Assembly: GCF_964355755.1 (NCBI RefSeq)
Contig: NC_092671.1
Coordinates: 17,703,501 to 17,767,500 of the forward strand
Length of the DNA stretch: 64,000 nt
DNA from: Antedon mediterranea
Taxonomy: Eukaryota > Echinodermata > Crinoidea > Comatulida > Antedonidae
Direction of reading: 5' to 3'
In this document: one piece after another, positions 1 to 64,000 of the stretch
Numbering within the stretch: the stretch's first letter is position 1
Layout: each line of letters begins with the position of its first letter
Translations under genes and position numbers: made by a program
The notes under the pieces: generated by a model
The model's input: only the letters and a program-made list of their open reading frames with translations
What the model was told of the DNA's origin: nothing
Database searches by the model: none

Positions 1-190
1 ATACTGTTTTTAAATAAATTCCAAAATATATGATATATCAAAGTGGTCATTTAAATAGATAATAAATAAGCTTTATAAAAATCATTTTTTAAACAAATCC
101 ACTTTTATATGTGTTCTTGAATTTGTGTTTACTGCAAACGGTAATTTCAATAATATTACTTGGGTTGTGATACTTTTATTTTATTTGAAG

Positions 191-253
191 GTCCATCTTG
201 CAAAAACGCAAATGCTGGGTGCTGGGGTGAAGGCACAGAAAACTACCAACAAT
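191..253 (+). CDS. EGFR: EGFR exon 1 in window (domain II start)
   Basis: Acceptor TTTGAAG, donor GTAAGTG. Enters with two bases of a split codon and leaves with one. Encodes [15 protein letters not shown], matching the start of the furin-like region in ErbB receptors. Confidence 0.9.
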
Positions 254-3200
254 GTAAGTGATAAAAGAAGGTTGAATAAAATACTGTAACAAAACAAAAG
301 AAATATGAGTGTTAAAAGATAAATACTTTTCACTGAGAACGTATCACATTGTGCAATTTAGACGAGATATCTATATATAGATATAACATGTGCAAAAGAA
401 AACTTTAATTTATTCTTTTCAGCAATAAAAATCCATTTTTTTTGTATATAGTTGAGAAATTGCTTTTTGCCTATTCTTCCTTCTCCTTCAATGTACGTAA
501 TTTGTCAAGACAATCAATAAAAAAATGTAGTATATAGATTGGCTGTAAGTAATTTGGATTGCACTAAAATTTAACCATAGGCTCTTACTTATTCATTTAT
601 AAAATTTGGCAGTTTATCGATATTTAAGATTATAAATTATAACGTGAATAAAAACAATTTGATATATATTGAAATTTAGAGGAAAAAAACATATTTTTAA
701 CCTTGGCATTTACCTGTAGGTGTTTTTTAATTTTTTTAAAGTGTCAAAAGTTATTTGTGATAAAACTTGTGACAATCGTTGTCATGGACCTACAGCAGCA
801 GATTGTTGCCATAAAAGCTGTGCAGCAGGTTGTAATGGACCCCTTAATACCGAATGTCTCGTAAGTAACAAACATATTTATAGAGTTATATATAAATCAT
901 ACTGTAAATTATAGAATCAGTGCTCATATTGGGAACATGATCTCATAATCACGTCGAGCATAACTCATTGGGGAAAGTTCCGTATTTTTTAGTTGTATGA
1001 AAAAATGTATCTGGACGGAATTTGAACTTGCAACCTCTTGCTTACAGGGCGAGTATCATACCACTAGACCACAGAGCCATATATGGTATTTTCACAGATT
1101 TTCACCCACCAGACACATTCTCTCGTACCACAAATGCCCTCACAATCAGTGGAGGCTTAACAAGTCAGAATAAATTCCAACAAATATTTAACTTTTAAAG
1201 TTAACTGTATAGATACGTGCAATATAATAATTATTGCGTACATATTTTAAAGTTTTAAACTACATTTAAACAAATTCCTGGGTGCAGGTGTTAATGGTTT
1301 GAATTGTTGGGGGATGGGCATTGGGTGAGGTTCAAGGGGGTGGGGGCTGTATTTGATTTAAAAATACTATTTATACAAATAAATCAATTTACTAACACAT
1401 AGGAAATTCTAATTTTGGTTGTATATTGACAATTAATTTATAAACGATACAGATGAGGAATTTCTGTGAGAATAAAGAAAAATCAACCCCAACCAAATAA
1501 TACAGAAATAAATAAGAAATCATTCTGTAGAATTTCTGTTTAATTGTGATTTAAAATAAAATAATAAATGAAATAGGCTATGAATGTTAATATTGTTATT
1601 TCAGGCATGCCGAGATTTCACTAATGGAGATGAGTGTGTCGAGTCATGCCCACCAAAATTTGTGTATGATCCAAGCAGCTACACGAATGTTCTGAACCCT
1701 AATTTTAAGTTTCCTTATGGTGCCCAATGTATCGAAAAATGCCCAGGTAAGGTTATCTGAGAAGAGATAAACTAAGCTATTAAATGTAATTTACATCATC
1801 ATCATCTTTTATTCAAGTCAGTTTTCTCCCTCTTCAAAGGGGTTACGGACTGTTGCTCTACCAGGCTGCTACACCATCTCTCCACTTCTTCTTGTCTTGC
1901 ACATGTTACTCCAAACTAACTTTTCTCCTTTCTTTCCTACTACTGTAGTACCTTCTTTCTTTCTTTACCATATCTTTCCACCTTTCACCTTTGGCCATCC
2001 TCTTTCTCTTCTACCTCCAACTTCTAAATGCCAATCTCTGTTTACTAGTTCATCTTCATCTTTTCTTAGAATATGTCCCATCCATCAGCTCCTTTGTGTT
2101 CCTTTCTGCCAGCTTAACAGCACACATCTTATAGTTGGCCTTTCTGTTATTCTCAAAATTCCTTCTTCAGTAATCTTTATGTTCGATGTATTTTTATGTT
2201 TAATTCATTATTTGGTATGTTTTATTTGTATGCTTTGTTTATTAGAAAACTTTCTAACTGACAGCGAAACATGTGTAAAGCATTGTGATGACGGAAAACA
2301 AGAAAAAGAGGGCAAATGTGTTGATTGTGATGGTCCTTGTCCAAAGAGTAAGTTTTATAGCGTAGTGGATTAATTACTCGGCAACTATAGCATTTAGCAT
2401 CTGTTTTAGCAATATATCTTCTGTCATTAGTTAAATATATGCACAGAAATTGTAAACATGTTTCAGAAATTTATTTAAACATGTACTGAAACAAACTGAA
2501 ATTTCATTACTTGTTGACTTACAATAATTATATTAAATACATTTAGCATGTGATGGACTGGAGAAGACCGAGTCATTAAACTCTATAAACTATCAACAGC
2601 TGAAAGGTTGTACAATAATTAAAAAAAACATCATCATTGGCGTGGTTACATTTCTTGGGTAAGCAATCTTAACTCTTTTAATGTAAGAAATTTTCAAATT
2701 GGTATACCAGTTTGATAAATTGAGATCAGTAAACAAAAATGGCCAAGTGGTTATGAGCACCGTTTACCAAAACTAAAGAGTTAATATCAGCATAGGTTCT
2801 AGGCCGACTTGCTCCTAGTTCTGGTGGTGGAACAAGTCTTCTCTAAAGGACTATAAACTGTAGGTCCAGTATACACACTGTTTGCCCATATGCACTTTCA
2901 AGATCAAAAATATCCCTGTGTCAGTAGGATTTACCGCCTATCTTATAGGACAATGATTAATTTACAATTGGTAATTCTTGACCATAGGACATAATTAAAC
3001 AATGATTGTCACAGAATGTATCTCACAGTGGCTAAACATAATGCAAGATTAACTAGTGTTTAATTTTACTTGACCTAAAAGTCATTAATTAATATTATTA
3101 TTATAATAATTACATATTAAAAGTAAAATTCTAAATAATTTTTCTAGCAATTTGAACAATAGATTAAAAATATTTTACACTTTATGTTATTCCCATGTAA

Positions 3201-6200
3201 GTTTATATCATTTTACCACTGTATTGCTTGGAGGTAAGATTCTTTACGTATCATATTGTGTTTTCTTTATTTAGGGACGCGCTTAACAACATACCTCCAT
3301 TGACACCTGAAGATTTGGAGATATTTAGAACAGTCAAGGAGATCAATGGCTTTCTATCGGTCCAGGCCACACATGAAAATCTTACCAATTTGTCATTCTT
3401 TGAAAATTTAACTGTCATTAAGGGGCGTGAACACTACAGGTAATGGCTATAGACATTGTCACTAATTTAAATAATTCATAGTTTTACTTGCACTTGACAA
3501 TCAATATCCTTTTTGACCAAACAACTGGTTTGCTCCAACAAAAGTCTCAACGCTTTTTGCAATTCTCTCTTGTGGTCAATTTTTCCTAGCTGCATAGATT
3601 TACTTGGTAAGGACCAAGCTAGTTTAAAAATTGTCAATCCACCATTGACTAGATCTAGATCATTTTAAATAAACGGGAGTTGGATAAGGTCCACGCTTTA
3701 ATATCACTAAGTCACAGCACAAAGGTTGGCTAATATAATCTGGGAGTAGTTTTTGCTAGTCATTGCTAATACAATTTTTTTTTTTCAATTTACAGTTTTA
3801 ATTCAATAGTTAACTTACATTGAAAACCTGTTGTATAATACATACACTATTATTTTTAAATTGATTTAATGCACAAAATCGCACTAAGTATGCCTATGTC
3901 CAATGTAAAATTTTAGGTGGAGGTACACCCAGCTATTGCCAAAAGACAAAATCCCAAACAACAAGCCTAAATAAAATTGAAATCACTATTTCATGTTTAG
4001 AAATATTTCTATTTGTTTTAATTTCATCACAAAAAGCAGCTTCTTAACTAACCATATTTTGTTTATTTTCTAATACAAAATTTTATTTCATATTATACAC
4101 GGGCCTATATGTGACACGGGCACAGCACGCACTCTTTTTGCTAACATGGATATGTGTTTTACATTTTAGTTCTACCCCAGATACACTACATATTCAGCAG
4201 ACTAGCTTACAATATCTGGGTCTGACCTCCCTGGAAGACATATCATCCGGAAATATACGTATTAGAGAAAATGAACAACTTTGTTATGTTAACAACGCCA
4301 TTATGTGGACAAGCAAATTAACTAATGCAAATGAACAGAGAGTAAGAATTGTCCGAAATAAAGTTGCTGAAACATGCAGTAAGTATTTCAAATGAAACAA
4401 TTGTTTTATCATTATTTATACTGTTTCAATAATGATATTGTTCTTTTTAATTCTAGTGTTCATGAAGCATCCTTGTCAATTATGGGTACCAATTTAGAAT
4501 CAGTTGGACTGACATCGCTTGAAAAAATTCTGAAAGGAAATGTATTGTTTCTACAAAATCCAAATATGTGTTATATTGGAGAAAGTGAAATACTGTGGGA
4601 TAAATTTGAACAAAATACAATTGAACAAAGGTTTTTTACTAGTGGCTCTTATAACTTGGGCAACTGTAGTGAGTATATTATTTACTAGCTTATCCAGAAA
4701 TGTGTTTATCACGTTAACCTGTGGGTTATTAAAGCATCGTAACTACGCTTCGTAACATTTTTATCACCACCATCATCACCCATGCACAGCTCTCACCTGA
4801 TAGTTTAAGACCGATTTAGTTTCTGTCTTTTTCGTTGACATTTTTCCAAAGTCTAGTAAAAGTTTTACAATATTCTGCAGTTTATTACATTATTTAGTAC
4901 TTTATGTTTTGCTAGTGATTACAGTGATGGCAAAATCCAGTTCTAATAGCTTCTTTAGTAACAGTAATGTTCATCTGTTCATTGTTAGTTTCCATACATA
5001 GGGTTGCATGATGTATTAGTAATACAGAATTTGTCTTTATTACATTAAAAAGAATGTAGTATTTAAAATTTGCATATAGATTTAAACAAATATAAATTAT
5101 TTGGTCATTTAGACGCAACAATCAAGCTATTGGCTATAAACCAAATGTGTAGTGTAGTGTATATTTACTACCAACATAAAAACTAAAATCACAAAATTAT
5201 TGTGAGTTCAATTGAGACATATACTATGCAGGCTACAATTGTACCAGTGTTATAATAAGTACATTTAAAATTAATTAATTAATTAACAGATGTTTACTTT
5301 ATAAAAGACATTTACTATAGATTTTAAAATAGAAAACAAAAGCAAATTAATATTGTTAGTTTCTTCATACTGGATTCAAAATATAATAGTTCACTTGTCT
5401 TGCCTTGTCAACTTAGAGAAATTGACAAAGCACTAAAGTAAATAATGACTTAACTGTAAACATAACCTTTGAAACATTATGCAAACTTAGCTGTGAATGA
5501 CGTAATATTTTTGTTATGTCATTCACAGCTAAGTTTAAAATGAAAAGTATGTTTCACATATTCACATAATCACACAGACAATGTCATTTTAATCAATAAT
5601 TACAACTAAATGAAAGCACAACTATACCAATGTATCGTATTGTCCTTCAACAAATTAGTTAATTGAAACTATTTACAGTAATAAAGTTTTAAAAAGGTGT
5701 ATAAATCAAGCAAAGAATACATTTAAAAGAGTTAGGATTGGCTTTTTTAGCTAACTTTATGTCCCAACATGAATACGGATAGAAACAATACTCTTGACTT
5801 AAATTGTTATTTTTCAGTCAGTCATTCGTTTAATCACAATGTTTTTGGTATTTAGTTCATCTCAAATTCATAGCAGTGGTTAAATTGTTGTATTCTAGGT
5901 CAAATCATTATTTGATTGCATGATATCATATGTTATGAATTCATATAATATGTGAGATAGTTTTTGTCTTTCAACAAATTCAAATTCACTTCCACTGTCA
6001 TACATCTGATTTTAAGTGTTTGAACAAATTGTTTTAGAGTATTGTATTTGTTCAACTTAGCTTTGAAATTGTTTTAGTTTCCTTGATGGAGTAACTGGTA
6101 TTGAAGATTTTAAATGTACAGTGTGGATATCTTTTTGGCTATTTGGCAGTAGAAGTCATAATTATTTTTTCATTGTGAAATCTTGTTTTAAATGAAGAGT

Positions 6201-9200
6201 ACTTGTTCTATGGTTTTGTAGTAGTAGTTGTCGTCATACCACTTCAGATCGCATTATTTTATTAGTTACCTTTTAGGAATTGAAAGTTGAAGAGCAGTTT
6301 TATTGTGATGAACAAGTGAACTAAATGGTACCAGAGTGAACTAATTGGAAATATGTTGGGTGAAAGTCATTTAATTAATTTTGATTTTTTTTTTGCAAAC
6401 AGGCATCCAAGCTTACTAACCAGCACAAATGATTTTCTTTTTTATTTCTAACAAATATTTTTTAGGATTTAATTTTGCGTTTTATTTGCAGAGATATGCA
6501 CACAAACACATATAAGAGAAGAGACTTGGATTATTAACAAACATAGCACCACACAGCTATTGACTTGGGATAGGGACTAATCCCTAGATATTGACTGGGA
6601 GTGCATGGGAATAACCCCTAAATATTGACTGCGAGTGGAGTTAATCCCTAGCTATTGACTGGAGGTGGGAATAACCCCTGGCTATTGACTGGGGATAGAG
6701 AATTATCTCTAGCTATTGACTGAGGGTGGAGTTGATCCCTAGCTATTGACTGGAGGTGGGAATAACTCCTAGCTATTGACTGGGGGAAGGGAATTATCTC
6801 TAGCTATTGACTGAGGGTAGAGGTATCAAAGTAGGGAATGACTGGTTCCACTTTGGCAGCTATGTAACAAGGGCTTTGATACATTTTGAAGTTTTATTAA
6901 CAGCTTTAGCTTCAAGGCTTTTTATGTTGAATTAAAAGAGGCTACAGATAAAAGGACTAAATCTATTATTACATTTGCATTTGAATATGAATAATAGTAT
7001 TGTGAATTCCAAAACCATTTAAATGAAAACAACAATTTTTTAAAAACTTATTTGCTAAATTTACTAACAACATTTATTAGTTTTGTTAAACTGATATTTG
7101 CTAAACATTACAATATTGTTCAAATATTAAATAATTCTGTAGCCTCTTTCAATCAAAATGTTGAGCTTTTAAAGATAAGAACACTACCACAGTAGTTTGC
7201 AAGCCATGCTTCTTATGTATACCAATTATTTAATAAATTGAAGTTCAAAAAATTTAATATTATACACAAATAGAAGAATATGATTTCGGAAAAACAAATT
7301 AAAGTGATTATTTTTATAAAGATACATGGATAATGATGGTTTTATAACTTTTTTTCTCAAAATATTTTCAAACAAAAAGAAAATAATATTTAAGCAATCT
7401 CTTTGTGTATAATTGTAACATTGAGGTTGATGAGGGAAGAGTGAGATAACATTCTCACTTTTCCCTGGGTTGATGAGGTTTGGTGACGGTTGGCATTTGA
7501 AGTGATTTTTTAAAAAAAACCACCAAAGTATGGATATGATTTATCCATATGTATATGACATGATATCATCATTGGATAATATGGAGCTTTTGATTGCGAT
7601 GACCTATGACCTACGTATTGAGGTTTCGTTGGTCATCGTTTGAACCTAGAAACCACCAAACTAGTGTCAAGGAATTGTGAGGATGCACTTCCTTGCGCAC
7701 AATTAATTAAGTTGTAAAGCTTGTTTCGCACTAGGACGCAAAGCAAGGATGTGGGTCACAACGTAAGTGAATTTACCAATCACAAGCAACAGTTTGAATA
7801 ATCCATCGCTTTGATTGATTAATTCAGTCGTGTTGCCGCTTACATCCTTGCATTGTGTCTTTGTGGGAACCAAGCTCCTTCGGTCATTACAAATATAAAG
7901 CTCCCTATTTCTATTATCAATATGGATATTTTTATTGTTTTACAACTATGTGAATTACATCTGAATCTAAATATTAAACTTTCCTGATTTTTGGGCTATA
8001 ATATTGAAGTTTAAAAATGTACATAATTTTGATAAATTCAATTTCTCCCACAAAGCATTTATGCTGCTAATACAGTAAATGTAAATTAAAAAATTGAATG
8101 TAGTGTACTATATTTTCAATTTACCGTGATTAAAGATGACTTGAATGAATTTATATGTTGGTATTTTATTCGTTTTAAAACTCGATAATAAAAGCATATC
8201 AAAGTAGAAATAAAACATGCTTGATTAAAAAGCGCTCTTCCACAAAGTCTAGATATAAAAATAATAAAAAATCATTACATTGAATTACAAATGATCATTT
8301 CCTGCAGCAGTAGACTTACATTAAATATATTGATATAGTAATTGAATTTACCTTAATTATGCAACATAGTATCAGATGTACTTCACATAGGTATGTTACT
8401 TGGAACATTTACCATTGTATTTTTATATTGTAGTGTATGCACATACATACATATTACATTATAACACACATACATAAGTTTTCTGCTGTTATTTTATTTA
8501 TATATATATATATATAAACAAATCAGGCAAAGAACATTAATTCTAAACCGCCCGGTAATATACTGAAATTTAATTAATTCATTTGAAACGATAAAGATGA
8601 GGAAATCTGTGAGAATGACAGATATATATATATATATATATATTATATAAAATTCATAAATTAGGTTTAAATTATTTGTTGTATAGAATTAGAAATTCAT
8701 CTGAATAGAAATATTTGTTTATATATTTGTATTTGTTTTGAAGTTTGATATTATGTTTGATTAATTTAATTAGTTAATGAGGGACGTGTATGCGATGCCC
8801 AATGCCAACAGATAGGTTGTTGGGGTCCTGGTCCAGAACAGTGTGTCGAATGTAAGAATAGAAAGATTGGTAATAAATGTGTTGAGGACTGTGATTATGA
8901 AAATGGGTAAGTTTCTAATAAGCTAAAAATAATATGTTACTATAACTAATTATTGTTTTTTTTTTTTCCTTGCAATTTGAAGAACTTATTTAAAGAGCAT
9001 TTATTGTTTTTCCTCGTGTTAATCTTGGTCGAAATCATATTTATTGTTTGTTTTATCTGGAGGTTAAGACATAAAACCATTTTGGCTGATTGAAAACATT
9101 TAAATTTTCTGCATCATCGTGTAATTTTGTAATTAAAAAAGTGTTCCTTAACTTAGTAAAAGGAAGTAAAAGTTGATTCATTTGTTGTATTTATAGGGAA

Positions 9201-12200
9201 TACCTTGCAGAAAACGATACATGTAAATATTGTCACGAAGAATGCGTTGGTGGATGTTCAGGGCCGGTAAGTTCCAAACTGATTGTTCAAGTTCAAGTAA
9301 TTTTTATTACGATAATAAAAACAGATAACATAGAAGACTAAAGATTGAATTTATTGTTATTTTAGGGGTGGATCCGGGGAAGAGCGCTGACATGCAGTAA
9401 TAATATTAATAGTCTGTCCAAAATAGATAATAATAATATCCTGGATTTATATAGTGCCTAATGTTGTGAAACCTCTAAGCACTGAACAGTATTATGTCAT
9501 TCATTTTTCGGTCATTTTTTGCATCAGACGTGTATGGAAACATACTCCCATAATGCTGCTAGTAATCAGCGCAATGTTGTGTCTTGATATCCAAATGTAG
9601 TTAGGTATATGTTATTTTAGCTGTCAAAGAGGGACCCCAATGCTGCCCAACTGGATCCATCCATGTATCTATATAAATTATGGTTAATTCTGACATAGGC
9701 GAGCACAATGCAAAAACTTCGGTACAAATCTCCGCCTTGGATACCTACCTTATCTATCTCAGATGTACCGCAAAACGTAGATTTGATAACATTAGTTTTC
9801 AGTTCGATATTACAAAAGAGTTTTTTAACAAAATTTAAGATTTCAACAGTAGATTTTCAACTCAATTTCAATTCTTCGCGGTCAAAGTAATTTCCGGGTT
9901 TACGATGAGTTCACCTTGCAACAACCTGGTTTCAACTATCTTCTCTCTTTTATACACAAGGGAGCAGTTAAAATAATAGTATAGATTTGACCCTAAAGGT
10001 GACTGGAAACAGGCACTTTCCATCAATCAATACAGTGTCTCTTTGGAAGACGAAAACAAATCAGATAGTAAGACTGGGGCTTAAGTTGGCCATTAGTTAT
10101 AGCCATTTCAGTTTTTTGTTTATTTTAAAAACGGACCGCGCGTGTGTGAAGGTAGAGTGGTTAAAAATAAAATTTATATTGCAAATTAATAAAGATGAAA
10201 TTAAATATACGCCATAAAGAATCGGAATATATTGTGGGAAATAGTATTATAAAATTACATAGGGAGATTTGATGATAAGACATTTTGTTTAAAATCGAGT
10301 GAAATCCCGATAGCTGAGTTTTATTGAGTAAGCTGGCAGGAATAACTGTAGGCTATCTCCCTGTGTCCCGTTAGGACCGAGATGTCTGCCCGTGTTGCAA
10401 GCCGTAATGTCTTCTTTCTTGGGCCCACTCTGTCACGGCAGTTAGTTTCAAAAGATGTTTAAATTAAATAATGTATTAATAATTATTAGGATGGTATTTA
10501 TTTGAATAAACCCCTCTCCAATAAAACATCACTTTGAATAATAATCCCCCCCCCCCCCAACCCAACTATCTGATAAACGTCCATCCACATTTATAATAAC
10601 ACAATTATACTATTTGTAGTAGAATTCATCGCACTGTTATCTACAATATACCAAGCATTTGTTATTCTTTTTTACCACTTTTCATATCTATTAGAGGATT
10701 TCAAAATTGCCTATTCAAAATATGAATAATTAATCTTCATTTTACATGTTTTAATACATATATCTTTAACATACATTTGTGGTCTTTTGTAAACAGGGTA
10801 ATAACAAATGTGATGGATGTAAGAATTTCAAAGATGGACCATTTTGTGTGCCAGAATGTCCTAAAGTGAAGTATAATGATTCATATACTTGTAAATCTTG
10901 CCATGATCTTTGCATTGAAGGGTAAGTATTTTTTATTTTATTTTATTCAATCGAAACCAACAGCGATAATTACCGCCACTAATGCAAACAAAGCCAGGAC
11001 TGTGTAAAGCACCTTGATTGGTCCTAACATTGATCAAGGGCTTCTCTCGTCCAGTGCCCACCTTGACCAGAGGAAAGGCATATACCAAAACGTCTGAGGC
11101 AGATACCAGATGAGGGGCTGCCATAACTTTGGTGATCTGACGAGAACCGATGTTTCAACGTGGTAAAGCCGTATAAGTATATAAGTGTAATTTGGTTTTA
11201 ATGATACATATATTATAATATATATCACATGTGATACAGGCGTGGCATATGATACTGGACATATAATAATAATAATAATAATATCCTGGATTTATATAGT
11301 GCCTAATATTGTGAAACCTCTAAGCGCTGAACATTTTTTTGGGATCAAACAAGTATTCAGCTAGTAATCAGCGCAAAGTTGTGTCTTGATCTAACCGGGT
11401 TCCCATTTATACACCTGGGTGGAGACAGGCAAACATAAGTAAAGTATCTTGCCTAATGATAATGCCATATGTAGCGATTACAGATGATTATTATTAAGAT
11501 TATGAATACAGAGGATCGAGTGGATATTATGAATATGAATAATAATTTTCTTAACAGTTGTAGTGGACCTTCAAATACTATTGGTGAAAACGGCTGCCAT
11601 GCCTGTGCAAAGGTTAAGGTACAACAAAGACAAAAATTGGTAAGTTATAAATATTAAGGATTTGTTAAAATACTGTAGAACTCCCATTAAAGCCGATTTT
11701 CCACTAGATAGGCGAATTTGTTCGCGCGAATCGAAAGCGTCATGCTATGCACATGCGTATTCGCGTTTCTGTCTGTCATACTGCCTTCTTCGACGAATTC
11801 TAGTTCCTTTGATTTTTCGCTTCAGCGAAATTTACTAGTTCGAATTGTTTCTACTTTTTGCGAAGCGAAATATTGCGCAACCAATCAGAGCTCAAGAAAT
11901 GAGATATGACGCTTTCATGAGCACTCATGCGAATGGAAATGCTCAGCAACCACGCGAGGAACATGAACGTCGCAGCTATTCGCTCATGTACTGGAAAGAG
12001 AGTAGGCGATTTTTTCTCTTCGAAATATTGGATTCGCGCCAACAAATTCGCCTAGTGGAAAATCAGCTTAAGGGGACACCCTAGGGACCCAACAAAATGT
12101 TCCCTTAATAATAGGAGTGTCCCTATATTGGCCGTAATGTTGAACAGGTTTGATACAAACAAAGCCAGGACTGTGTAAAGCACCTTGATTGGTCCTAACA

Positions 12201-15200
12201 TTGATCAAGGGCTTCTCTCGTCCAGTGTCCAACTTGAACAGAGGAAAGGCATATACCTTTCCTCTGTTCAAGATACTTTACTTAATGTCCCCTTAATGTT
12301 CCCTTAATAGGAGTGTCCCTATATTGGCCGTAATGTTAAAACATACTATATTTCCCCTTGTTTATTTCATGAGAAATCCCCTTAATAAAGGTATCCCTTG
12401 AATAGTGCTCCAAAGGAGGGGATCTATTGTAATAATATTTATTTTGTCAACAGGAGTGAGAATAGACTAAAGCAAAAAGATTTTGCACTCTCCCCATTGT
12501 ACAGTAAACAAACAGTACAATAATATACAACAAAATTAAACAAAATACAATAAAACTATAAAACTATACATTACAAATTTCATTGCTTGGAATTTGTGCT
12601 TTCGTACATGATTGTCAATTTTCAATCCTCCTTCATGATACTTGATTAACATTTAAATTGTTTTTGGTTACTGAATTCAAAATCTGTTATATATTTTCTA
12701 AATAGCACTTATCCTGTAATTTCTAGTTTCTAATCGGATATTTTTTTTTTCAAAATTAACTCATTGTTGAACGTTATCCCGATATTTTTCTATAGCATGT
12801 TTGTTAAGAAAATAATTTGACAATTTAATATTATTATTATGCTTTTAGATTGAGTGCTTACCTGGTGGTGCTTTTGGTATCAATACAACTTGTGATGAAG
12901 GCTTTTATTATGAAAGAAGGTCACTTAAGAACTCTGATACAGTAACTCAGGTAATTCACTACAAATTAGCTTTCTGATCTAAGCACAATTGTATAATAAA
13001 CATATGGTTAGGCTACTGTGGATGGATCAAATGGAGTGGGGTGGTGCAGCCAATACGGTAATGCAGAGGCCTGAGGCCCATGGTCTGAACCCTAAGTGCC
13101 CCTGCAACGCTGGAGGCCTTGAACGTTTTCAGCCTTTTTCAACTTATTTTAAAGCTGGTTGTTTCCTCTGGGTCCATAGCCGTTACGCCACTGGGTGGAG
13201 CTACATTTACTAAATGAAACATCAAATTGCGATGTATATGAGGTGGCGGAAAGTAGTCAAAGTCAAAGTACTGTATTGGCAAGAATTAAACATGAAATGC
13301 AAGACAAAAACAACAACAAAATGTTGTGGCCTAGGCTTTAGATTTATCAATCAAGCAAGTTTATAAAGAAGCAATAATAATATTAATAATAATAATAAAA
13401 ATAATTTGTTTAAAAAACAACATCTATATTACACAACATCAAAGACCATCACGAAGCCAATGTTTTCTCACCAAGATGGCGGCTTGCTAAGTACTATGGT
13501 AAAAATGTAACGTCAGTGCAAACATTCCTTTGAAGAATATTTCTCTATTGATTTTCTATTGAATCTAATATTATTAAACTGACAGACAGCAATAATGAAA
13601 GGTATCTTTTTTGTATTAGGTTTGCCAAGAATGTCACCCAGAGTGCCGCAACTGCACTGGGAAAGGCAGCTATAACTGTGATGTTTGCAAGAACTTCAGA
13701 CGTGATGACCAATGTGTTCCCACATGTAAACCCGATGAATATTATGATGAGGCGTTTGAATGTCATCAATGTCATACACATTGTAAAGGAGGCTGCAATG
13801 GACCATCTGCATCTGAATGCAAAACTGACTGCAGCAAGTACAAGATAGATACTGGTGATGGAAAGGTATATTTGTATTATGTAATTAGTATTATGTAGAA
13901 CCCCTTTTCAAGAACCAAAAAAGTCTCCCTCTGAATAGAAGGTGGCTGTAGTGTATAAAACATATATTGCCCCTCATTAATTTCACATAAAACTGGGGAT
14001 ACAGATACTATGTATTCAACATATTTACAAGGATAACCTTATTATCATTAGTCGCTATTTCTCTACGCTATGGATGTTTATATATTATTTAAATAATAAG
14101 GTTTTAGTAGGATTAATTGATATTTCGAAATCAACAAGATTTAAGGTCTCTGATCTTCATGTGTTTGGAGGCAATATATGCTTTCAAAAGTGACAATAAA
14201 AATATCTAGTATCAAGAACAGGTAGCTATTGGGCATCATAAAATACATGCAACCAGTGCCCAGAGGAGGGCGGGGGGGGGGTGTTTCACTCTTAAATATT
14301 TTCATACGGGGAGGTGCCGCATTTACGGGGTATATTTTGGTGGTGAATTTAATAGTCTCTTGCCCGTCCACTTTTAAAATGTCACAATTTATCCCACAAT
14401 TTTAGCAGGGATTATAGCTATACTGAATGCTAAGCCAATCGCTAAATGAATCCTACCTTTGAATCAATGAAAACTAGTTGCTTATGTTATTGCAAAACCT
14501 TGTCACGAACAGTTCCCCTTTTGCTGGGAACTAGTACAAATATTGCGCCCTATCTGGCGTGGCCTTTTTCATGTCGCCTTGGGAACCAGTGTCATTCCTT
14601 TGTATTAAATCAATATATCATATTTTTTGTTGAGCATTTAAAATATTTCTTTTCAGTTTCTATGTGCATCAGAATGCCCTGTGGACTACCCATATCAAGA
14701 TAGGCCGTACCATTGCATATCCAACTGCTCAGAAAACATGTTTGCAAATGAAAAGTACTTTTGTCGACCTTGCCATGACGAGTGTTTTGCAGGATGCTTT
14801 GGTGATCAGCGAAAGGATTGTGTGCAATGTAAAAACGTGATTCATAATGGAGAGTGTAGGAGTGCTTGTCCCAGTGGAACTGATATGAATGAAAATAATG
14901 TTTGCAAAACTGTGTCAATGCCAATTACAGGGCAAAGCACCAATCAACCAAAGTGAGTTTTAGATACTAAAATTAATCAGACAATTATTAGTAGAAATAT
15001 AACTTTTTTAGCCATTATATTTATTTGAGATTCATATGATATTGAATTAAATTTTCTGGCTTTTAATATTTTGCCTTCAATTTCTTTTCTTTTTTTTTCA
15101 ATTTCTTACTTGATTCAGTCTTATTTCTAGATCTGGCTTGTCAACCTCAATGATAGCTGGACTCAGTGGTGTTTTTATAATCATATTGCTGATTTTAATT

Positions 15201-18200
15201 GTAATTATTTACTCCGTGTATAAACGCAAGTACAAGGATAACTTACTAGAACTTACCACTACCCTTGTAAGTATACAACTATTACATAATATATTTTCCG
15301 TTTGATTTCTGTGATTTTCTACATTTATAATGTGTTGTGTATGATTATAATATACATAGTACTGTACTTGATCTGTTGATGTAAAGTATTTTTTGATGGT
15401 CGCTACCATTACCAGTGTTACCTCCATATGTCATATTCCTAATCAGTATCTTCATCATCATTGTTATCGTTATCATCATCATCGGCATCATCATCATCAT
15501 CCTCACCAATCATCATTATCATCATCGTCGTTATTATTATTATCATGTTATCAACATTACTTTAACATCATCATTATCATTATCATGTTATCAACATAAC
15601 CTTTAACATCATCATCATCATCATAATAATTTATCATCATCATCCTCACCATTATGTTATCAACATTACCTTTAACATCATTATCATCATCATTACCATC
15701 ACCACCATCATTATCATCATTATGAATATCATGTTATCAACATTACATTTAACATCATCATCATTTATCATCATCATCATTATCATGTTATCAACATTAC
15801 CTTTAACATCATCATCACCATCTTTATCATCCTCATCATATCATCAACATTATTAATATCATGTTATCAACATTACCTTTAACATCATCATCATTTTTAT
15901 CATTTTATCTACTTTACCTTTAACATCATCATCATTATTATCATTTTATCAATATTAACATTATCATCATAATCATCATTATTATCATGTTATCAACATC
16001 TTTAACTAAATCATCAGCATCACTATTTCATCATCATCATTTCTGCCAAGCATTACCTTTCATTCTTTTCATTATTACATTGACATATTTTATACATGCA
16101 TACTCTATATATCATGTGGCATGTATTTGTTAAAGCATGGTAAAATGTATGTATTTTTAAATTTCATTGTTACAATCGTCTTGCTAAATTTGTATTTTCC
16201 AATCGTTTGTTGGAAACATTTGCATGAATTCTGTATTTGGGTACACAATTTTGGTAGTTAATCCTTCATCTTGTTTATTAATATAAAATTTAACTTATGA
16301 AAAACATATGATATGATTAGTGGTAAACTTGTCTATAGTTTTAATTTAATAATCAGAGTTTAATAAATGCAACATTCACTAAATTTGATTTATTACAAGA
16401 AAGCTTATTATATGTAAAGAATATTATATTTTATCCAAAGTGATCATATAAATGCATTTTATTATTTAATATCTAGTTTTTTATAAGCATAATAGAAAAA
16501 TGAAATTTAAGGAATAATGCAATATTGTTTATTGTACCTTGTGGTAATATACCTTGAACCCTTTGAAATAATATTTATATCAAAAATGTTTACTATCAGA
16601 TAAAGTGTAAAAAAAATAGTGGTTGGTATCAAAATATTAGACTCATTTAGTGGATGGGTTTACAATGACAACAAATTATTAATGCTTGTACTTTTTAAAT
16701 AGTGCATGTAAATGAATAAATGTTATCTTTTTTGCATGCTTTAATTTTTACAATAGGCCATAAAACAATTGGAACATCCGGATGAAACTGAGGTAAGGGC
16801 ATGTTTTATGTTACCATGGTAATTCATGTGTGTTGTTTTATCAGTATTTTGATTGTGCGAAAGGAAAAGAGGATGGATTTAGATGTTTGTGCATGAATTG
16901 TTACCAATTTTATTAACTTCAGTAAATCTATAATATATATTATAAAGTTGTCTGGTATTATAATGTGGACATAAATAGATACAGCCATGCACAATTTGTA
17001 ATTTTGTAATCAATAAATAATATATATAATAATAATAATATTTTGTTTCTTGGTATTCACATGAGCTTTAATCCTTGTACACATACGTACTAACGACATT
17101 ATTTTGTTTATGATAACCATGACACCCTATTGATGTAATGAAGTATTCGTTCATGTCCCACTCTTTATCCTTACTTGTTATAAATAAATATAATATATAA
17201 ATAAATATGTTTATATCATAATATTTAAATACAATTTCCATATTTTTTTCAACTTTAGCCTTTGACCCCAAGTGGTGTAGCGCCAAATCAAGCACAGTTG
17301 CGATTGATTAAGGAGAATGAAATGAAAAAGATGTCAAAGCTAGGAAGCGGTGCTTTTGGTACTGTCTACAAGGTATCAATATATTTATTTACTATACATT
17401 CATGTTTTTTATCTTCCAAATCTCTCTCTGCGATAAATCCTAATTCCATGAGTATTTTCGCTGCAGTGAAATTGGTAGTTCGAATTGTTACTACTTTTTG
17501 TGATTGAAAAATTGTGAAACCAATCAGAGCTCAGGAAAATGAGCTATGATGCGTTTATGAGCACTCATGCAAATCGAAAACTCAGCAGAAACGCGATGAA
17601 CATGAGAATCACAGATAGTGGAAAGAATGATTTAACGTTGGATTAGTGCAAACAAATTTGCCTAGTGGAAAATCTTTGTCCCTTTGAAATATCTTTGTCC
17701 CTTTGACTAATTCCAAAAAAATTAAAAATAAAAGATTTCGAAAAAAGGTGGCTCATTTTGAAGTATCATAATAATTATTAACTATCACCAAAAAATTTTC
17801 AAAAAAAAAAAATCATTTAACTGAAATACAGACGTTTTTTTTGTTAAAAAAATAACTTTGACTTCCAGTCAAAGTTTTCGATAAAAATATATCCCATAAT
17901 GAAACGCGCTTGTTAGGCTACTCTGTATCCATAATAATAAAACTTCCTTATGATCCGTGTGAAAATACCTTCTCAACCGTGACAAGTTGTAAACAATCCT
18001 AATTAACGTATGCATAAATCGTACTCATGGTTTGAAATCTTTGTTTACTTTCGCTCGCGATGATTTTCCAGATGAAATGTAATCAAACTAATTTATCTGT
18101 TAATTACGTAAACTTGTTGTTTTTAGCTCGAATTTTCTTTAATATTACTTTGATATGGCAACTTTAAATTTAGAATATTTTGACCTTCACTTTTTTGTGT

Positions 18201-21200
18201 TTCAAGGGACAATACATCTTTAAGGAGACACTTTCGGGAAGTATATATTTTTTTCCAAGGAAAGTGTCTCCTAAATAGCGGTGTCCCAAAGGAGGGTGTT
18301 CTACTATTACCTGAGTTCACGCTTGGATGAAACGATGCAACGATAATACAGTGTGCGTACATCCTTACGGTACATCCAAGTTAACATCAATTTTATATTG
18401 TCAAAAAAACTACTGTTTAATTAATTTTCATAGGGAGTTTGGACACCAGAAGGTGAAAAGGTACGAATACCGATAGCTATCAAGGTTCTCCAGGAGGGCA
18501 TCACAGCAAAAGCAACACAGGAATTATTAGCGGTATGTATAATTTGATTAAATTCTACACTTGACTTTTGTCAGCCATTTCTCCTCACAATGAGAAGCTA
18601 TAGAGTGCGAGTTTCTCAAGAAGACTTATTAATGACGTGTTTGCATGTATATGCAATATCAGTCTTACAACCAACAATTTTAGATTTATACATCTGTTAT
18701 TGTTTTCTTCCATGTTAAAGTTGTTGTATTAATTTTGTATCAATTATACATATTAGGAAGCTTATGTAATGGCTTCAGTGGATCATCCGTGTGTTTTGCG
18801 GTTACTCGGCGTCAACTGCGGACAAGAAATGATGTTAATCACTCAACTTATGCCGATGGGGGCACTTTTGGAATTTACGAGAGAACACAAAGGTCGTATC
18901 AGCTCACAACATTTATTGTTGTGGTCTCATCAAATTGCACAGGTACGGTATAATGTGTAACATGTATTTAGATGTAAAATGTTAAAATTGTAATTTAACT
19001 GACTGGAATTCAGTGCGTTTCTGGTTGAATTTAACTGTTTGTTTGTCTATTTATAAGTGAAAACATTAATTTGTTTATAAAAGTTTATAAAAAAAACCAC
19101 AAAATGGCATATTCAAAGTTTTTTTTAAAAATCTTATTTATTAATACATCTTTATCATTCTATTTAATTACAATTTAATTTACATTTGTAAAGACTACTT
19201 CAAATATTTGTTGTTCTCACAGGGAATGGTGTACCTTGAAGATAAGCATATCATACACAGAGATTTAGCAGCCAGGAATGTTCTTGTATTGTCACCAAAC
19301 CAAGTCAAGATCACCGATTTTGGTCTTGCAAAGTTTCTTGAGATAGAAGAACATGAGTATAAATCTGACGGTGGAAAGGTTAGAAGTTCTACTTTTTAAA
19401 GAGGACTTCCTTGGGCTAGCCCATAATGTATTTTTCCACTTCCTTGGGCTAGCTAGCTAGATATTGTCCAATTTCAATGGATATTGTATGATTTCTACCC
19501 TTTGGAAAAAAAGACGATCAAAAACGATCTCGACGAACACGTGAAATAACGTGGTCGTCGATCATAAACGAAGTCGCTTTGTTATCACTAATTCTGTTCA
19601 ACCTTATCTCAATTAATTACGTTTCTCAATAGACGAACAATGGCCCAATTATAACATAACAAAGGTCTAATTAAACACATCAATAACACCGCGGTAGATT
19701 ACAAAGACCGGGCGGCGATCGAACTGTCAATCATTGTTAATAGGTCGTTCAAGTTTATTAGCCAATCGCAAATCAGTTTCCGTGTGGGTGGATCAAGTAA
19801 ATTGTCCAATCAACAAAGCCCTCACGACACTGACAACATTTTTCTGGCATGCGATTGTGTGCACTCACTACTGTAGAGGACGCGTTTTGGATTGTTTTTC
19901 AAAGTGCACTCTGGCGACTAAAATAACGCATTATTAATCTGCCTTCGCAGTATTTTTTTTTAAAGGTACGATTTAAAACGACCAATAATATGTACAATAA
20001 TATATCGTCGTATTTTTCAGTGCGTACAAAAACGACCAATAACGTACCGGTACACTATCATATACAGTAATAAATATTATTAATAAATCGTCGTATGTTT
20101 TCATACGACCAATAACGTCATAGTTATACAGTAATTATTATTATTGATCGTCGTATGTTTTCAGTGCGTAAAAAACGACCAATAACGTACACTATCATAG
20201 TTATACAGTAATTATTATTATTGATCGTCGTATGTTTTCAGTGCCTAAAAAACGACCAATAACGTACACTATCATAGTTATACAGTAATTATTATTATTG
20301 ATCGTCGTATGTTTTCAGTGCCTAAAAAACAACCAATAACGTACACTATCATAGTTATACAGTAATTTTTATTATTGATCGTCGTATGTTTTCAGTGCGT
20401 CAAAAACGACCAATAACGTACACTATCATTATACAGTAATTATTATTGATGATCGACGTATTTTTCATTGCGTACAAAAACGACCAATACCGTACACTAT
20501 CATTATACAGTAATTATTATTATTGATCGTCGTATTTTTCATTGCGTAAAAAAACGACCAATAACGTACAATATCATAGTTATACAGTAATTATTATTAT
20601 TGGTTATTATTATTATATATTATTATATTATATATTATTATTAAATGTATTGGTATATTTATTATTGCAACCTAAACTATATTCATAGTAAAATAAAGGT
20701 CTATTCACTGTAAGTTGGCCGATCTAACTGCAGCCGGCCGCGGGATAGCCGTTCGCCTGCGAGGCCTATGTTTTCCGCAACGATTGAAGAAAAAACTGCA
20801 GTTTAATTTCGAACGCGATCACACAAAACGCGACGGAACGCGATCACACACCACATGCACCACCACCACCAGAGATCGCCTTTCAGTTTAGCTCCTCCTC
20901 TTTTCTGATACTCTATTGTTTATGTATCGCGTGGAAATTAATTGGATTAATGCCAATTATGAAAGGTTCGTTAAACCAATTACCGCGGTGGTTAGAGGGT
21001 GTAAAGTCTGTGATCGTTTTTTAATCAGGATAAACGATTAAAACAGACTCGAATATGATAGTTTATGATCGTTAGTACTCTAAACATGTACTAACGTGTT
21101 CGTCGTTTTTTCCAAAGGGTAGGGATATTGTCAAATTTTCAGGGATATTGTCCAATTTCAATAGATATTGTATGATTTCCAGAGATATTGTCAAATTTTC

Positions 21201-24200
21201 AGGGATATTGTATGAGTTTTAGCCACTTTTGCATTGGTTTGTCATGCACGTTATACACAAGGAAGCTTGGGAGTATATTTGTTTTCAATTTTATGATTTA
21301 TTTTCCAACAATGATTAAAAAGCTAATTAAAAATCATGCAGTCGTGCGCTACTTTCAAAGTGTGTGGTGTTCCCAACATAGTGTGTTTATTTGTGAATAG
21401 TATAGTTACGTATAATTTGGTTTTTTTTTCTAGATGCCAATTAAATGGTTAGCACTCGAATGCATCATGACAAGAAAGTTCACACACAAAAGTGATGTTT
21501 GGAGCTTTGGTTAGTTAATCATTAAAAACGTATACAATTTCCAAATATATAAATGTAGTTCAGGGGTCTTATTGCAGAAGATCAATTATTACCTACAGTG
21601 TTTAATGGTGGAAAGTTATACTCTGGCCGGTACATGACTGAGTCATTTTTAAGTGATTGTTAAAATGATCCTCATTACTAAAAGTTGGTATACACCAGTG
21701 GCAGATCCATGATTTTGAAATAGGCTAAGCTTAATTATTGTCCTATCTATGTAAACTTTAGGGTGAGCCCGGGCTGGCTGGGCCCCCCTTGGATCTGCCC
21801 CTGTACACTTTCATTAATGTTGGGCATCTTGAATTCTTGTCTTGCGTTTTCATAAGGTTTTCCTTATCTTCTTAAGTATGCTTCTCCGTATTATCATTAT
21901 AATTCACTGTAAAACTCTATGCTAGTCTTACAAAGGTTCTTTATAACTTTGCTTAATTTATTATATATAATAATTTAAAATGTTGATAATTATGGACCAT
22001 TCACAGAATAAAAAGATGTTTTTAATTAATTTTGTTTAGGTGTCACACTTTGGGAATTAATGACATTTGGTCAGAAGCCATATGAGCATGTGAGGGCACG
22101 TGACATGCCAGGGATCTTGGAAAGAGGTGAAAGGTTAACTCAGCCACCGATTTGTACAATAGATATCTATATGCTCATGGTAAAATGTAAGTTATATGAT
22201 CTTGAAGAGTTAAGTTAAGTTAAAAACTACTGTGATTCAGAAGGCATGCCTTCTTGTAAACATACAGTCATACTAGCGGAATCTGACAAATTCATAATCC
22301 TAATATCTTTTTCTGCCAACAATTGGAAAACATTACATTAATAATAAATAATATTATTGTTTGTTTTCTAGGTTGGCTTTTGGATCCTGAGAGCAGACCA
22401 CAATTTAAACAACTTTCAGATGAACTAGACAGAATGGCAAAAGATCCATCACGTTATCTTGTTGTACAGGTGAGTAGGAACAGAGTTTCCATCCACCCAC
22501 TTTATTTTTAGATATTATTAAGTAGTTAGCATTAAATTATATGTTAACAATATTTGAGTATAGGATCAACTTTGACATACTGTACAATAATAATATTGGT
22601 GATAAGCACATGATCCTACAAGAATATAGCAACAGTATAATAGTTGTGTTTGTGTTTTAAATCAAGCCTAGCTGATAATCGAATTGTTTTAGTCGGACCT
22701 ATACATACTAAGTATGAGTCATGTTAATAATGTTTATAATAATAAACTAATTTATATTCATCACATTAATGTTTAGAATGATGGCCACCAAACTCTTCCA
22801 ATGACAAACAAGGATGATTTTTACAAGAGTCTTTTAATTGACGGAGGTGAAGCGGATCCCGACTTGTTCATGGATGCTGATGATTACCTACAACCTAGTG
22901 TTTGTACCACTGATCCTGCGTATCGATTCCCTGAGGTGGAAGATGTTTTTGATGAAGTAAGTTATATGGGTGTCAGCAGGTCAGGGAGGTGATGGAGCAA
23001 ATGAGTGAGTGGTCGAGCGTTTAAGACAGTGGAACCGTAATTACGTAGCCCTAGCATGGCAAGTGTTCAAGGCTCACTCGCTCCATGGTTCTGGTGGTAG
23101 AATGAGTCTTATTGGATAAGGACTATAAAACCAAAACCGTAGGTCCAGTATACACATCTAGCTCATGTGCACTTTAATGAACCTAGTACATTTTTCGAGA
23201 TGAGTAGGGGAATGCCCTTGTGTACTAGTACATTACAACCATTGATCATAACTGGGTCCTCTGGGAGAACAGTCTTTGAATGAAGAGGTCGCCCAGTATA
23301 AATAAATATTAACAAACAAATAACAATTTGATTGAAAGAAACGGCTACTTTGCATCAGACATTTATTTTTATTTTTGGAGAAACAAAATTGTTTATTAAT
23401 CATCATATTCTCGTTATTGTTGTATTGCCAGATAAAAGTATACTTTCTTTCAATAATTTTTTCTTTAGAATCGGGACTATTTAAATGATGCAGTAACTTT
23501 CTCCAGCCCACCTTCATCAGCTGTTAGCTACAAACACAAGGGCTTCCCACGCACTTCCACTGCCAGCCTCGGCAGATACTCCCAAGATCCAACAGTAGCG
23601 AGTCATTTACACAGACAGAGAAGTAATGTTAGTCAGAGAAGCAATGCAAGAAGTAAGTTACAATAATAGCTGCTTAAAAAATGCTTGCTTTATTAACTTG
23701 GATAAAAGCTACGTGCAAAACAAATCAAATAATGTTAATCAGTTGTTTATCTGAACTCTGACCTATCCATCCCAAATCCTAATGTAAAATCGATGTAACA
23801 GGTAATTATTATTATTTCCTACCATTGAAATAAATATTTAAAAATAAATATTAAATCTTCTAAATAAAATATGATTTAGTCAATTTCTGATTTACATTAT
23901 TTTTCTTGTGTGCAGTATTTTGGGCATGTGGTTTGTTAATTGTATACTAGGACATGTTAAATTAAAAATAATTGTATGTACCTATAGATACTGTACTGAC
24001 TGGTTAATTTTTTATAAATGTCAATGGGGGGATTACCTCTTTTTTTGTATATTACAGCAGATATCATTTAGCATGAAAAGTACTCATATATGGAGGTGGG
24101 CTTCAATCATGCTTGAATGGGGTTGTAGCATAGACATTTCAGATATACCATATTTACCTGTGCCAAAGATTCTTTTCTAAAGCTCAATTATTTTAATCAA

Positions 24201-27200
24201 TAGGGATTGCATTTATACGATTTTAAAGACATGTCCCCTATGTTTTTTCCATCTAATTTAAGGTCACGAACTGCATTTTATAAACAATTTCAAATCGCAA
24301 TAATTTTTTTCGCCTTTAAACAGTCAAAATGTGAAATATAAGTTGATTCTAATAGTTTAAGCGGCCCGCTATAAATACCAGCATGCATTGTGCAAGGATT
24401 GATATTTTAGTTTTCCTTCTGTGATTCTCCCACTTCGATCGATCATGAAGGCCAAGCAAATGGAAGATCGTAACTTTTCAGTCATAAAACGTGTCTTCCT
24501 TCAATTTGTTTTAACGGATTAAGAGCAAAAATGCCATAATTCAACCCAGAGCTAATAGAATCAAATACAGCCGGAATTTTTTTTAATTTATGTTTTTGCT
24601 TTTTAATGTACTACATATGTTGTCTATTGACTTATTTAGTTGTAATAACTTGTGTATGGTCTTTTCAATATGTGGTCATTCATTATCATAATGCATGTAG
24701 CATTAAAATGGGGTAGACTTACTATTTTATACTATCTGGAACTGAATTAGTTGTACTTTTCTAATTACGTGTTCTGTAAACCAAGCTCTGCTTTCTCTTT
24801 TTTTATACATACAGTATAACCCCTCTTGTGGATCAAAAACCCTCTCATGTAAAATAACCTATTCTAGGGACAACACTATTGAGGGGCATTGCATTAAAAG
24901 GTCACTCCACTTCATGTGTACCATAAACTGTAACAAACAATCAAGCAAATTGCATAAAATACAAGTTTTATGTACTATTCTAAAGTTAATCATTAAAATA
25001 GATAATACAAGATAAACAGTTTATTTACTTATTCAACATTAACTGACATTTCATTTCATTTATTTTGTCTCATAAAAATACAATATAAAAAAACATGGAT
25101 ATGAACAAGAACAAGAAAACATCCCACAAAACCAGGCAGAGACAGGATTCCTAAAAAGCGAACTTAATCACTATCTAGTAGGTCTCCTATTGCACTGATT
25201 GTATAAAAAACATTTAGAATAAAATTTGTATTAAACATTAAAATTGCATATAATACTATATTAAAATAAATTAAAATATATTGCAATTAACTGACATCTA
25301 GGCTGTCTGGAGGGATGTAGGTGGGGTGGCGGTGGTCAAGGGTGCACCCCCTTTTTTTGCTGAAGCTTCGATTGTTTCAGACTAGAGATGAACAGCGAAA
25401 GTATAATAAATAGGCTAATAGCCTAGTTCATGACAATTTTTGCCCTTTTTATAACAAAACTACTGGCTGTGGCTTGCCACCCATTGATCAAAGAGTACAG
25501 TACAATTAATTATATTTTTATAATAATTCAGTATATGTTTGATTTCATTTGGTTGTTGTGTCATATGAGGAGTAATCGTTTTCATTGGTTGTCACATTCA
25601 TTTTTCTTCATAATATATATTGGCTGGTTTTTGTGTAAAAACCATTTATGACATAGAATCATTCCAATGTATTTCATCATTAAAATATTCCTACGTTTGT
25701 AAAAATTTATTCAGATTTAATATCATGCCATTTATAGTAGATGTGTTCTCATTTTGTGTCCAAAGTAGAATATCATGCCATCATTTAGTCCCGTATATTT
25801 TCATTATTGTAGTATAGAACGCACCATCATCTATCCCATTCTCTGATAAGTATATTGAAACTCTCTATTTTATCACAGAGATTTGCTATCTTTTTCAGAG
25901 TTGTTAGAAAGTATGTCTAAATTAACAGCCCGTAGATTACCAGAACTATATAACCCTAAAAATTTAGAAAAAGAAGCGCTGGCTGGCCAACCATCAAAAA
26001 TGGTGGAGAGAACGTCAATCTCGAATCTCTCATCAACTGTTCAGGACGTAGAAGAGCCACGTATGTTGTTGATGTTTAACATACTGTTACGTTCATCTGT
26101 TTATTTCTTGTTTATTCAGATTTATTATAAAACATCATTTGTCATTCCGTACACATCCCTGCAATTTGATTTTGTTTTACAACATCCATGTTGGATCATG
26201 TTTGAAGATCACCTTGAGACCATGTTTCTTCTGCAGACAACAGCTTTCTTGATTGATGTACGAGTCTATTTTTGATTTTGATCATGTAATCCGTTTGTTG
26301 GGATTAAGATTATTCAGGTAGAGAAAGTAAGATCATGGAAGTGTGGGTAATTTCACATTTTTTGGTGTAACACAAACTCCCTTGGGCAAATACTTCACAA
26401 TGTCTGCTCTTCTGGAAAGTTTGATTTTTGAAATGCATCCTAAAACAAAAAAAACATTATTATTGAAGTTACATAATTTTCCAGTAAATTTTTTTGGTTT
26501 ATTTTATTTGTATTTTATTTAATGCACAACCAACACCTTCACTAACAGACGGAGATAAAACAAAACAAAACATTAAACTTTAACAATTTTAGATCAAAAC
26601 GAATAAAAATACTAAACAATATAACATCATTTATTTATTTTCACTCACTATTTATCATTTACACATTGAACAGAGGAAAACCAACCACAAACAGAATGGA
26701 TTAAAAAAATATATAAAACTAATAATATTAAAATATTAACAAGCAGAGAATAAATTATAAACTGATCTGTGATATACTGAAAATAAATAAATAAATTAAT
26801 TTGAAACGATAAAGATGAGGAAATCTGAGAGAGAGAAAAATACATCATATCATTGCATTAAAACTGTCAGAATGGGTTAATAGAAAGATAAGATTTTTAT
26901 TGTATATCGTAACATAGACAGTGAAGAACAAATATTAATAGAGAATTACAGGTCCATCCAACCTCTTGGAACTATCTTGGAGGTTTTAGTAATACACAAA
27001 TGAAAAATATATGTAATAGCACAAATTTTAATTCTACACATCCAAAACATTCAGATAATAACTGCTTTATGCATCCAATACAAAATATAATGCAATACCA
27101 CTTTTAATTGTTGGTTTAAGATGATTATTATTTCTAATATATGGACTATTTGCCGTAAGACATACTAATGCCATCACAGGATAGGATTTGCATCATTAAT

Positions 27201-29722
27201 GCTCTATCTTTAAATACTGTTTGCTTCGGGATTTATTGACGAAATGTTGTGATGCAAGTTGTTGGTCATAATTATAGCGTATGTGTTTGGCCTTTACGTA
27301 ATTATCAAAACAGATTATTATTTGTGAGCATTTTTTTTTGTGGTTGTGAACATTCACACTTGGCAAATCAAAAAAAATGATGGCTGATAAGTTTGAAAAA
27401 ATCAATGTAGGCTACTGTCTTGAAAGAATGTAGAAAGAAATGAACATTTCACAATTATGTTTGTTTTTAATAAAAAATATTTACGCTTAATAAACAAAAC
27501 CCTTAGGGTGGTCTATGTCTGGTAATTTTAAGTTTTTATGATATTAATACTATTACTTTATTTTTATTATTATTGGAAACTTTTTTTCAGTATGAATATA
27601 GTCATTTTGCCGTACTTGTTATTACAAATTGAATTAACTAAATAAGAATTATTTCAATTTCAATATTGTAATAATATATTTTAAGAGGCCTACTATTAAT
27701 AGGCAGCGTATAAATACAGTTGGGAATTTTAGTGGGGGAAGTAATTACAATGAGAGGAAATTACTAATTAATTATGAGTTGGATGTGATATTATTTATAG
27801 GAAAGGTATAAGGTATAGTAAATCAAACAAGTTTATTTTAAAACCTTATTATTTTTATTAATTTATTATTATTGTATTGTGGTAATTTTGTATTTGTTGT
27901 TTTAATCATTAATATTGTTGTTTACTATTAGTAGTTGTTGTTGAGTGATATTATTAACAACATTGTTATTTATTATTGTATTCTTGGTAATATAATATTA
28001 ACTAATATTATTGTTTCATTATGTGGTTTTTATTGTTCACACATCTTTCCTCCTCCACTATGTTTTTGTTAACATGAACGGGTTCGTCATTTTTTCTACC
28101 AGATTATTCTCATCCTTCGTCCGATTATCAGCCTTTACATTTTGATAAAAAGTATCAACCGTTAATACGGGCAGAAATAGACGGTGGTCATGGTAAGACA
28201 ACGTTCACGCAAATCGCAATCCAATTTTTTTGTTCCCTTTAGTAATGTTCTAACACTCGATTTAATCTGTCATTTTAGTGTTTCCTTGTTTTAATTTTAC
28301 ATCTGTTTCTACATTGTTTTTAGTTTTTCAAAATAGTTTTGTCTATTTATTTGTTATCGTTTTTTATTTTGTTTGGTTATTAGTATTCCTTTTTTATCAC
28401 TTATTGATAATAATTTTGTTTACAATATACTCTGCTTTTTTTTTACTTCAAATACTCGGTAGAATATATCTCATTCCACATTGTTTTTGTTTTCTTATTT
28501 ATTTTGTAGAAAATATTTAAATGTTAAACTAAATAACCTAACAATTTACGTCATAAGCATTTTTTTTAGTACGTTTTTTTTAATTTCAATATTTTAATTT
28601 CTGTTAAAAACTTTTCATTTCAATTAAATTTTAAAAACTCTTTTCTTTGTAAACTTATTTTTTGATTGTTTGTCTTTATAAGTTATACTTTAATTGCATT
28701 GATAATTCTATTCAGTTTTGTCATTTATATTTGTGTTTTTGAATAGCATGAAACGTGCATGTTTTCTCCCCATGTTTTTGTACTTTTGTTTGCTTCTACT
28801 ATTTATTTTAGGTTTACAAAATATGCTTCATTTATTTTTTTAAACTGGATTTAAATTAACCTCTACTAACACTAAAGCTAATTGTTAATACATGTGTAAC
28901 ATATTTGTAATCTGTAATTGACTGTTACATTTTACCAGGGTACATTCACTTCACTTGCTTGAAAAAAAGCAGTAAAGTCATTGGAGTAAGTTCCTGAATA
29001 TATGATTGGTTGACAAATGATACTCAGGTTTTTCAGCATATAGTAGCTGCCAAAAGAGGGATTTTAGGGTGTCACTGGGAAATCCACCTTTTACCTCCTC
29101 AAAAACACAATTTACTTTCATATTTTGTTTCTTTCAAATTTAAAATTTCAATCAATGATTGTATTCCATATGCATGCTATATTTTAAGCCCAATTATCAA
29201 TTTTGATTTCAATTCATAAAAAATGATCATACCCATGCTTAAATTGATATATTGATGATATTATATTATAGTTTATATTTTTCATTATTTATATTAGGTG
29301 AAGATAATTATGAGAACACACAAACAATAGGAAGCACATCAGGACCTGAGGACTACAAGCCAATAAGGAATGGTCCAACACTAGCAGTTGATAACATGGA
29401 ATATCATGCATTACTACAAAGAAGCCCACCAAGAACAAACCCAAGTGTAATGAATCGCCAAATGAGCACACCCGTTCAACACTCACCTTTGAAATACCCA
29501 CCTGTAAATAATGCAAATTTTACCAGTAGTCAGCCACTTCTGAATGGTCAAGTCGATTATCAGAATTTGAATAATGCCTCATCAGGGCATCAGGACAGTT
29601 TAATAACCCCAAAGCGATCAAGCAGTGTGTCGCAAGCCACGAGTGATGGCTACTTGTCGGAGCATGATTATATGAACAGTTTTGAACCTCCACCAGTCAG
29701 TCCAACGGAATCAACCGTATGA
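191..29722 (+). CDS. EGFR: EGFR/ErbB receptor tyrosine kinase, 5'-truncated by window (spliced gene)
   Basis: Single-pass receptor tyrosine kinase that binds EGF-type ligands outside the cell and signals to Ras/MAPK through its phosphorylated tail. Visible exons encode, in order: furin-like cysteine-rich domain II, L2 ligand-binding domain III, a long cysteine-rich region, a transmembrane helix, juxtamembrane segment, kinase and tyrosine-rich tail. Joined exons (28 per isoform) keep one open frame of 1350 residues plus stop. The kinase looks active: P-loop [12 protein letters not shown]-type lysine (AIKVL), αC glutamate, [14 protein letters not shown]. Intron positions inside the kinase (before GMVYLED, between GGK and MPIKW, before EAYVMA) match those I know from vertebrate EGFR. 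Signal peptide, L1 and the start codon lie upstream of the window. Exon 7 exists in two alternative versions. The cysteine-rich stalk (about 350 aa) is about twice the human domain IV, as in insect EGFR. Introns hold SINEs, MITEs and one 1.6-kb DNA transposon. Confidence 0.97.
742..860 (+). CDS. EGFR: EGFR exon 2 (furin-like domain II)
   Basis: Acceptor after TTTTTTTAAAG, donor GTAAGTAAC. The TTG codon is restored across the junction. Encodes [29 protein letters not shown], the diagnostic domain II cysteine pattern. Ends in phase 0. Confidence 0.95.
1008..1080 (-). mobile_element. tRNA-derived SINE head
   Basis: On the minus strand: GGCTCTGTGGTCTAGTGGTA (A box) and GGTTGCAAGTTCAAATTCC (B box) at tRNA spacing. 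The acceptor stem ends do not pair, so it is a SINE-type copy, not a tRNA gene. Extent beyond the tRNA-like part is unknown. Confidence 0.65.
1605..1746 (+). CDS. EGFR: EGFR exon 3 (domain II)
   Basis: Acceptor TTATTTCAG, donor GTAAGGT. Phase 0 in, phase 1 out. Encodes [17 protein letters not shown] and [12 protein letters not shown], collinear with human EGFR domain II. Confidence 0.95.
2246..2347 (+). CDS. EGFR: EGFR exon 4 (end of domain II)
   Basis: Acceptor TTTATTAG, donor GTAAGTTT. Phase 1 in and out. Encodes [17 protein letters not shown] and [10 protein letters not shown], the last cysteine module before L2. Confidence 0.93.
2547..2658 (+). CDS. EGFR: EGFR exon 5 (start of L2, domain III)
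   Basis: Acceptor ACATTTAG, donor GTAAGCA. Encodes [18 protein letters not shown] then KGCTII, aligned with the first β-helix turn of human domain III. Ends GG, completed as GGG by the next exon. Confidence 0.93.
2736..2925 (+). mobile_element. SINE copy 1 (tRNA-Leu/Ser-like head)
   Basis: Starts with ATGGCCAAGTGGTTATGAGC (A-box-like) and GGTTCTAGGC. The body shares GTTCTGGTGGT, GGACTATAAA and GTAGGTCCAGTATACAC with the copy at 22998-23215. Confidence 0.65.
3275..3439 (+). CDS. EGFR: EGFR exon 6 (L2)
   Basis: Acceptor TTTATTTAG, donor GTAATGG. Encodes [22 protein letters not shown] and ENLTVIKGR, among the most conserved stretches of the L2 domain. Leaves two bases (AG) that either version of the next exon completes with T. 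Confidence 0.96.
4170..4378 (+). CDS. EGFR: EGFR exon 7A, alternative L2 exon (version A)
   Basis: 209 nt between acceptor ACATTTTAG and donor GTAAGTA. Encodes about 69 residues: [29 protein letters not shown] and a final Cys. This is the C-terminal half of L2, which in human EGFR carries His409, Phe412, Val417, Ile438 and Lys465. Length is 2 modulo 3, with the same entry and exit phase as exon 7B 78 bp downstream. Joining both would shift the frame, so they must be mutually exclusive. Confidence 0.93.
4457..4668 (+). CDS. EGFR: EGFR exon 7B, alternative L2 exon (version B)
   Basis: 212 nt between acceptor TTTTTAATTCTAG and donor GTGAGTA. A tandem homologue of exon 7[30 protein letters not shown] and a final Cys, with different residues between these anchors. 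Same phases as 7A, length again 2 modulo 3. It joins exon 6 (AG+T) and exon 8 (A+TT) in frame without 7A. No stop or damaged splice site is visible, so it appears functional. Confidence 0.92.
5482..5537. repeat. Near-perfect inverted repeat (hairpin)
   Basis: Two arms of about 23 nt (AACTTAGCTGTGAATGACGT and its complement) around an 8-10 nt T-rich loop, in the intron after the alternative EGFR exons. Confidence 0.85.
6555..6831. repeat. Minisatellite, unit about 34 bp
   Basis: About 8 units based on CTAGCTATTGACTGGGGGTG followed by GGAATAATCC-like text, with variation between units. Confidence 0.9.
7718..7876. mobile_element. MITE, about 160 bp
   Basis: Terminal inverted repeats AGCTTGTTTCGCAC..GCAAGGATGT at the left and the complement of AGCTTGGTTCCCAC..GCAAGGATGT at the right; no coding capacity. 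Confidence 0.65.
8774..8906 (+). CDS. EGFR: EGFR exon 8 (cysteine-rich domain IV start)
   Basis: Acceptor TTTAATTAG, donor GTAAGTT. Encodes [18 protein letters not shown] and [10 protein letters not shown], matching the first module of ErbB domain IV. It follows a 4.1-kb intron. Confidence 0.95.
9197..9266 (+). CDS. EGFR: EGFR exon 9 (cysteine-rich)
   Basis: Acceptor GTATTTATAG, donor GTAAGTT. Encodes EYLAEND then [13 protein letters not shown], matching the human CIQCHPEC region. Ends phase 0. Confidence 0.93.
9431..9592. repeat. Dispersed repeat, copy 1 (TATAGTGCCTAA family)
   Basis: AATATCCTGGATTTATATAG..ACCTCTAAGC and CTAGTAATCAGCGCAA..GTTGTGTCTTGAT are shared with 11264-11480. Confidence 0.75.
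10797..10921 (+). CDS. EGFR: EGFR exon 10 (cysteine-rich)
   Basis: Acceptor TTGTAAACAG, donor GTAAGTA. Encodes [20 protein letters not shown] and CKSCHDLC, a furin-like repeat. Ends phase 2 within a Gly codon. Confidence 0.93.
10985..11087. repeat. 103-bp direct repeat, copy 1
   Basis: CAAACAAAGCCAGGACTGTG through AGGAAAGGCATATACC, nearly identical to 12156-12257 and in the same orientation. Confidence 0.9.
11264..11480. repeat. Dispersed repeat, copy 2 (TATAGTGCCTAA family)
   Basis: Same blocks as copy 1, plus GGTTCCCATTTATACACCTG and AAGTATCTTGCCTAATG. A short related piece (ATATAGCGCTTAATAC..CTAAGCGCTT) occurs at 31160-31201. Confidence 0.75.
11558..11639 (+). CDS. EGFR: EGFR exon 11 (cysteine-rich)
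   Basis: Acceptor TTCTTAACAG, donor GTAAGTT. Encodes [20 protein letters not shown] and a lysine/glutamine-rich end. Phase 0 out. Confidence 0.9.
11695..12065. mobile_element. MITE with intact terminal inverted repeats, 371 bp
   Basis: Left end GATTTTCCACTAGATAGGCG and AATTTGTTCGCGCGAATC; the right end is the complement (GATTCGCGCCAACAAATTCG, CCTAGTGGAAAATC). A second, truncated copy lies at 17430-17674. Confidence 0.88.
12156..12257. repeat. 103-bp direct repeat, copy 2
   Basis: Nearly identical to copy 1. Inserted between two copies of AGGAGTGTCCCTATATTGGC (12114 and 12308). Confidence 0.9.
12849..12950 (+). CDS. EGFR: EGFR exon 12 (cysteine-rich)
   Basis: Acceptor TGCTTTTAG, donor GTAATTC. 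Encodes [22 protein letters not shown], resembling the TCPAGV..NTLVW stretch of human domain IV. 102 nt, phase 0 both ends. Confidence 0.9.
13620..13865 (+). CDS. EGFR: EGFR exon 13 (extra cysteine-rich modules)
   Basis: Acceptor TTTTGTATTAG, donor GTATATT. Encodes repeated furin-like modules ([39 protein letters not shown]). These modules go beyond the human domain IV length and resemble the extra domain V of insect EGFR. 246 nt, phase 0 both ends. Confidence 0.94.
14657..14952 (+). CDS. EGFR: EGFR exon 14 (last cysteine-rich modules and stalk)
   Basis: Acceptor TTTCTTTTCAG, donor GTGAGTT. Encodes [40 protein letters not shown] and then a Thr/Ser/Gln-rich stalk (TGQSTNQPK). Phase 0 in, phase 2 out. 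Confidence 0.94.
15131..15266 (+). CDS. EGFR: EGFR exon 15 (transmembrane helix)
   Basis: Acceptor TTATTTCTAG, donor GTAAGTA. Encodes about 22 hydrophobic residues ([19 protein letters not shown]) followed by a basic stop-transfer stretch (YKRKYK), as expected for a type I receptor. Confidence 0.95.
15421..16040. repeat. CAT/ATC-rich compound satellite
   Basis: Runs of ATC/CAT triplets punctuated by TATCATGTTATCAACATTAC and CTTTAACATC, repeated about 7 times. The short ORFs across it are low complexity. Confidence 0.92.
16757..16792 (+). CDS. EGFR: EGFR exon 16 (36-nt juxtamembrane microexon)
   Basis: Acceptor TTTACAATAG, donor GTAAGGG. Encodes 12 residues ([12 protein letters not shown]) just before the conserved PLTPSG motif. 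Phase 0 both sides, so skipping it would not break the frame. Confidence 0.75.
17259..17372 (+). CDS. EGFR: EGFR exon 17 (juxtamembrane and P-loop)
   Basis: Acceptor CAACTTTAG, donor GTATCAA. Encodes [19 protein letters not shown] and the glycine loop [12 protein letters not shown], near identical to vertebrate ErbB kinases. Confidence 0.98.
17430..17674. mobile_element. MITE copy, left end missing
   Basis: Shares TAGTTCGAATTGTT, CAATCAGAGCTCA, GAGCACTCATGC and the right end TTTGCCTAGTGGAAAATC with 11695-12065. Older copy with many substitutions. Confidence 0.82.
18434..18532 (+). CDS. EGFR: EGFR exon 18 (kinase N-lobe, catalytic Lys)
   Basis: Acceptor TTTTCATAG, donor GTATGTA. Encodes [19 protein letters not shown] with the ATP-anchoring lysine. 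It ends one codon before the αC glutamate, the vertebrate exon boundary. Confidence 0.97.
18757..18942 (+). CDS. EGFR: EGFR exon 19 (αC helix and hinge)
   Basis: Acceptor ACATATTAG, donor GTACGGT. Its first codon is the αC glutamate ([18 protein letters not shown]). The gatekeeper is Thr in LITQLMPMG. Phase 0. Confidence 0.98.
19223..19378 (+). CDS. EGFR: EGFR exon 20 (catalytic and DFG loops)
   Basis: Acceptor TTCTCACAG, donor GTTAGAA. Encodes [30 protein letters not shown] and the activation-loop tyrosine ([10 protein letters not shown]). Boundaries match the homologous vertebrate exon. Confidence 0.98.
19498..21119. mobile_element. Non-autonomous TA-flanked DNA transposon, 1622 bp
   Basis: Termini CCCTTTGGAAAAAA and TTTTTTCCAAAGGG are inverted and flanked by TA (19496-19497, 21120-21121), suggesting Tc1/mariner-type target choice. 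The repeat continues inward (GACGAACACGT). No transposase ORF. The centre is a minisatellite (19973-20605). Confidence 0.8.
19973..20605. repeat. Minisatellite inside the 1.6-kb transposon
   Basis: About 8 units of roughly 75 bp: GATCGTCGTATGTTTTCAGTG, then AAACGACCAATAACGTACAC, then TATACAGTAATTATTATTA. The GTCGT / ACGAC parts make each unit partly self-complementary. Confidence 0.9.
21434..21509 (+). CDS. EGFR: EGFR exon 21 (activation segment end)
   Basis: Acceptor TTTTTCTAG, donor GTTAGTT. Encodes [25 protein letters not shown]. The intron before it is enlarged by the 1.6-kb transposon at 19498-21119. Confidence 0.97.
22040..22186 (+). CDS. EGFR: EGFR exon 22 (kinase C-lobe)
   Basis: Acceptor TTTGTTTAG, donor GTAAGTT. 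Encodes [37 protein letters not shown] and MLMVK. Phase 1 in and out. Confidence 0.97.
22372..22469 (+). CDS. EGFR: EGFR exon 23 (kinase end)
   Basis: Acceptor TGTTTTCTAG, donor GTGAGTA. Encodes [19 protein letters not shown] and [12 protein letters not shown], the last helices of the kinase domain. Confidence 0.97.
22777..22956 (+). CDS. EGFR: EGFR exon 24 (proximal tail)
   Basis: Acceptor TAATGTTTAG, donor GTAAGTT. Encodes [20 protein letters not shown] and [10 protein letters not shown], the counterpart of the human DADEYLIP tail site. 180 nt, phase 0. Confidence 0.95.
22998..23215 (+). mobile_element. SINE copy 2 (tRNA-Leu/Ser-like head)
   Basis: GAGTGGTCGAGCGTTTAAGA head and the same body blocks as copy 1 (GTAGGTCCAGTATACAC, ATGTGCACTTT). 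Lies in the EGFR intron after exon 24. Confidence 0.65.
23469..23652 (+). CDS. EGFR: EGFR exon 25 (tail)
   Basis: Acceptor TTTTCTTTAG, donor GTAAGTT. Encodes [20 protein letters not shown] and a Ser/Arg-rich end. DYLND contains a possible pYxN site. Ends phase 1. Confidence 0.9.
23653..25898. other. EGFR intron after exon 25
   Basis: 2.2 kb of AT-rich sequence; no coding exon or named element seen. Confidence 0.6.
25899..26060 (+). CDS. EGFR: EGFR exon 26 (tail)
   Basis: Acceptor CTTTTTCAG, donor GTATGTT. Encodes [20 protein letters not shown], the counterpart of the ErbB NPxY-type PTB-binding region (LYNPKN). Phases fit exons 25 and 27. Confidence 0.88.
26061..28102. other. EGFR intron after exon 26
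   Basis: 2.0 kb. Contains a 60-bp repeat near 26770-26832 (ACTGAAAATAAATAAAT..TTTGAAACGATAAAGATGAG) that recurs near 8560-8610 and, weaker, near 1442-1475. Otherwise featureless. Confidence 0.6.
28103..28192 (+). CDS. EGFR: EGFR exon 27 (tail)
   Basis: Acceptor TTTTCTACCAG, donor GTAAGAC. Encodes [20 protein letters not shown], with two YQP-type tyrosine motifs. 90 nt, phase 1 both ends. Confidence 0.88.
29298..29722 (+). CDS. EGFR: EGFR last coding exon (tyrosine-rich C-terminus)
   Basis: Acceptor TTTATATTAG; stop TGA at 29720-29722. Encodes 141 residues with several candidate phosphotyrosine sites: NYEN, DYKP, EYHA, DYQN, GYLS and DYMN. Three of these (NYEN, DYQN, DYMN) fit the Grb2 SH2 consensus pYxN. 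Confidence 0.95.
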
Positions 29723-30364
29723 ATGTATACAGTGTGATAATCGTACGGTTTTTAACAAAATATCTAGATATCTATTTATGTAATTGATTTGTTTGATGAT
29801 ACAAAATTTTATGCAATTATTTTTTAAAACTGCATAATTAAGCTTGTTACTTCTGTTTTTAAATAGTTTTTAAGTATAATTAGGAACGAATGAAGGACAT
29901 GAAATACACTAAAGAATATTGCGTTGGATATTAATCTGTTTATCGTAATGTATTTATGTTGTTTAATATGTTGAACAAAAGTTCATTGTTATACCTCGGA
30001 TATGGGCATTGGTGAAGGGTATGGAGTGATGGAGAGGGGTTGTTGATAGTGATTTTTGTCATTTAATGAAGAGTTCTGCTTTATATATGGTACAAATATA
30101 TTGAAAATGTATCCTATATAAGTTTTCGGTGAAGGGAGGGTTTTGCATTTTTTCTTCAACTACACTTAAAAATAAAAGTAATTTGTTTAACTTCTGTTGA
30201 CAGTAACAAAACATGCGTGAAAAAATTATGTTGCAACTATCAAACTAGATGTTAATACCAAAGTATGTGTTACTTGAAATTTCCCTGTTGTTTTTAAACG
30301 TGAATGTTTTAAAAAGCATACATTTACCTGTACAAGTTTTTAATATACAAGATTGCATGTTTGG

Positions 30365-30587
30365 ATTATGTTGATATAAAGTTTGCGGTACACCACGCAT
30401 GTAGTTCTAAAAAGAACTGTTGAGTTTCTCGACTTTTTTATCACTATGCTTCGATCGAGGAGTAAGAGTACAGGAGTGTGGGAGTGAAGACAATTGAAGA
30501 AAATTGATCGAAATGTTGAGTACACTTAATTGTTTTTTTCAGTACTCCATACGTTGTGTATTAACGTAAACTTTATATCAACATAAT
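30365..30587. mobile_element. MITE within EGFR 3'UTR
   Basis: Perfect 20-bp inverted ends: ATTATGTTGATATAAAGTTT at 30365-30384 and its complement at 30568-30587, 223 bp in all. Confidence 0.82.
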
Positions 30588-31098
30588 GATTTTTGCCATG
30601 CAAACCTTCAAACAGTATACAGTCTGTTTTTTGATCTAATTTAATCAAAATTGCTTTTTGATAGAAATGAATGTAATATTCGTTTTACCTTTTCTGTTGA
30701 AATGTGTATTGATCCAAAGTGTATGGAGAACTATCATGATTGTAGTGTGAGTTAGAATCTCTTAAACCTAAGATTTCGTATAGGCTAATTTTACATGTGT
30801 TGTACAGTATAAGATGTAAATAATATTTTCATACAATGTGTTGTCTATACCCCCAAGAAAAAATACATCACTATTTCCAATATCACATTAAATGCTGTTA
30901 TATTTAAGACATATATCATGTACAATAATTATGTTATAAATGAAGAAAAAAAATATTTTAAAAATTAGACATTTAATGTTAAATTGATAAATATATTTGT
31001 TGTTGGTATTATTATGTTATGTGATTATTTTATTTATTCTTTTATAGCCATTATTTTGAGGAATGATCAAGAATATGTTGTAATTATTATTGAATATC

Positions 31099-31104
31099 AA
31101 TAAA
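31099..31104 (+). terminator. EGFR polyadenylation signal candidate
   Basis: AATAAA about 1.4 kb after the EGFR stop, followed by a T-rich stretch. It lies upstream of the minisatellite that begins near 31541. Confidence 0.5.
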
Positions 31105-31540
31105 GCAAACTTATTTCCCCCAGAATTGTATTAAAACAACAAACATTTCTAATAATAATGGTAGTCTCATATAGCGCTTAATACAATGTTTCTAAGCGCT
31201 TGTACCTTTATTTATAAATTATTTATTTATTTATTCAACCATTGATACATTCCGGGGTAGATTTAAAATGATTTGTTTGTATTTTTTTCTATTGTATTCA
31301 ATTTAATTGCAATTTTGTTTGTAAATTTAAGGTAAATACCCATATATCATAGGTAGATTTTAAATAGCTTTCTAAACTGTAGATGATAACTATAAATATT
31401 TTAAGCATTTGCATAATATATATTTTTTAGAAACCTATTGAGTACAGTATAGTGGTGCATATCCTTTTTGAATTTATGTATTTTAAGTGCTAAAATGTCT
31501 ACCCTAATGTACTTGCTAAATAAAAATGATCAAAATTATT

Positions 31541-32254
31541 ATTAGAACTCCACTCATAGAGTCTTTTTAATAGGGAATCTGACCATAGGCCCCGACTCAT
31601 AGGAACCCTGGATATTAGGACCCCACTCATAGAGTTTTATTCTAAGGAACTAAGGCCATAGAACTCCACTCATAGAGTCCTATTCAAAAGGACCCTGGGT
31701 ATTAGAACTCAACTCATAAATTTCTATTCTTAGGAACTCGGCCCATAGGACCCCACTCATAGAGTCCTATTCATATGGACCCTGGGCATTGGGACCCCAC
31801 TCATAGAGACCTATTCATAGGAACTCGGCCCATAGGACCCCACTCATAGAGTCCTATTCATATGGACCCTGGGCATTGGGACCCCACTCATAGAGACCTA
31901 TTCATAGGAACTCGGCCCATAGGACCCCACTCATAGAGTCCTATTCATAGGAACTTGGCCATATGACCCCACTCATAGGGACCCTGGGCCTTAAACCAAC
32001 CTCATAGAGTCATATTCATAGAAACTCGGGCCATACTGTAGGACCTTACTCATAGAGTCCTATTCATATGGACCATGGGCATTGGGATCCCACTCATAGA
32101 GACCTATTCATAGGAACTCGGCCATATGACCCCACTCATAAAGTCTATTTCAAAGGGACCCTGGGTAATAGGACCCAACTCATAGAATCCTATTCATAGG
32201 GGCCCTGGGTATTAGGACTCAACTCATAGAGTCCTTATAGGATCCCAACTCATA
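31541..32254. repeat. Minisatellite downstream of EGFR, about 700 bp
   Basis: Repeats built from CCACTCATAGAGTCCTATTC and ATAGGAACTCGGCCCATAGG, in units of about 43 bp that alternate (higher-order pairs of about 87 bp around 31740-31920). Confidence 0.93.
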
Positions 32255-35183
32255 AATATGAATATTTAGCTATCTTTATATACTGTATGTATTCCTAGTT
32301 TATTTTAAAGACATGAGAATAATAGAACATCAGTTAATCAGATACCAGCATATAGATGCCATCAGGTACATATATATATTTAAGTTTATCTTCTGTAGTT
32401 AAGTTTGCTACCATTCTCATAGAATATAATATAATTATAATGGAAATATTGCGAGACGCAACCCAAACATGGCGATCATAGCAGTTAGTTCATTTAAACA
32501 CTGCTGAACATATTTAGACGGATTTTTTTTTTTTTTTTTTACATTTCATTATATTATATGCAAAGATACTTTACCAACTTGCTTGCTTGCTTGCTTCTAA
32601 GAGACTTTTAGCACGACAAACAAGTGTTAGAGCTATTAATTAATTAATTAATTAATTATTGCGGGTTATGCGGAGGGGGGTGGGGGAGGGGGCGTGGGTG
32701 AGGTGTTGGGTATAAACCGTAAATATGCCCTTACATAATAAAGGTACAACTAAATTAGTTTAAATTAAGGACGGGGAGAAAACGTCATGGTTCAAAATCA
32801 TACTGTTTACTATGTACTACTGTATCCTTCCCTCCATGCACCAATGGTGCGAATATTTGTGTGTTCTGTCTAATCATAATAGTATGCGTTGTGCATTGTA
32901 AGTATAGGTTAAGCAACAATGTTTCTATGTAATTGTAAGAGTAGGTAATAAATGAAAATATAATTTATCGTTGTCGTGATGAAATTTTTGAAAACGCAAA
33001 TATTGTATTTGCATATATCTTTATTGGCAAAATGTAAAATGAAAATAATATATTAGGCCTATATATTTTAATTTAAGGCCAAATAAAAAGCTTTTGCTCG
33101 TCTAGATTTGGCTTTATATAGATACATCTATATATAATCATGGCTGATAATTGTAACGACCGTATATCGAAAAGAAGAGTAAAAAGATGCGTGCTAAATT
33201 TGGTGACGGTGGTTTGTTAACGAATTTCAGACAAGAGATCATTCTATAACACCGGTCTCAAGTGTGTTGTTGAGAGATCAACTTTCAAGTGTGATCTGTC
33301 CCAGTCCCCTTCTTACCACATCTATACATTTCGGAACTCGCGTCGTACATGGAAAATAATGATAAACCTGATAAATGGAGAAATACTGACTCCTCTCGTT
33401 TTGTTTGGCAATTCCAACACAACCGAATGCACAGGGACTCGCAAACTCTCGTCAGACAAACATTTGATTACATCTGGTTCTCTACCTTCCTTCCCCATAC
33501 CCCGGAAACATCGCTGAGTACATCTAGTAGGTTCATCGTGATAAATGAACAAGGAGATATTATTCATTTTGATACATCTTCCAGGTTGGAAGGTTGTGGC
33601 GTCGTTATTTGTTTGTAGACCTACTATCCGAAAACCAATTCGATTACAAATTTTCAAAATGAATAAAATATAATTATTTTCAGCCCCAAATTGAACTCGA
33701 AGATTAGGAACACCGGTCTGTACCTGAATCATTTTAACTTTGTATAGTATATTGTTTTGTTTATAGTATGGCTGAAACAAACAACAAACACAGGTTAAAT
33801 TAGACTAATACTGTCCTCGGATTAATGACGTTTAAATTAGAATTTAATCATTTTCGGTAATTCTACATCGATAATCAAAGTTAAGTATAGACCAGGCCAA
33901 CTGTGATATTAATTTGTTTTGATATTTTAGAGTTACTGCTTCCGTTAGAACAGATGTCTCTTTCGGTTAGGTTTCGTTTAGTAGCATGCTTTCTAAATAA
34001 AATAGGTTCATGATACTTATCCACGGCAAGAAAGGGTGTTCTGATTAGGCCATGGGTGCAGAACTTACTGCAGCAGCCACGGGGCAACAACTCTATTGAA
34101 AAGTGTTCCGAGATCGTTTACGTACATACACGAGACCAACTGCTTAATGACCCATCCAAAGGACGAGTAAATAAGGATAGTCCTCCTACAGACAAGATAG
34201 GTATCAACTTTCACACATTCTAAAATGGTAATGAATATTAGTTTAGGAGAAAATATAGGTGAAATAGCTAATTTGCATAAAATATATTCATTTGCATAAT
34301 GCGGTGGACGACGGAGGGTTAATGTGTTGTGTGTGAATAGGATAACATGTACTTTCATTTGATTAAAACGGAAAAACAATTTGCTAACGATTTTATCCTG
34401 CTCAAATGCTAGGTTCGGTAACTACTGTATCTAGCACCCCTTTTCAATGTATGATTGTTTCTTGTTCATGTTGACAATAATAGCGTTGAAAGGAGGGATA
34501 CCACTTCGTCCCATTTCACTCACGATCACGATTTTCTTGCCTAGTTTTAATCTACGATTAATACAAATGAATCTTATTTATTATTTAACCGTTTTAATAA
34601 TATCAGACAGACGTTTTCGAATCATGACGTACATACACCAAGAAAAACATGTTAGATGGTAGGCCTAATAACCAAATTTAATAATTACGCTATGAACTTG
34701 CCAATAAAACTACTAACTAGCTTTTATAATAGCTAAATACATTACTAATACAATACTAACTTACTTTAATAATAGCAAAATATATGAGAATTACGATAAT
34801 TAAGACTTCTGTCGGCGGTAATATTTTCCCAAGAGAAGAAGACTATGGCATCACCCGTATGATGACGCCAACTAGGCCTATCACCTTTTAACCCTTACCT
34901 TTTTAAGACGGTCTTAAGAAATCTGGTCATGTAGGTACTAATTGCCAAAGAAATCGGTATTATAGACAATGTTTTTATTAACTAAATTAGAAATAGAAAT
35001 CTGATGGGAATATTTATTTCATAACCTTGATATTATTTTGATGTTTTCACTCATCTTCTTTCCCGAGTTGCTAGACAATCGTCTGCTATTGCACCGCGTG
35101 CATTCCCTCATCACAACAAGACAAAGAAATCATCCTACGCACATTTTACACATGCGGGGTTGCATGAGAATGTATGACCAATT
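32255..35183. other. Intergenic region between EGFR and ligand gene A
   Basis: Contains a T-run (32523-32540), GCTT (32578-32597) and TTAA (32636-32658) microsatellites and a G-rich stretch (32672-32702). A 152-codon minus-strand frame at 33322-33780 has no recognised motif. No supported gene. Confidence 0.5.
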
Positions 35184-35191
35184 TATAAAAA
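35184..35191 (+). promoter_or_regulatory. TATA box of ligand gene A
   Basis: TATAAAAA, 80 bp before the ATG of gene A. It would place transcription start near 35214 and a 5'UTR of about 50 nt. The paralogue also has a TATA box. Confidence 0.55.
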
Positions 35192-35264
35192 GGCTCAACT
35201 ATCAGCATGGTGCGTGCATTTTTGTTTGGTTGTTGCCGCGTTCATATCACTGGTTTTACGACCT

Positions 35265-35349
35265 ATGGCGGACCACAGAATTAATGAAAACTGGACGAAC
35301 CTTAGTCAAATTATTTTAATTTCGATTATGGTTTTAACAACTCTAATTG
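35265..35349 (+). CDS. Ligand gene A exon 1 (signal peptide)
   Basis: ATG at 35265, donor GTAAGTA. 28 codons plus one G: MADHRINENWTNLSQ then the hydrophobic IILISIMVLTTLI. The split codon G|AT is the same as in gene B exon 1. A TATA box lies 80 bp upstream. An internal Met in the hydrophobic stretch is a less likely start. Confidence 0.75.
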
Positions 35350-38300
35350 GTAAGTACTGCTATCTTTCTACTACAATCAACTTTCAATAGTGTAGGCCAA
35401 ATCAAGACAGATTTATGTAATTGTGTTTTTAAGCTAATGAATAAAATAGAAACGTAAAAATGTTTGTTAAAAATAAAATCGGAAAAGAAAACAATTTTCT
35501 ATCGGCATTTTTGAAATTCAATGGATCGTTCGCAGCTGCAGCCGTAGGCTATAACTTTCGAATCATTTTAGAATGTTAAGTTCTATAGGTTAAAATAATA
35601 TAGGCCATGGTGATTATGTTTTCTGGTACAAATATACATTATTAATTAATAATCACAATTTAGAAATGTAGGCCTACTAACTGTAACTGTTATGGCCATG
35701 TTTGTGTTTTAGATTAAAACATATATTTTTACGCTGGCCTTACATTTCCACAAACACGTTTTACCTTTGAATTTCATATTTTAATAATCAATTGTTATTG
35801 TTATATATATTGTTTAGTATTTACTTGTTTATAAGGCTCAATAAAGTTCACATTTAGATTAAATGTACTAATATCTATTGTTTTGTCTGTCGCCTAATTT
35901 TGGCTTTAAATGTCTTACTGCAAAATACAAATCAAGTTCTAATAGTGGTATATAATCAACCTTATCATATGAAAAGTAAAATTAGGTAACAAAATACGAG
36001 TACTAAAAGGAGGAATTAAAGGATTACTCTCACGCCGGTCCAGACATCATCCGCCTCCATCAAATTTACTATTAGTAGGCCTACTACAACGAGCTATTAT
36101 TTCGGCCACTTTTCAAAAATTGATATGGAAGCGCCACAGAATGCGCAGGCGTCTTTGGAGGTACGTGTCATTATTACCACGTGATGCCTAGGTTGACAGC
36201 CGCCGGCCTCTAGATTATACATCCTTTAATTTGTAATATTGACCATTCTAGACTGACCTTCATTGATTAAATAATTTTAACGTTATTAATATTAGGAAAA
36301 TATTAAATTTTCTCGTTACAATTTAAGTAATTAATATAGACGAGTGAAAATCGAAAGAACGAGGTATTTAAGTTAACGTGCTAAGCGCATCGGGAGATAC
36401 AAAATAAAGTGTTTAAAATGTTAATGTTTTGCTCGAGTGTTTTTCTAAATTTGTTTTCAGATCATACGACAGGAGAAAGATTTAATCAAGTACAAAAGAA
36501 TGAATTTCCGGTAGGAAAATTATATTTTTTAGATTTTTTTAATTTATTAAGTAACTTGAAGGTTCTCTGAAATAAGCTTGTAATTCTTTCAATTAATATT
36601 ATTAAATTAATCAATTTTTCATTTTATCATTTGAATGATTTAGTCAAGAAGAAATTGCACATAAGCTTCTTTCCTGAAATAAAATTTATATTCGAAATGT
36701 GCAGATTCTGTTAAAGTTTATTTGTTCAAGTCTTATTGTGTTTCATTTCAAGAAAATTGTTTATTTCAAAATGTCTACTGGATTTTAATTGTTAACTACT
36801 GTGGAGTAACATTGCGTCAGGGTGTTGAGCAAGTATTCCCAACGTACTGTACTTAGTATAAAGTACAAAATTATGTCAGAGTATATAGGGCAAAACATCT
36901 GATTGGAATTTCTACTGTCTCACATTTCATTTATGTTGTTGAAATAGTAGGATTAGTAGTAGGATTGGTTCGATAGTGCTTCTTGCTTGCTGTTTGCTAA
37001 TGTTGTCTTCTAGTTTTGATGAATTTATACGTAGGCCTTAGTCTATTTATACGTAGTAGGCCTAAGTCTGTTTATACGTAGGCCTAAGTCTATTTATACG
37101 TAGGCCTAAGTCTATTTATACGTCTAAGGCCTAAGTCTATTTATACGTCTAAGGCCTAAGTCTATTTATACGTAGGCCTAAGTCTATTTATACGTATGCC
37201 TAAGTCTATTTATACGTCTAAGGCCTAAGTCTATTTATAGTTGTATGTTATGTATAATGTATCTGATAATTTTATTGTGAAAACTGTGATTTTTAATTCC
37301 AAATTGTATGCCAGCTGCTCTTATTTTAATTTGTGTACTCTTTCTATATTTTTCTATGCATTAAAATTATATTAAAACCTAATAATTTTATTAATTACGA
37401 TAAAGTGCTAGAATTAATGTTATTTTTGGGAAGTCTCTGACGTCATTAGCACCGAATATTTAGAACGCTTGAGAATAGGCCTACGTGCAAAACATGCGCA
37501 AGTTGGAAACAATAGTTGCGAATGACGTTGGCCAAAAACATTCCAACTTAATTAAATTCAAACTGACATACAATTTTTCATCATTTATTTTTTGTTGTGT
37601 GTAAATATCATTATTCTATCATTTATATTTTATTTTATTAAAAACATTTATTTTTAATTGAGTTAATTAGATTACGTTACTTATTTTTTGGGTGAATAAT
37701 ACAAAATGCAAATGTTTTAAATGGGTGGTAACATTTTAAGAAATAAAAGAGCAAAGAGTTTATCATACATATTCGCGTATGTCCACAGAATCATTTTTGA
37801 GTTTGAAACTTTTATAAAACACACGATTAAGATTATTATTAGATGTATTGTCCTCCAAAAACGAGGAAATGAAGATTATGACAGATTTTAGGCCATTTTG
37901 TAGTTTTTAATAGGAAAAGGGAACAAAATGATGACTTCACATTCAAAAAGACAAAATAAACGGTTAAATTTAACAAACCAAAAAACAATATCTGACAGAC
38001 AATAATATTCTGTGCTCTAAATAACAAGTTGTTTTTTTTTTTTTTGTCGATACAATTTTTGGTCAAAGCGAATAACTATTATTGTAATATTAAAATAGCA
38101 TATTCAACAAACAACATCTTAACAATACTTGTTTTAGGGGGTCAATATATTACTTCAAGGATACGAGCATCTTTTCAACAATGTTTTTGATTAGTTTGTC
38201 CCGTTGTGTCGCATGACAGATTGCGGCCATATCACAACAAGCGTGGGGGTGTTATTAATCCATCATCAAAGTATCACACGTTACCTTAAACAATATCCAT

Positions 38301-41214
38301 ATAAAATAAACTAATAGTACATTGTTATTTATACTACTTTTTTACCTGTATTGTATCTCATTTGCATAGTTCTGTTATTAATTTTCTTTCATTTCTATCA
38401 AATCATTTTGTTTTCGACAAGCTGACATTTACACGATCTTGTTAATTACAAATATATGAATTAGAATCGTCCTGTAGCCATAAACATAATTGCAAAGAAG
38501 CGGTGAATTTCTAGTAATCTATGTATTGTCAAGCTACGTATTATACTGTATTGGTTCGTATAACAATAGGAGATCATACAGACCAATAAACATAACACTA
38601 ATTAGCAATAAAAGTATAATGATAAGTAACTTGTTTATATCTTCTTCTATATATACATTTACGTAAGGGCAAAATTCGGTAAATCGCGCGTTATTTCTAG
38701 AATGTTTACTCGATGGTATAATATACTGTTGGTTAGAATCTCGGTACTGATTTAAACCACCAGATGTAACCCTGTTTACTAATTAAATTGAGTTAGATAA
38801 TTAGTTATTGACAATTAAAACGAATTTAGGTTGAACGATTTGCCCCAAATAGGGGTGTTTTCCGACCGTAGTATACACTATCTAATGGATGTCCTCTTAA
38901 AAAATACCTGCACACAATAATACGAGGATGCTTCGCATTTTCCTATCTCCTCCTACGATAATTGTTTTTAATAGCTGAAACCGGTTAAACAGCTCGAGTA
39001 CAGTATCATAATGTTGAAGACAGGCCGAATTTTGATAGATTTAATATACGTTTATGCAAATGTATTGATTTGCGATGAATGGAACATTCCAATCTCTCAG
39101 ACTCCCAGTTTGTAGGTAAATTTATGAGCCCTCCATGGTTTAACACAAGTATGTACATTTATGGGCCCTTTAAGAATAAACTTAAAACTGAGATATAGCA
39201 TTGCAATACTTTGACAATATTGTAAATACTGTACGAACCATTTTTGGTCGCCATTTGAATCGAAATTTTCTTACTCTGAATGTGGTTACTGTTTATTGTA
39301 ATAATTATAAAAAATATAAACGTCGTAGTGGTGTATCGTTACATGTACTTTACTATTTTAATCGACTATACAGGCACAGTTTTAGTTTTTGGACTCATTT
39401 TAAGACAAGTTTCTCCTTCGGAAGTAGGCCTAATTCCCAGTGTGCTAATTTTAGTTGACTACATTAATCATCGTGTCTACTTATTCGTTTCTAAAAACGA
39501 CAATGTATTTATAGTCCTGCGGTACGTACATTTGAAATTGCCAGTTTTTTGACGCTGAAATTACTGTGTATTCGAGAACCATCTGTGGACACGACCTGTG
39601 GATGGTACGCGAGCGAAGCACTAATTGAAGACGACATTTGTTTTGTAGATCATGGAAGCTTTGAAATAAATTCCTTGTTTTTGTCCCGTTTGTTTAGAAT
39701 TTAGGGTCGTATCAACATGGAGGAAATATCCCCCATTCCTTCTACCTTCAGTAAGATTCTGATATGGAAGGAATAAGTTTAAAATAAGATTTTCAAAACT
39801 AAACAGATCTAGAGAAGAACCCAAACTTATACAAGCTTGACGTATTGTACTAATACTACGTTTATAATCATGTTTTACTAAATAATACAGTTTCTATAGT
39901 TGTACTTTTTATTGCAATTTTCAACCGACCGATTGTATGAGCAAAGGTAATATCGCATTAAAAAAAACCTTTCACTTTAAAACAGATTGTAAAACACCTT
40001 AGGTAATTCGAATAATATTGGAATCGTGGAATAATCCTACCATTTAATAATTACAAAATATTGCAAATAAGACATAATGACGAAGAATTAGATGCGTGGT
40101 GTTTAAAAAGAGATTTAAATACCTGCAAATTAATTATCGTACACAAACATCAGATGCAAAATGGTTGAGATAATTATTATACTTATAACAGAGGTTGTTA
40201 TACAATAATAATTATGATAACATTTAAATTTTGTTTTTCCTAAAAGAAGATACAAGTAAATACAGTATAAGTAATCTTCATGTTAATCTTACTTATAGAA
40301 GTAATTTAGAATTATTTATATACAATTAAAGACAAATATAATTTAATTTGACCATGTATGTATGTAATGGTTCACCTGTCTTGTTATGTACTGCACCTAT
40401 TGTCCTGTCTTCATGTTGTTTGTAATTTGTTATTTGTAATATACTGCACTATGGTGAACAAGCTTTGTCATCTATCTGAATCGATTATGAATTTGGAATG
40501 GTAAAATAAATTGATACTTGATTAAGTTTTCTCTTATATGTTTCAGGGATCCCAGCAATCTTATCCTTTTAAAAACATCTATGACATTCCCGTTCATCTT
40601 CGCGAGCGACCCGGTGAGGAAGATTTTTACAAAGCCCTTACTTCACCAGAATTTAAGTACATTTTAAAGGAAAGAGTGTTATTTACTCAGACCAGACCAT
40701 TACCAAGACTTCGAGAGACTCATAAATTAAAAGAAGATAAGGTGAAGACAACTAAAGAAGTTGTAAAAAAATGGAGCCCGTATGAAGGTATATTTAAGGT
40801 AAGATATCACTACATTTTGGTGTCAAGTATGTAACAATTGTACAGACCATAAGCTACCACAAGAAAAACGACTAGGCCTACTGACTGTTTTATAACTTTT
40901 TTTTCTAGAGGCAATCAGCAGCGGCAGGAGTAGTACCCGTGGAAGCATGTCCCAGTAACAGTAGATGGGTGCATATAACAGAAGGACGAACATTAAACAA
41001 CACTATGGTAGAATTATTAAACGTTCAGTGGTTTTGGCAAACGGATTGCGTTAATAGTGGAACCGCTTGCCAAGGGTTTTCTGGGAGAAGCAGTTCATGT
41101 CTGCCAAAACATAGTTGGGTTCCAGCATATGCGCGCGAAAGTGGAACTACCAATGATTACTCGTGGTTCTATATTTCCGTAGCTTCTTGTTGCGCATGTG
41201 CAGTTAAGTTGTGA
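35265..41214 (+). CDS. Neurotrophin/Spätzle-type secreted cystine-knot ligand, gene A (4 exons, 230 aa)
   Basis: Predicted secreted pre-pro-protein. Exons 35265-35349, 36461-36510, 40547-40798 and 40909-41214 total 693 nt in one open frame. Residues 8-28 end in a hydrophobic stretch (signal peptide or anchor). Residues 29-129 form a charged pro-region containing EDFYKAL and RVLFTQTRP. A dibasic KR (129-130) precedes the mature domain. The mature domain has seven cysteines at 143, 176, 183, 193, 223, 224 and 226, with SRWV after the first, WFWQTDC around the second and YSWFYISVASCCACAV at the end. This is the C..W / QxxxT-C / C / C / W..I.....C.C layout of neurotrophins; the CC-x-C end and SSC-x-x-K-x-S motif recall Spätzle. 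Such ligands act as disulfide-linked dimers on Trk/p75 or Toll-type receptors; the receptor here is unknown. The paralogue at 42987-47824 has the same plan. Confidence 0.85.
36461..36510 (+). CDS. Ligand gene A exon 2 (pro-region)
   Basis: 50 nt, acceptor TTTGTTTTCAG, donor GTAGGAA. Starts with AT, completing Asp from exon 1, then HTTGERFNQVQKNEFP; ends phase 0 to fit exon 3. Small exon found by phase matching. Confidence 0.65.
37030..37240. repeat. Tandem array, unit 22-26 bp
   Basis: About 9 copies of CTATTTATACGTAGGCCTAAGT with or without an inserted CTAA. Confidence 0.93.
37841..38153. mobile_element. MITE family M3, copy 1
   Basis: Starts AGATGTATTGTCCTCC, ends GGGGGTCAATATATTA; interior GAAGATTA..AGGCCATTTTG and TCAAAGCGAATAACT shared with copies at 48993-49230 and 62461-62782. 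Confidence 0.65.
40547..40798 (+). CDS. Ligand gene A exon 3 (pro-region)
   Basis: Acceptor ATATGTTTCAG, donor GTAAGAT; 84 codons, phase 0 both ends. Contains GEEDFYKALTSPEFK and ERVLFTQTRPLPRL, which align with LDFYNKILGHPAL and DRVIFAQTKPEF of gene B. Confidence 0.85.
40909..41214 (+). CDS. Ligand gene A exon 4 (mature cystine-knot domain)
   Basis: Acceptor TTTTTTCTAG; stop TGA at 41212-41214. Encodes all seven cysteines in one exon (gene B splits this domain). Starts with Arg, forming the KR processing site with the Lys that ends exon 3. NNT at 159-161 is a potential N-glycosylation site. Confidence 0.88.
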   Translation, partial: RQSAAAGVVPVEACPSNSRWVHITEGRTLNNTMVELLNVQWFWQTDCVNSGTACQGFSGRSSSCLPKHSWVPAYARESGTTNDYSWFYISVASCCACAVKL

Positions 41215-42986
41215 CGAAAATAACGTATGCCTTTATCAGTTACATTAAAAGCGGAAATTAGAAATTGTTATGTATTATTAGGCCTATAAGTTGATTTAAA
41301 GTGCAATTTAACATAATTAATGAAAAGAAGTATTGAATTATTAAATGGAATTCTAACAAAATTTATTCTAGGCTTAGGCCTAAGTATGTTCTTGTTTTGA
41401 AGGAAATGTAGGCATATAGCAATATAGTTTTTATGGAAATCTTATAATCAATCAGTGTGAAAGAGATACTACAATATAGCTTCATAGGCCTATATTATGC
41501 GAATTTATTAAATAATTAATAATGACCATTTTCGTGCCTCCAACAAAGTAACAAAAGCGTTTATTTGTATGGCATCGACATTAAGTTATCATCCTGCATC
41601 ATTTCGTCAAGTTTGTTTTTATTTGTTGGTTCCATAGGCCTAATAAGGTCACATGCAGATGGCGTTAGTCATCTGCCACCTGGCTAAAATTCTTCTCCAG
41701 ACAAACAAACTGATTACCGTACCTTGTGTATTTGCGGGTAGGCCCAAGTGCAATTTAAATCATTAATGCTTCGTTTTATAATGTATTTAAACAAATCTCA
41801 TTTATATGTAGCAGGTTAGGGCTTCAGTTAAGTTAGACCCACACAGGATTTGAACTAAAATCGAGACGGTTTTAAACAAACACTACATTAGGGGCCTAAG
41901 CTGTGTTCGATCCCGTCAGGACAAAAGTTCGCTATTAGGCGTTTTGTTCACGGAGAAAATCAACAAGTCTGATATGAACTCTTCTATTCCAACACTATAA
42001 ACTCAATATTTTTCTCCTACCAGAAGCGGGCATATTACGTAACTGTAGTTGTTTTTTTTTTGGAAGTGGGGCAACAATTTTCTTGTGCAATTTGTTTATT
42101 GTTATTAAAAGACACACGACACCAATTACAATTAAAATTATGTTGTTATTTTTCTTCTTATGTAATATGTCCGTAGTTTGAACTTGAATTGAATATTAAT
42201 ATCTAGAGACTCACTAAATATAATCACAATATGGTATTTGTAATCTATTAGTCTCGGCTTTATTTATCAGCAGCGAACAATTTTATCTTCAATTATTCTG
42301 TTATCTCTTAAGACAAATTCGTCAAATTGAGGGCTCTATGAGTTGTCAAAATACGTATATTGGAATGATCCAAGTATTTTTACAAAGCATTTTGACATTA
42401 AACTGTCGCATGTCTATTGTCAACTCGCTTGTGTTGCGTACGGTACGTCCCTTGCGTTGTAGTGGGAACCAAGCTATAGAACGCAACGCAAAAACACTTT
42501 TTACAAATCTCAATCGATGGCCATCTGTCGCTGCCATTGGTCAACTTGCTTCTTCTTGCTTTTTATGCGTATGTGAAATAATATTGGTCAAACACCAAGT
42601 GGTAGTCTACTAATTTAAAGTAGGAAACATTACGCATAGTAATTCAAATTTATTTTTAATTTAATTTTTTAAATTAAATTTAAATGGTTAAAATACTAAC
42701 AGTAACTGATAATAATAATAGACTCAAGTATAAAACAGTAGATATTGTATAATGGTTTGATAATCTAAAGTTAACAATACAGTATTTCTTGAGGAAGGCT
42801 AAAGCATAATAATTCATTATTTCTTTAGTAATAATTCATTATTTCTTTAGTAATAATTCATTATTTCTTTAGTAATAATTCATTATTTCTTTAGTAATCA
42901 TAATTCATTATTTCTCCTTCTTTTTTTAATGATGCAACGCTTTTGTTTTGAAAACTTTTTTGAGATTGTTATACACGGTAGAGGTG
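41215..42986. other. Region between the convergent ligand genes
   Basis: 1.8 kb between the two stop codons. It contains sequence related to the 7718-7876 MITE (GTGGGAACCAAGCT near 42462) and a 22-bp array at 42806-42915. No coding exon supported. Confidence 0.6.
42806..42915. repeat. 22-bp tandem repeat
   Basis: Four to five units of TAATTCATTATTTCTTTAGT, just beyond the 3' end of ligand gene B. Confidence 0.9.
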
Positions 42987-43119
42987 TTAATTTTCTTTAG
43001 CGGCAGCACAGCTACAACAAGTATTTACGGCGATCCAGTCCCATATGTACCTATTGGATGAAGCTGACCATACATATGCAATGTTCCAGGAGGACTTCTG
43101 CCAACACTTTGAAGAATAT
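42987..43119 (-). CDS. Ligand gene B exon 5 (mature domain, Cys4-7)
   Basis: Acceptor GTTTTATTACAG; stop TAA at 42989-42987. Encodes SSKCWQKSSWNIAYV, RYIWDWIAVNTCCSCAA. One base in, completing the phase-2 codon of exon 4. Aligns along its whole length with the end of gene A. Confidence 0.88.
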
Positions 43120-46100
43120 CTGTAATAAAACATATCGAATCGAACAATTGGACTCGAAGAAAAGCAAAAGATTCATTTTATGGATTCATCAAAATAAGCC
43201 CCTTCCATCTCTGTTGCAGATGTCAATGACGACGAGCCGTAGACCTATCATGTCAACGATAAAAATTTCATGCAGTATTGTGACAGTAGTATTCATCCCG
43301 TATGGAACTCTCTTATGGCACCACCCGATCGGATAATGTCAGGAACTTCGTTGTCGCTATACATGACACAAAACAGTAACGAAAATCGAGTGGTGGAGAA
43401 GCGTTACAGTGTAATTGTTGTTATCTGTATTTATTGAGTTTGGTAAAGTATTATTGTACCAAATTGTAAACTTTAGTTGTTTTTTTGTTTGTATGGATAA
43501 TACGTGTATACATGTATTTTACTTACTGAAAGGGTTAATAATGTGAGTTGGTTATTAAAAGTGCAGATAGAAATTTGGTCGAAGAAAAGAATAGGAACAT
43601 TCTTGGATGAAGTAGAGTTGACAATCTAGACAGATTGTGATGAAAAGAAACCCTTACGTTTCTTTTCATGTACCCTACTCTACTCTATCCTACCCTAGCG
43701 TAAACTTTTATATTTTAGGTCGTAATATTAGTATTTTAGCTTACAATGGTGAGATGTTTGCGCATCTTGATGACGGCTCAGTACATTCTGTGACGTAGAA
43801 AAATTGATCTCCGAGTAACCTGACTGTTTTCTGTGATCGAGTTTCTCCAGATCCAAGTTCTTTCCAACTGCTAACACTGTTACAGATTTCTTTTAAGTGA
43901 CCACTTCGTTTCTTCTGCAAACGAAAAAAGCCGAATAAATTACTAAGTTGCTCTCTACAACCCAAATGTATAAGGTTCGGAATTCAGGACAGTATATGCT
44001 GTGGTCATCTAAGAATCATCAGTATATTTAGATAAAATTATAGAGACTCGTGTATGCCATTTAACATAATTGTTTTTGAAACTGCCCTTACAAAAAAATC
44101 TATAAAACAAATTTTATAGAAGATCTATAGATTTTCTATAAAGTTTTTTATAGAAACAATCTATTGAAATTCTATGGAAACTTTATGAAAACTCTATGGA
44201 AATTCTATAGATATTTCTATAGACACTCTATGGAAAATCTATGAAAACTCTATGGAAATTCTATGGAAACTCTATGGAAATTCAATGGAAAAGCTATGGA
44301 AATTCTATGGAAACTCTATGGAATTTCTATAGACTTTTCTATGGAAATTCTATAGAAACTTTTTATGGAAATTTTATAGACATTTCTATGAGCTAGTAAT
44401 GTAAGAGATACATTTCTTTAAATGTGAATTTAGATAATCTTTATAACCTACTATATTTTTGACGTAATGATATTGTATTTTCTACTATCGTTATATTGCT
44501 TTAGAAATATGTTATATTATTCACCCGTTTGTTCTTCGACTCTTCAACGTCGGTAACCGATGGAGGCAGTATACTTCTAAATTCCGGCTTGGTTTGTGCA
44601 AATATAACTCGGTCATTGTTGAGAGCGGGATGGCCGAGAATTTTATTGTAGAAATCTAAAATATCTTCCTGGATTATTTCAACTTGTCTATCATGCAATT
44701 TTGTACTGTCTTCTGCTTGTAGTTTTTCGATCAGGTTCACTGCAAATTCTGAGGAAATAATTGTGTTATATATATATAGGTTAAAAATCCTTTATCGTTT
44801 CAGCCCTGATACACTCTCCTGTATAACCTTACTTTCATTCTTTTTCCACATTTTATTTCTTCCAATTTCATTTTTCTCCACTTATCTGTTTATTCAATTT
44901 CCATCTTTTTCAAGAAACTCCAAGACTAGTATAACGGTTATAGTAATTAGGCCTCTAGCCTTGCTACTAACGATTTTCCCCTTTTTATCGAAAAACAAAC
45001 CCCTGGAAAAGTCATGGCTAGGCGGGCTTGCCTATTATGATGTGATGTTTCTCAATCCATCGTGCTAAAATGATTCGGACACCACTACCAGAGAGAATAT
45101 CGAACTAAGTGTATGTACATTGTAGGAATTTATTTTAATGTTAATATATTTACAAGCTATACTGTTCAATCCAATAATATATAGATTATAGTTTATTACA
45201 TGAAGATAAATGTTATAAATATTTTACCATGAAGAACTAACTGTAGCATTCCATTGTCTTTCAGTATATGTTTCATACCATCCTCGTTGCCAAAATTATC
45301 AATATTTGTATCCAAATCATAATCTATAAATAAATAAGATTTTTTTTTTAATACAGTACAAAAGCTGACAGAAACTATTTTGTTACAATTAAGATCATAC
45401 GGATGATCGTCGTAAATCTGGTTATTCCATTTATTATAAAATTCAATTTCATTTATCACAACATCGTACAACATAAAGAACTTTCTTCTTGAGACTTGAC
45501 TCTCGAATGATATATATGATTATTTTTATGAATGTTTAGTTAGCTTGTAGGCATATCTTACGTCAGAGCCCAATATATAGGGTTATGATGTAAATTAATT
45601 AGTTGATGATTGCTATTTGTTTGATTTCACAACCAGTTAATGTTCATTGTTAAAATTTCATAATGACCGCTGTTTTTCTATTTTTGTAATTACATTTTTG
45701 GTAATAACACTAATAATTTCTTTACACAAAAACAAAATCTGTTTTTAGATTGACAATTTACTTCAAGATGTTATTATTACGTAAAGTGTCAGGTGTAATA
45801 AGCTCGTATGATTACATAATATGTAAGATTTATAGAAATGACTGCGTAAAGGCAGTAATTCTCACCTTCATTACTCCCACTGATAGGTCGGATTCTGGTG
45901 GAAACATTCAAAGACGCTGTGTCTGTAAAGAAGATGCTTGTGTTAATTTAGCGTAATTAATTGATCCATGGAGACAATTGCTAGCATTTCCTGAATGTCA
46001 CCAGATTCGGGCAACTTCATCGTTCAAAGAACTCCCAATTGGTCGAATTAATTTTATTGATTGAATCAAGTAATTTTAGAAAATATGAATCAATGTTAAA

Positions 46101-47824
46101 GTCATATGAGTAGACGTTATTACACAGGCTAACATCTGATGGATAGCATCATTGTTTTAACAATATTTACCTTGTATGTCTTTCTAATAATAATTCTAAA
46201 TATTTTCTCTTGTGAGAGAAAAACAGTATTATAGTAAACACTATCTATGTAATGCCTTGTATATGATTAAATGATAAAGCCTTATATGTGAGTGATTAGC
46301 ATCCTGTATTCAAGAAGAGAGTATATTAAAATATTACATACAACCATGAGACCAATATTATAGGTCTGTGTTACTAGTGGCATAGTAAATATTGTATTAA
46401 AAAATCTTCATCGATCTACAGTAACTCTTTGGTCATTCGTCGGGTAGGCCTAGGTCTATTGAGTAAGGCTTAAAAGGTAAGTAAATTATGATATAATAAT
46501 TTAGTTTGCCATAGTAAATAAAACGTTCATGAAAACAAAAAAAGTAAATCAATAAGGCAGGATTACCAAATGTTATAACCAAAGTAACAGTCGAGAGGCT
46601 CTACACAAAGAAATACTATTAACAAATTAAATATATAAAAATAATTAAAATGTTTGAATAATTACCGTACCCTATAATTTTATTACGAGTTTGTGCGTTT
46701 AAATTCTCTATAATATTTGTTGATTTGTATTCCTCCAACGGAAAGTATTTAAAAATACAAAATTAGAAAATAAACTATGACAACGGTACCACAACTGGAA
46801 TCACGCCCTAGTAGATATGTTCACAATAGTCCCTAGGAACCTCTAATATAATTATTAATGAAATTACCACTCTTAAGGTAACAAATAAGACACCAACTCA
46901 TCCGCTTGTTGGGGAATAACAGTCCCAGTTTATCGTGAAATCGATAGAATCTTGTGAAAGTTTAGAATAAACCGGAAATCCCTGAATCGATGCAAAAGTA
47001 CAATGTCCTTCTTGAGAAGATGACCCAAGAAATACATTTTGATTTGTAAATGTGCGAAGAAGAGTTTTGAATCTAGGTTAGTTTGATTTTGTTCAATCAT
47101 TGGTTTCTTTTCTTTTATTTATTAACTAGATGTACATTTGACTATTAGAATTGTACAAAATTATAGCAATTAATATTTTAAATTTCATTTACTTTGAAGT
47201 TTGCAATGAAGAAGTGTGAATAGGTACCTAAAACTGTTACAAAAAGTTTGATTACAAAATTGGATGACAAATGTCTTTTTAAATAAGTTGTGATTAAACT
47301 GAGTACCTATTCAGAACGTTTTGGTCTCCGATATTAACCAAGTGTGATTATAAATATCTAAATTTCAAAGTATCGAAATAACTAAGTTGTTGAATATAAT
47401 ACTATAATAAAATAAAATGATAAGTAACTATACTATCTATCAAAATAATTAATCACTATATTCATCGCCATTTATCTAATCAAAATCGTTTTAGTCATTG
47501 TACAACAATTAAAAGTAACCTTAATATACATAATTTACAGTTTTATAAATTCGTAGCTAAAAATTAGTAATATTCATAAATTAGTCTTATTTAAGTATAT
47601 TTAGAAAAACCAATTTCAATTAAATTAAGTTGCAAAGTTATTCGTTCGATTAATTACTTTTTAATAAAGTTATTAACTTACGTATAAATACATGGTAGCC
47701 AATTACAATTGTAATGTAATAAAGAGAAAACTCCAAACTTACCAATTGCTAGAGTAATATGGAACAAAACAAAAATTAGGCAAAAAACTTCTACCAGTTG
47801 TTGGTTAGTGGCTAACTTAGCCAT
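42987..47824 (-). CDS. Neurotrophin/Spätzle-type secreted cystine-knot ligand, gene B (5 exons, 234 aa)
   Basis: Minus-strand pre-pro-ligand. Exons, in order: 47824-47743, 45323-45228, 44748-44525, 43914-43745 and 43119-42987; total 705 nt, 234 codons plus stop, every splice phase consistent. Exon 1 encodes a clear signal peptide (MAKLATNQQLVE then VFCLIFVLFHITLA). Residues 28-134 are an acidic, helical-looking pro-region. A furin site (KRKKR, residues 133-137) is formed across the exon 3/4 junction, directly before the mature domain, as in pro-neurotrophins. The mature domain starts SGHLKEICNSVSSW and has cysteines at 145, 178, 185, 196, 225, 226 and 228, ending WDWIAVNTCCSCAA. Cys1-to-last distance is 83 residues in both paralogues. 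Compared with gene A, an extra intron splits the mature domain after the third cysteine. Converges tail-to-tail with gene A. Confidence 0.88.
43745..43914 (-). CDS. Ligand gene B exon 4 (mature domain, Cys1-3)
   Basis: Acceptor TTTCGTTTGCAG, donor GTAAGCT. Begins KKRSGHLKEICNSVSSW; the KKR completes a furin site. Contains VRLLGDQFFYVTEC, as in neurotrophin VxxLGE...FFETKC. A TAA directly follows in the intron if unspliced, which would give a truncated ligand. Confidence 0.88.
44100..44395. repeat. 11-bp tandem repeat array in ligand gene B intron 3
   Basis: Roughly 25 degenerate copies of TCTATGGAAAC/T, all readable as one AT-rich array between exons 4 and 3 of gene B. Confidence 0.9.
44525..44748 (-). 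CDS. Ligand gene B exon 3 (pro-region)
   Basis: Acceptor TATTTCCTCAG, donor GTGAATA. Encodes EFAVNLIEKLQAE, DILDFYNKILGHPAL, DRVIFAQTKP and ends in NKR, half of the furin site. Phase 0 out. Confidence 0.88.
45228..45323 (-). CDS. Ligand gene B exon 2 (pro-region)
   Basis: Acceptor TTATTTATAG, donor GTAAAAT. 96 nt, encoding DYDLDTNIDNFGNEDGMKH and MLQLVLH. Phase 1 in and out, fitting exons 1 and 3. Confidence 0.82.
45324..47742. other. Ligand gene B intron 1 (2.4 kb)
   Basis: AT-rich; no additional exon or recognisable element. Confidence 0.55.
47743..47824 (-). CDS. Ligand gene B exon 1 (signal peptide)
   Basis: ATG at 47824-47822, donor GTAAGTT. 27 codons plus G, with a hydrophobic core (VFCLIFVLFHITLA). 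Split codon G|AT is shared with gene A. TATA box about 110 bp upstream. Confidence 0.88.
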
Positions 47825-47934
47825 CGAATGTTGATCTAAAATGAAATATTTTCAAAAAAGGTTGGAGGAACACAAATCTCTGCCAGTCTTGGTCTGCGGT
47901 GCTCCTTATGCGATACGATTCTCCATAGCGGCGA

Positions 47935-47943
47935 TATTTTATA
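47935..47943 (-). promoter_or_regulatory. TATA box of ligand gene B
   Basis: On the minus strand TATAAAATA, about 110 bp upstream of the gene B ATG, implying a 5'UTR of roughly 80 nt. Confidence 0.55.
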
Positions 47944-48807
47944 GCATAATATCGAACATGAGGCGACTGAGAGATGACGATTTTGGTGACGATGTGAACG
48001 ATTATAAAGCGAGATTATAATTCAATTGATGATTGCCCAAAGAGCACACAGCTGAGTGGTAATTGATTACAAACTATTATTCTACTTGGATGGGCCATCG
48101 TTAGTGTCAAGAAGTTTCTATGAGCCTTATTAGCCTATCTTATGGTCATGTGATGACGTTATAATATTTAAATGAATCAAAGAAAAGTGACAATTAAAAC
48201 AACAATGACATCTAGTGTACATCGAACAAAGTCTAAATTTATGTTTATCTGTTCATATTTATAATGTGATTGTCGGTGTAGTGAACCATGGCGTGTTCCC
48301 TTGAAAAAAAAAAAACAATGATAATTTTTCAATTTTACCAAAAATTAAGAAAATATAGTAAAGCGGAAACCCGTTCCGTTTTATAAGAAGAATATTTTTG
48401 TTAATTTAGTTTTTGGCGCAAATGAATAAGTTTAGATAAATAACATTAAAACTAAAAAATGGCTCAGTAGGCCTACATCTTTAATATAATAAAATAGTTT
48501 TTTTTAAATAACAAAATACTTGGTAGGAAATTGACGAGTTAAGTCAATACCGTCTAGTATATCAGCTTAATGTCGCTTATCAACCAATTTCTGTATTGCG
48601 TCATCTGAAGTGGTTTTTCATCATTTTAGATTAAAAACTCCATCTGATATAACCTTGCTATGCTGTTTAATCAATCTACATGTTCAGTTTAGGCATTAGT
48701 ATTTTCAATGTGCTTTTATTCAATTCAAGACAGATGATAAGCAGCAAGACATTTTACTAACTGGTTATTGAAATGAATATGACGAATTAGCAGCAAATGT
48801 AAGAGTT

Positions 48808-48963
48808 AAGCTCTGTATACACTGTAAAAAAAAGTGTGATGTGCCCAAATATGGTAGTGATAAATTTAAATATGGTAGTGATATGTTTAAATATGGTAGT
48901 GATATAACATCCATATATGGGCACATTACATTTTGTTTGTGATAGTGTTGAAGACAGAGCTTT
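48808..48963. mobile_element. MITE family M2, copy 1
   Basis: Ends AAGCTCTGTATACACTGT and ..AGTGTTGAAGACAGAGCTT are inverted. The centre has ATGTGCCCAAATATGGTAGT and CCATATATGGGCACAT, as in 52321-52480. Confidence 0.82.
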
Positions 48964-48992
48964 AGACCTATTTAATCAAACCAAATTGTTCG

Positions 48993-49230
48993 TTTAAAGA
49001 TATTGTCCTCCTAAAAAATAATTTGACAAAATTTTTGATAAAAAATAAATATTTACTTGAAAAACTGTAATTTAAAGGAAAAAGTCAAATTATCTGTCCG
49101 ACAATGATTTTCAATAAATAATTTTTTTTAATTTTTGTTTTTTCTACGGAAGTGAATAACTTTATTAAAACTGTGGCCTATTCAAAGTCTGATTTTATTA
49201 ATCTTCTCTTTTTGGGGGGACAATACATCG
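48993..49230. mobile_element. MITE family M3, copy 2 (inverted)
   Basis: TTTAAAGATATTGTCCTCC at the left and GGGGGGACAATACATC at the right. The complement strand carries AGATTAATAAAATCAGACTT, shared with 62461-62782. Confidence 0.75.
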
Positions 49231-50446
49231 GATAAAATGTTGTACGATAGTCGCTCTCATCATTAGCCCTGATATCAGCGATGTTAATGAAATGCGATAT
49301 AGGCCTATTCGAATTTTAGTTTTGAAAAATAGTTACTGTACAGTAAAATGACATTGGTAGTGCTAGAGTAATATCATGGATTGGTTTATATGGAAATAAG
49401 AAGGAATATTATTTTTCTAACTAGTAATAATAACAGTACCCAGAAGTATTAATTAACAGGTAGTGTTTTGATCATACGTTTCGCCCACACTCGCAAAACA
49501 ATAGTATTAATACACCGGAAATTATTGTAATGTATACAACAGACTCTGGTGGGAGAAATGTATTATCAAAGGTGTTATCATTATTAGGTTCCAGCTGCAT
49601 TGTTTCTTGGATGCACTATGTTAGGCTGATGGAAAAATGAATATACAGTAACAGTGTCTCAAAGCATCACTGCTTCAGATATCGTAATTTTTATTGAGAC
49701 ATCATTGATTATAAATAACTTTAACAATTCTGGTCCTCTTACCAATCTTTCTCCGCTTCATAATCGGAGGAGATTTTTCGATTTGGTTTTTCTCTTCAAA
49801 TGCTTTAACTAGGGAGTTGTTACTCCTTTTTAATTGTACTTTGTTGTCATTTTCTCCCTTAAAATGAATCGCCCTAACTCTCGCAACACTGACCTTCCTT
49901 TGCCCGTTGTTAAATCAACGTAACTAAAAATGTTTTTTTCAAAGATTATCCAAGTTTTACAATGCAATTTCCATTAAAGATAAGACTATCCACAATTTTT
50001 ATATCTAAAGTTTAAAGCTATTTTATTTTACCTTTTTGTATGTTTCATACTGTATTTTTCTGTGTTTTTACGTATATATTTATATCTAAATATTTGTAAG
50101 GCATCCTATATTGGCGATTTTTCGTAGTTGAAATAAAATAAAATGACTGTCTGTGGTATCTTGACAACGCCGGTTGTCATCACATCCAACAATTCTACCT
50201 ACTGTAATTAATTAAATCAAATAAACATTCATTTCTTTCATTTAAAATTAAAATTAACATTTTTCTTTTTGTTTCAGAGATATATTATAATAAATCATAA
50301 TAATACTAATAATTATTTTATCAATTTTATTTTAAAAATATCATTTATTGAATGTTTTTTTTTAAATCCTCTCCATGATTAATAAAATAAAATGAGTCAA
50401 ATAAGAGTATTTTAGTATACATTTTGTTTATAAGTTTATGGAAAAC

Positions 50447-50452
50447 TTTATT
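50447..50452 (-). terminator. HINT1 polyadenylation signal candidate
   Basis: AATAAA on the minus strand, about 125 nt after the HINT1 stop. Confidence 0.5.
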
Positions 50453-50577
50453 TTAAACAACAAGAGTAAAAATCATCGTTTTTATAAATAGTTTTCTCCA
50501 ATATGTCATGTTATACACCTATATACAATTCGTATTGTAATATAGTGCCACGATTACAGATACAGGTGTTCCAACTT

Positions 50578-53286
<2,709 letters not shown>

Positions 53287-53786
53287 GCTTCTTGTAAATG
53301 ATTGCCCACCAAGTGCCTGCAGAAATATTCATAAACATGAATCAGAATGTTCAACAAACCAAATGATAATCTTTTCAATTGATCAATTACTTATATATCG
53401 ATGGGGTGAAACGACTTAGACACTAATAAGGGGTCTTTGTCACTGGAGATGAGGAGGAGGAGGATCGTGCTACATTTCCTCTAGACTAGGCCTAGGCCCT
53501 AGCTGCGTATTGTAGATGGTTTAAGCACTACAAATCCAAATAATTTGCATTATTACTGTATACCAACCAAAGCAAAATGCGGCTTAAATGTAAGAGCTGC
53601 AACAAGCGGAACTAAAAGTTGTTTGTGAACTTTAAATGCACGCGAAGTAATCATTTCTAATTTAAAAGTCTGCTGTATTCATAATAACAAATATCGCCCT
53701 CTATAGATTGGTTGCTAAATTTGGAAATCATCATTTATCAGAAAAACTTAGCACCGGAGGGGACCGACTAAGTAAGGAGGAGAAAT
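53287..53786. promoter_or_regulatory. Shared HINT1/PAWR head-to-head promoter region
   Basis: 500 bp between the two divergent start codons, with no ORF and no obvious TATA box. Such spacing is typical of bidirectional promoters; this function is inferred from arrangement only. Confidence 0.45.
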
Positions 53787-53941
53787 ATGTCATCATATAA
53801 TATTTATGGTTCTAACAGCAGTCAGGGTAATGGAAGTGTTGGTTTGTCTAGCCGAAGTTCATTAACTAGCGATCGTGAACCGTATTCATCACGTATTCGT
53901 AATAGAGAGATAGATAATGGAAATTATGAAGAGACAACAAG
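53787..53941 (+). CDS. PAWR: PAWR-like exon 1
   Basis: ATG at 53787, preceded by AGGAGGAGAAAT; donor GTACGTA. 51 codons plus two bases: MSSYNIYGSNSSQGNGS, Ser/Arg-rich. Leaves AG, completed to AGT. Confidence 0.75.
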
Positions 53942-56399
53942 GTACGTAGGCTATCACAGTTTGAAAAGTTTTTATGTACCTACCCATGTAATTGGTAGGC
54001 GTGCACACACAGCATAGATTCCGAAGCAATTCAACTAACAATAATAGTATTGGTCTAAGAACAATCTTTGTTTTGGATAATTGCAAATATAATACTAGCT
54101 AGGTTGAATTAAAATATATTTCTTAGTCTTACAGTAGTATAATCAATTTTAAAGAAAAATGTACATGCTTACCTTATTTGAAAGTTTTATGATGGTATTC
54201 CCCATAAAATCAAATTATAAGCCAAGTGGGTGGCAATAAACCACAGTGGTATTGAGATATAAAACTGTAAACCTGGCAATTACCTAGTACAGTAGTTGCA
54301 TCATTTTTTTGCAAAAGAATACATTTGTTTAACAAATGTATTCTTTTTATTCTAATAAAAGTACTGCAGTACTTTTAAATGCATAATATGTTTTACATTT
54401 TTATATAAAAGGTTTTTAAATGTTGATATTTTTTCTTTTGGGAATTTGTGACTTTCCTTATTATTAGTCGCATAAGTGCTTTAAGATCAAGTCCAAGATA
54501 TAGAAGAAACGAATCAAAAGAGAGTACAGAATCAAAGAAAATGCAAAATTTAGGAGAGGATGAAGCAGGGGGCGCTGAAGTAGCATGTTCTAGCCCCAGT
54601 CAGAGACTTAAAGAACGTAAAGGGGCTTCTTCATCCCCTCGTTCGGGTAAATTTGCAAACAGAAGGATGCGGGAAAAACGAAGGGGAACAGGAAAAGTTG
54701 TAGTAGAGGTAAGGGATGAGTATGCAATCAGATTTTATTATTTATTTCTGTTGGTTGATGATTCCTCTTCAATTAAAGACACCCAATTTTTTGTCCCAAA
54801 TTAAAGGTTGAATACAAACAATACTGAACAATAATTAGAATTGCCTTAAAAAAGCCCTATATATAAAATGGAATAACCCGTTTCTTAACAAACAAATAAC
54901 TTTTTACAAAATCTGAATATTTAAATACTCACCTATATAAAGGTATATATAATTAGAACGTCTAAGACCGTATTTCATTGCACTGATGATGTTGTTCGGA
55001 ACAAACTCAAGTTTATTTTAATTTTACTATGCTGTCGGAAGTTCGGCAACATTATTCATGACATCACATTAAATACTTTGGTTTCAATCAAAGTTCAAAA
55101 GTTGGAAAAGCTCTCGAAAAAATCCGTAAAAGCAGTAGCTGATATAAACTACTTAAAAAATACTGTACTTAACCTTTCCATAAAGTACACAGTAAAGTTG
55201 TTATTAAAGGAAGCCTCATAGGGTATTCAATGCTATTTTTGTTTTGATATATCCTGGTGGTAATATTGCACTAACTTAACTAACACTTACAATAATAAAT
55301 ATTTACCTTTCAGTTCCTATATAGGAAGTTTTACTAGAAAGTTGATATAAAAATGTTACATTTTTTTAATATAAATGCCAGCTTGTATAACTAGGATAAA
55401 AATTGGCACTTTTATTAATTTGTATAGTGTTTATATACCCACCATGTATTATATATTTTATGTAAGTATTTCGATGTGGAGAGCCTCTCGACGGTTATTT
55501 TTATTTATAACTTTTAGGTTATCCGCCCTCATTGACTTACTTTTGTATTGTTTTTTTTTTGTACTGTTCTGTATATTGGCGAAATAAATGATATGATATG
55601 ATATTTCAAACACACTTCTAATTTGAGACCCCTACTACCCAGATAAGTTAGGTGTCCTTTGTATAAATCGATGCTATAAAATAAATGGAAAATTATATTT
55701 AAATCAATTAATAGTTTGTGTTATACAAATCAATAAGTAAATAAAACATAGTTTAACATATATTCCTAATGCCAAAAAAAAATAGTGGAAAGCATCATGT
55801 TTGTTTGTTTGTTTGTTTTTATTGATTTTCCACACAAAATGAATATGATAATTGAGTAACAATAAACATATATATATACAAGAAAGACGTGTGGCTGGTG
55901 GGAAAATAAGTTCAAAGAACTTTAAGGCTTACCCACCAGAAAAGATACAATAAACATAATTTATTGGAAAGTGCAAGTTGGCTTCACAGTCAATCTTCTA
56001 TAGTAGGTCTATCTATCTGAAAATTTCTTAGTTTTTGAGTACTTTCTATCTCCATACTTATCAGATTTATCCTTAGTAAGGTTTGTTCTAGTAGTTAGTG
56101 TGATAGCCCTTTAAATTTTAGTAAAATTAAGGTGTTTTTTTTTTACCTTTTTTTCTAGGCCACTTTCGTGTCTCACAGTGGTTGTAACATTGAAGAGGTC
56201 ATAGGCCTTTAGTGAGTCTAGACCATACCAATTTGACTAGTATCTGCCTAAGCTGTTAGGCTAGCTAGTGTTACTTCTTCTGTTTTTTACTTATTTTTGT
56301 TTTATTTGCAGTTTTTTTTTCTCTTATTCTTCTTTTTTTGGTAATTTAGTATTAGGCAAATTAGGCTGTTATTACATAGTAAGATATACTTAGGCCTAT

Positions 56400-56446
<47 letters not shown>

Positions 56447-59400
56447 ACTATGCGTAGTATTACCATCCCCTTGTTGTTCTGGTTGTTTGCACTCTTTCAC
56501 GTTACTAAACATAATGTGTCTGATATTCCCAGGTATTTACAACCCCATAGTAACATCAAACTCTTGGGACATCCTTACAAAAAGTGCAAGTTCTCAAAAA
56601 GTAGAGTACAATATGATCACAATTCAATCTCCACTTATAATATTGACTTGACCGAATGTGGGGATGTCCACTCTAATCCTGGACCAGAATCAAACATGAA
56701 TCATAATAACAATACAAATCGAAATACACCTCCGATTCATTGTCATGTTTGTGAAAGAAAGATTGCAAAAAACCGACAACAGCTTAAATGCTTTAATTGT
56801 TCTAGGAATTTCCATGCTAGTTGTGTCTACATTAATCCTCATAGGTTTAGAACATTCTTCAAAAATAGGTCTTCTGACTGGTGCTGCCATCTTTGTGCAC
56901 TCCCAAAACTGAATGATTCATTCTTTAGTATCTCTTCGGATACAAATGAAAACGATGCATTGCTCAACTTGGATCCACTAGTATGTGGAATCAACAACGA
57001 TTCCAGCAGTAATTCGGACTCTATCATTGATCCTGCAGAGGTACTGAAAGGAAAAGGCATGCATTTTCTTCATGTTAATGCGCGGTCTCTACTACCCAAA
57101 ATATCTGAACTTAGAACACTTGTTGGTGGAACCAAAGTGGCAGTCATTGCTGTCACTGAAACACACCTTGACAGTTCCATTACCGATAATGAAATACACA
57201 TCCCAGACTTCCAACTATATCGTCGAGACCGTGCCAGAGCAGGTGGTGGAGTATGTCTGTACTTCAAGTCTACCCTGGCTATTACTATGCGGTCTGACTG
57301 TAACAATGCCAACATTGAGGCACTATGGTCTGAAGTACATCTCCCAAGAACAAGGCCTATTATCGTTGGAGTCTGTTATCGGCCACCAAAACAACGTCAT
57401 GGTGAATTTATTGATGGAATGGATGACATTATGGAACAACTACCGAGAAACTCAGAGATCTACATTTTCGGAGATACAAACATGTGTAGCTTGAAAAAGG
57501 ATAGCAACTATATCAAATTCCAACAGACTCTGCACATCAGTGGAATGTCTCAAATTATGAGCGAACCCACACGCATCTGTGATTCCTGCGAATCTTGTCT
57601 TGATCATATTATCACCAACTCTTCGGACAAATTAAACAAATTCGGAGTACTATCTATAGGCTTCAGTGATCACTTTCCTATATATGCCACTCGTCACACA
57701 CAGCAACAAAAACACCACACGCATAAAAAGGTGAAGATTAGATCAACTAAAAACTACAATAGAGAAAAGTTTATACGTCTTCTTCAAGAGACTGATTGGG
57801 ACAATGTTCACAAGGCAGAAACCGTTGATTGTTCGTGGCAAGCCTTTTGTGTAAATTTCACAAATGTTTTGGATAAAGTTGCTCCTGTAAAAGAAGTCAG
57901 AATTAGACACTCTTCTCAGCCGTGGATGACACCTGACATACTCAAAATTATTAAGGCCAGGGATATTTATCTTAAAAAATTCAAAAGAACTCGTAATTTA
58001 TTATATCGTACTGAATACTGTAAACTTAGAAATCAGGTACAAAGAAATATAAAAGAAGCAAAGCAGACTCATTTTATTGACAAGATCAATACAAATCGAC
58101 ATAACCCTAAAAAGTTATGGAAGGTTATAAAAGATCTTGGGTATCAAAATAAACAAAATGAAACTGCTTCGATTACTCTTAAAATAAATGACAAACTATG
58201 TAGTGAGCCAAACATTATTGCCAGTCACTTTAACTCGTTTTTTACAAACGTAGCATCAGATCTGGTAAGAAAGCTCCCGCAAAGGTCATACGAATTTGAT
58301 GTAAATTCTGAGAATTTTAAAAAATACTATGACGGTACTGACAAATTTTCCTTGCAACCTGTAAACAACGATATAGTTAAAAAGGAGATCTTGGGTCTCA
58401 GTATAAATAAAAGTACAGGTCTAGATGGCATACCCGCACGTTTTTTAAGGGATGCGTCAGAAATTATTGCAACTCCCATAACACGGATTATCAATTTCTC
58501 ATTTGAAACGGAATGTTTTCCAAATGAGATGAAATTGGCTCGTGTTCGACCAATTTACAAGAAAAAAAGTAATCTTGAAACTGCTAACTATAGGCCTGTC
58601 AGTATACTGTCTGTGGTGTCAAAAATTGTAGAAAAGATTGTTCACTCACAATTAAATGAGTTTTTGGAAAGGAACAAGCTTTTATATCGTTTTCAGTCTG
58701 GTTTCAGACAGTCCTTTTCAACAGATCACTGTTTAATTCACTTGACAGACTTCATCAAAACTCAAACAGCGAAAGGAAAATTTACTGGTATCTTACTTAT
58801 TGACATCCAAAAAGCTTTTGACTGCGTTAGTCATGACTTACTTTGTAAGAAACTCAGAAAAATTGGAATCGAATCTGTCAGCTGGTTTAAATCATATCTG
58901 GAATGTAGACATCAAACAGTCAATATTGGTGGGGCTGTTTCAGAGCCTTCAGAAATTGTATGTGGAGTGCCACAAGGGAGCATCCTGGGACCACTCCTGT
59001 TCCTCATCTACGTGAATGATATGCCTATGTCCGTCTCATCATTGTTAATGCAATATGCTGACGATAGTGCAATTGTCAATGCTCATCATGATCCTGATAT
59101 CATCAGTAAAAATCTTGCTAGGGATCTGTCTAATTGTAATAAATGGTTAATTGACAATAATTTATCACTTCACATGGGAAAAACTGAACTAATGTTGTTT
59201 GGTCCCAGGATGTCTCTCAAGAACTACACAAATTTTAGCGTCCTTTACAATGGCTATACAATTTCTTTGAATAGCTCTATAAAATACCTTGGTATCGAAC
59301 TAAGCAATAGGCTTAATAGTGAATTAATTGTCTCAACAATTATTAAGAAAGTTAATGGTCGTATTAAATTTGCGTATAGGAATTGTCGTAACTTTGATCG

Positions 59401-61369
59401 CTGTATTCGTAAACTCATAATGGAAGCCCTGGCTCTAAGCCATATAAATTATGCTATATCATCCTGGTACTGGGGTACAACCGCGGATTCCCGTACTAAA
59501 CTTCAAAGAACACAAAATAAAGTAATTAGATTCATCTTAGGGAAACATAGTAGATACCATATCACCAAAGACGATTATACTTTTCTTGGTTTATTAGATG
59601 TTAAAACCAGGGCCGAACAAATGACACTACAACACGTACAGACAATATATACAAAAAGTTGTCCAGACTTTATGTTAAATAATTTTAATAGGATAAATCA
59701 TAACCATGGTACTAGAGGTAAAGATTGTAATTTTATTGTTCCAATGAATAACTATACTGTTAGTAAGACCTTTTTTTTTAATGCAATCACACTGTGGAAC
59801 AAATTACCAATAGAAATAAAAAATATTTTTACACACAATAGTTTTAAAAGGACTCTTAAGAAATTTTTATTAACAAATATGCAAATTATATAGACCTAAA
59901 ATTATGATTGACTTTTCTTGTAAATAATAGTAGATATTTTTGTAATAATAATGATTATCAGAATTCAGCATAAATCTAACATGTAATTAAATTAATTTGT
60001 AATACTGTATAAAATAATAATAGATCCATATTTTTGTATAATTATTGTAATATTATTTTATTATGTTGGGGACCCCTTTGGAAACAAGCCTCTGGGCTTA
60101 AAGGGCCATCCCCTGCTTTCCATGCTTATTTTCTTGTCTAGTCTTGTATTTTTATATTTAATTGTTTCTCTTTTTATTTCATTTACATTATACTGTTTTA
60201 TTTATTTGTACTGTATTTGGAAAGCAATAAATATTACTTACTTACTAAGTATGACGAGTAAGATATACATAGTAAGAATATAAAATATGAAGTAAAAATA
60301 TGTAAGTAAAATAAAAAATTTAAAAATTAAATAAATAAGAAAAAAAGTAGTATAAGTTATTAAATAAATGAATCATAAGTGTTTAAACTTTAACATTTGC
60401 ATAAGTAATAATAAGTTACATAGTATTTAAGTACTAATTAATTATTTATTATATTCAGAGACTAAAAGCTTTTTGTAGTTGTATTTAAAACTAGAGACTG
60501 TACATTTTCTTTCTAACTCTTGTGAGATAACACTCCAGAGCTAAGGTCCAACATAAAAAACAGAGTGACGACGGGGCTTATATAACGACTTATCAGGAAT
60601 AAAATTTAGATGTTTAAGTTTGTTAATTATACCTATGTTTCTAGCGATCAAGCTACTGGTTGTATTAATATGTTGCTTCCATGTCAGATTTTAGTCAATA
60701 GTGACACCAAGGAACTTGATTTCATGAACATGGTTAATTTGCATTTTATCAATGTATATATTTTTACATGTTTTTGTTTTGGCTTTAGGTTTGGAAAAAA
60801 TAATGTAATTGGTTTTGGATATGTTAAGAATTACATATCAGTCACAAGTGTTGTAACTGATAAATTCAACATATTATTAAGATTTTCATAAAAAGTACTG
60901 TAATAGTTTTTTTACATAACATCTAATTGATTCTTGTCAATGCCATTGTTCTTATCTTTTTGTGAAGAGAGATTGCATTGTGTGCGTTGCCACTTCCATA
61001 CGCAGAACAGACGGTGCTGCTATTGGATTTCACCCAGATTTTTGTTTCCAAATGCGAAAAGATTTAATTTGCACCCAAACAAATGAAAAAAGTACTATTT
61101 CACGATTAAATAATATGTACTATTGCATGCGATGTGACCCACAATCGTTCAATCAAATGACAGGAATTTGTTTAGGTGTATAATATTTATTTTAAATGAA
61201 ATAATCAACTGATTATCAAGTTTATTTTGTTGTTTTCTAACCAATAAAGGATGATGGTTTTATGGATGAATTAGCTAAAGAAAATGCTGTAAAAAATGCA
61301 ATGATACCTGCTCCAGGAAATGATTATGAAGAGCAGAGCTCTCCTGTTATGTCAAGGGATCAACAAAAG
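53787..61369 (+). CDS. PAWR: PAWR/Par-4-like gene, first three exons (3' part beyond window)
   Basis: Candidate homologue of prostate apoptosis response-4, a pro-apoptotic regulator with a central SAC domain and a C-terminal leucine zipper that binds WT1 and atypical PKC. Exons 53787-53941, 54468-54708 and 61250-61369 join in frame (172 residues). Residues 1-105 are Ser/Arg-rich and low in complexity. Residues 115-132 (ANRRMREKRRGTGKVVVE) match the SAC-domain core, conserving the basic RREKRR-type signal and the threonine (T126) that follows RRG, the PKA site position in mammals. Exon 3 (DDGFMDELAKENAVKNAM) fits the following SAC segment. The leucine zipper exon must lie past 64000. Intron 2 is 6.5 kb and hosts a full LINE. 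The match is by short motif, so orthology is likely but not certain. Confidence 0.75.
54468..54708 (+). CDS. PAWR: PAWR-like exon 2 (SAC core)
   Basis: Acceptor CCTTATTATTAG, donor GTAAGGG. Encodes SRISALRSSPRYRR, a Ser/Lys-rich stretch and NRRMREKRRGTGKVVVE. Ends phase 0. Confidence 0.82.
54709..56400. other. PAWR-like intron 2, part before the LINE
   Basis: AT-rich, with a TTTG microsatellite (55800-55818) and no exon-like frame. Confidence 0.55.
56450..59893 (+). CDS. LINE polyprotein: 2A-like leader, PHD finger, APE endonuclease, reverse transcriptase (1147 aa)
   Basis: Catalyses target-primed reverse transcription of the element. Domains by residue: 1-20 hydrophobic N-terminus; 72-79 DVHSNPGP, a 2A-like skipping motif; 98-149 PHD-type C4HC3 zinc finger (C98, C101, C114, C117, H122, C125, C146, C149); about 205-415 APE-type endonuclease (N210, TETHL with E237, YRPP, GDTN, SDH at 406-408); about 640-900 reverse transcriptase with DIQKAFD (D785) and YADD (869-872). 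No stop or frameshift interrupts the frame, which suggests recent activity. PHD plus APE endonuclease plus RT in one ORF suits CR1-like clades. The start at 56450 follows directly after the T-run; translation could also begin downstream. Confidence 0.93.
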   Translation: MRSITIPLLFWLFALFHVTKHNVSDIPRYLQPHSNIKLLGHPYKKCKFSKSRVQYDHNSISTYNIDLTECGDVHSNPGPESNMNHNNNTNRNTPPIHCHVCERKIAKNRQQLKCFNCSRNFHASCVYINPHRFRTFFKNRSSDWCCHLCALPKLNDSFFSISSDTNENDALLNLDPLVCGINNDSSSNSDSIIDPAEVLKGKGMHFLHVNARSLLPKISELRTLVGGTKVAVIAVTETHLDSSITDNEIHIPDFQLYRRDRARAGGGVCLYFKSTLAITMRSDCNNANIEALWSEVHLPRTRPIIVGVCYRPPKQRHGEFIDGMDDIMEQLPRNSEIYIFGDTNMCSLKKDSNYIKFQQTLHISGMSQIMSEPTRICDSCESCLDHIITNSSDKLNKFGVLSIGFSDHFPIYATRHTQQQKHHTHKKVKIRSTKNYNREKFIRLLQETDWDNVHKAETVDCSWQAFCVNFTNVLDKVAPVKEVRIRHSSQPWMTPDILKIIKARDIYLKKFKRTRNLLYRTEYCKLRNQVQRNIKEAKQTHFIDKINTNRHNPKKLWKVIKDLGYQNKQNETASITLKINDKLCSEPNIIASHFNSFFTNVASDLVRKLPQRSYEFDVNSENFKKYYDGTDKFSLQPVNNDIVKKEILGLSINKSTGLDGIPARFLRDASEIIATPITRIINFSFETECFPNEMKLARVRPIYKKKSNLETANYRPVSILSVVSKIVEKIVHSQLNEFLERNKLLYRFQSGFRQSFSTDHCLIHLTDFIKTQTAKGKFTGILLIDIQKAFDCVSHDLLCKKLRKIGIESVSWFKSYLECRHQTVNIGGAVSEPSEIVCGVPQGSILGPLLFLIYVNDMPMSVSSLLMQYADDSAIVNAHHDPDIISKNLARDLSNCNKWLIDNNLSLHMGKTELMLFGPRMSLKNYTNFSVLYNGYTISLNSSIKYLGIELSNRLNSELIVSTIIKKVNGRIKFAYRNCRNFDRCIRKLIMEALALSHINYAISSWYWGTTADSRTKLQRTQNKVIRFILGKHSRYHITKDDYTFLGLLDVKTRAEQMTLQHVQTIYTKSCPDFMLNNFNRINHNHGTRGKDCNFIVPMNNYTVSKTFFFNAITLWNKLPIEIKNIFTHNSFKRTLKKFLLTNMQII
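56663..56686 (+). other. 2A-like ribosome-skipping motif in LINE ORF
   Basis: Codons for DVHSNPGP, preceded by NIDLTECG. Canonical 2A is D-V/I-E-x-N-P-G-P; here His replaces Glu. Skipping would release a 78-residue hydrophobic-headed leader from the PHD-EN-RT protein. APE-type LINEs of echinoderms and other animals are known to carry such motifs. Confidence 0.75.
60246..61249. other. PAWR-like intron 2, part after the LINE
   Basis: A/T-rich; short frames at 60610 and 60962 have no recognisable motif. Confidence 0.5.
61250..61369 (+). CDS. PAWR: PAWR-like exon 3
   Basis: Acceptor CCAATAAAG after a T-rich tract, donor GTAACAT; 40 codons (DDGFMDELAKENAVKNAM, PAPGNDYEEQSSPV), phase 0 both ends. 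Confidence 0.7.
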
Positions 61370-64000
61370 GTAACATTTATCTATTTATTTAATTACTAAA
61401 CAAACTTATTTATCAATCTTTTATATACAAATACCTAAATGAATTATATTTTCTCTCATATAAATGAAATACTGCATTTACAATAAATAGGGGGTTTTGA
61501 TTTGCGATGACCAAACTATGTCATTATGTGCATTCAAAAATATTGGATGTGTCTCCTCACCTTGACACAGGTTTCTAGGCCCAGACTACGACCTACGACA
61601 CATTGATTGCCATTGCAAATTGAAGGCTCCCTTAAAATTACTGTATACATTTATTGGGTATTGGGAGTATTTTATCAGTTAAACGAACGTACAAACAAAT
61701 GTATATATTACTGTAGAATAATTTCAACTTCAATTGAGGCTAGTTACACTAGGTTGCATAATAAACAAGGTCATGTATAATAGGTAGGCTGATGATTAGG
61801 AGAGTGTAAATTGGTGTTTGATTTCATTAGCACTGTGTAGACATGTGTTTAGTCCAATCAAGGGATAGTTGTTTTAGAACTACTGTTGTGACCTTTGATG
61901 TTGTCCAAAGGTCAATTTCAGATGCCATATAACTGCTTATAGAATATTAATTTTAATATTGTCATTATTGAAAAAAACCAAAATATAACACAGTACTACA
62001 TTATACTCCAACCCCAGTAGCCATATTTAAAGGTGTGTAATTGTTTCCATTATGCTTATTATATAGCCTATATATAACCACACGCCCAAGGGTCCTGCGA
62101 AACTACACAATATTAAATAACTAGAAACAACATTATTTTTTTGTAGTTCTACCAATGAACAATCCGTAAAATATAGTACTTTTTCACATAATTGACCTTG
62201 CATTCATAGTAGTGGCATTTTCCCATTGCTTTCAAATTAAGAGACAGATGAACAGCTGAATGTGACATCATCTACAGACAGTATTGTATTGATAGACAGC
62301 ATTCAGATACAGATGATAAAGACATTGCAACTGTTAGGCCTTCTCTAATTAGTAATATGTAGTATAACTACTATGTAGTATACTATCTTTCAAATCAAAT
62401 TGTTCATTTATGCTGTTTTTATATTCAAATTGATAGAGATTTTTAAATTAAATTCAGTTTTTTAAAGATGTATTATTCCCCAAAAACATAAAAAATGAAG
62501 ATTAATAAAACCAGGCTTTGAATAGGCCATTTTGCAGTTTGAATAAATTTATTCAACAAAAATAGTTATTTCATTTATACGGTAATAAAAATAAAAATAA
62601 CAGTTAAATTTAATATCAAACCCATTGTCTGACTGACTGAATATTTTTTGCTTTAAATTACTAATTTTTCAGGTAAATATTTTTTTGGGATTCGAATGGT
62701 CAAATCAAAGTGAATAACTTAATTAACAATAGCATAATTAAAAAATGATTAATTATTTTACAGGTGGACAATATACCTTTAATTTTTTTTTTCTGTAAGA
62801 AATTTAATTTCAGACAAATGTAAATATATTGTATAATAGTTACGACATGTACATATGGAATTCCAACTTTAAGTGTGTCAAACCTCACCTGTTATAGATA
62901 ATTTACTTTGAAAACTCCAAATCATTTGCCATCCTATACTGTGCTTTAAAGATTTTCTATGATACTGGTTCTCTGTATACAATAAACCTTAAATTAGTTT
63001 CACCTATTATTAGTTAATAACTACTGTAAATAATTTTAATAAATGATTATGTCAAAGAGCATCCTTTGAAACTTAAGGTAGCAGTCAGTCATACTCTATA
63101 GAATGTACATACTTCATATTGTATGACAATTACCAAGACCATAGCGAGAGGTTAAAAACAGACAAGGCACAGACACTTTAGATATAATTATTAATATAAA
63201 ATACGACGATCTGTGCTGGGGAATTGGGATGGGTGATGAAAATTTCAGCAAGGCGAGCACCTCGTCTGCGTCATGATGGCTACAGCCCTGTTAACAGTTT
63301 TTGTTTAATAATATTATATTTACCATTTTTATATATTTTCACAGTTTTTCATTAAATGAAATATTTTATTTTTATATATTTTTTTGTAATTGTAATTTTC
63401 TTTGCGAGGATGCATCAACTTTAAACAAGTTTAAAGTTTAGATAATTTACAATAATTGGCATTTAAGTGTTTGGATGAGTTGAACTATTAGGCCTACACA
63501 AAAGACGAGAAATCATAAAAACTATTGTTTTCAACAAACGACTGAATTTGTTTTGTCTGTGGAATGTATACCTAGGCTATTTATAATGAGATTCCTTGAA
63601 ATTATACCAACCCTCTCCAGACCCCCTACAAGCTAGCAACTATGCTACATTCTTACAGAAAAACACAATTTTAAGAACTCTCACGCGGAGATCAACACCC
63701 AATTGAAAACAAATTAAAATACAGACTGGACGTTTACAAATGAATTAAGACAAACAGAAATTAGGAACATCCAATTGCCGATAATAATAATACCGTATAA
63801 GAACATAGTTTGACAAAACTTATTGTTAGAATAGAAATATATATACGGTATGCATACCGTACTATTTCAAAGTCAAGGAATTTAATAGTGTTGTAGATGT
63901 GTTCTAGATAATAATCTTTTCATGGTTCTACAACAATCAATTACGAAGGACATTTAATGAATGAATGTATTGTTGATTCGGAATGTGTCCTTTTTTTAAG
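61370..64000. other. PAWR-like intron 3 up to window end
   Basis: No coding exon found; contains one M3 MITE (62461-62782). Confidence 0.55.
62461..62782. mobile_element. MITE family M3, copy 3
   Basis: TTTAAAGATGTATTATTCCC at the left, GTGGACAATATACCTTTAA at the right; interior GAAGATTAATAAAACCAGGC and AATAGGCCATTTTGCAG match copies 1 and 2. Confidence 0.72.

Follow-up and report, generated by a model that had tools for sequence, protein, structure and literature searches.

A candidate pair of mutually exclusive exons in the ligand-binding domain III of an ErbB/EGFR receptor gene from Antedon mediterranea

The stretch of Antedon mediterranea DNA analysed here (64,000 nucleotides, hereafter the window) carries an ErbB/EGFR receptor gene in which an exon of domain III appears to have been duplicated in tandem. 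The two copies, termed exons 7A and 7B, are probably spliced in a mutually exclusive manner to produce two full-length receptors that differ in ligand preference or affinity. Judging from the sequence, mutually exclusive use is strongly favoured, and this single gene probably makes two receptors, which could answer different signals. That the two forms differ in the ligands they choose is a plausible proposal, for which the structure of the pocket offers a concrete basis.

The diversity of ErbB ligands is usually attributed to gene duplication or to the existence of several ligands. If our reading is true, swapping the pocket of domain III by splicing would be a third route to this diversity, parallel to the IIIb/IIIc switch of FGFR. 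The gene would also supply a natural pair of ectodomains, different only within a stretch of ~70 residues, in which the determinants of ligand choice by ErbB receptors could be sought.

Gene identity and exon organization

The ectodomain was put together by eye from exons in the window and in the adjoining upstream sequence, where the exons for domain I reside; a signal-peptide exon was not found in this assembly. The assembled ectodomain matches residues 1 to 508 of human ErbB4 with an E value of 2.1e-128, followed by EGFR, ErbB3, and fly EGFR. Pfam detects two receptor L domains (PF01030), a Furin-like domain (PF00757), and the start of GF_recep_IV (PF14843), and the domain order is L1-CR1-L2-CR2. 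No Ig family, as an Ig-type ectodomain would contain, is among the ectodomain Pfam matches. When domain III is assembled with exon 7B, its best match is human EGFR (E = 5.9e-46). The kinase domain is recognized as PF07714 on one exon, and the other kinase exons are recognized by motif. These features indicate that the host gene of exons 7A and 7B is a genuine ErbB/EGFR receptor.

The exons of this gene described below lie on the forward strand of the window. Domain II and the start of domain III are encoded by exons at 191-253, 742-860, 1605-1746, 2246-2347, and 2547-2658. A constant exon (3275-3439) encodes the larger part of the first half of domain III (also called L2), including the residues that correspond to human Asp355 and Gln384; it ends at the donor CACTACAG/GTAATG. 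The second half of domain III is present in two versions: exon 7A (4170-4378), which is the conserved version and has a charged or polar pocket, and exon 7B (4457-4668), which is divergent and has a non-polar pocket. A 78-nt intron (4379-4456) separates them. The next constant exon (8774-8906) encodes the start of domain IV (GF_recep_IV).

Further cysteine-rich ectodomain exons, with AG/GT borders and an open frame, are located at 9197-9266, 10797-10921, 11558-11639, 12849-12950, 13620-13865, and 14657-14952. A putative transmembrane and juxtamembrane exon (15131-15266) encodes, as judged by eye, an extended hydrophobic segment with basic residues after it, and this segment sits in the open spliced frame. 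At 19223-19378 lies an exon of the kinase domain that has AG/GT borders and encodes the HRDLAARN and DFG motifs; PF07714 is detected there with an E value of 3.9e-18 on window positions 19145-19396.

Tandem exons with a shared frame

A first-pass annotation of this DNA had proposed that exons 7A and 7B are homologous, that they have lengths of 209 and 212 nt, and that both are 2 modulo 3 with identical phases. Coordinates, lengths, and phases were all recovered when derived anew: each exon has AG/GT borders, the entry phase AG/T, and the exit phase /A. Thus, either exon finishes the codon begun in the exon that ends at 3439 and passes one base to the exon that starts at 8774. The splice borders of exon 7B are TTCTAG on the acceptor side and GTGAGT on the donor side, and the two exons differ in length by exactly one codon. 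Their homology is also borne out, with 40% identity over 55 amino acids (E = 6e-12). The 7A and 7B peptides, each searched alone, score 32.8 and 25.3 bits with PF01030 (cutoff 21.8), in both cases with the C-terminal part of the L domain. The earlier assignment of both exons to the ligand-binding L2 domain of an EGFR stands, and the part that they encode is the second half of this domain.

Splicing of the exons from 191 to 15266 gives an open frame with no stops when only 7A is included, and likewise when only 7B is included. As the annotation had predicted, use of both exons or of neither destroys the frame. An RNA that joins 7A to 7B encounters a stop 13 codons past the last 7A codon, within the shifted 7B, and an RNA lacking both exons has a TAA directly after the junction codon. 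Because of this frame logic, the only full-length coding outcome is inclusion of 7A or 7B, one alone.

According to a study of mutually exclusive exons (PMC3228551), such exons are predicted by a similar length, homology, and agreement in splice pattern and frame. Exons 7A and 7B show this similarity of length, are compatible in splicing and phase, and are homologous. In the same study, of 16,180 exons on the fly X chromosome that are not annotated as mutually exclusive, only 90 (0.56%) share these predictors.

The duplication appears to be confined to this one exon. Further copies of 7A or 7B were not detected in the 64-kb window, where tblastn matched the two exons only to each other at E <1. 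Similarly, no other tandem exon copies were found in the gene's DNA, at an E value of 0.05, for the 17 ectodomain exons that include 7A and 7B. The remaining cross-matches of these 17 exons reflect cysteine-rich repeats and L1/L2 homology, apart from two that are isolated, short, and weak.

Coding constraint on exon 7B

No position in either flanking intron starts an open stretch of 70 codons on the forward strand (0 of 520 positions in one intron, 0 of 3895 in the other). The alignment of exons 7A and 7B covers 207 bases, 110 of which differ (53%); dN is about 0.79, and dS is about 1.8, a rough value that is near saturation. We simulated neutral decay of exon 7A to the observed 53% nucleotide difference in 5000 runs. 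The frame was still open in 45 of these runs, and in none of the 5000 was an open frame combined with the C, C, W, and Y landmarks (two cysteines, the tryptophan, and the tyrosine of the Cys-Tyr pair). Neutral decay does not explain exon 7B, and for a large part of its past the exon has therefore presumably been constrained as coding sequence.

These data bear on two other ways of viewing the second exon. The immediate or early stops that result from using both exons or neither are also what one would expect if the second exon served mainly as an off-switch, with NMD of such RNAs lowering the level of receptor and the difference between the proteins being secondary. However, a poison exon needs no full half of an L domain with its frame and landmarks kept, as the absence of such outcomes in the simulation underscores, and we regard an off-switch as very unlikely. 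Alternatively, exon 7B could be a relic, or a copy silenced not long ago, that sees little use; this would fit its long branch in the tree described below. Against this stand its open frame, good borders, length change of a single codon, and Pfam score above the cutoff, as well as its intact state despite the rough dS of about 1.8 from 7A and the outcome of the simulation. There is consequently little reason to believe that 7B is such a relic, and the view that both exons are used, one at a time, is preferred.

How exclusion might work

The reading frame alone would suffice to make the exons exclusive: transcripts with both exons or with neither contain stops, and NMD should eliminate them. 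Exclusion through frame and NMD is perhaps aided by the short intron between the exons. The first-pass annotation had suggested that this intron is short enough to hinder splicing of both exons. All 16 other introns measured in the gene, 2 of them upstream, exceed its 78 nt; the smallest has 178 nt. So do 24 introns of myosin and chaperonin genes, the smallest of which has 114 nt, although these sizes are estimates from neighbouring match pairs, chosen by hand among 80 myosin and 56 chaperonin matches. Among these pairs, 23 of 24 abut or overlap in their model positions, and the one gap of 26 positions was corrected for. This sample is biased against short introns, because very short ones, if read through within one match, would be missed.

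The proposed hindrance itself is less certain. In the mammalian OGDH gene, exclusion of exons 4a and 4b is ascribed to branch points less than about 50 nt from the 5' splice site (PMC7969005). Exons 7A and 7B are like the OGDH exons in that they are tandem and homologous, with a short intron between them. In this intron, adenines in UnAy contexts that resemble branch points occur at 30, 33, 36, 40, 54, 57, and 72 nt. However, the candidates that are best placed with regard to the 3' end are those at 54 and 57 nt, slightly beyond the limit of ~50 nt and thus unlike the situation in OGDH, with others at 30 to 40 nt. Steric hindrance by the 78-nt intron is therefore possible, but borderline. A sign of exclusion through RNA structure, by competing intronic pairings of the docking/selector kind, was not seen either: the predicted RNA fold of the intron is nothing unusual (z = 0.02), and none of the 25 inverted repeats inspected, of 52, has an arm inside it.

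Residues of the ligand pocket

In human EGFR, the pocket for EGF Leu47 is formed by Leu382, Phe412, Val417, Ile438, Ser440, and Ile467, and EGF Arg41 forms a salt bridge with Asp355 (PMC4282322). Gln384 hydrogen-bonds with the ligand backbone (PMC3728333). Phe412, Val417, Ile438, and Ile467 had been listed as ligand contacts in the first-pass annotation and are indeed pocket residues in PMC4282322, whereas Ser440 was missing from that list. The equivalent of another contact on the list, His409, falls on the split junction codon and is Ser in both forms.

The two receptors would have domain I, the kinase, and the first half of domain III in common. The equivalents of Asp355 and Gln384 are conserved in the constant exon, so that both forms are expected to have these anchors; the Leu382 equivalent, in turn, is Ser. 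The part that is swapped would be the second half of domain III, which holds most of the pocket for the C-terminal hydrophobic residue of the ligand (Leu47 in EGF). At positions 412, 417, 438, 440, and 467, the residues are D, Q, R, R, and V in 7A; A, M, L, L, and S in 7B; and F, V, I, S, and I in human EGFR. Thus, none of the 5 Leu47-pocket positions located in the swapped exon has the same residue in 7A and 7B. The mean Kyte-Doolittle hydropathy of these positions is -2.36 for 7A and +2.10 for 7B, compared with +3.04 for human EGFR, +0.64 for fly EGFR, -2.24 for ErbB4, -2.14 for ErbB3, -0.98 for ErbB2, and -1.86 and -0.10 for two paralogues in the same genome. Because the pocket is charged or polar in 7A and non-polar in 7B, the two forms should prefer different ligands or bind them with different affinities.

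The pocket comparison was picked after the sequences had been seen. The signed difference in hydropathy was compared with that of random sets of five columns, which gave p values of 0.003 for all 69 columns, 0.006 for 53 columns, 0.012 for the 43 variable columns, and 0.028 for the 33 columns that are variable and differ between the exons. With columns limited to those having at least five residue types, three pocket columns remain and p is 0.19. When one position at a time is left out under the 33-column control, p becomes 0.058 for position 412, 0.058 for 417, 0.12 for 438, 0.13 for 440, and 0.0009 for 467. The signal is thus spread over four positions and is fragile. Identity alone gives no significant result, as 5 of 5 pocket positions differ versus 39 of 64 elsewhere (p = 0.097). 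When the set is widened to nine positions, p is 0.013; four of the nine (418, 443, 465, and 468) are presumed ligand positions, among them Lys465 of human EGFR, which the first-pass annotation names as a ligand contact.

A survey of human pairs of tandem exons found that most of the predicted ligand-binding residues (80.6%) are conserved between the forms (PMC9741552). Conservation of 0 of 5 pocket residues between 7A and 7B is unusual in this light, although we read the survey as concerning mainly small ligands. AlphaFold models of the 7A and 7B peptides alone, each of which is half a solenoid and had an alignment of two sequences, reached mean pLDDT values of 38.8 and 37.9 and were not used.

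The strong difference in pocket hydropathy, together with the fast evolution of 7B, could also mean that the exons are exclusive but that one form, be it the divergent 7B or 7A with its charged pocket, has little or no affinity for ligand. Such a form would be an orphan receptor, a co-receptor, or a decoy, and the switch would set responsiveness instead of the choice of ligand. ErbB2 is a known member of the ErbB family that does not bind ligand. However, both 7A and 7B retain the structural landmarks equivalent to C446, Y447, W453, and C475, and they share the constant Asp355 and Gln384 anchors. Moreover, neither the 7A pocket nor the 7B pocket duplicates that of ErbB2. We consider a weakly binding form unlikely, and favour two receptors that each bind ligand with a preference or affinity of their own.

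An extension of this favoured reading is more tentative, and we hold it to be possible but doubtful. One gene might provide both a hydrophobic "EGFR-type" pocket and a polar "ErbB3/ErbB4-type" pocket, such that tissue- or stage-specific splicing would take the place of the vertebrate split into genes for EGF-like versus neuregulin-like ligands.

Comparison with known systems

Exchange of the mutually exclusive IIIb and IIIc exons strongly alters the ligand affinity of FGFR1-3, and FGFR genes of several bilaterian lineages have other alternative-exon events (PMC5703972). Like FGFR1-3, the gene described here encodes a receptor tyrosine kinase in which a tandem duplicated exon pair would swap part of the ligand-binding domain. 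Unlike FGFR, in which the swap affects part of Ig domain III, it has an ErbB L domain, and its two forms are predicted. By presumed mode of working, the nearest system is most likely FGFR IIIb/IIIc, whereas by membership the gene belongs with ErbB and not with FGFR.

With vertebrate EGFR, ErbB2, ErbB3, and ErbB4, the gene has in common the L1-CR-L2-CR order with a kinase and the homology of domain III. In vertebrates, however, pocket chemistry is varied among four genes, whereas here two chemistries reside within one gene. Known splice variation in ErbB genes includes ErbB4 JM-a/JM-b and soluble EGFR, and none of this variation is known to swap domain III. An EGFR in which an L2 exon is swapped was not known to the first-pass annotation, and none was found in the open-access literature among the matches listed.

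The same genome has another pair of tandem homologous exons, located in a myosin heavy chain gene (C1:19156800-19160100, positions 2747-2848 and 2933-3022). These exons of 102 and 90 nt lie in the region of the motif NPxxEAFGNAKTxRNDNSSRF, and they are likely a second mutually exclusive pair. They resemble 7A and 7B in being homologous and separated by a short intron (84 nt). Unlike 7A and 7B, both have lengths that are multiples of 3, and the frame thus permits their joint use.

Paralogues and the origin of the exon pair

A search of the animal's own genome (354 Mb) revealed two further genes with ErbB-like ectodomains, one on C2 near 14.114-14.143 Mb (reverse strand) and one on C6 near 25.77 Mb (forward strand). 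In each, the exon for the second half of domain III is single, with lengths of 203 nt (C2) and 200 nt (C6:25774064-25774263). Both exons are 2 modulo 3, and their entry and exit phases are those of 7A and 7B, so that the exon borders must be old. A second copy of the exon was not detected in the stretches examined around these paralogues (5.6 and 2.5 kb). A weak match to 7B in the C2 paralogue (E = 0.31) was rejected as chance, and stops occur in all three frames nearby. The doubling is thus specific to the gene with 7A and 7B or was lost elsewhere.

In a tree built from nine homologues of the exon, the branch leading to 7A is short (0.53) and that of 7B is long (1.84). Placement of 7A and 7B as sisters is the best arrangement but is not significant, as two other placements are not rejected by the AU test (p = 0.70, 0.43, and 0.19). 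Exon 7A is 39% identical to human ErbB4 versus 36% to 7B, and the sequence nearest to 7B is 7A. The long branch of 7B could reflect relaxed constraint.

Other features of the genome and window

Of five contig starts, three of which consist of N, that of C3 shows a CCCTAA telomere; together with the lengths of 9 of the 18 contigs, this suggests about 11 large chromosomes. Over 5.5 Mb of C3 (19.6-25.1 Mb), at least 19 matches to nearly the same segment of the myosin motor (model positions about 342-408) were observed when 65 of 334 candidates were scored. This apparently represents a large expansion of one myosin.

At 56402-59890, the window contains a long open frame of a non-LTR retrotransposon, which by eye is of the endonuclease/reverse transcriptase type. 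Near its start is the motif CGDVHSNPGP, which we take to be a 2A-like motif.

Two repeats are located in the intron that follows exon 7B. A near-perfect inverted repeat of 23 nt (5483-5536), with 96% complementarity and a loop of 8 nt, could be a small mobile element or a hairpin RNA. Farther downstream, positions 6556-6819 are occupied by a diverged tandem array with units of about 30 nt (AGCTATTGACTGGGGGT and variants).
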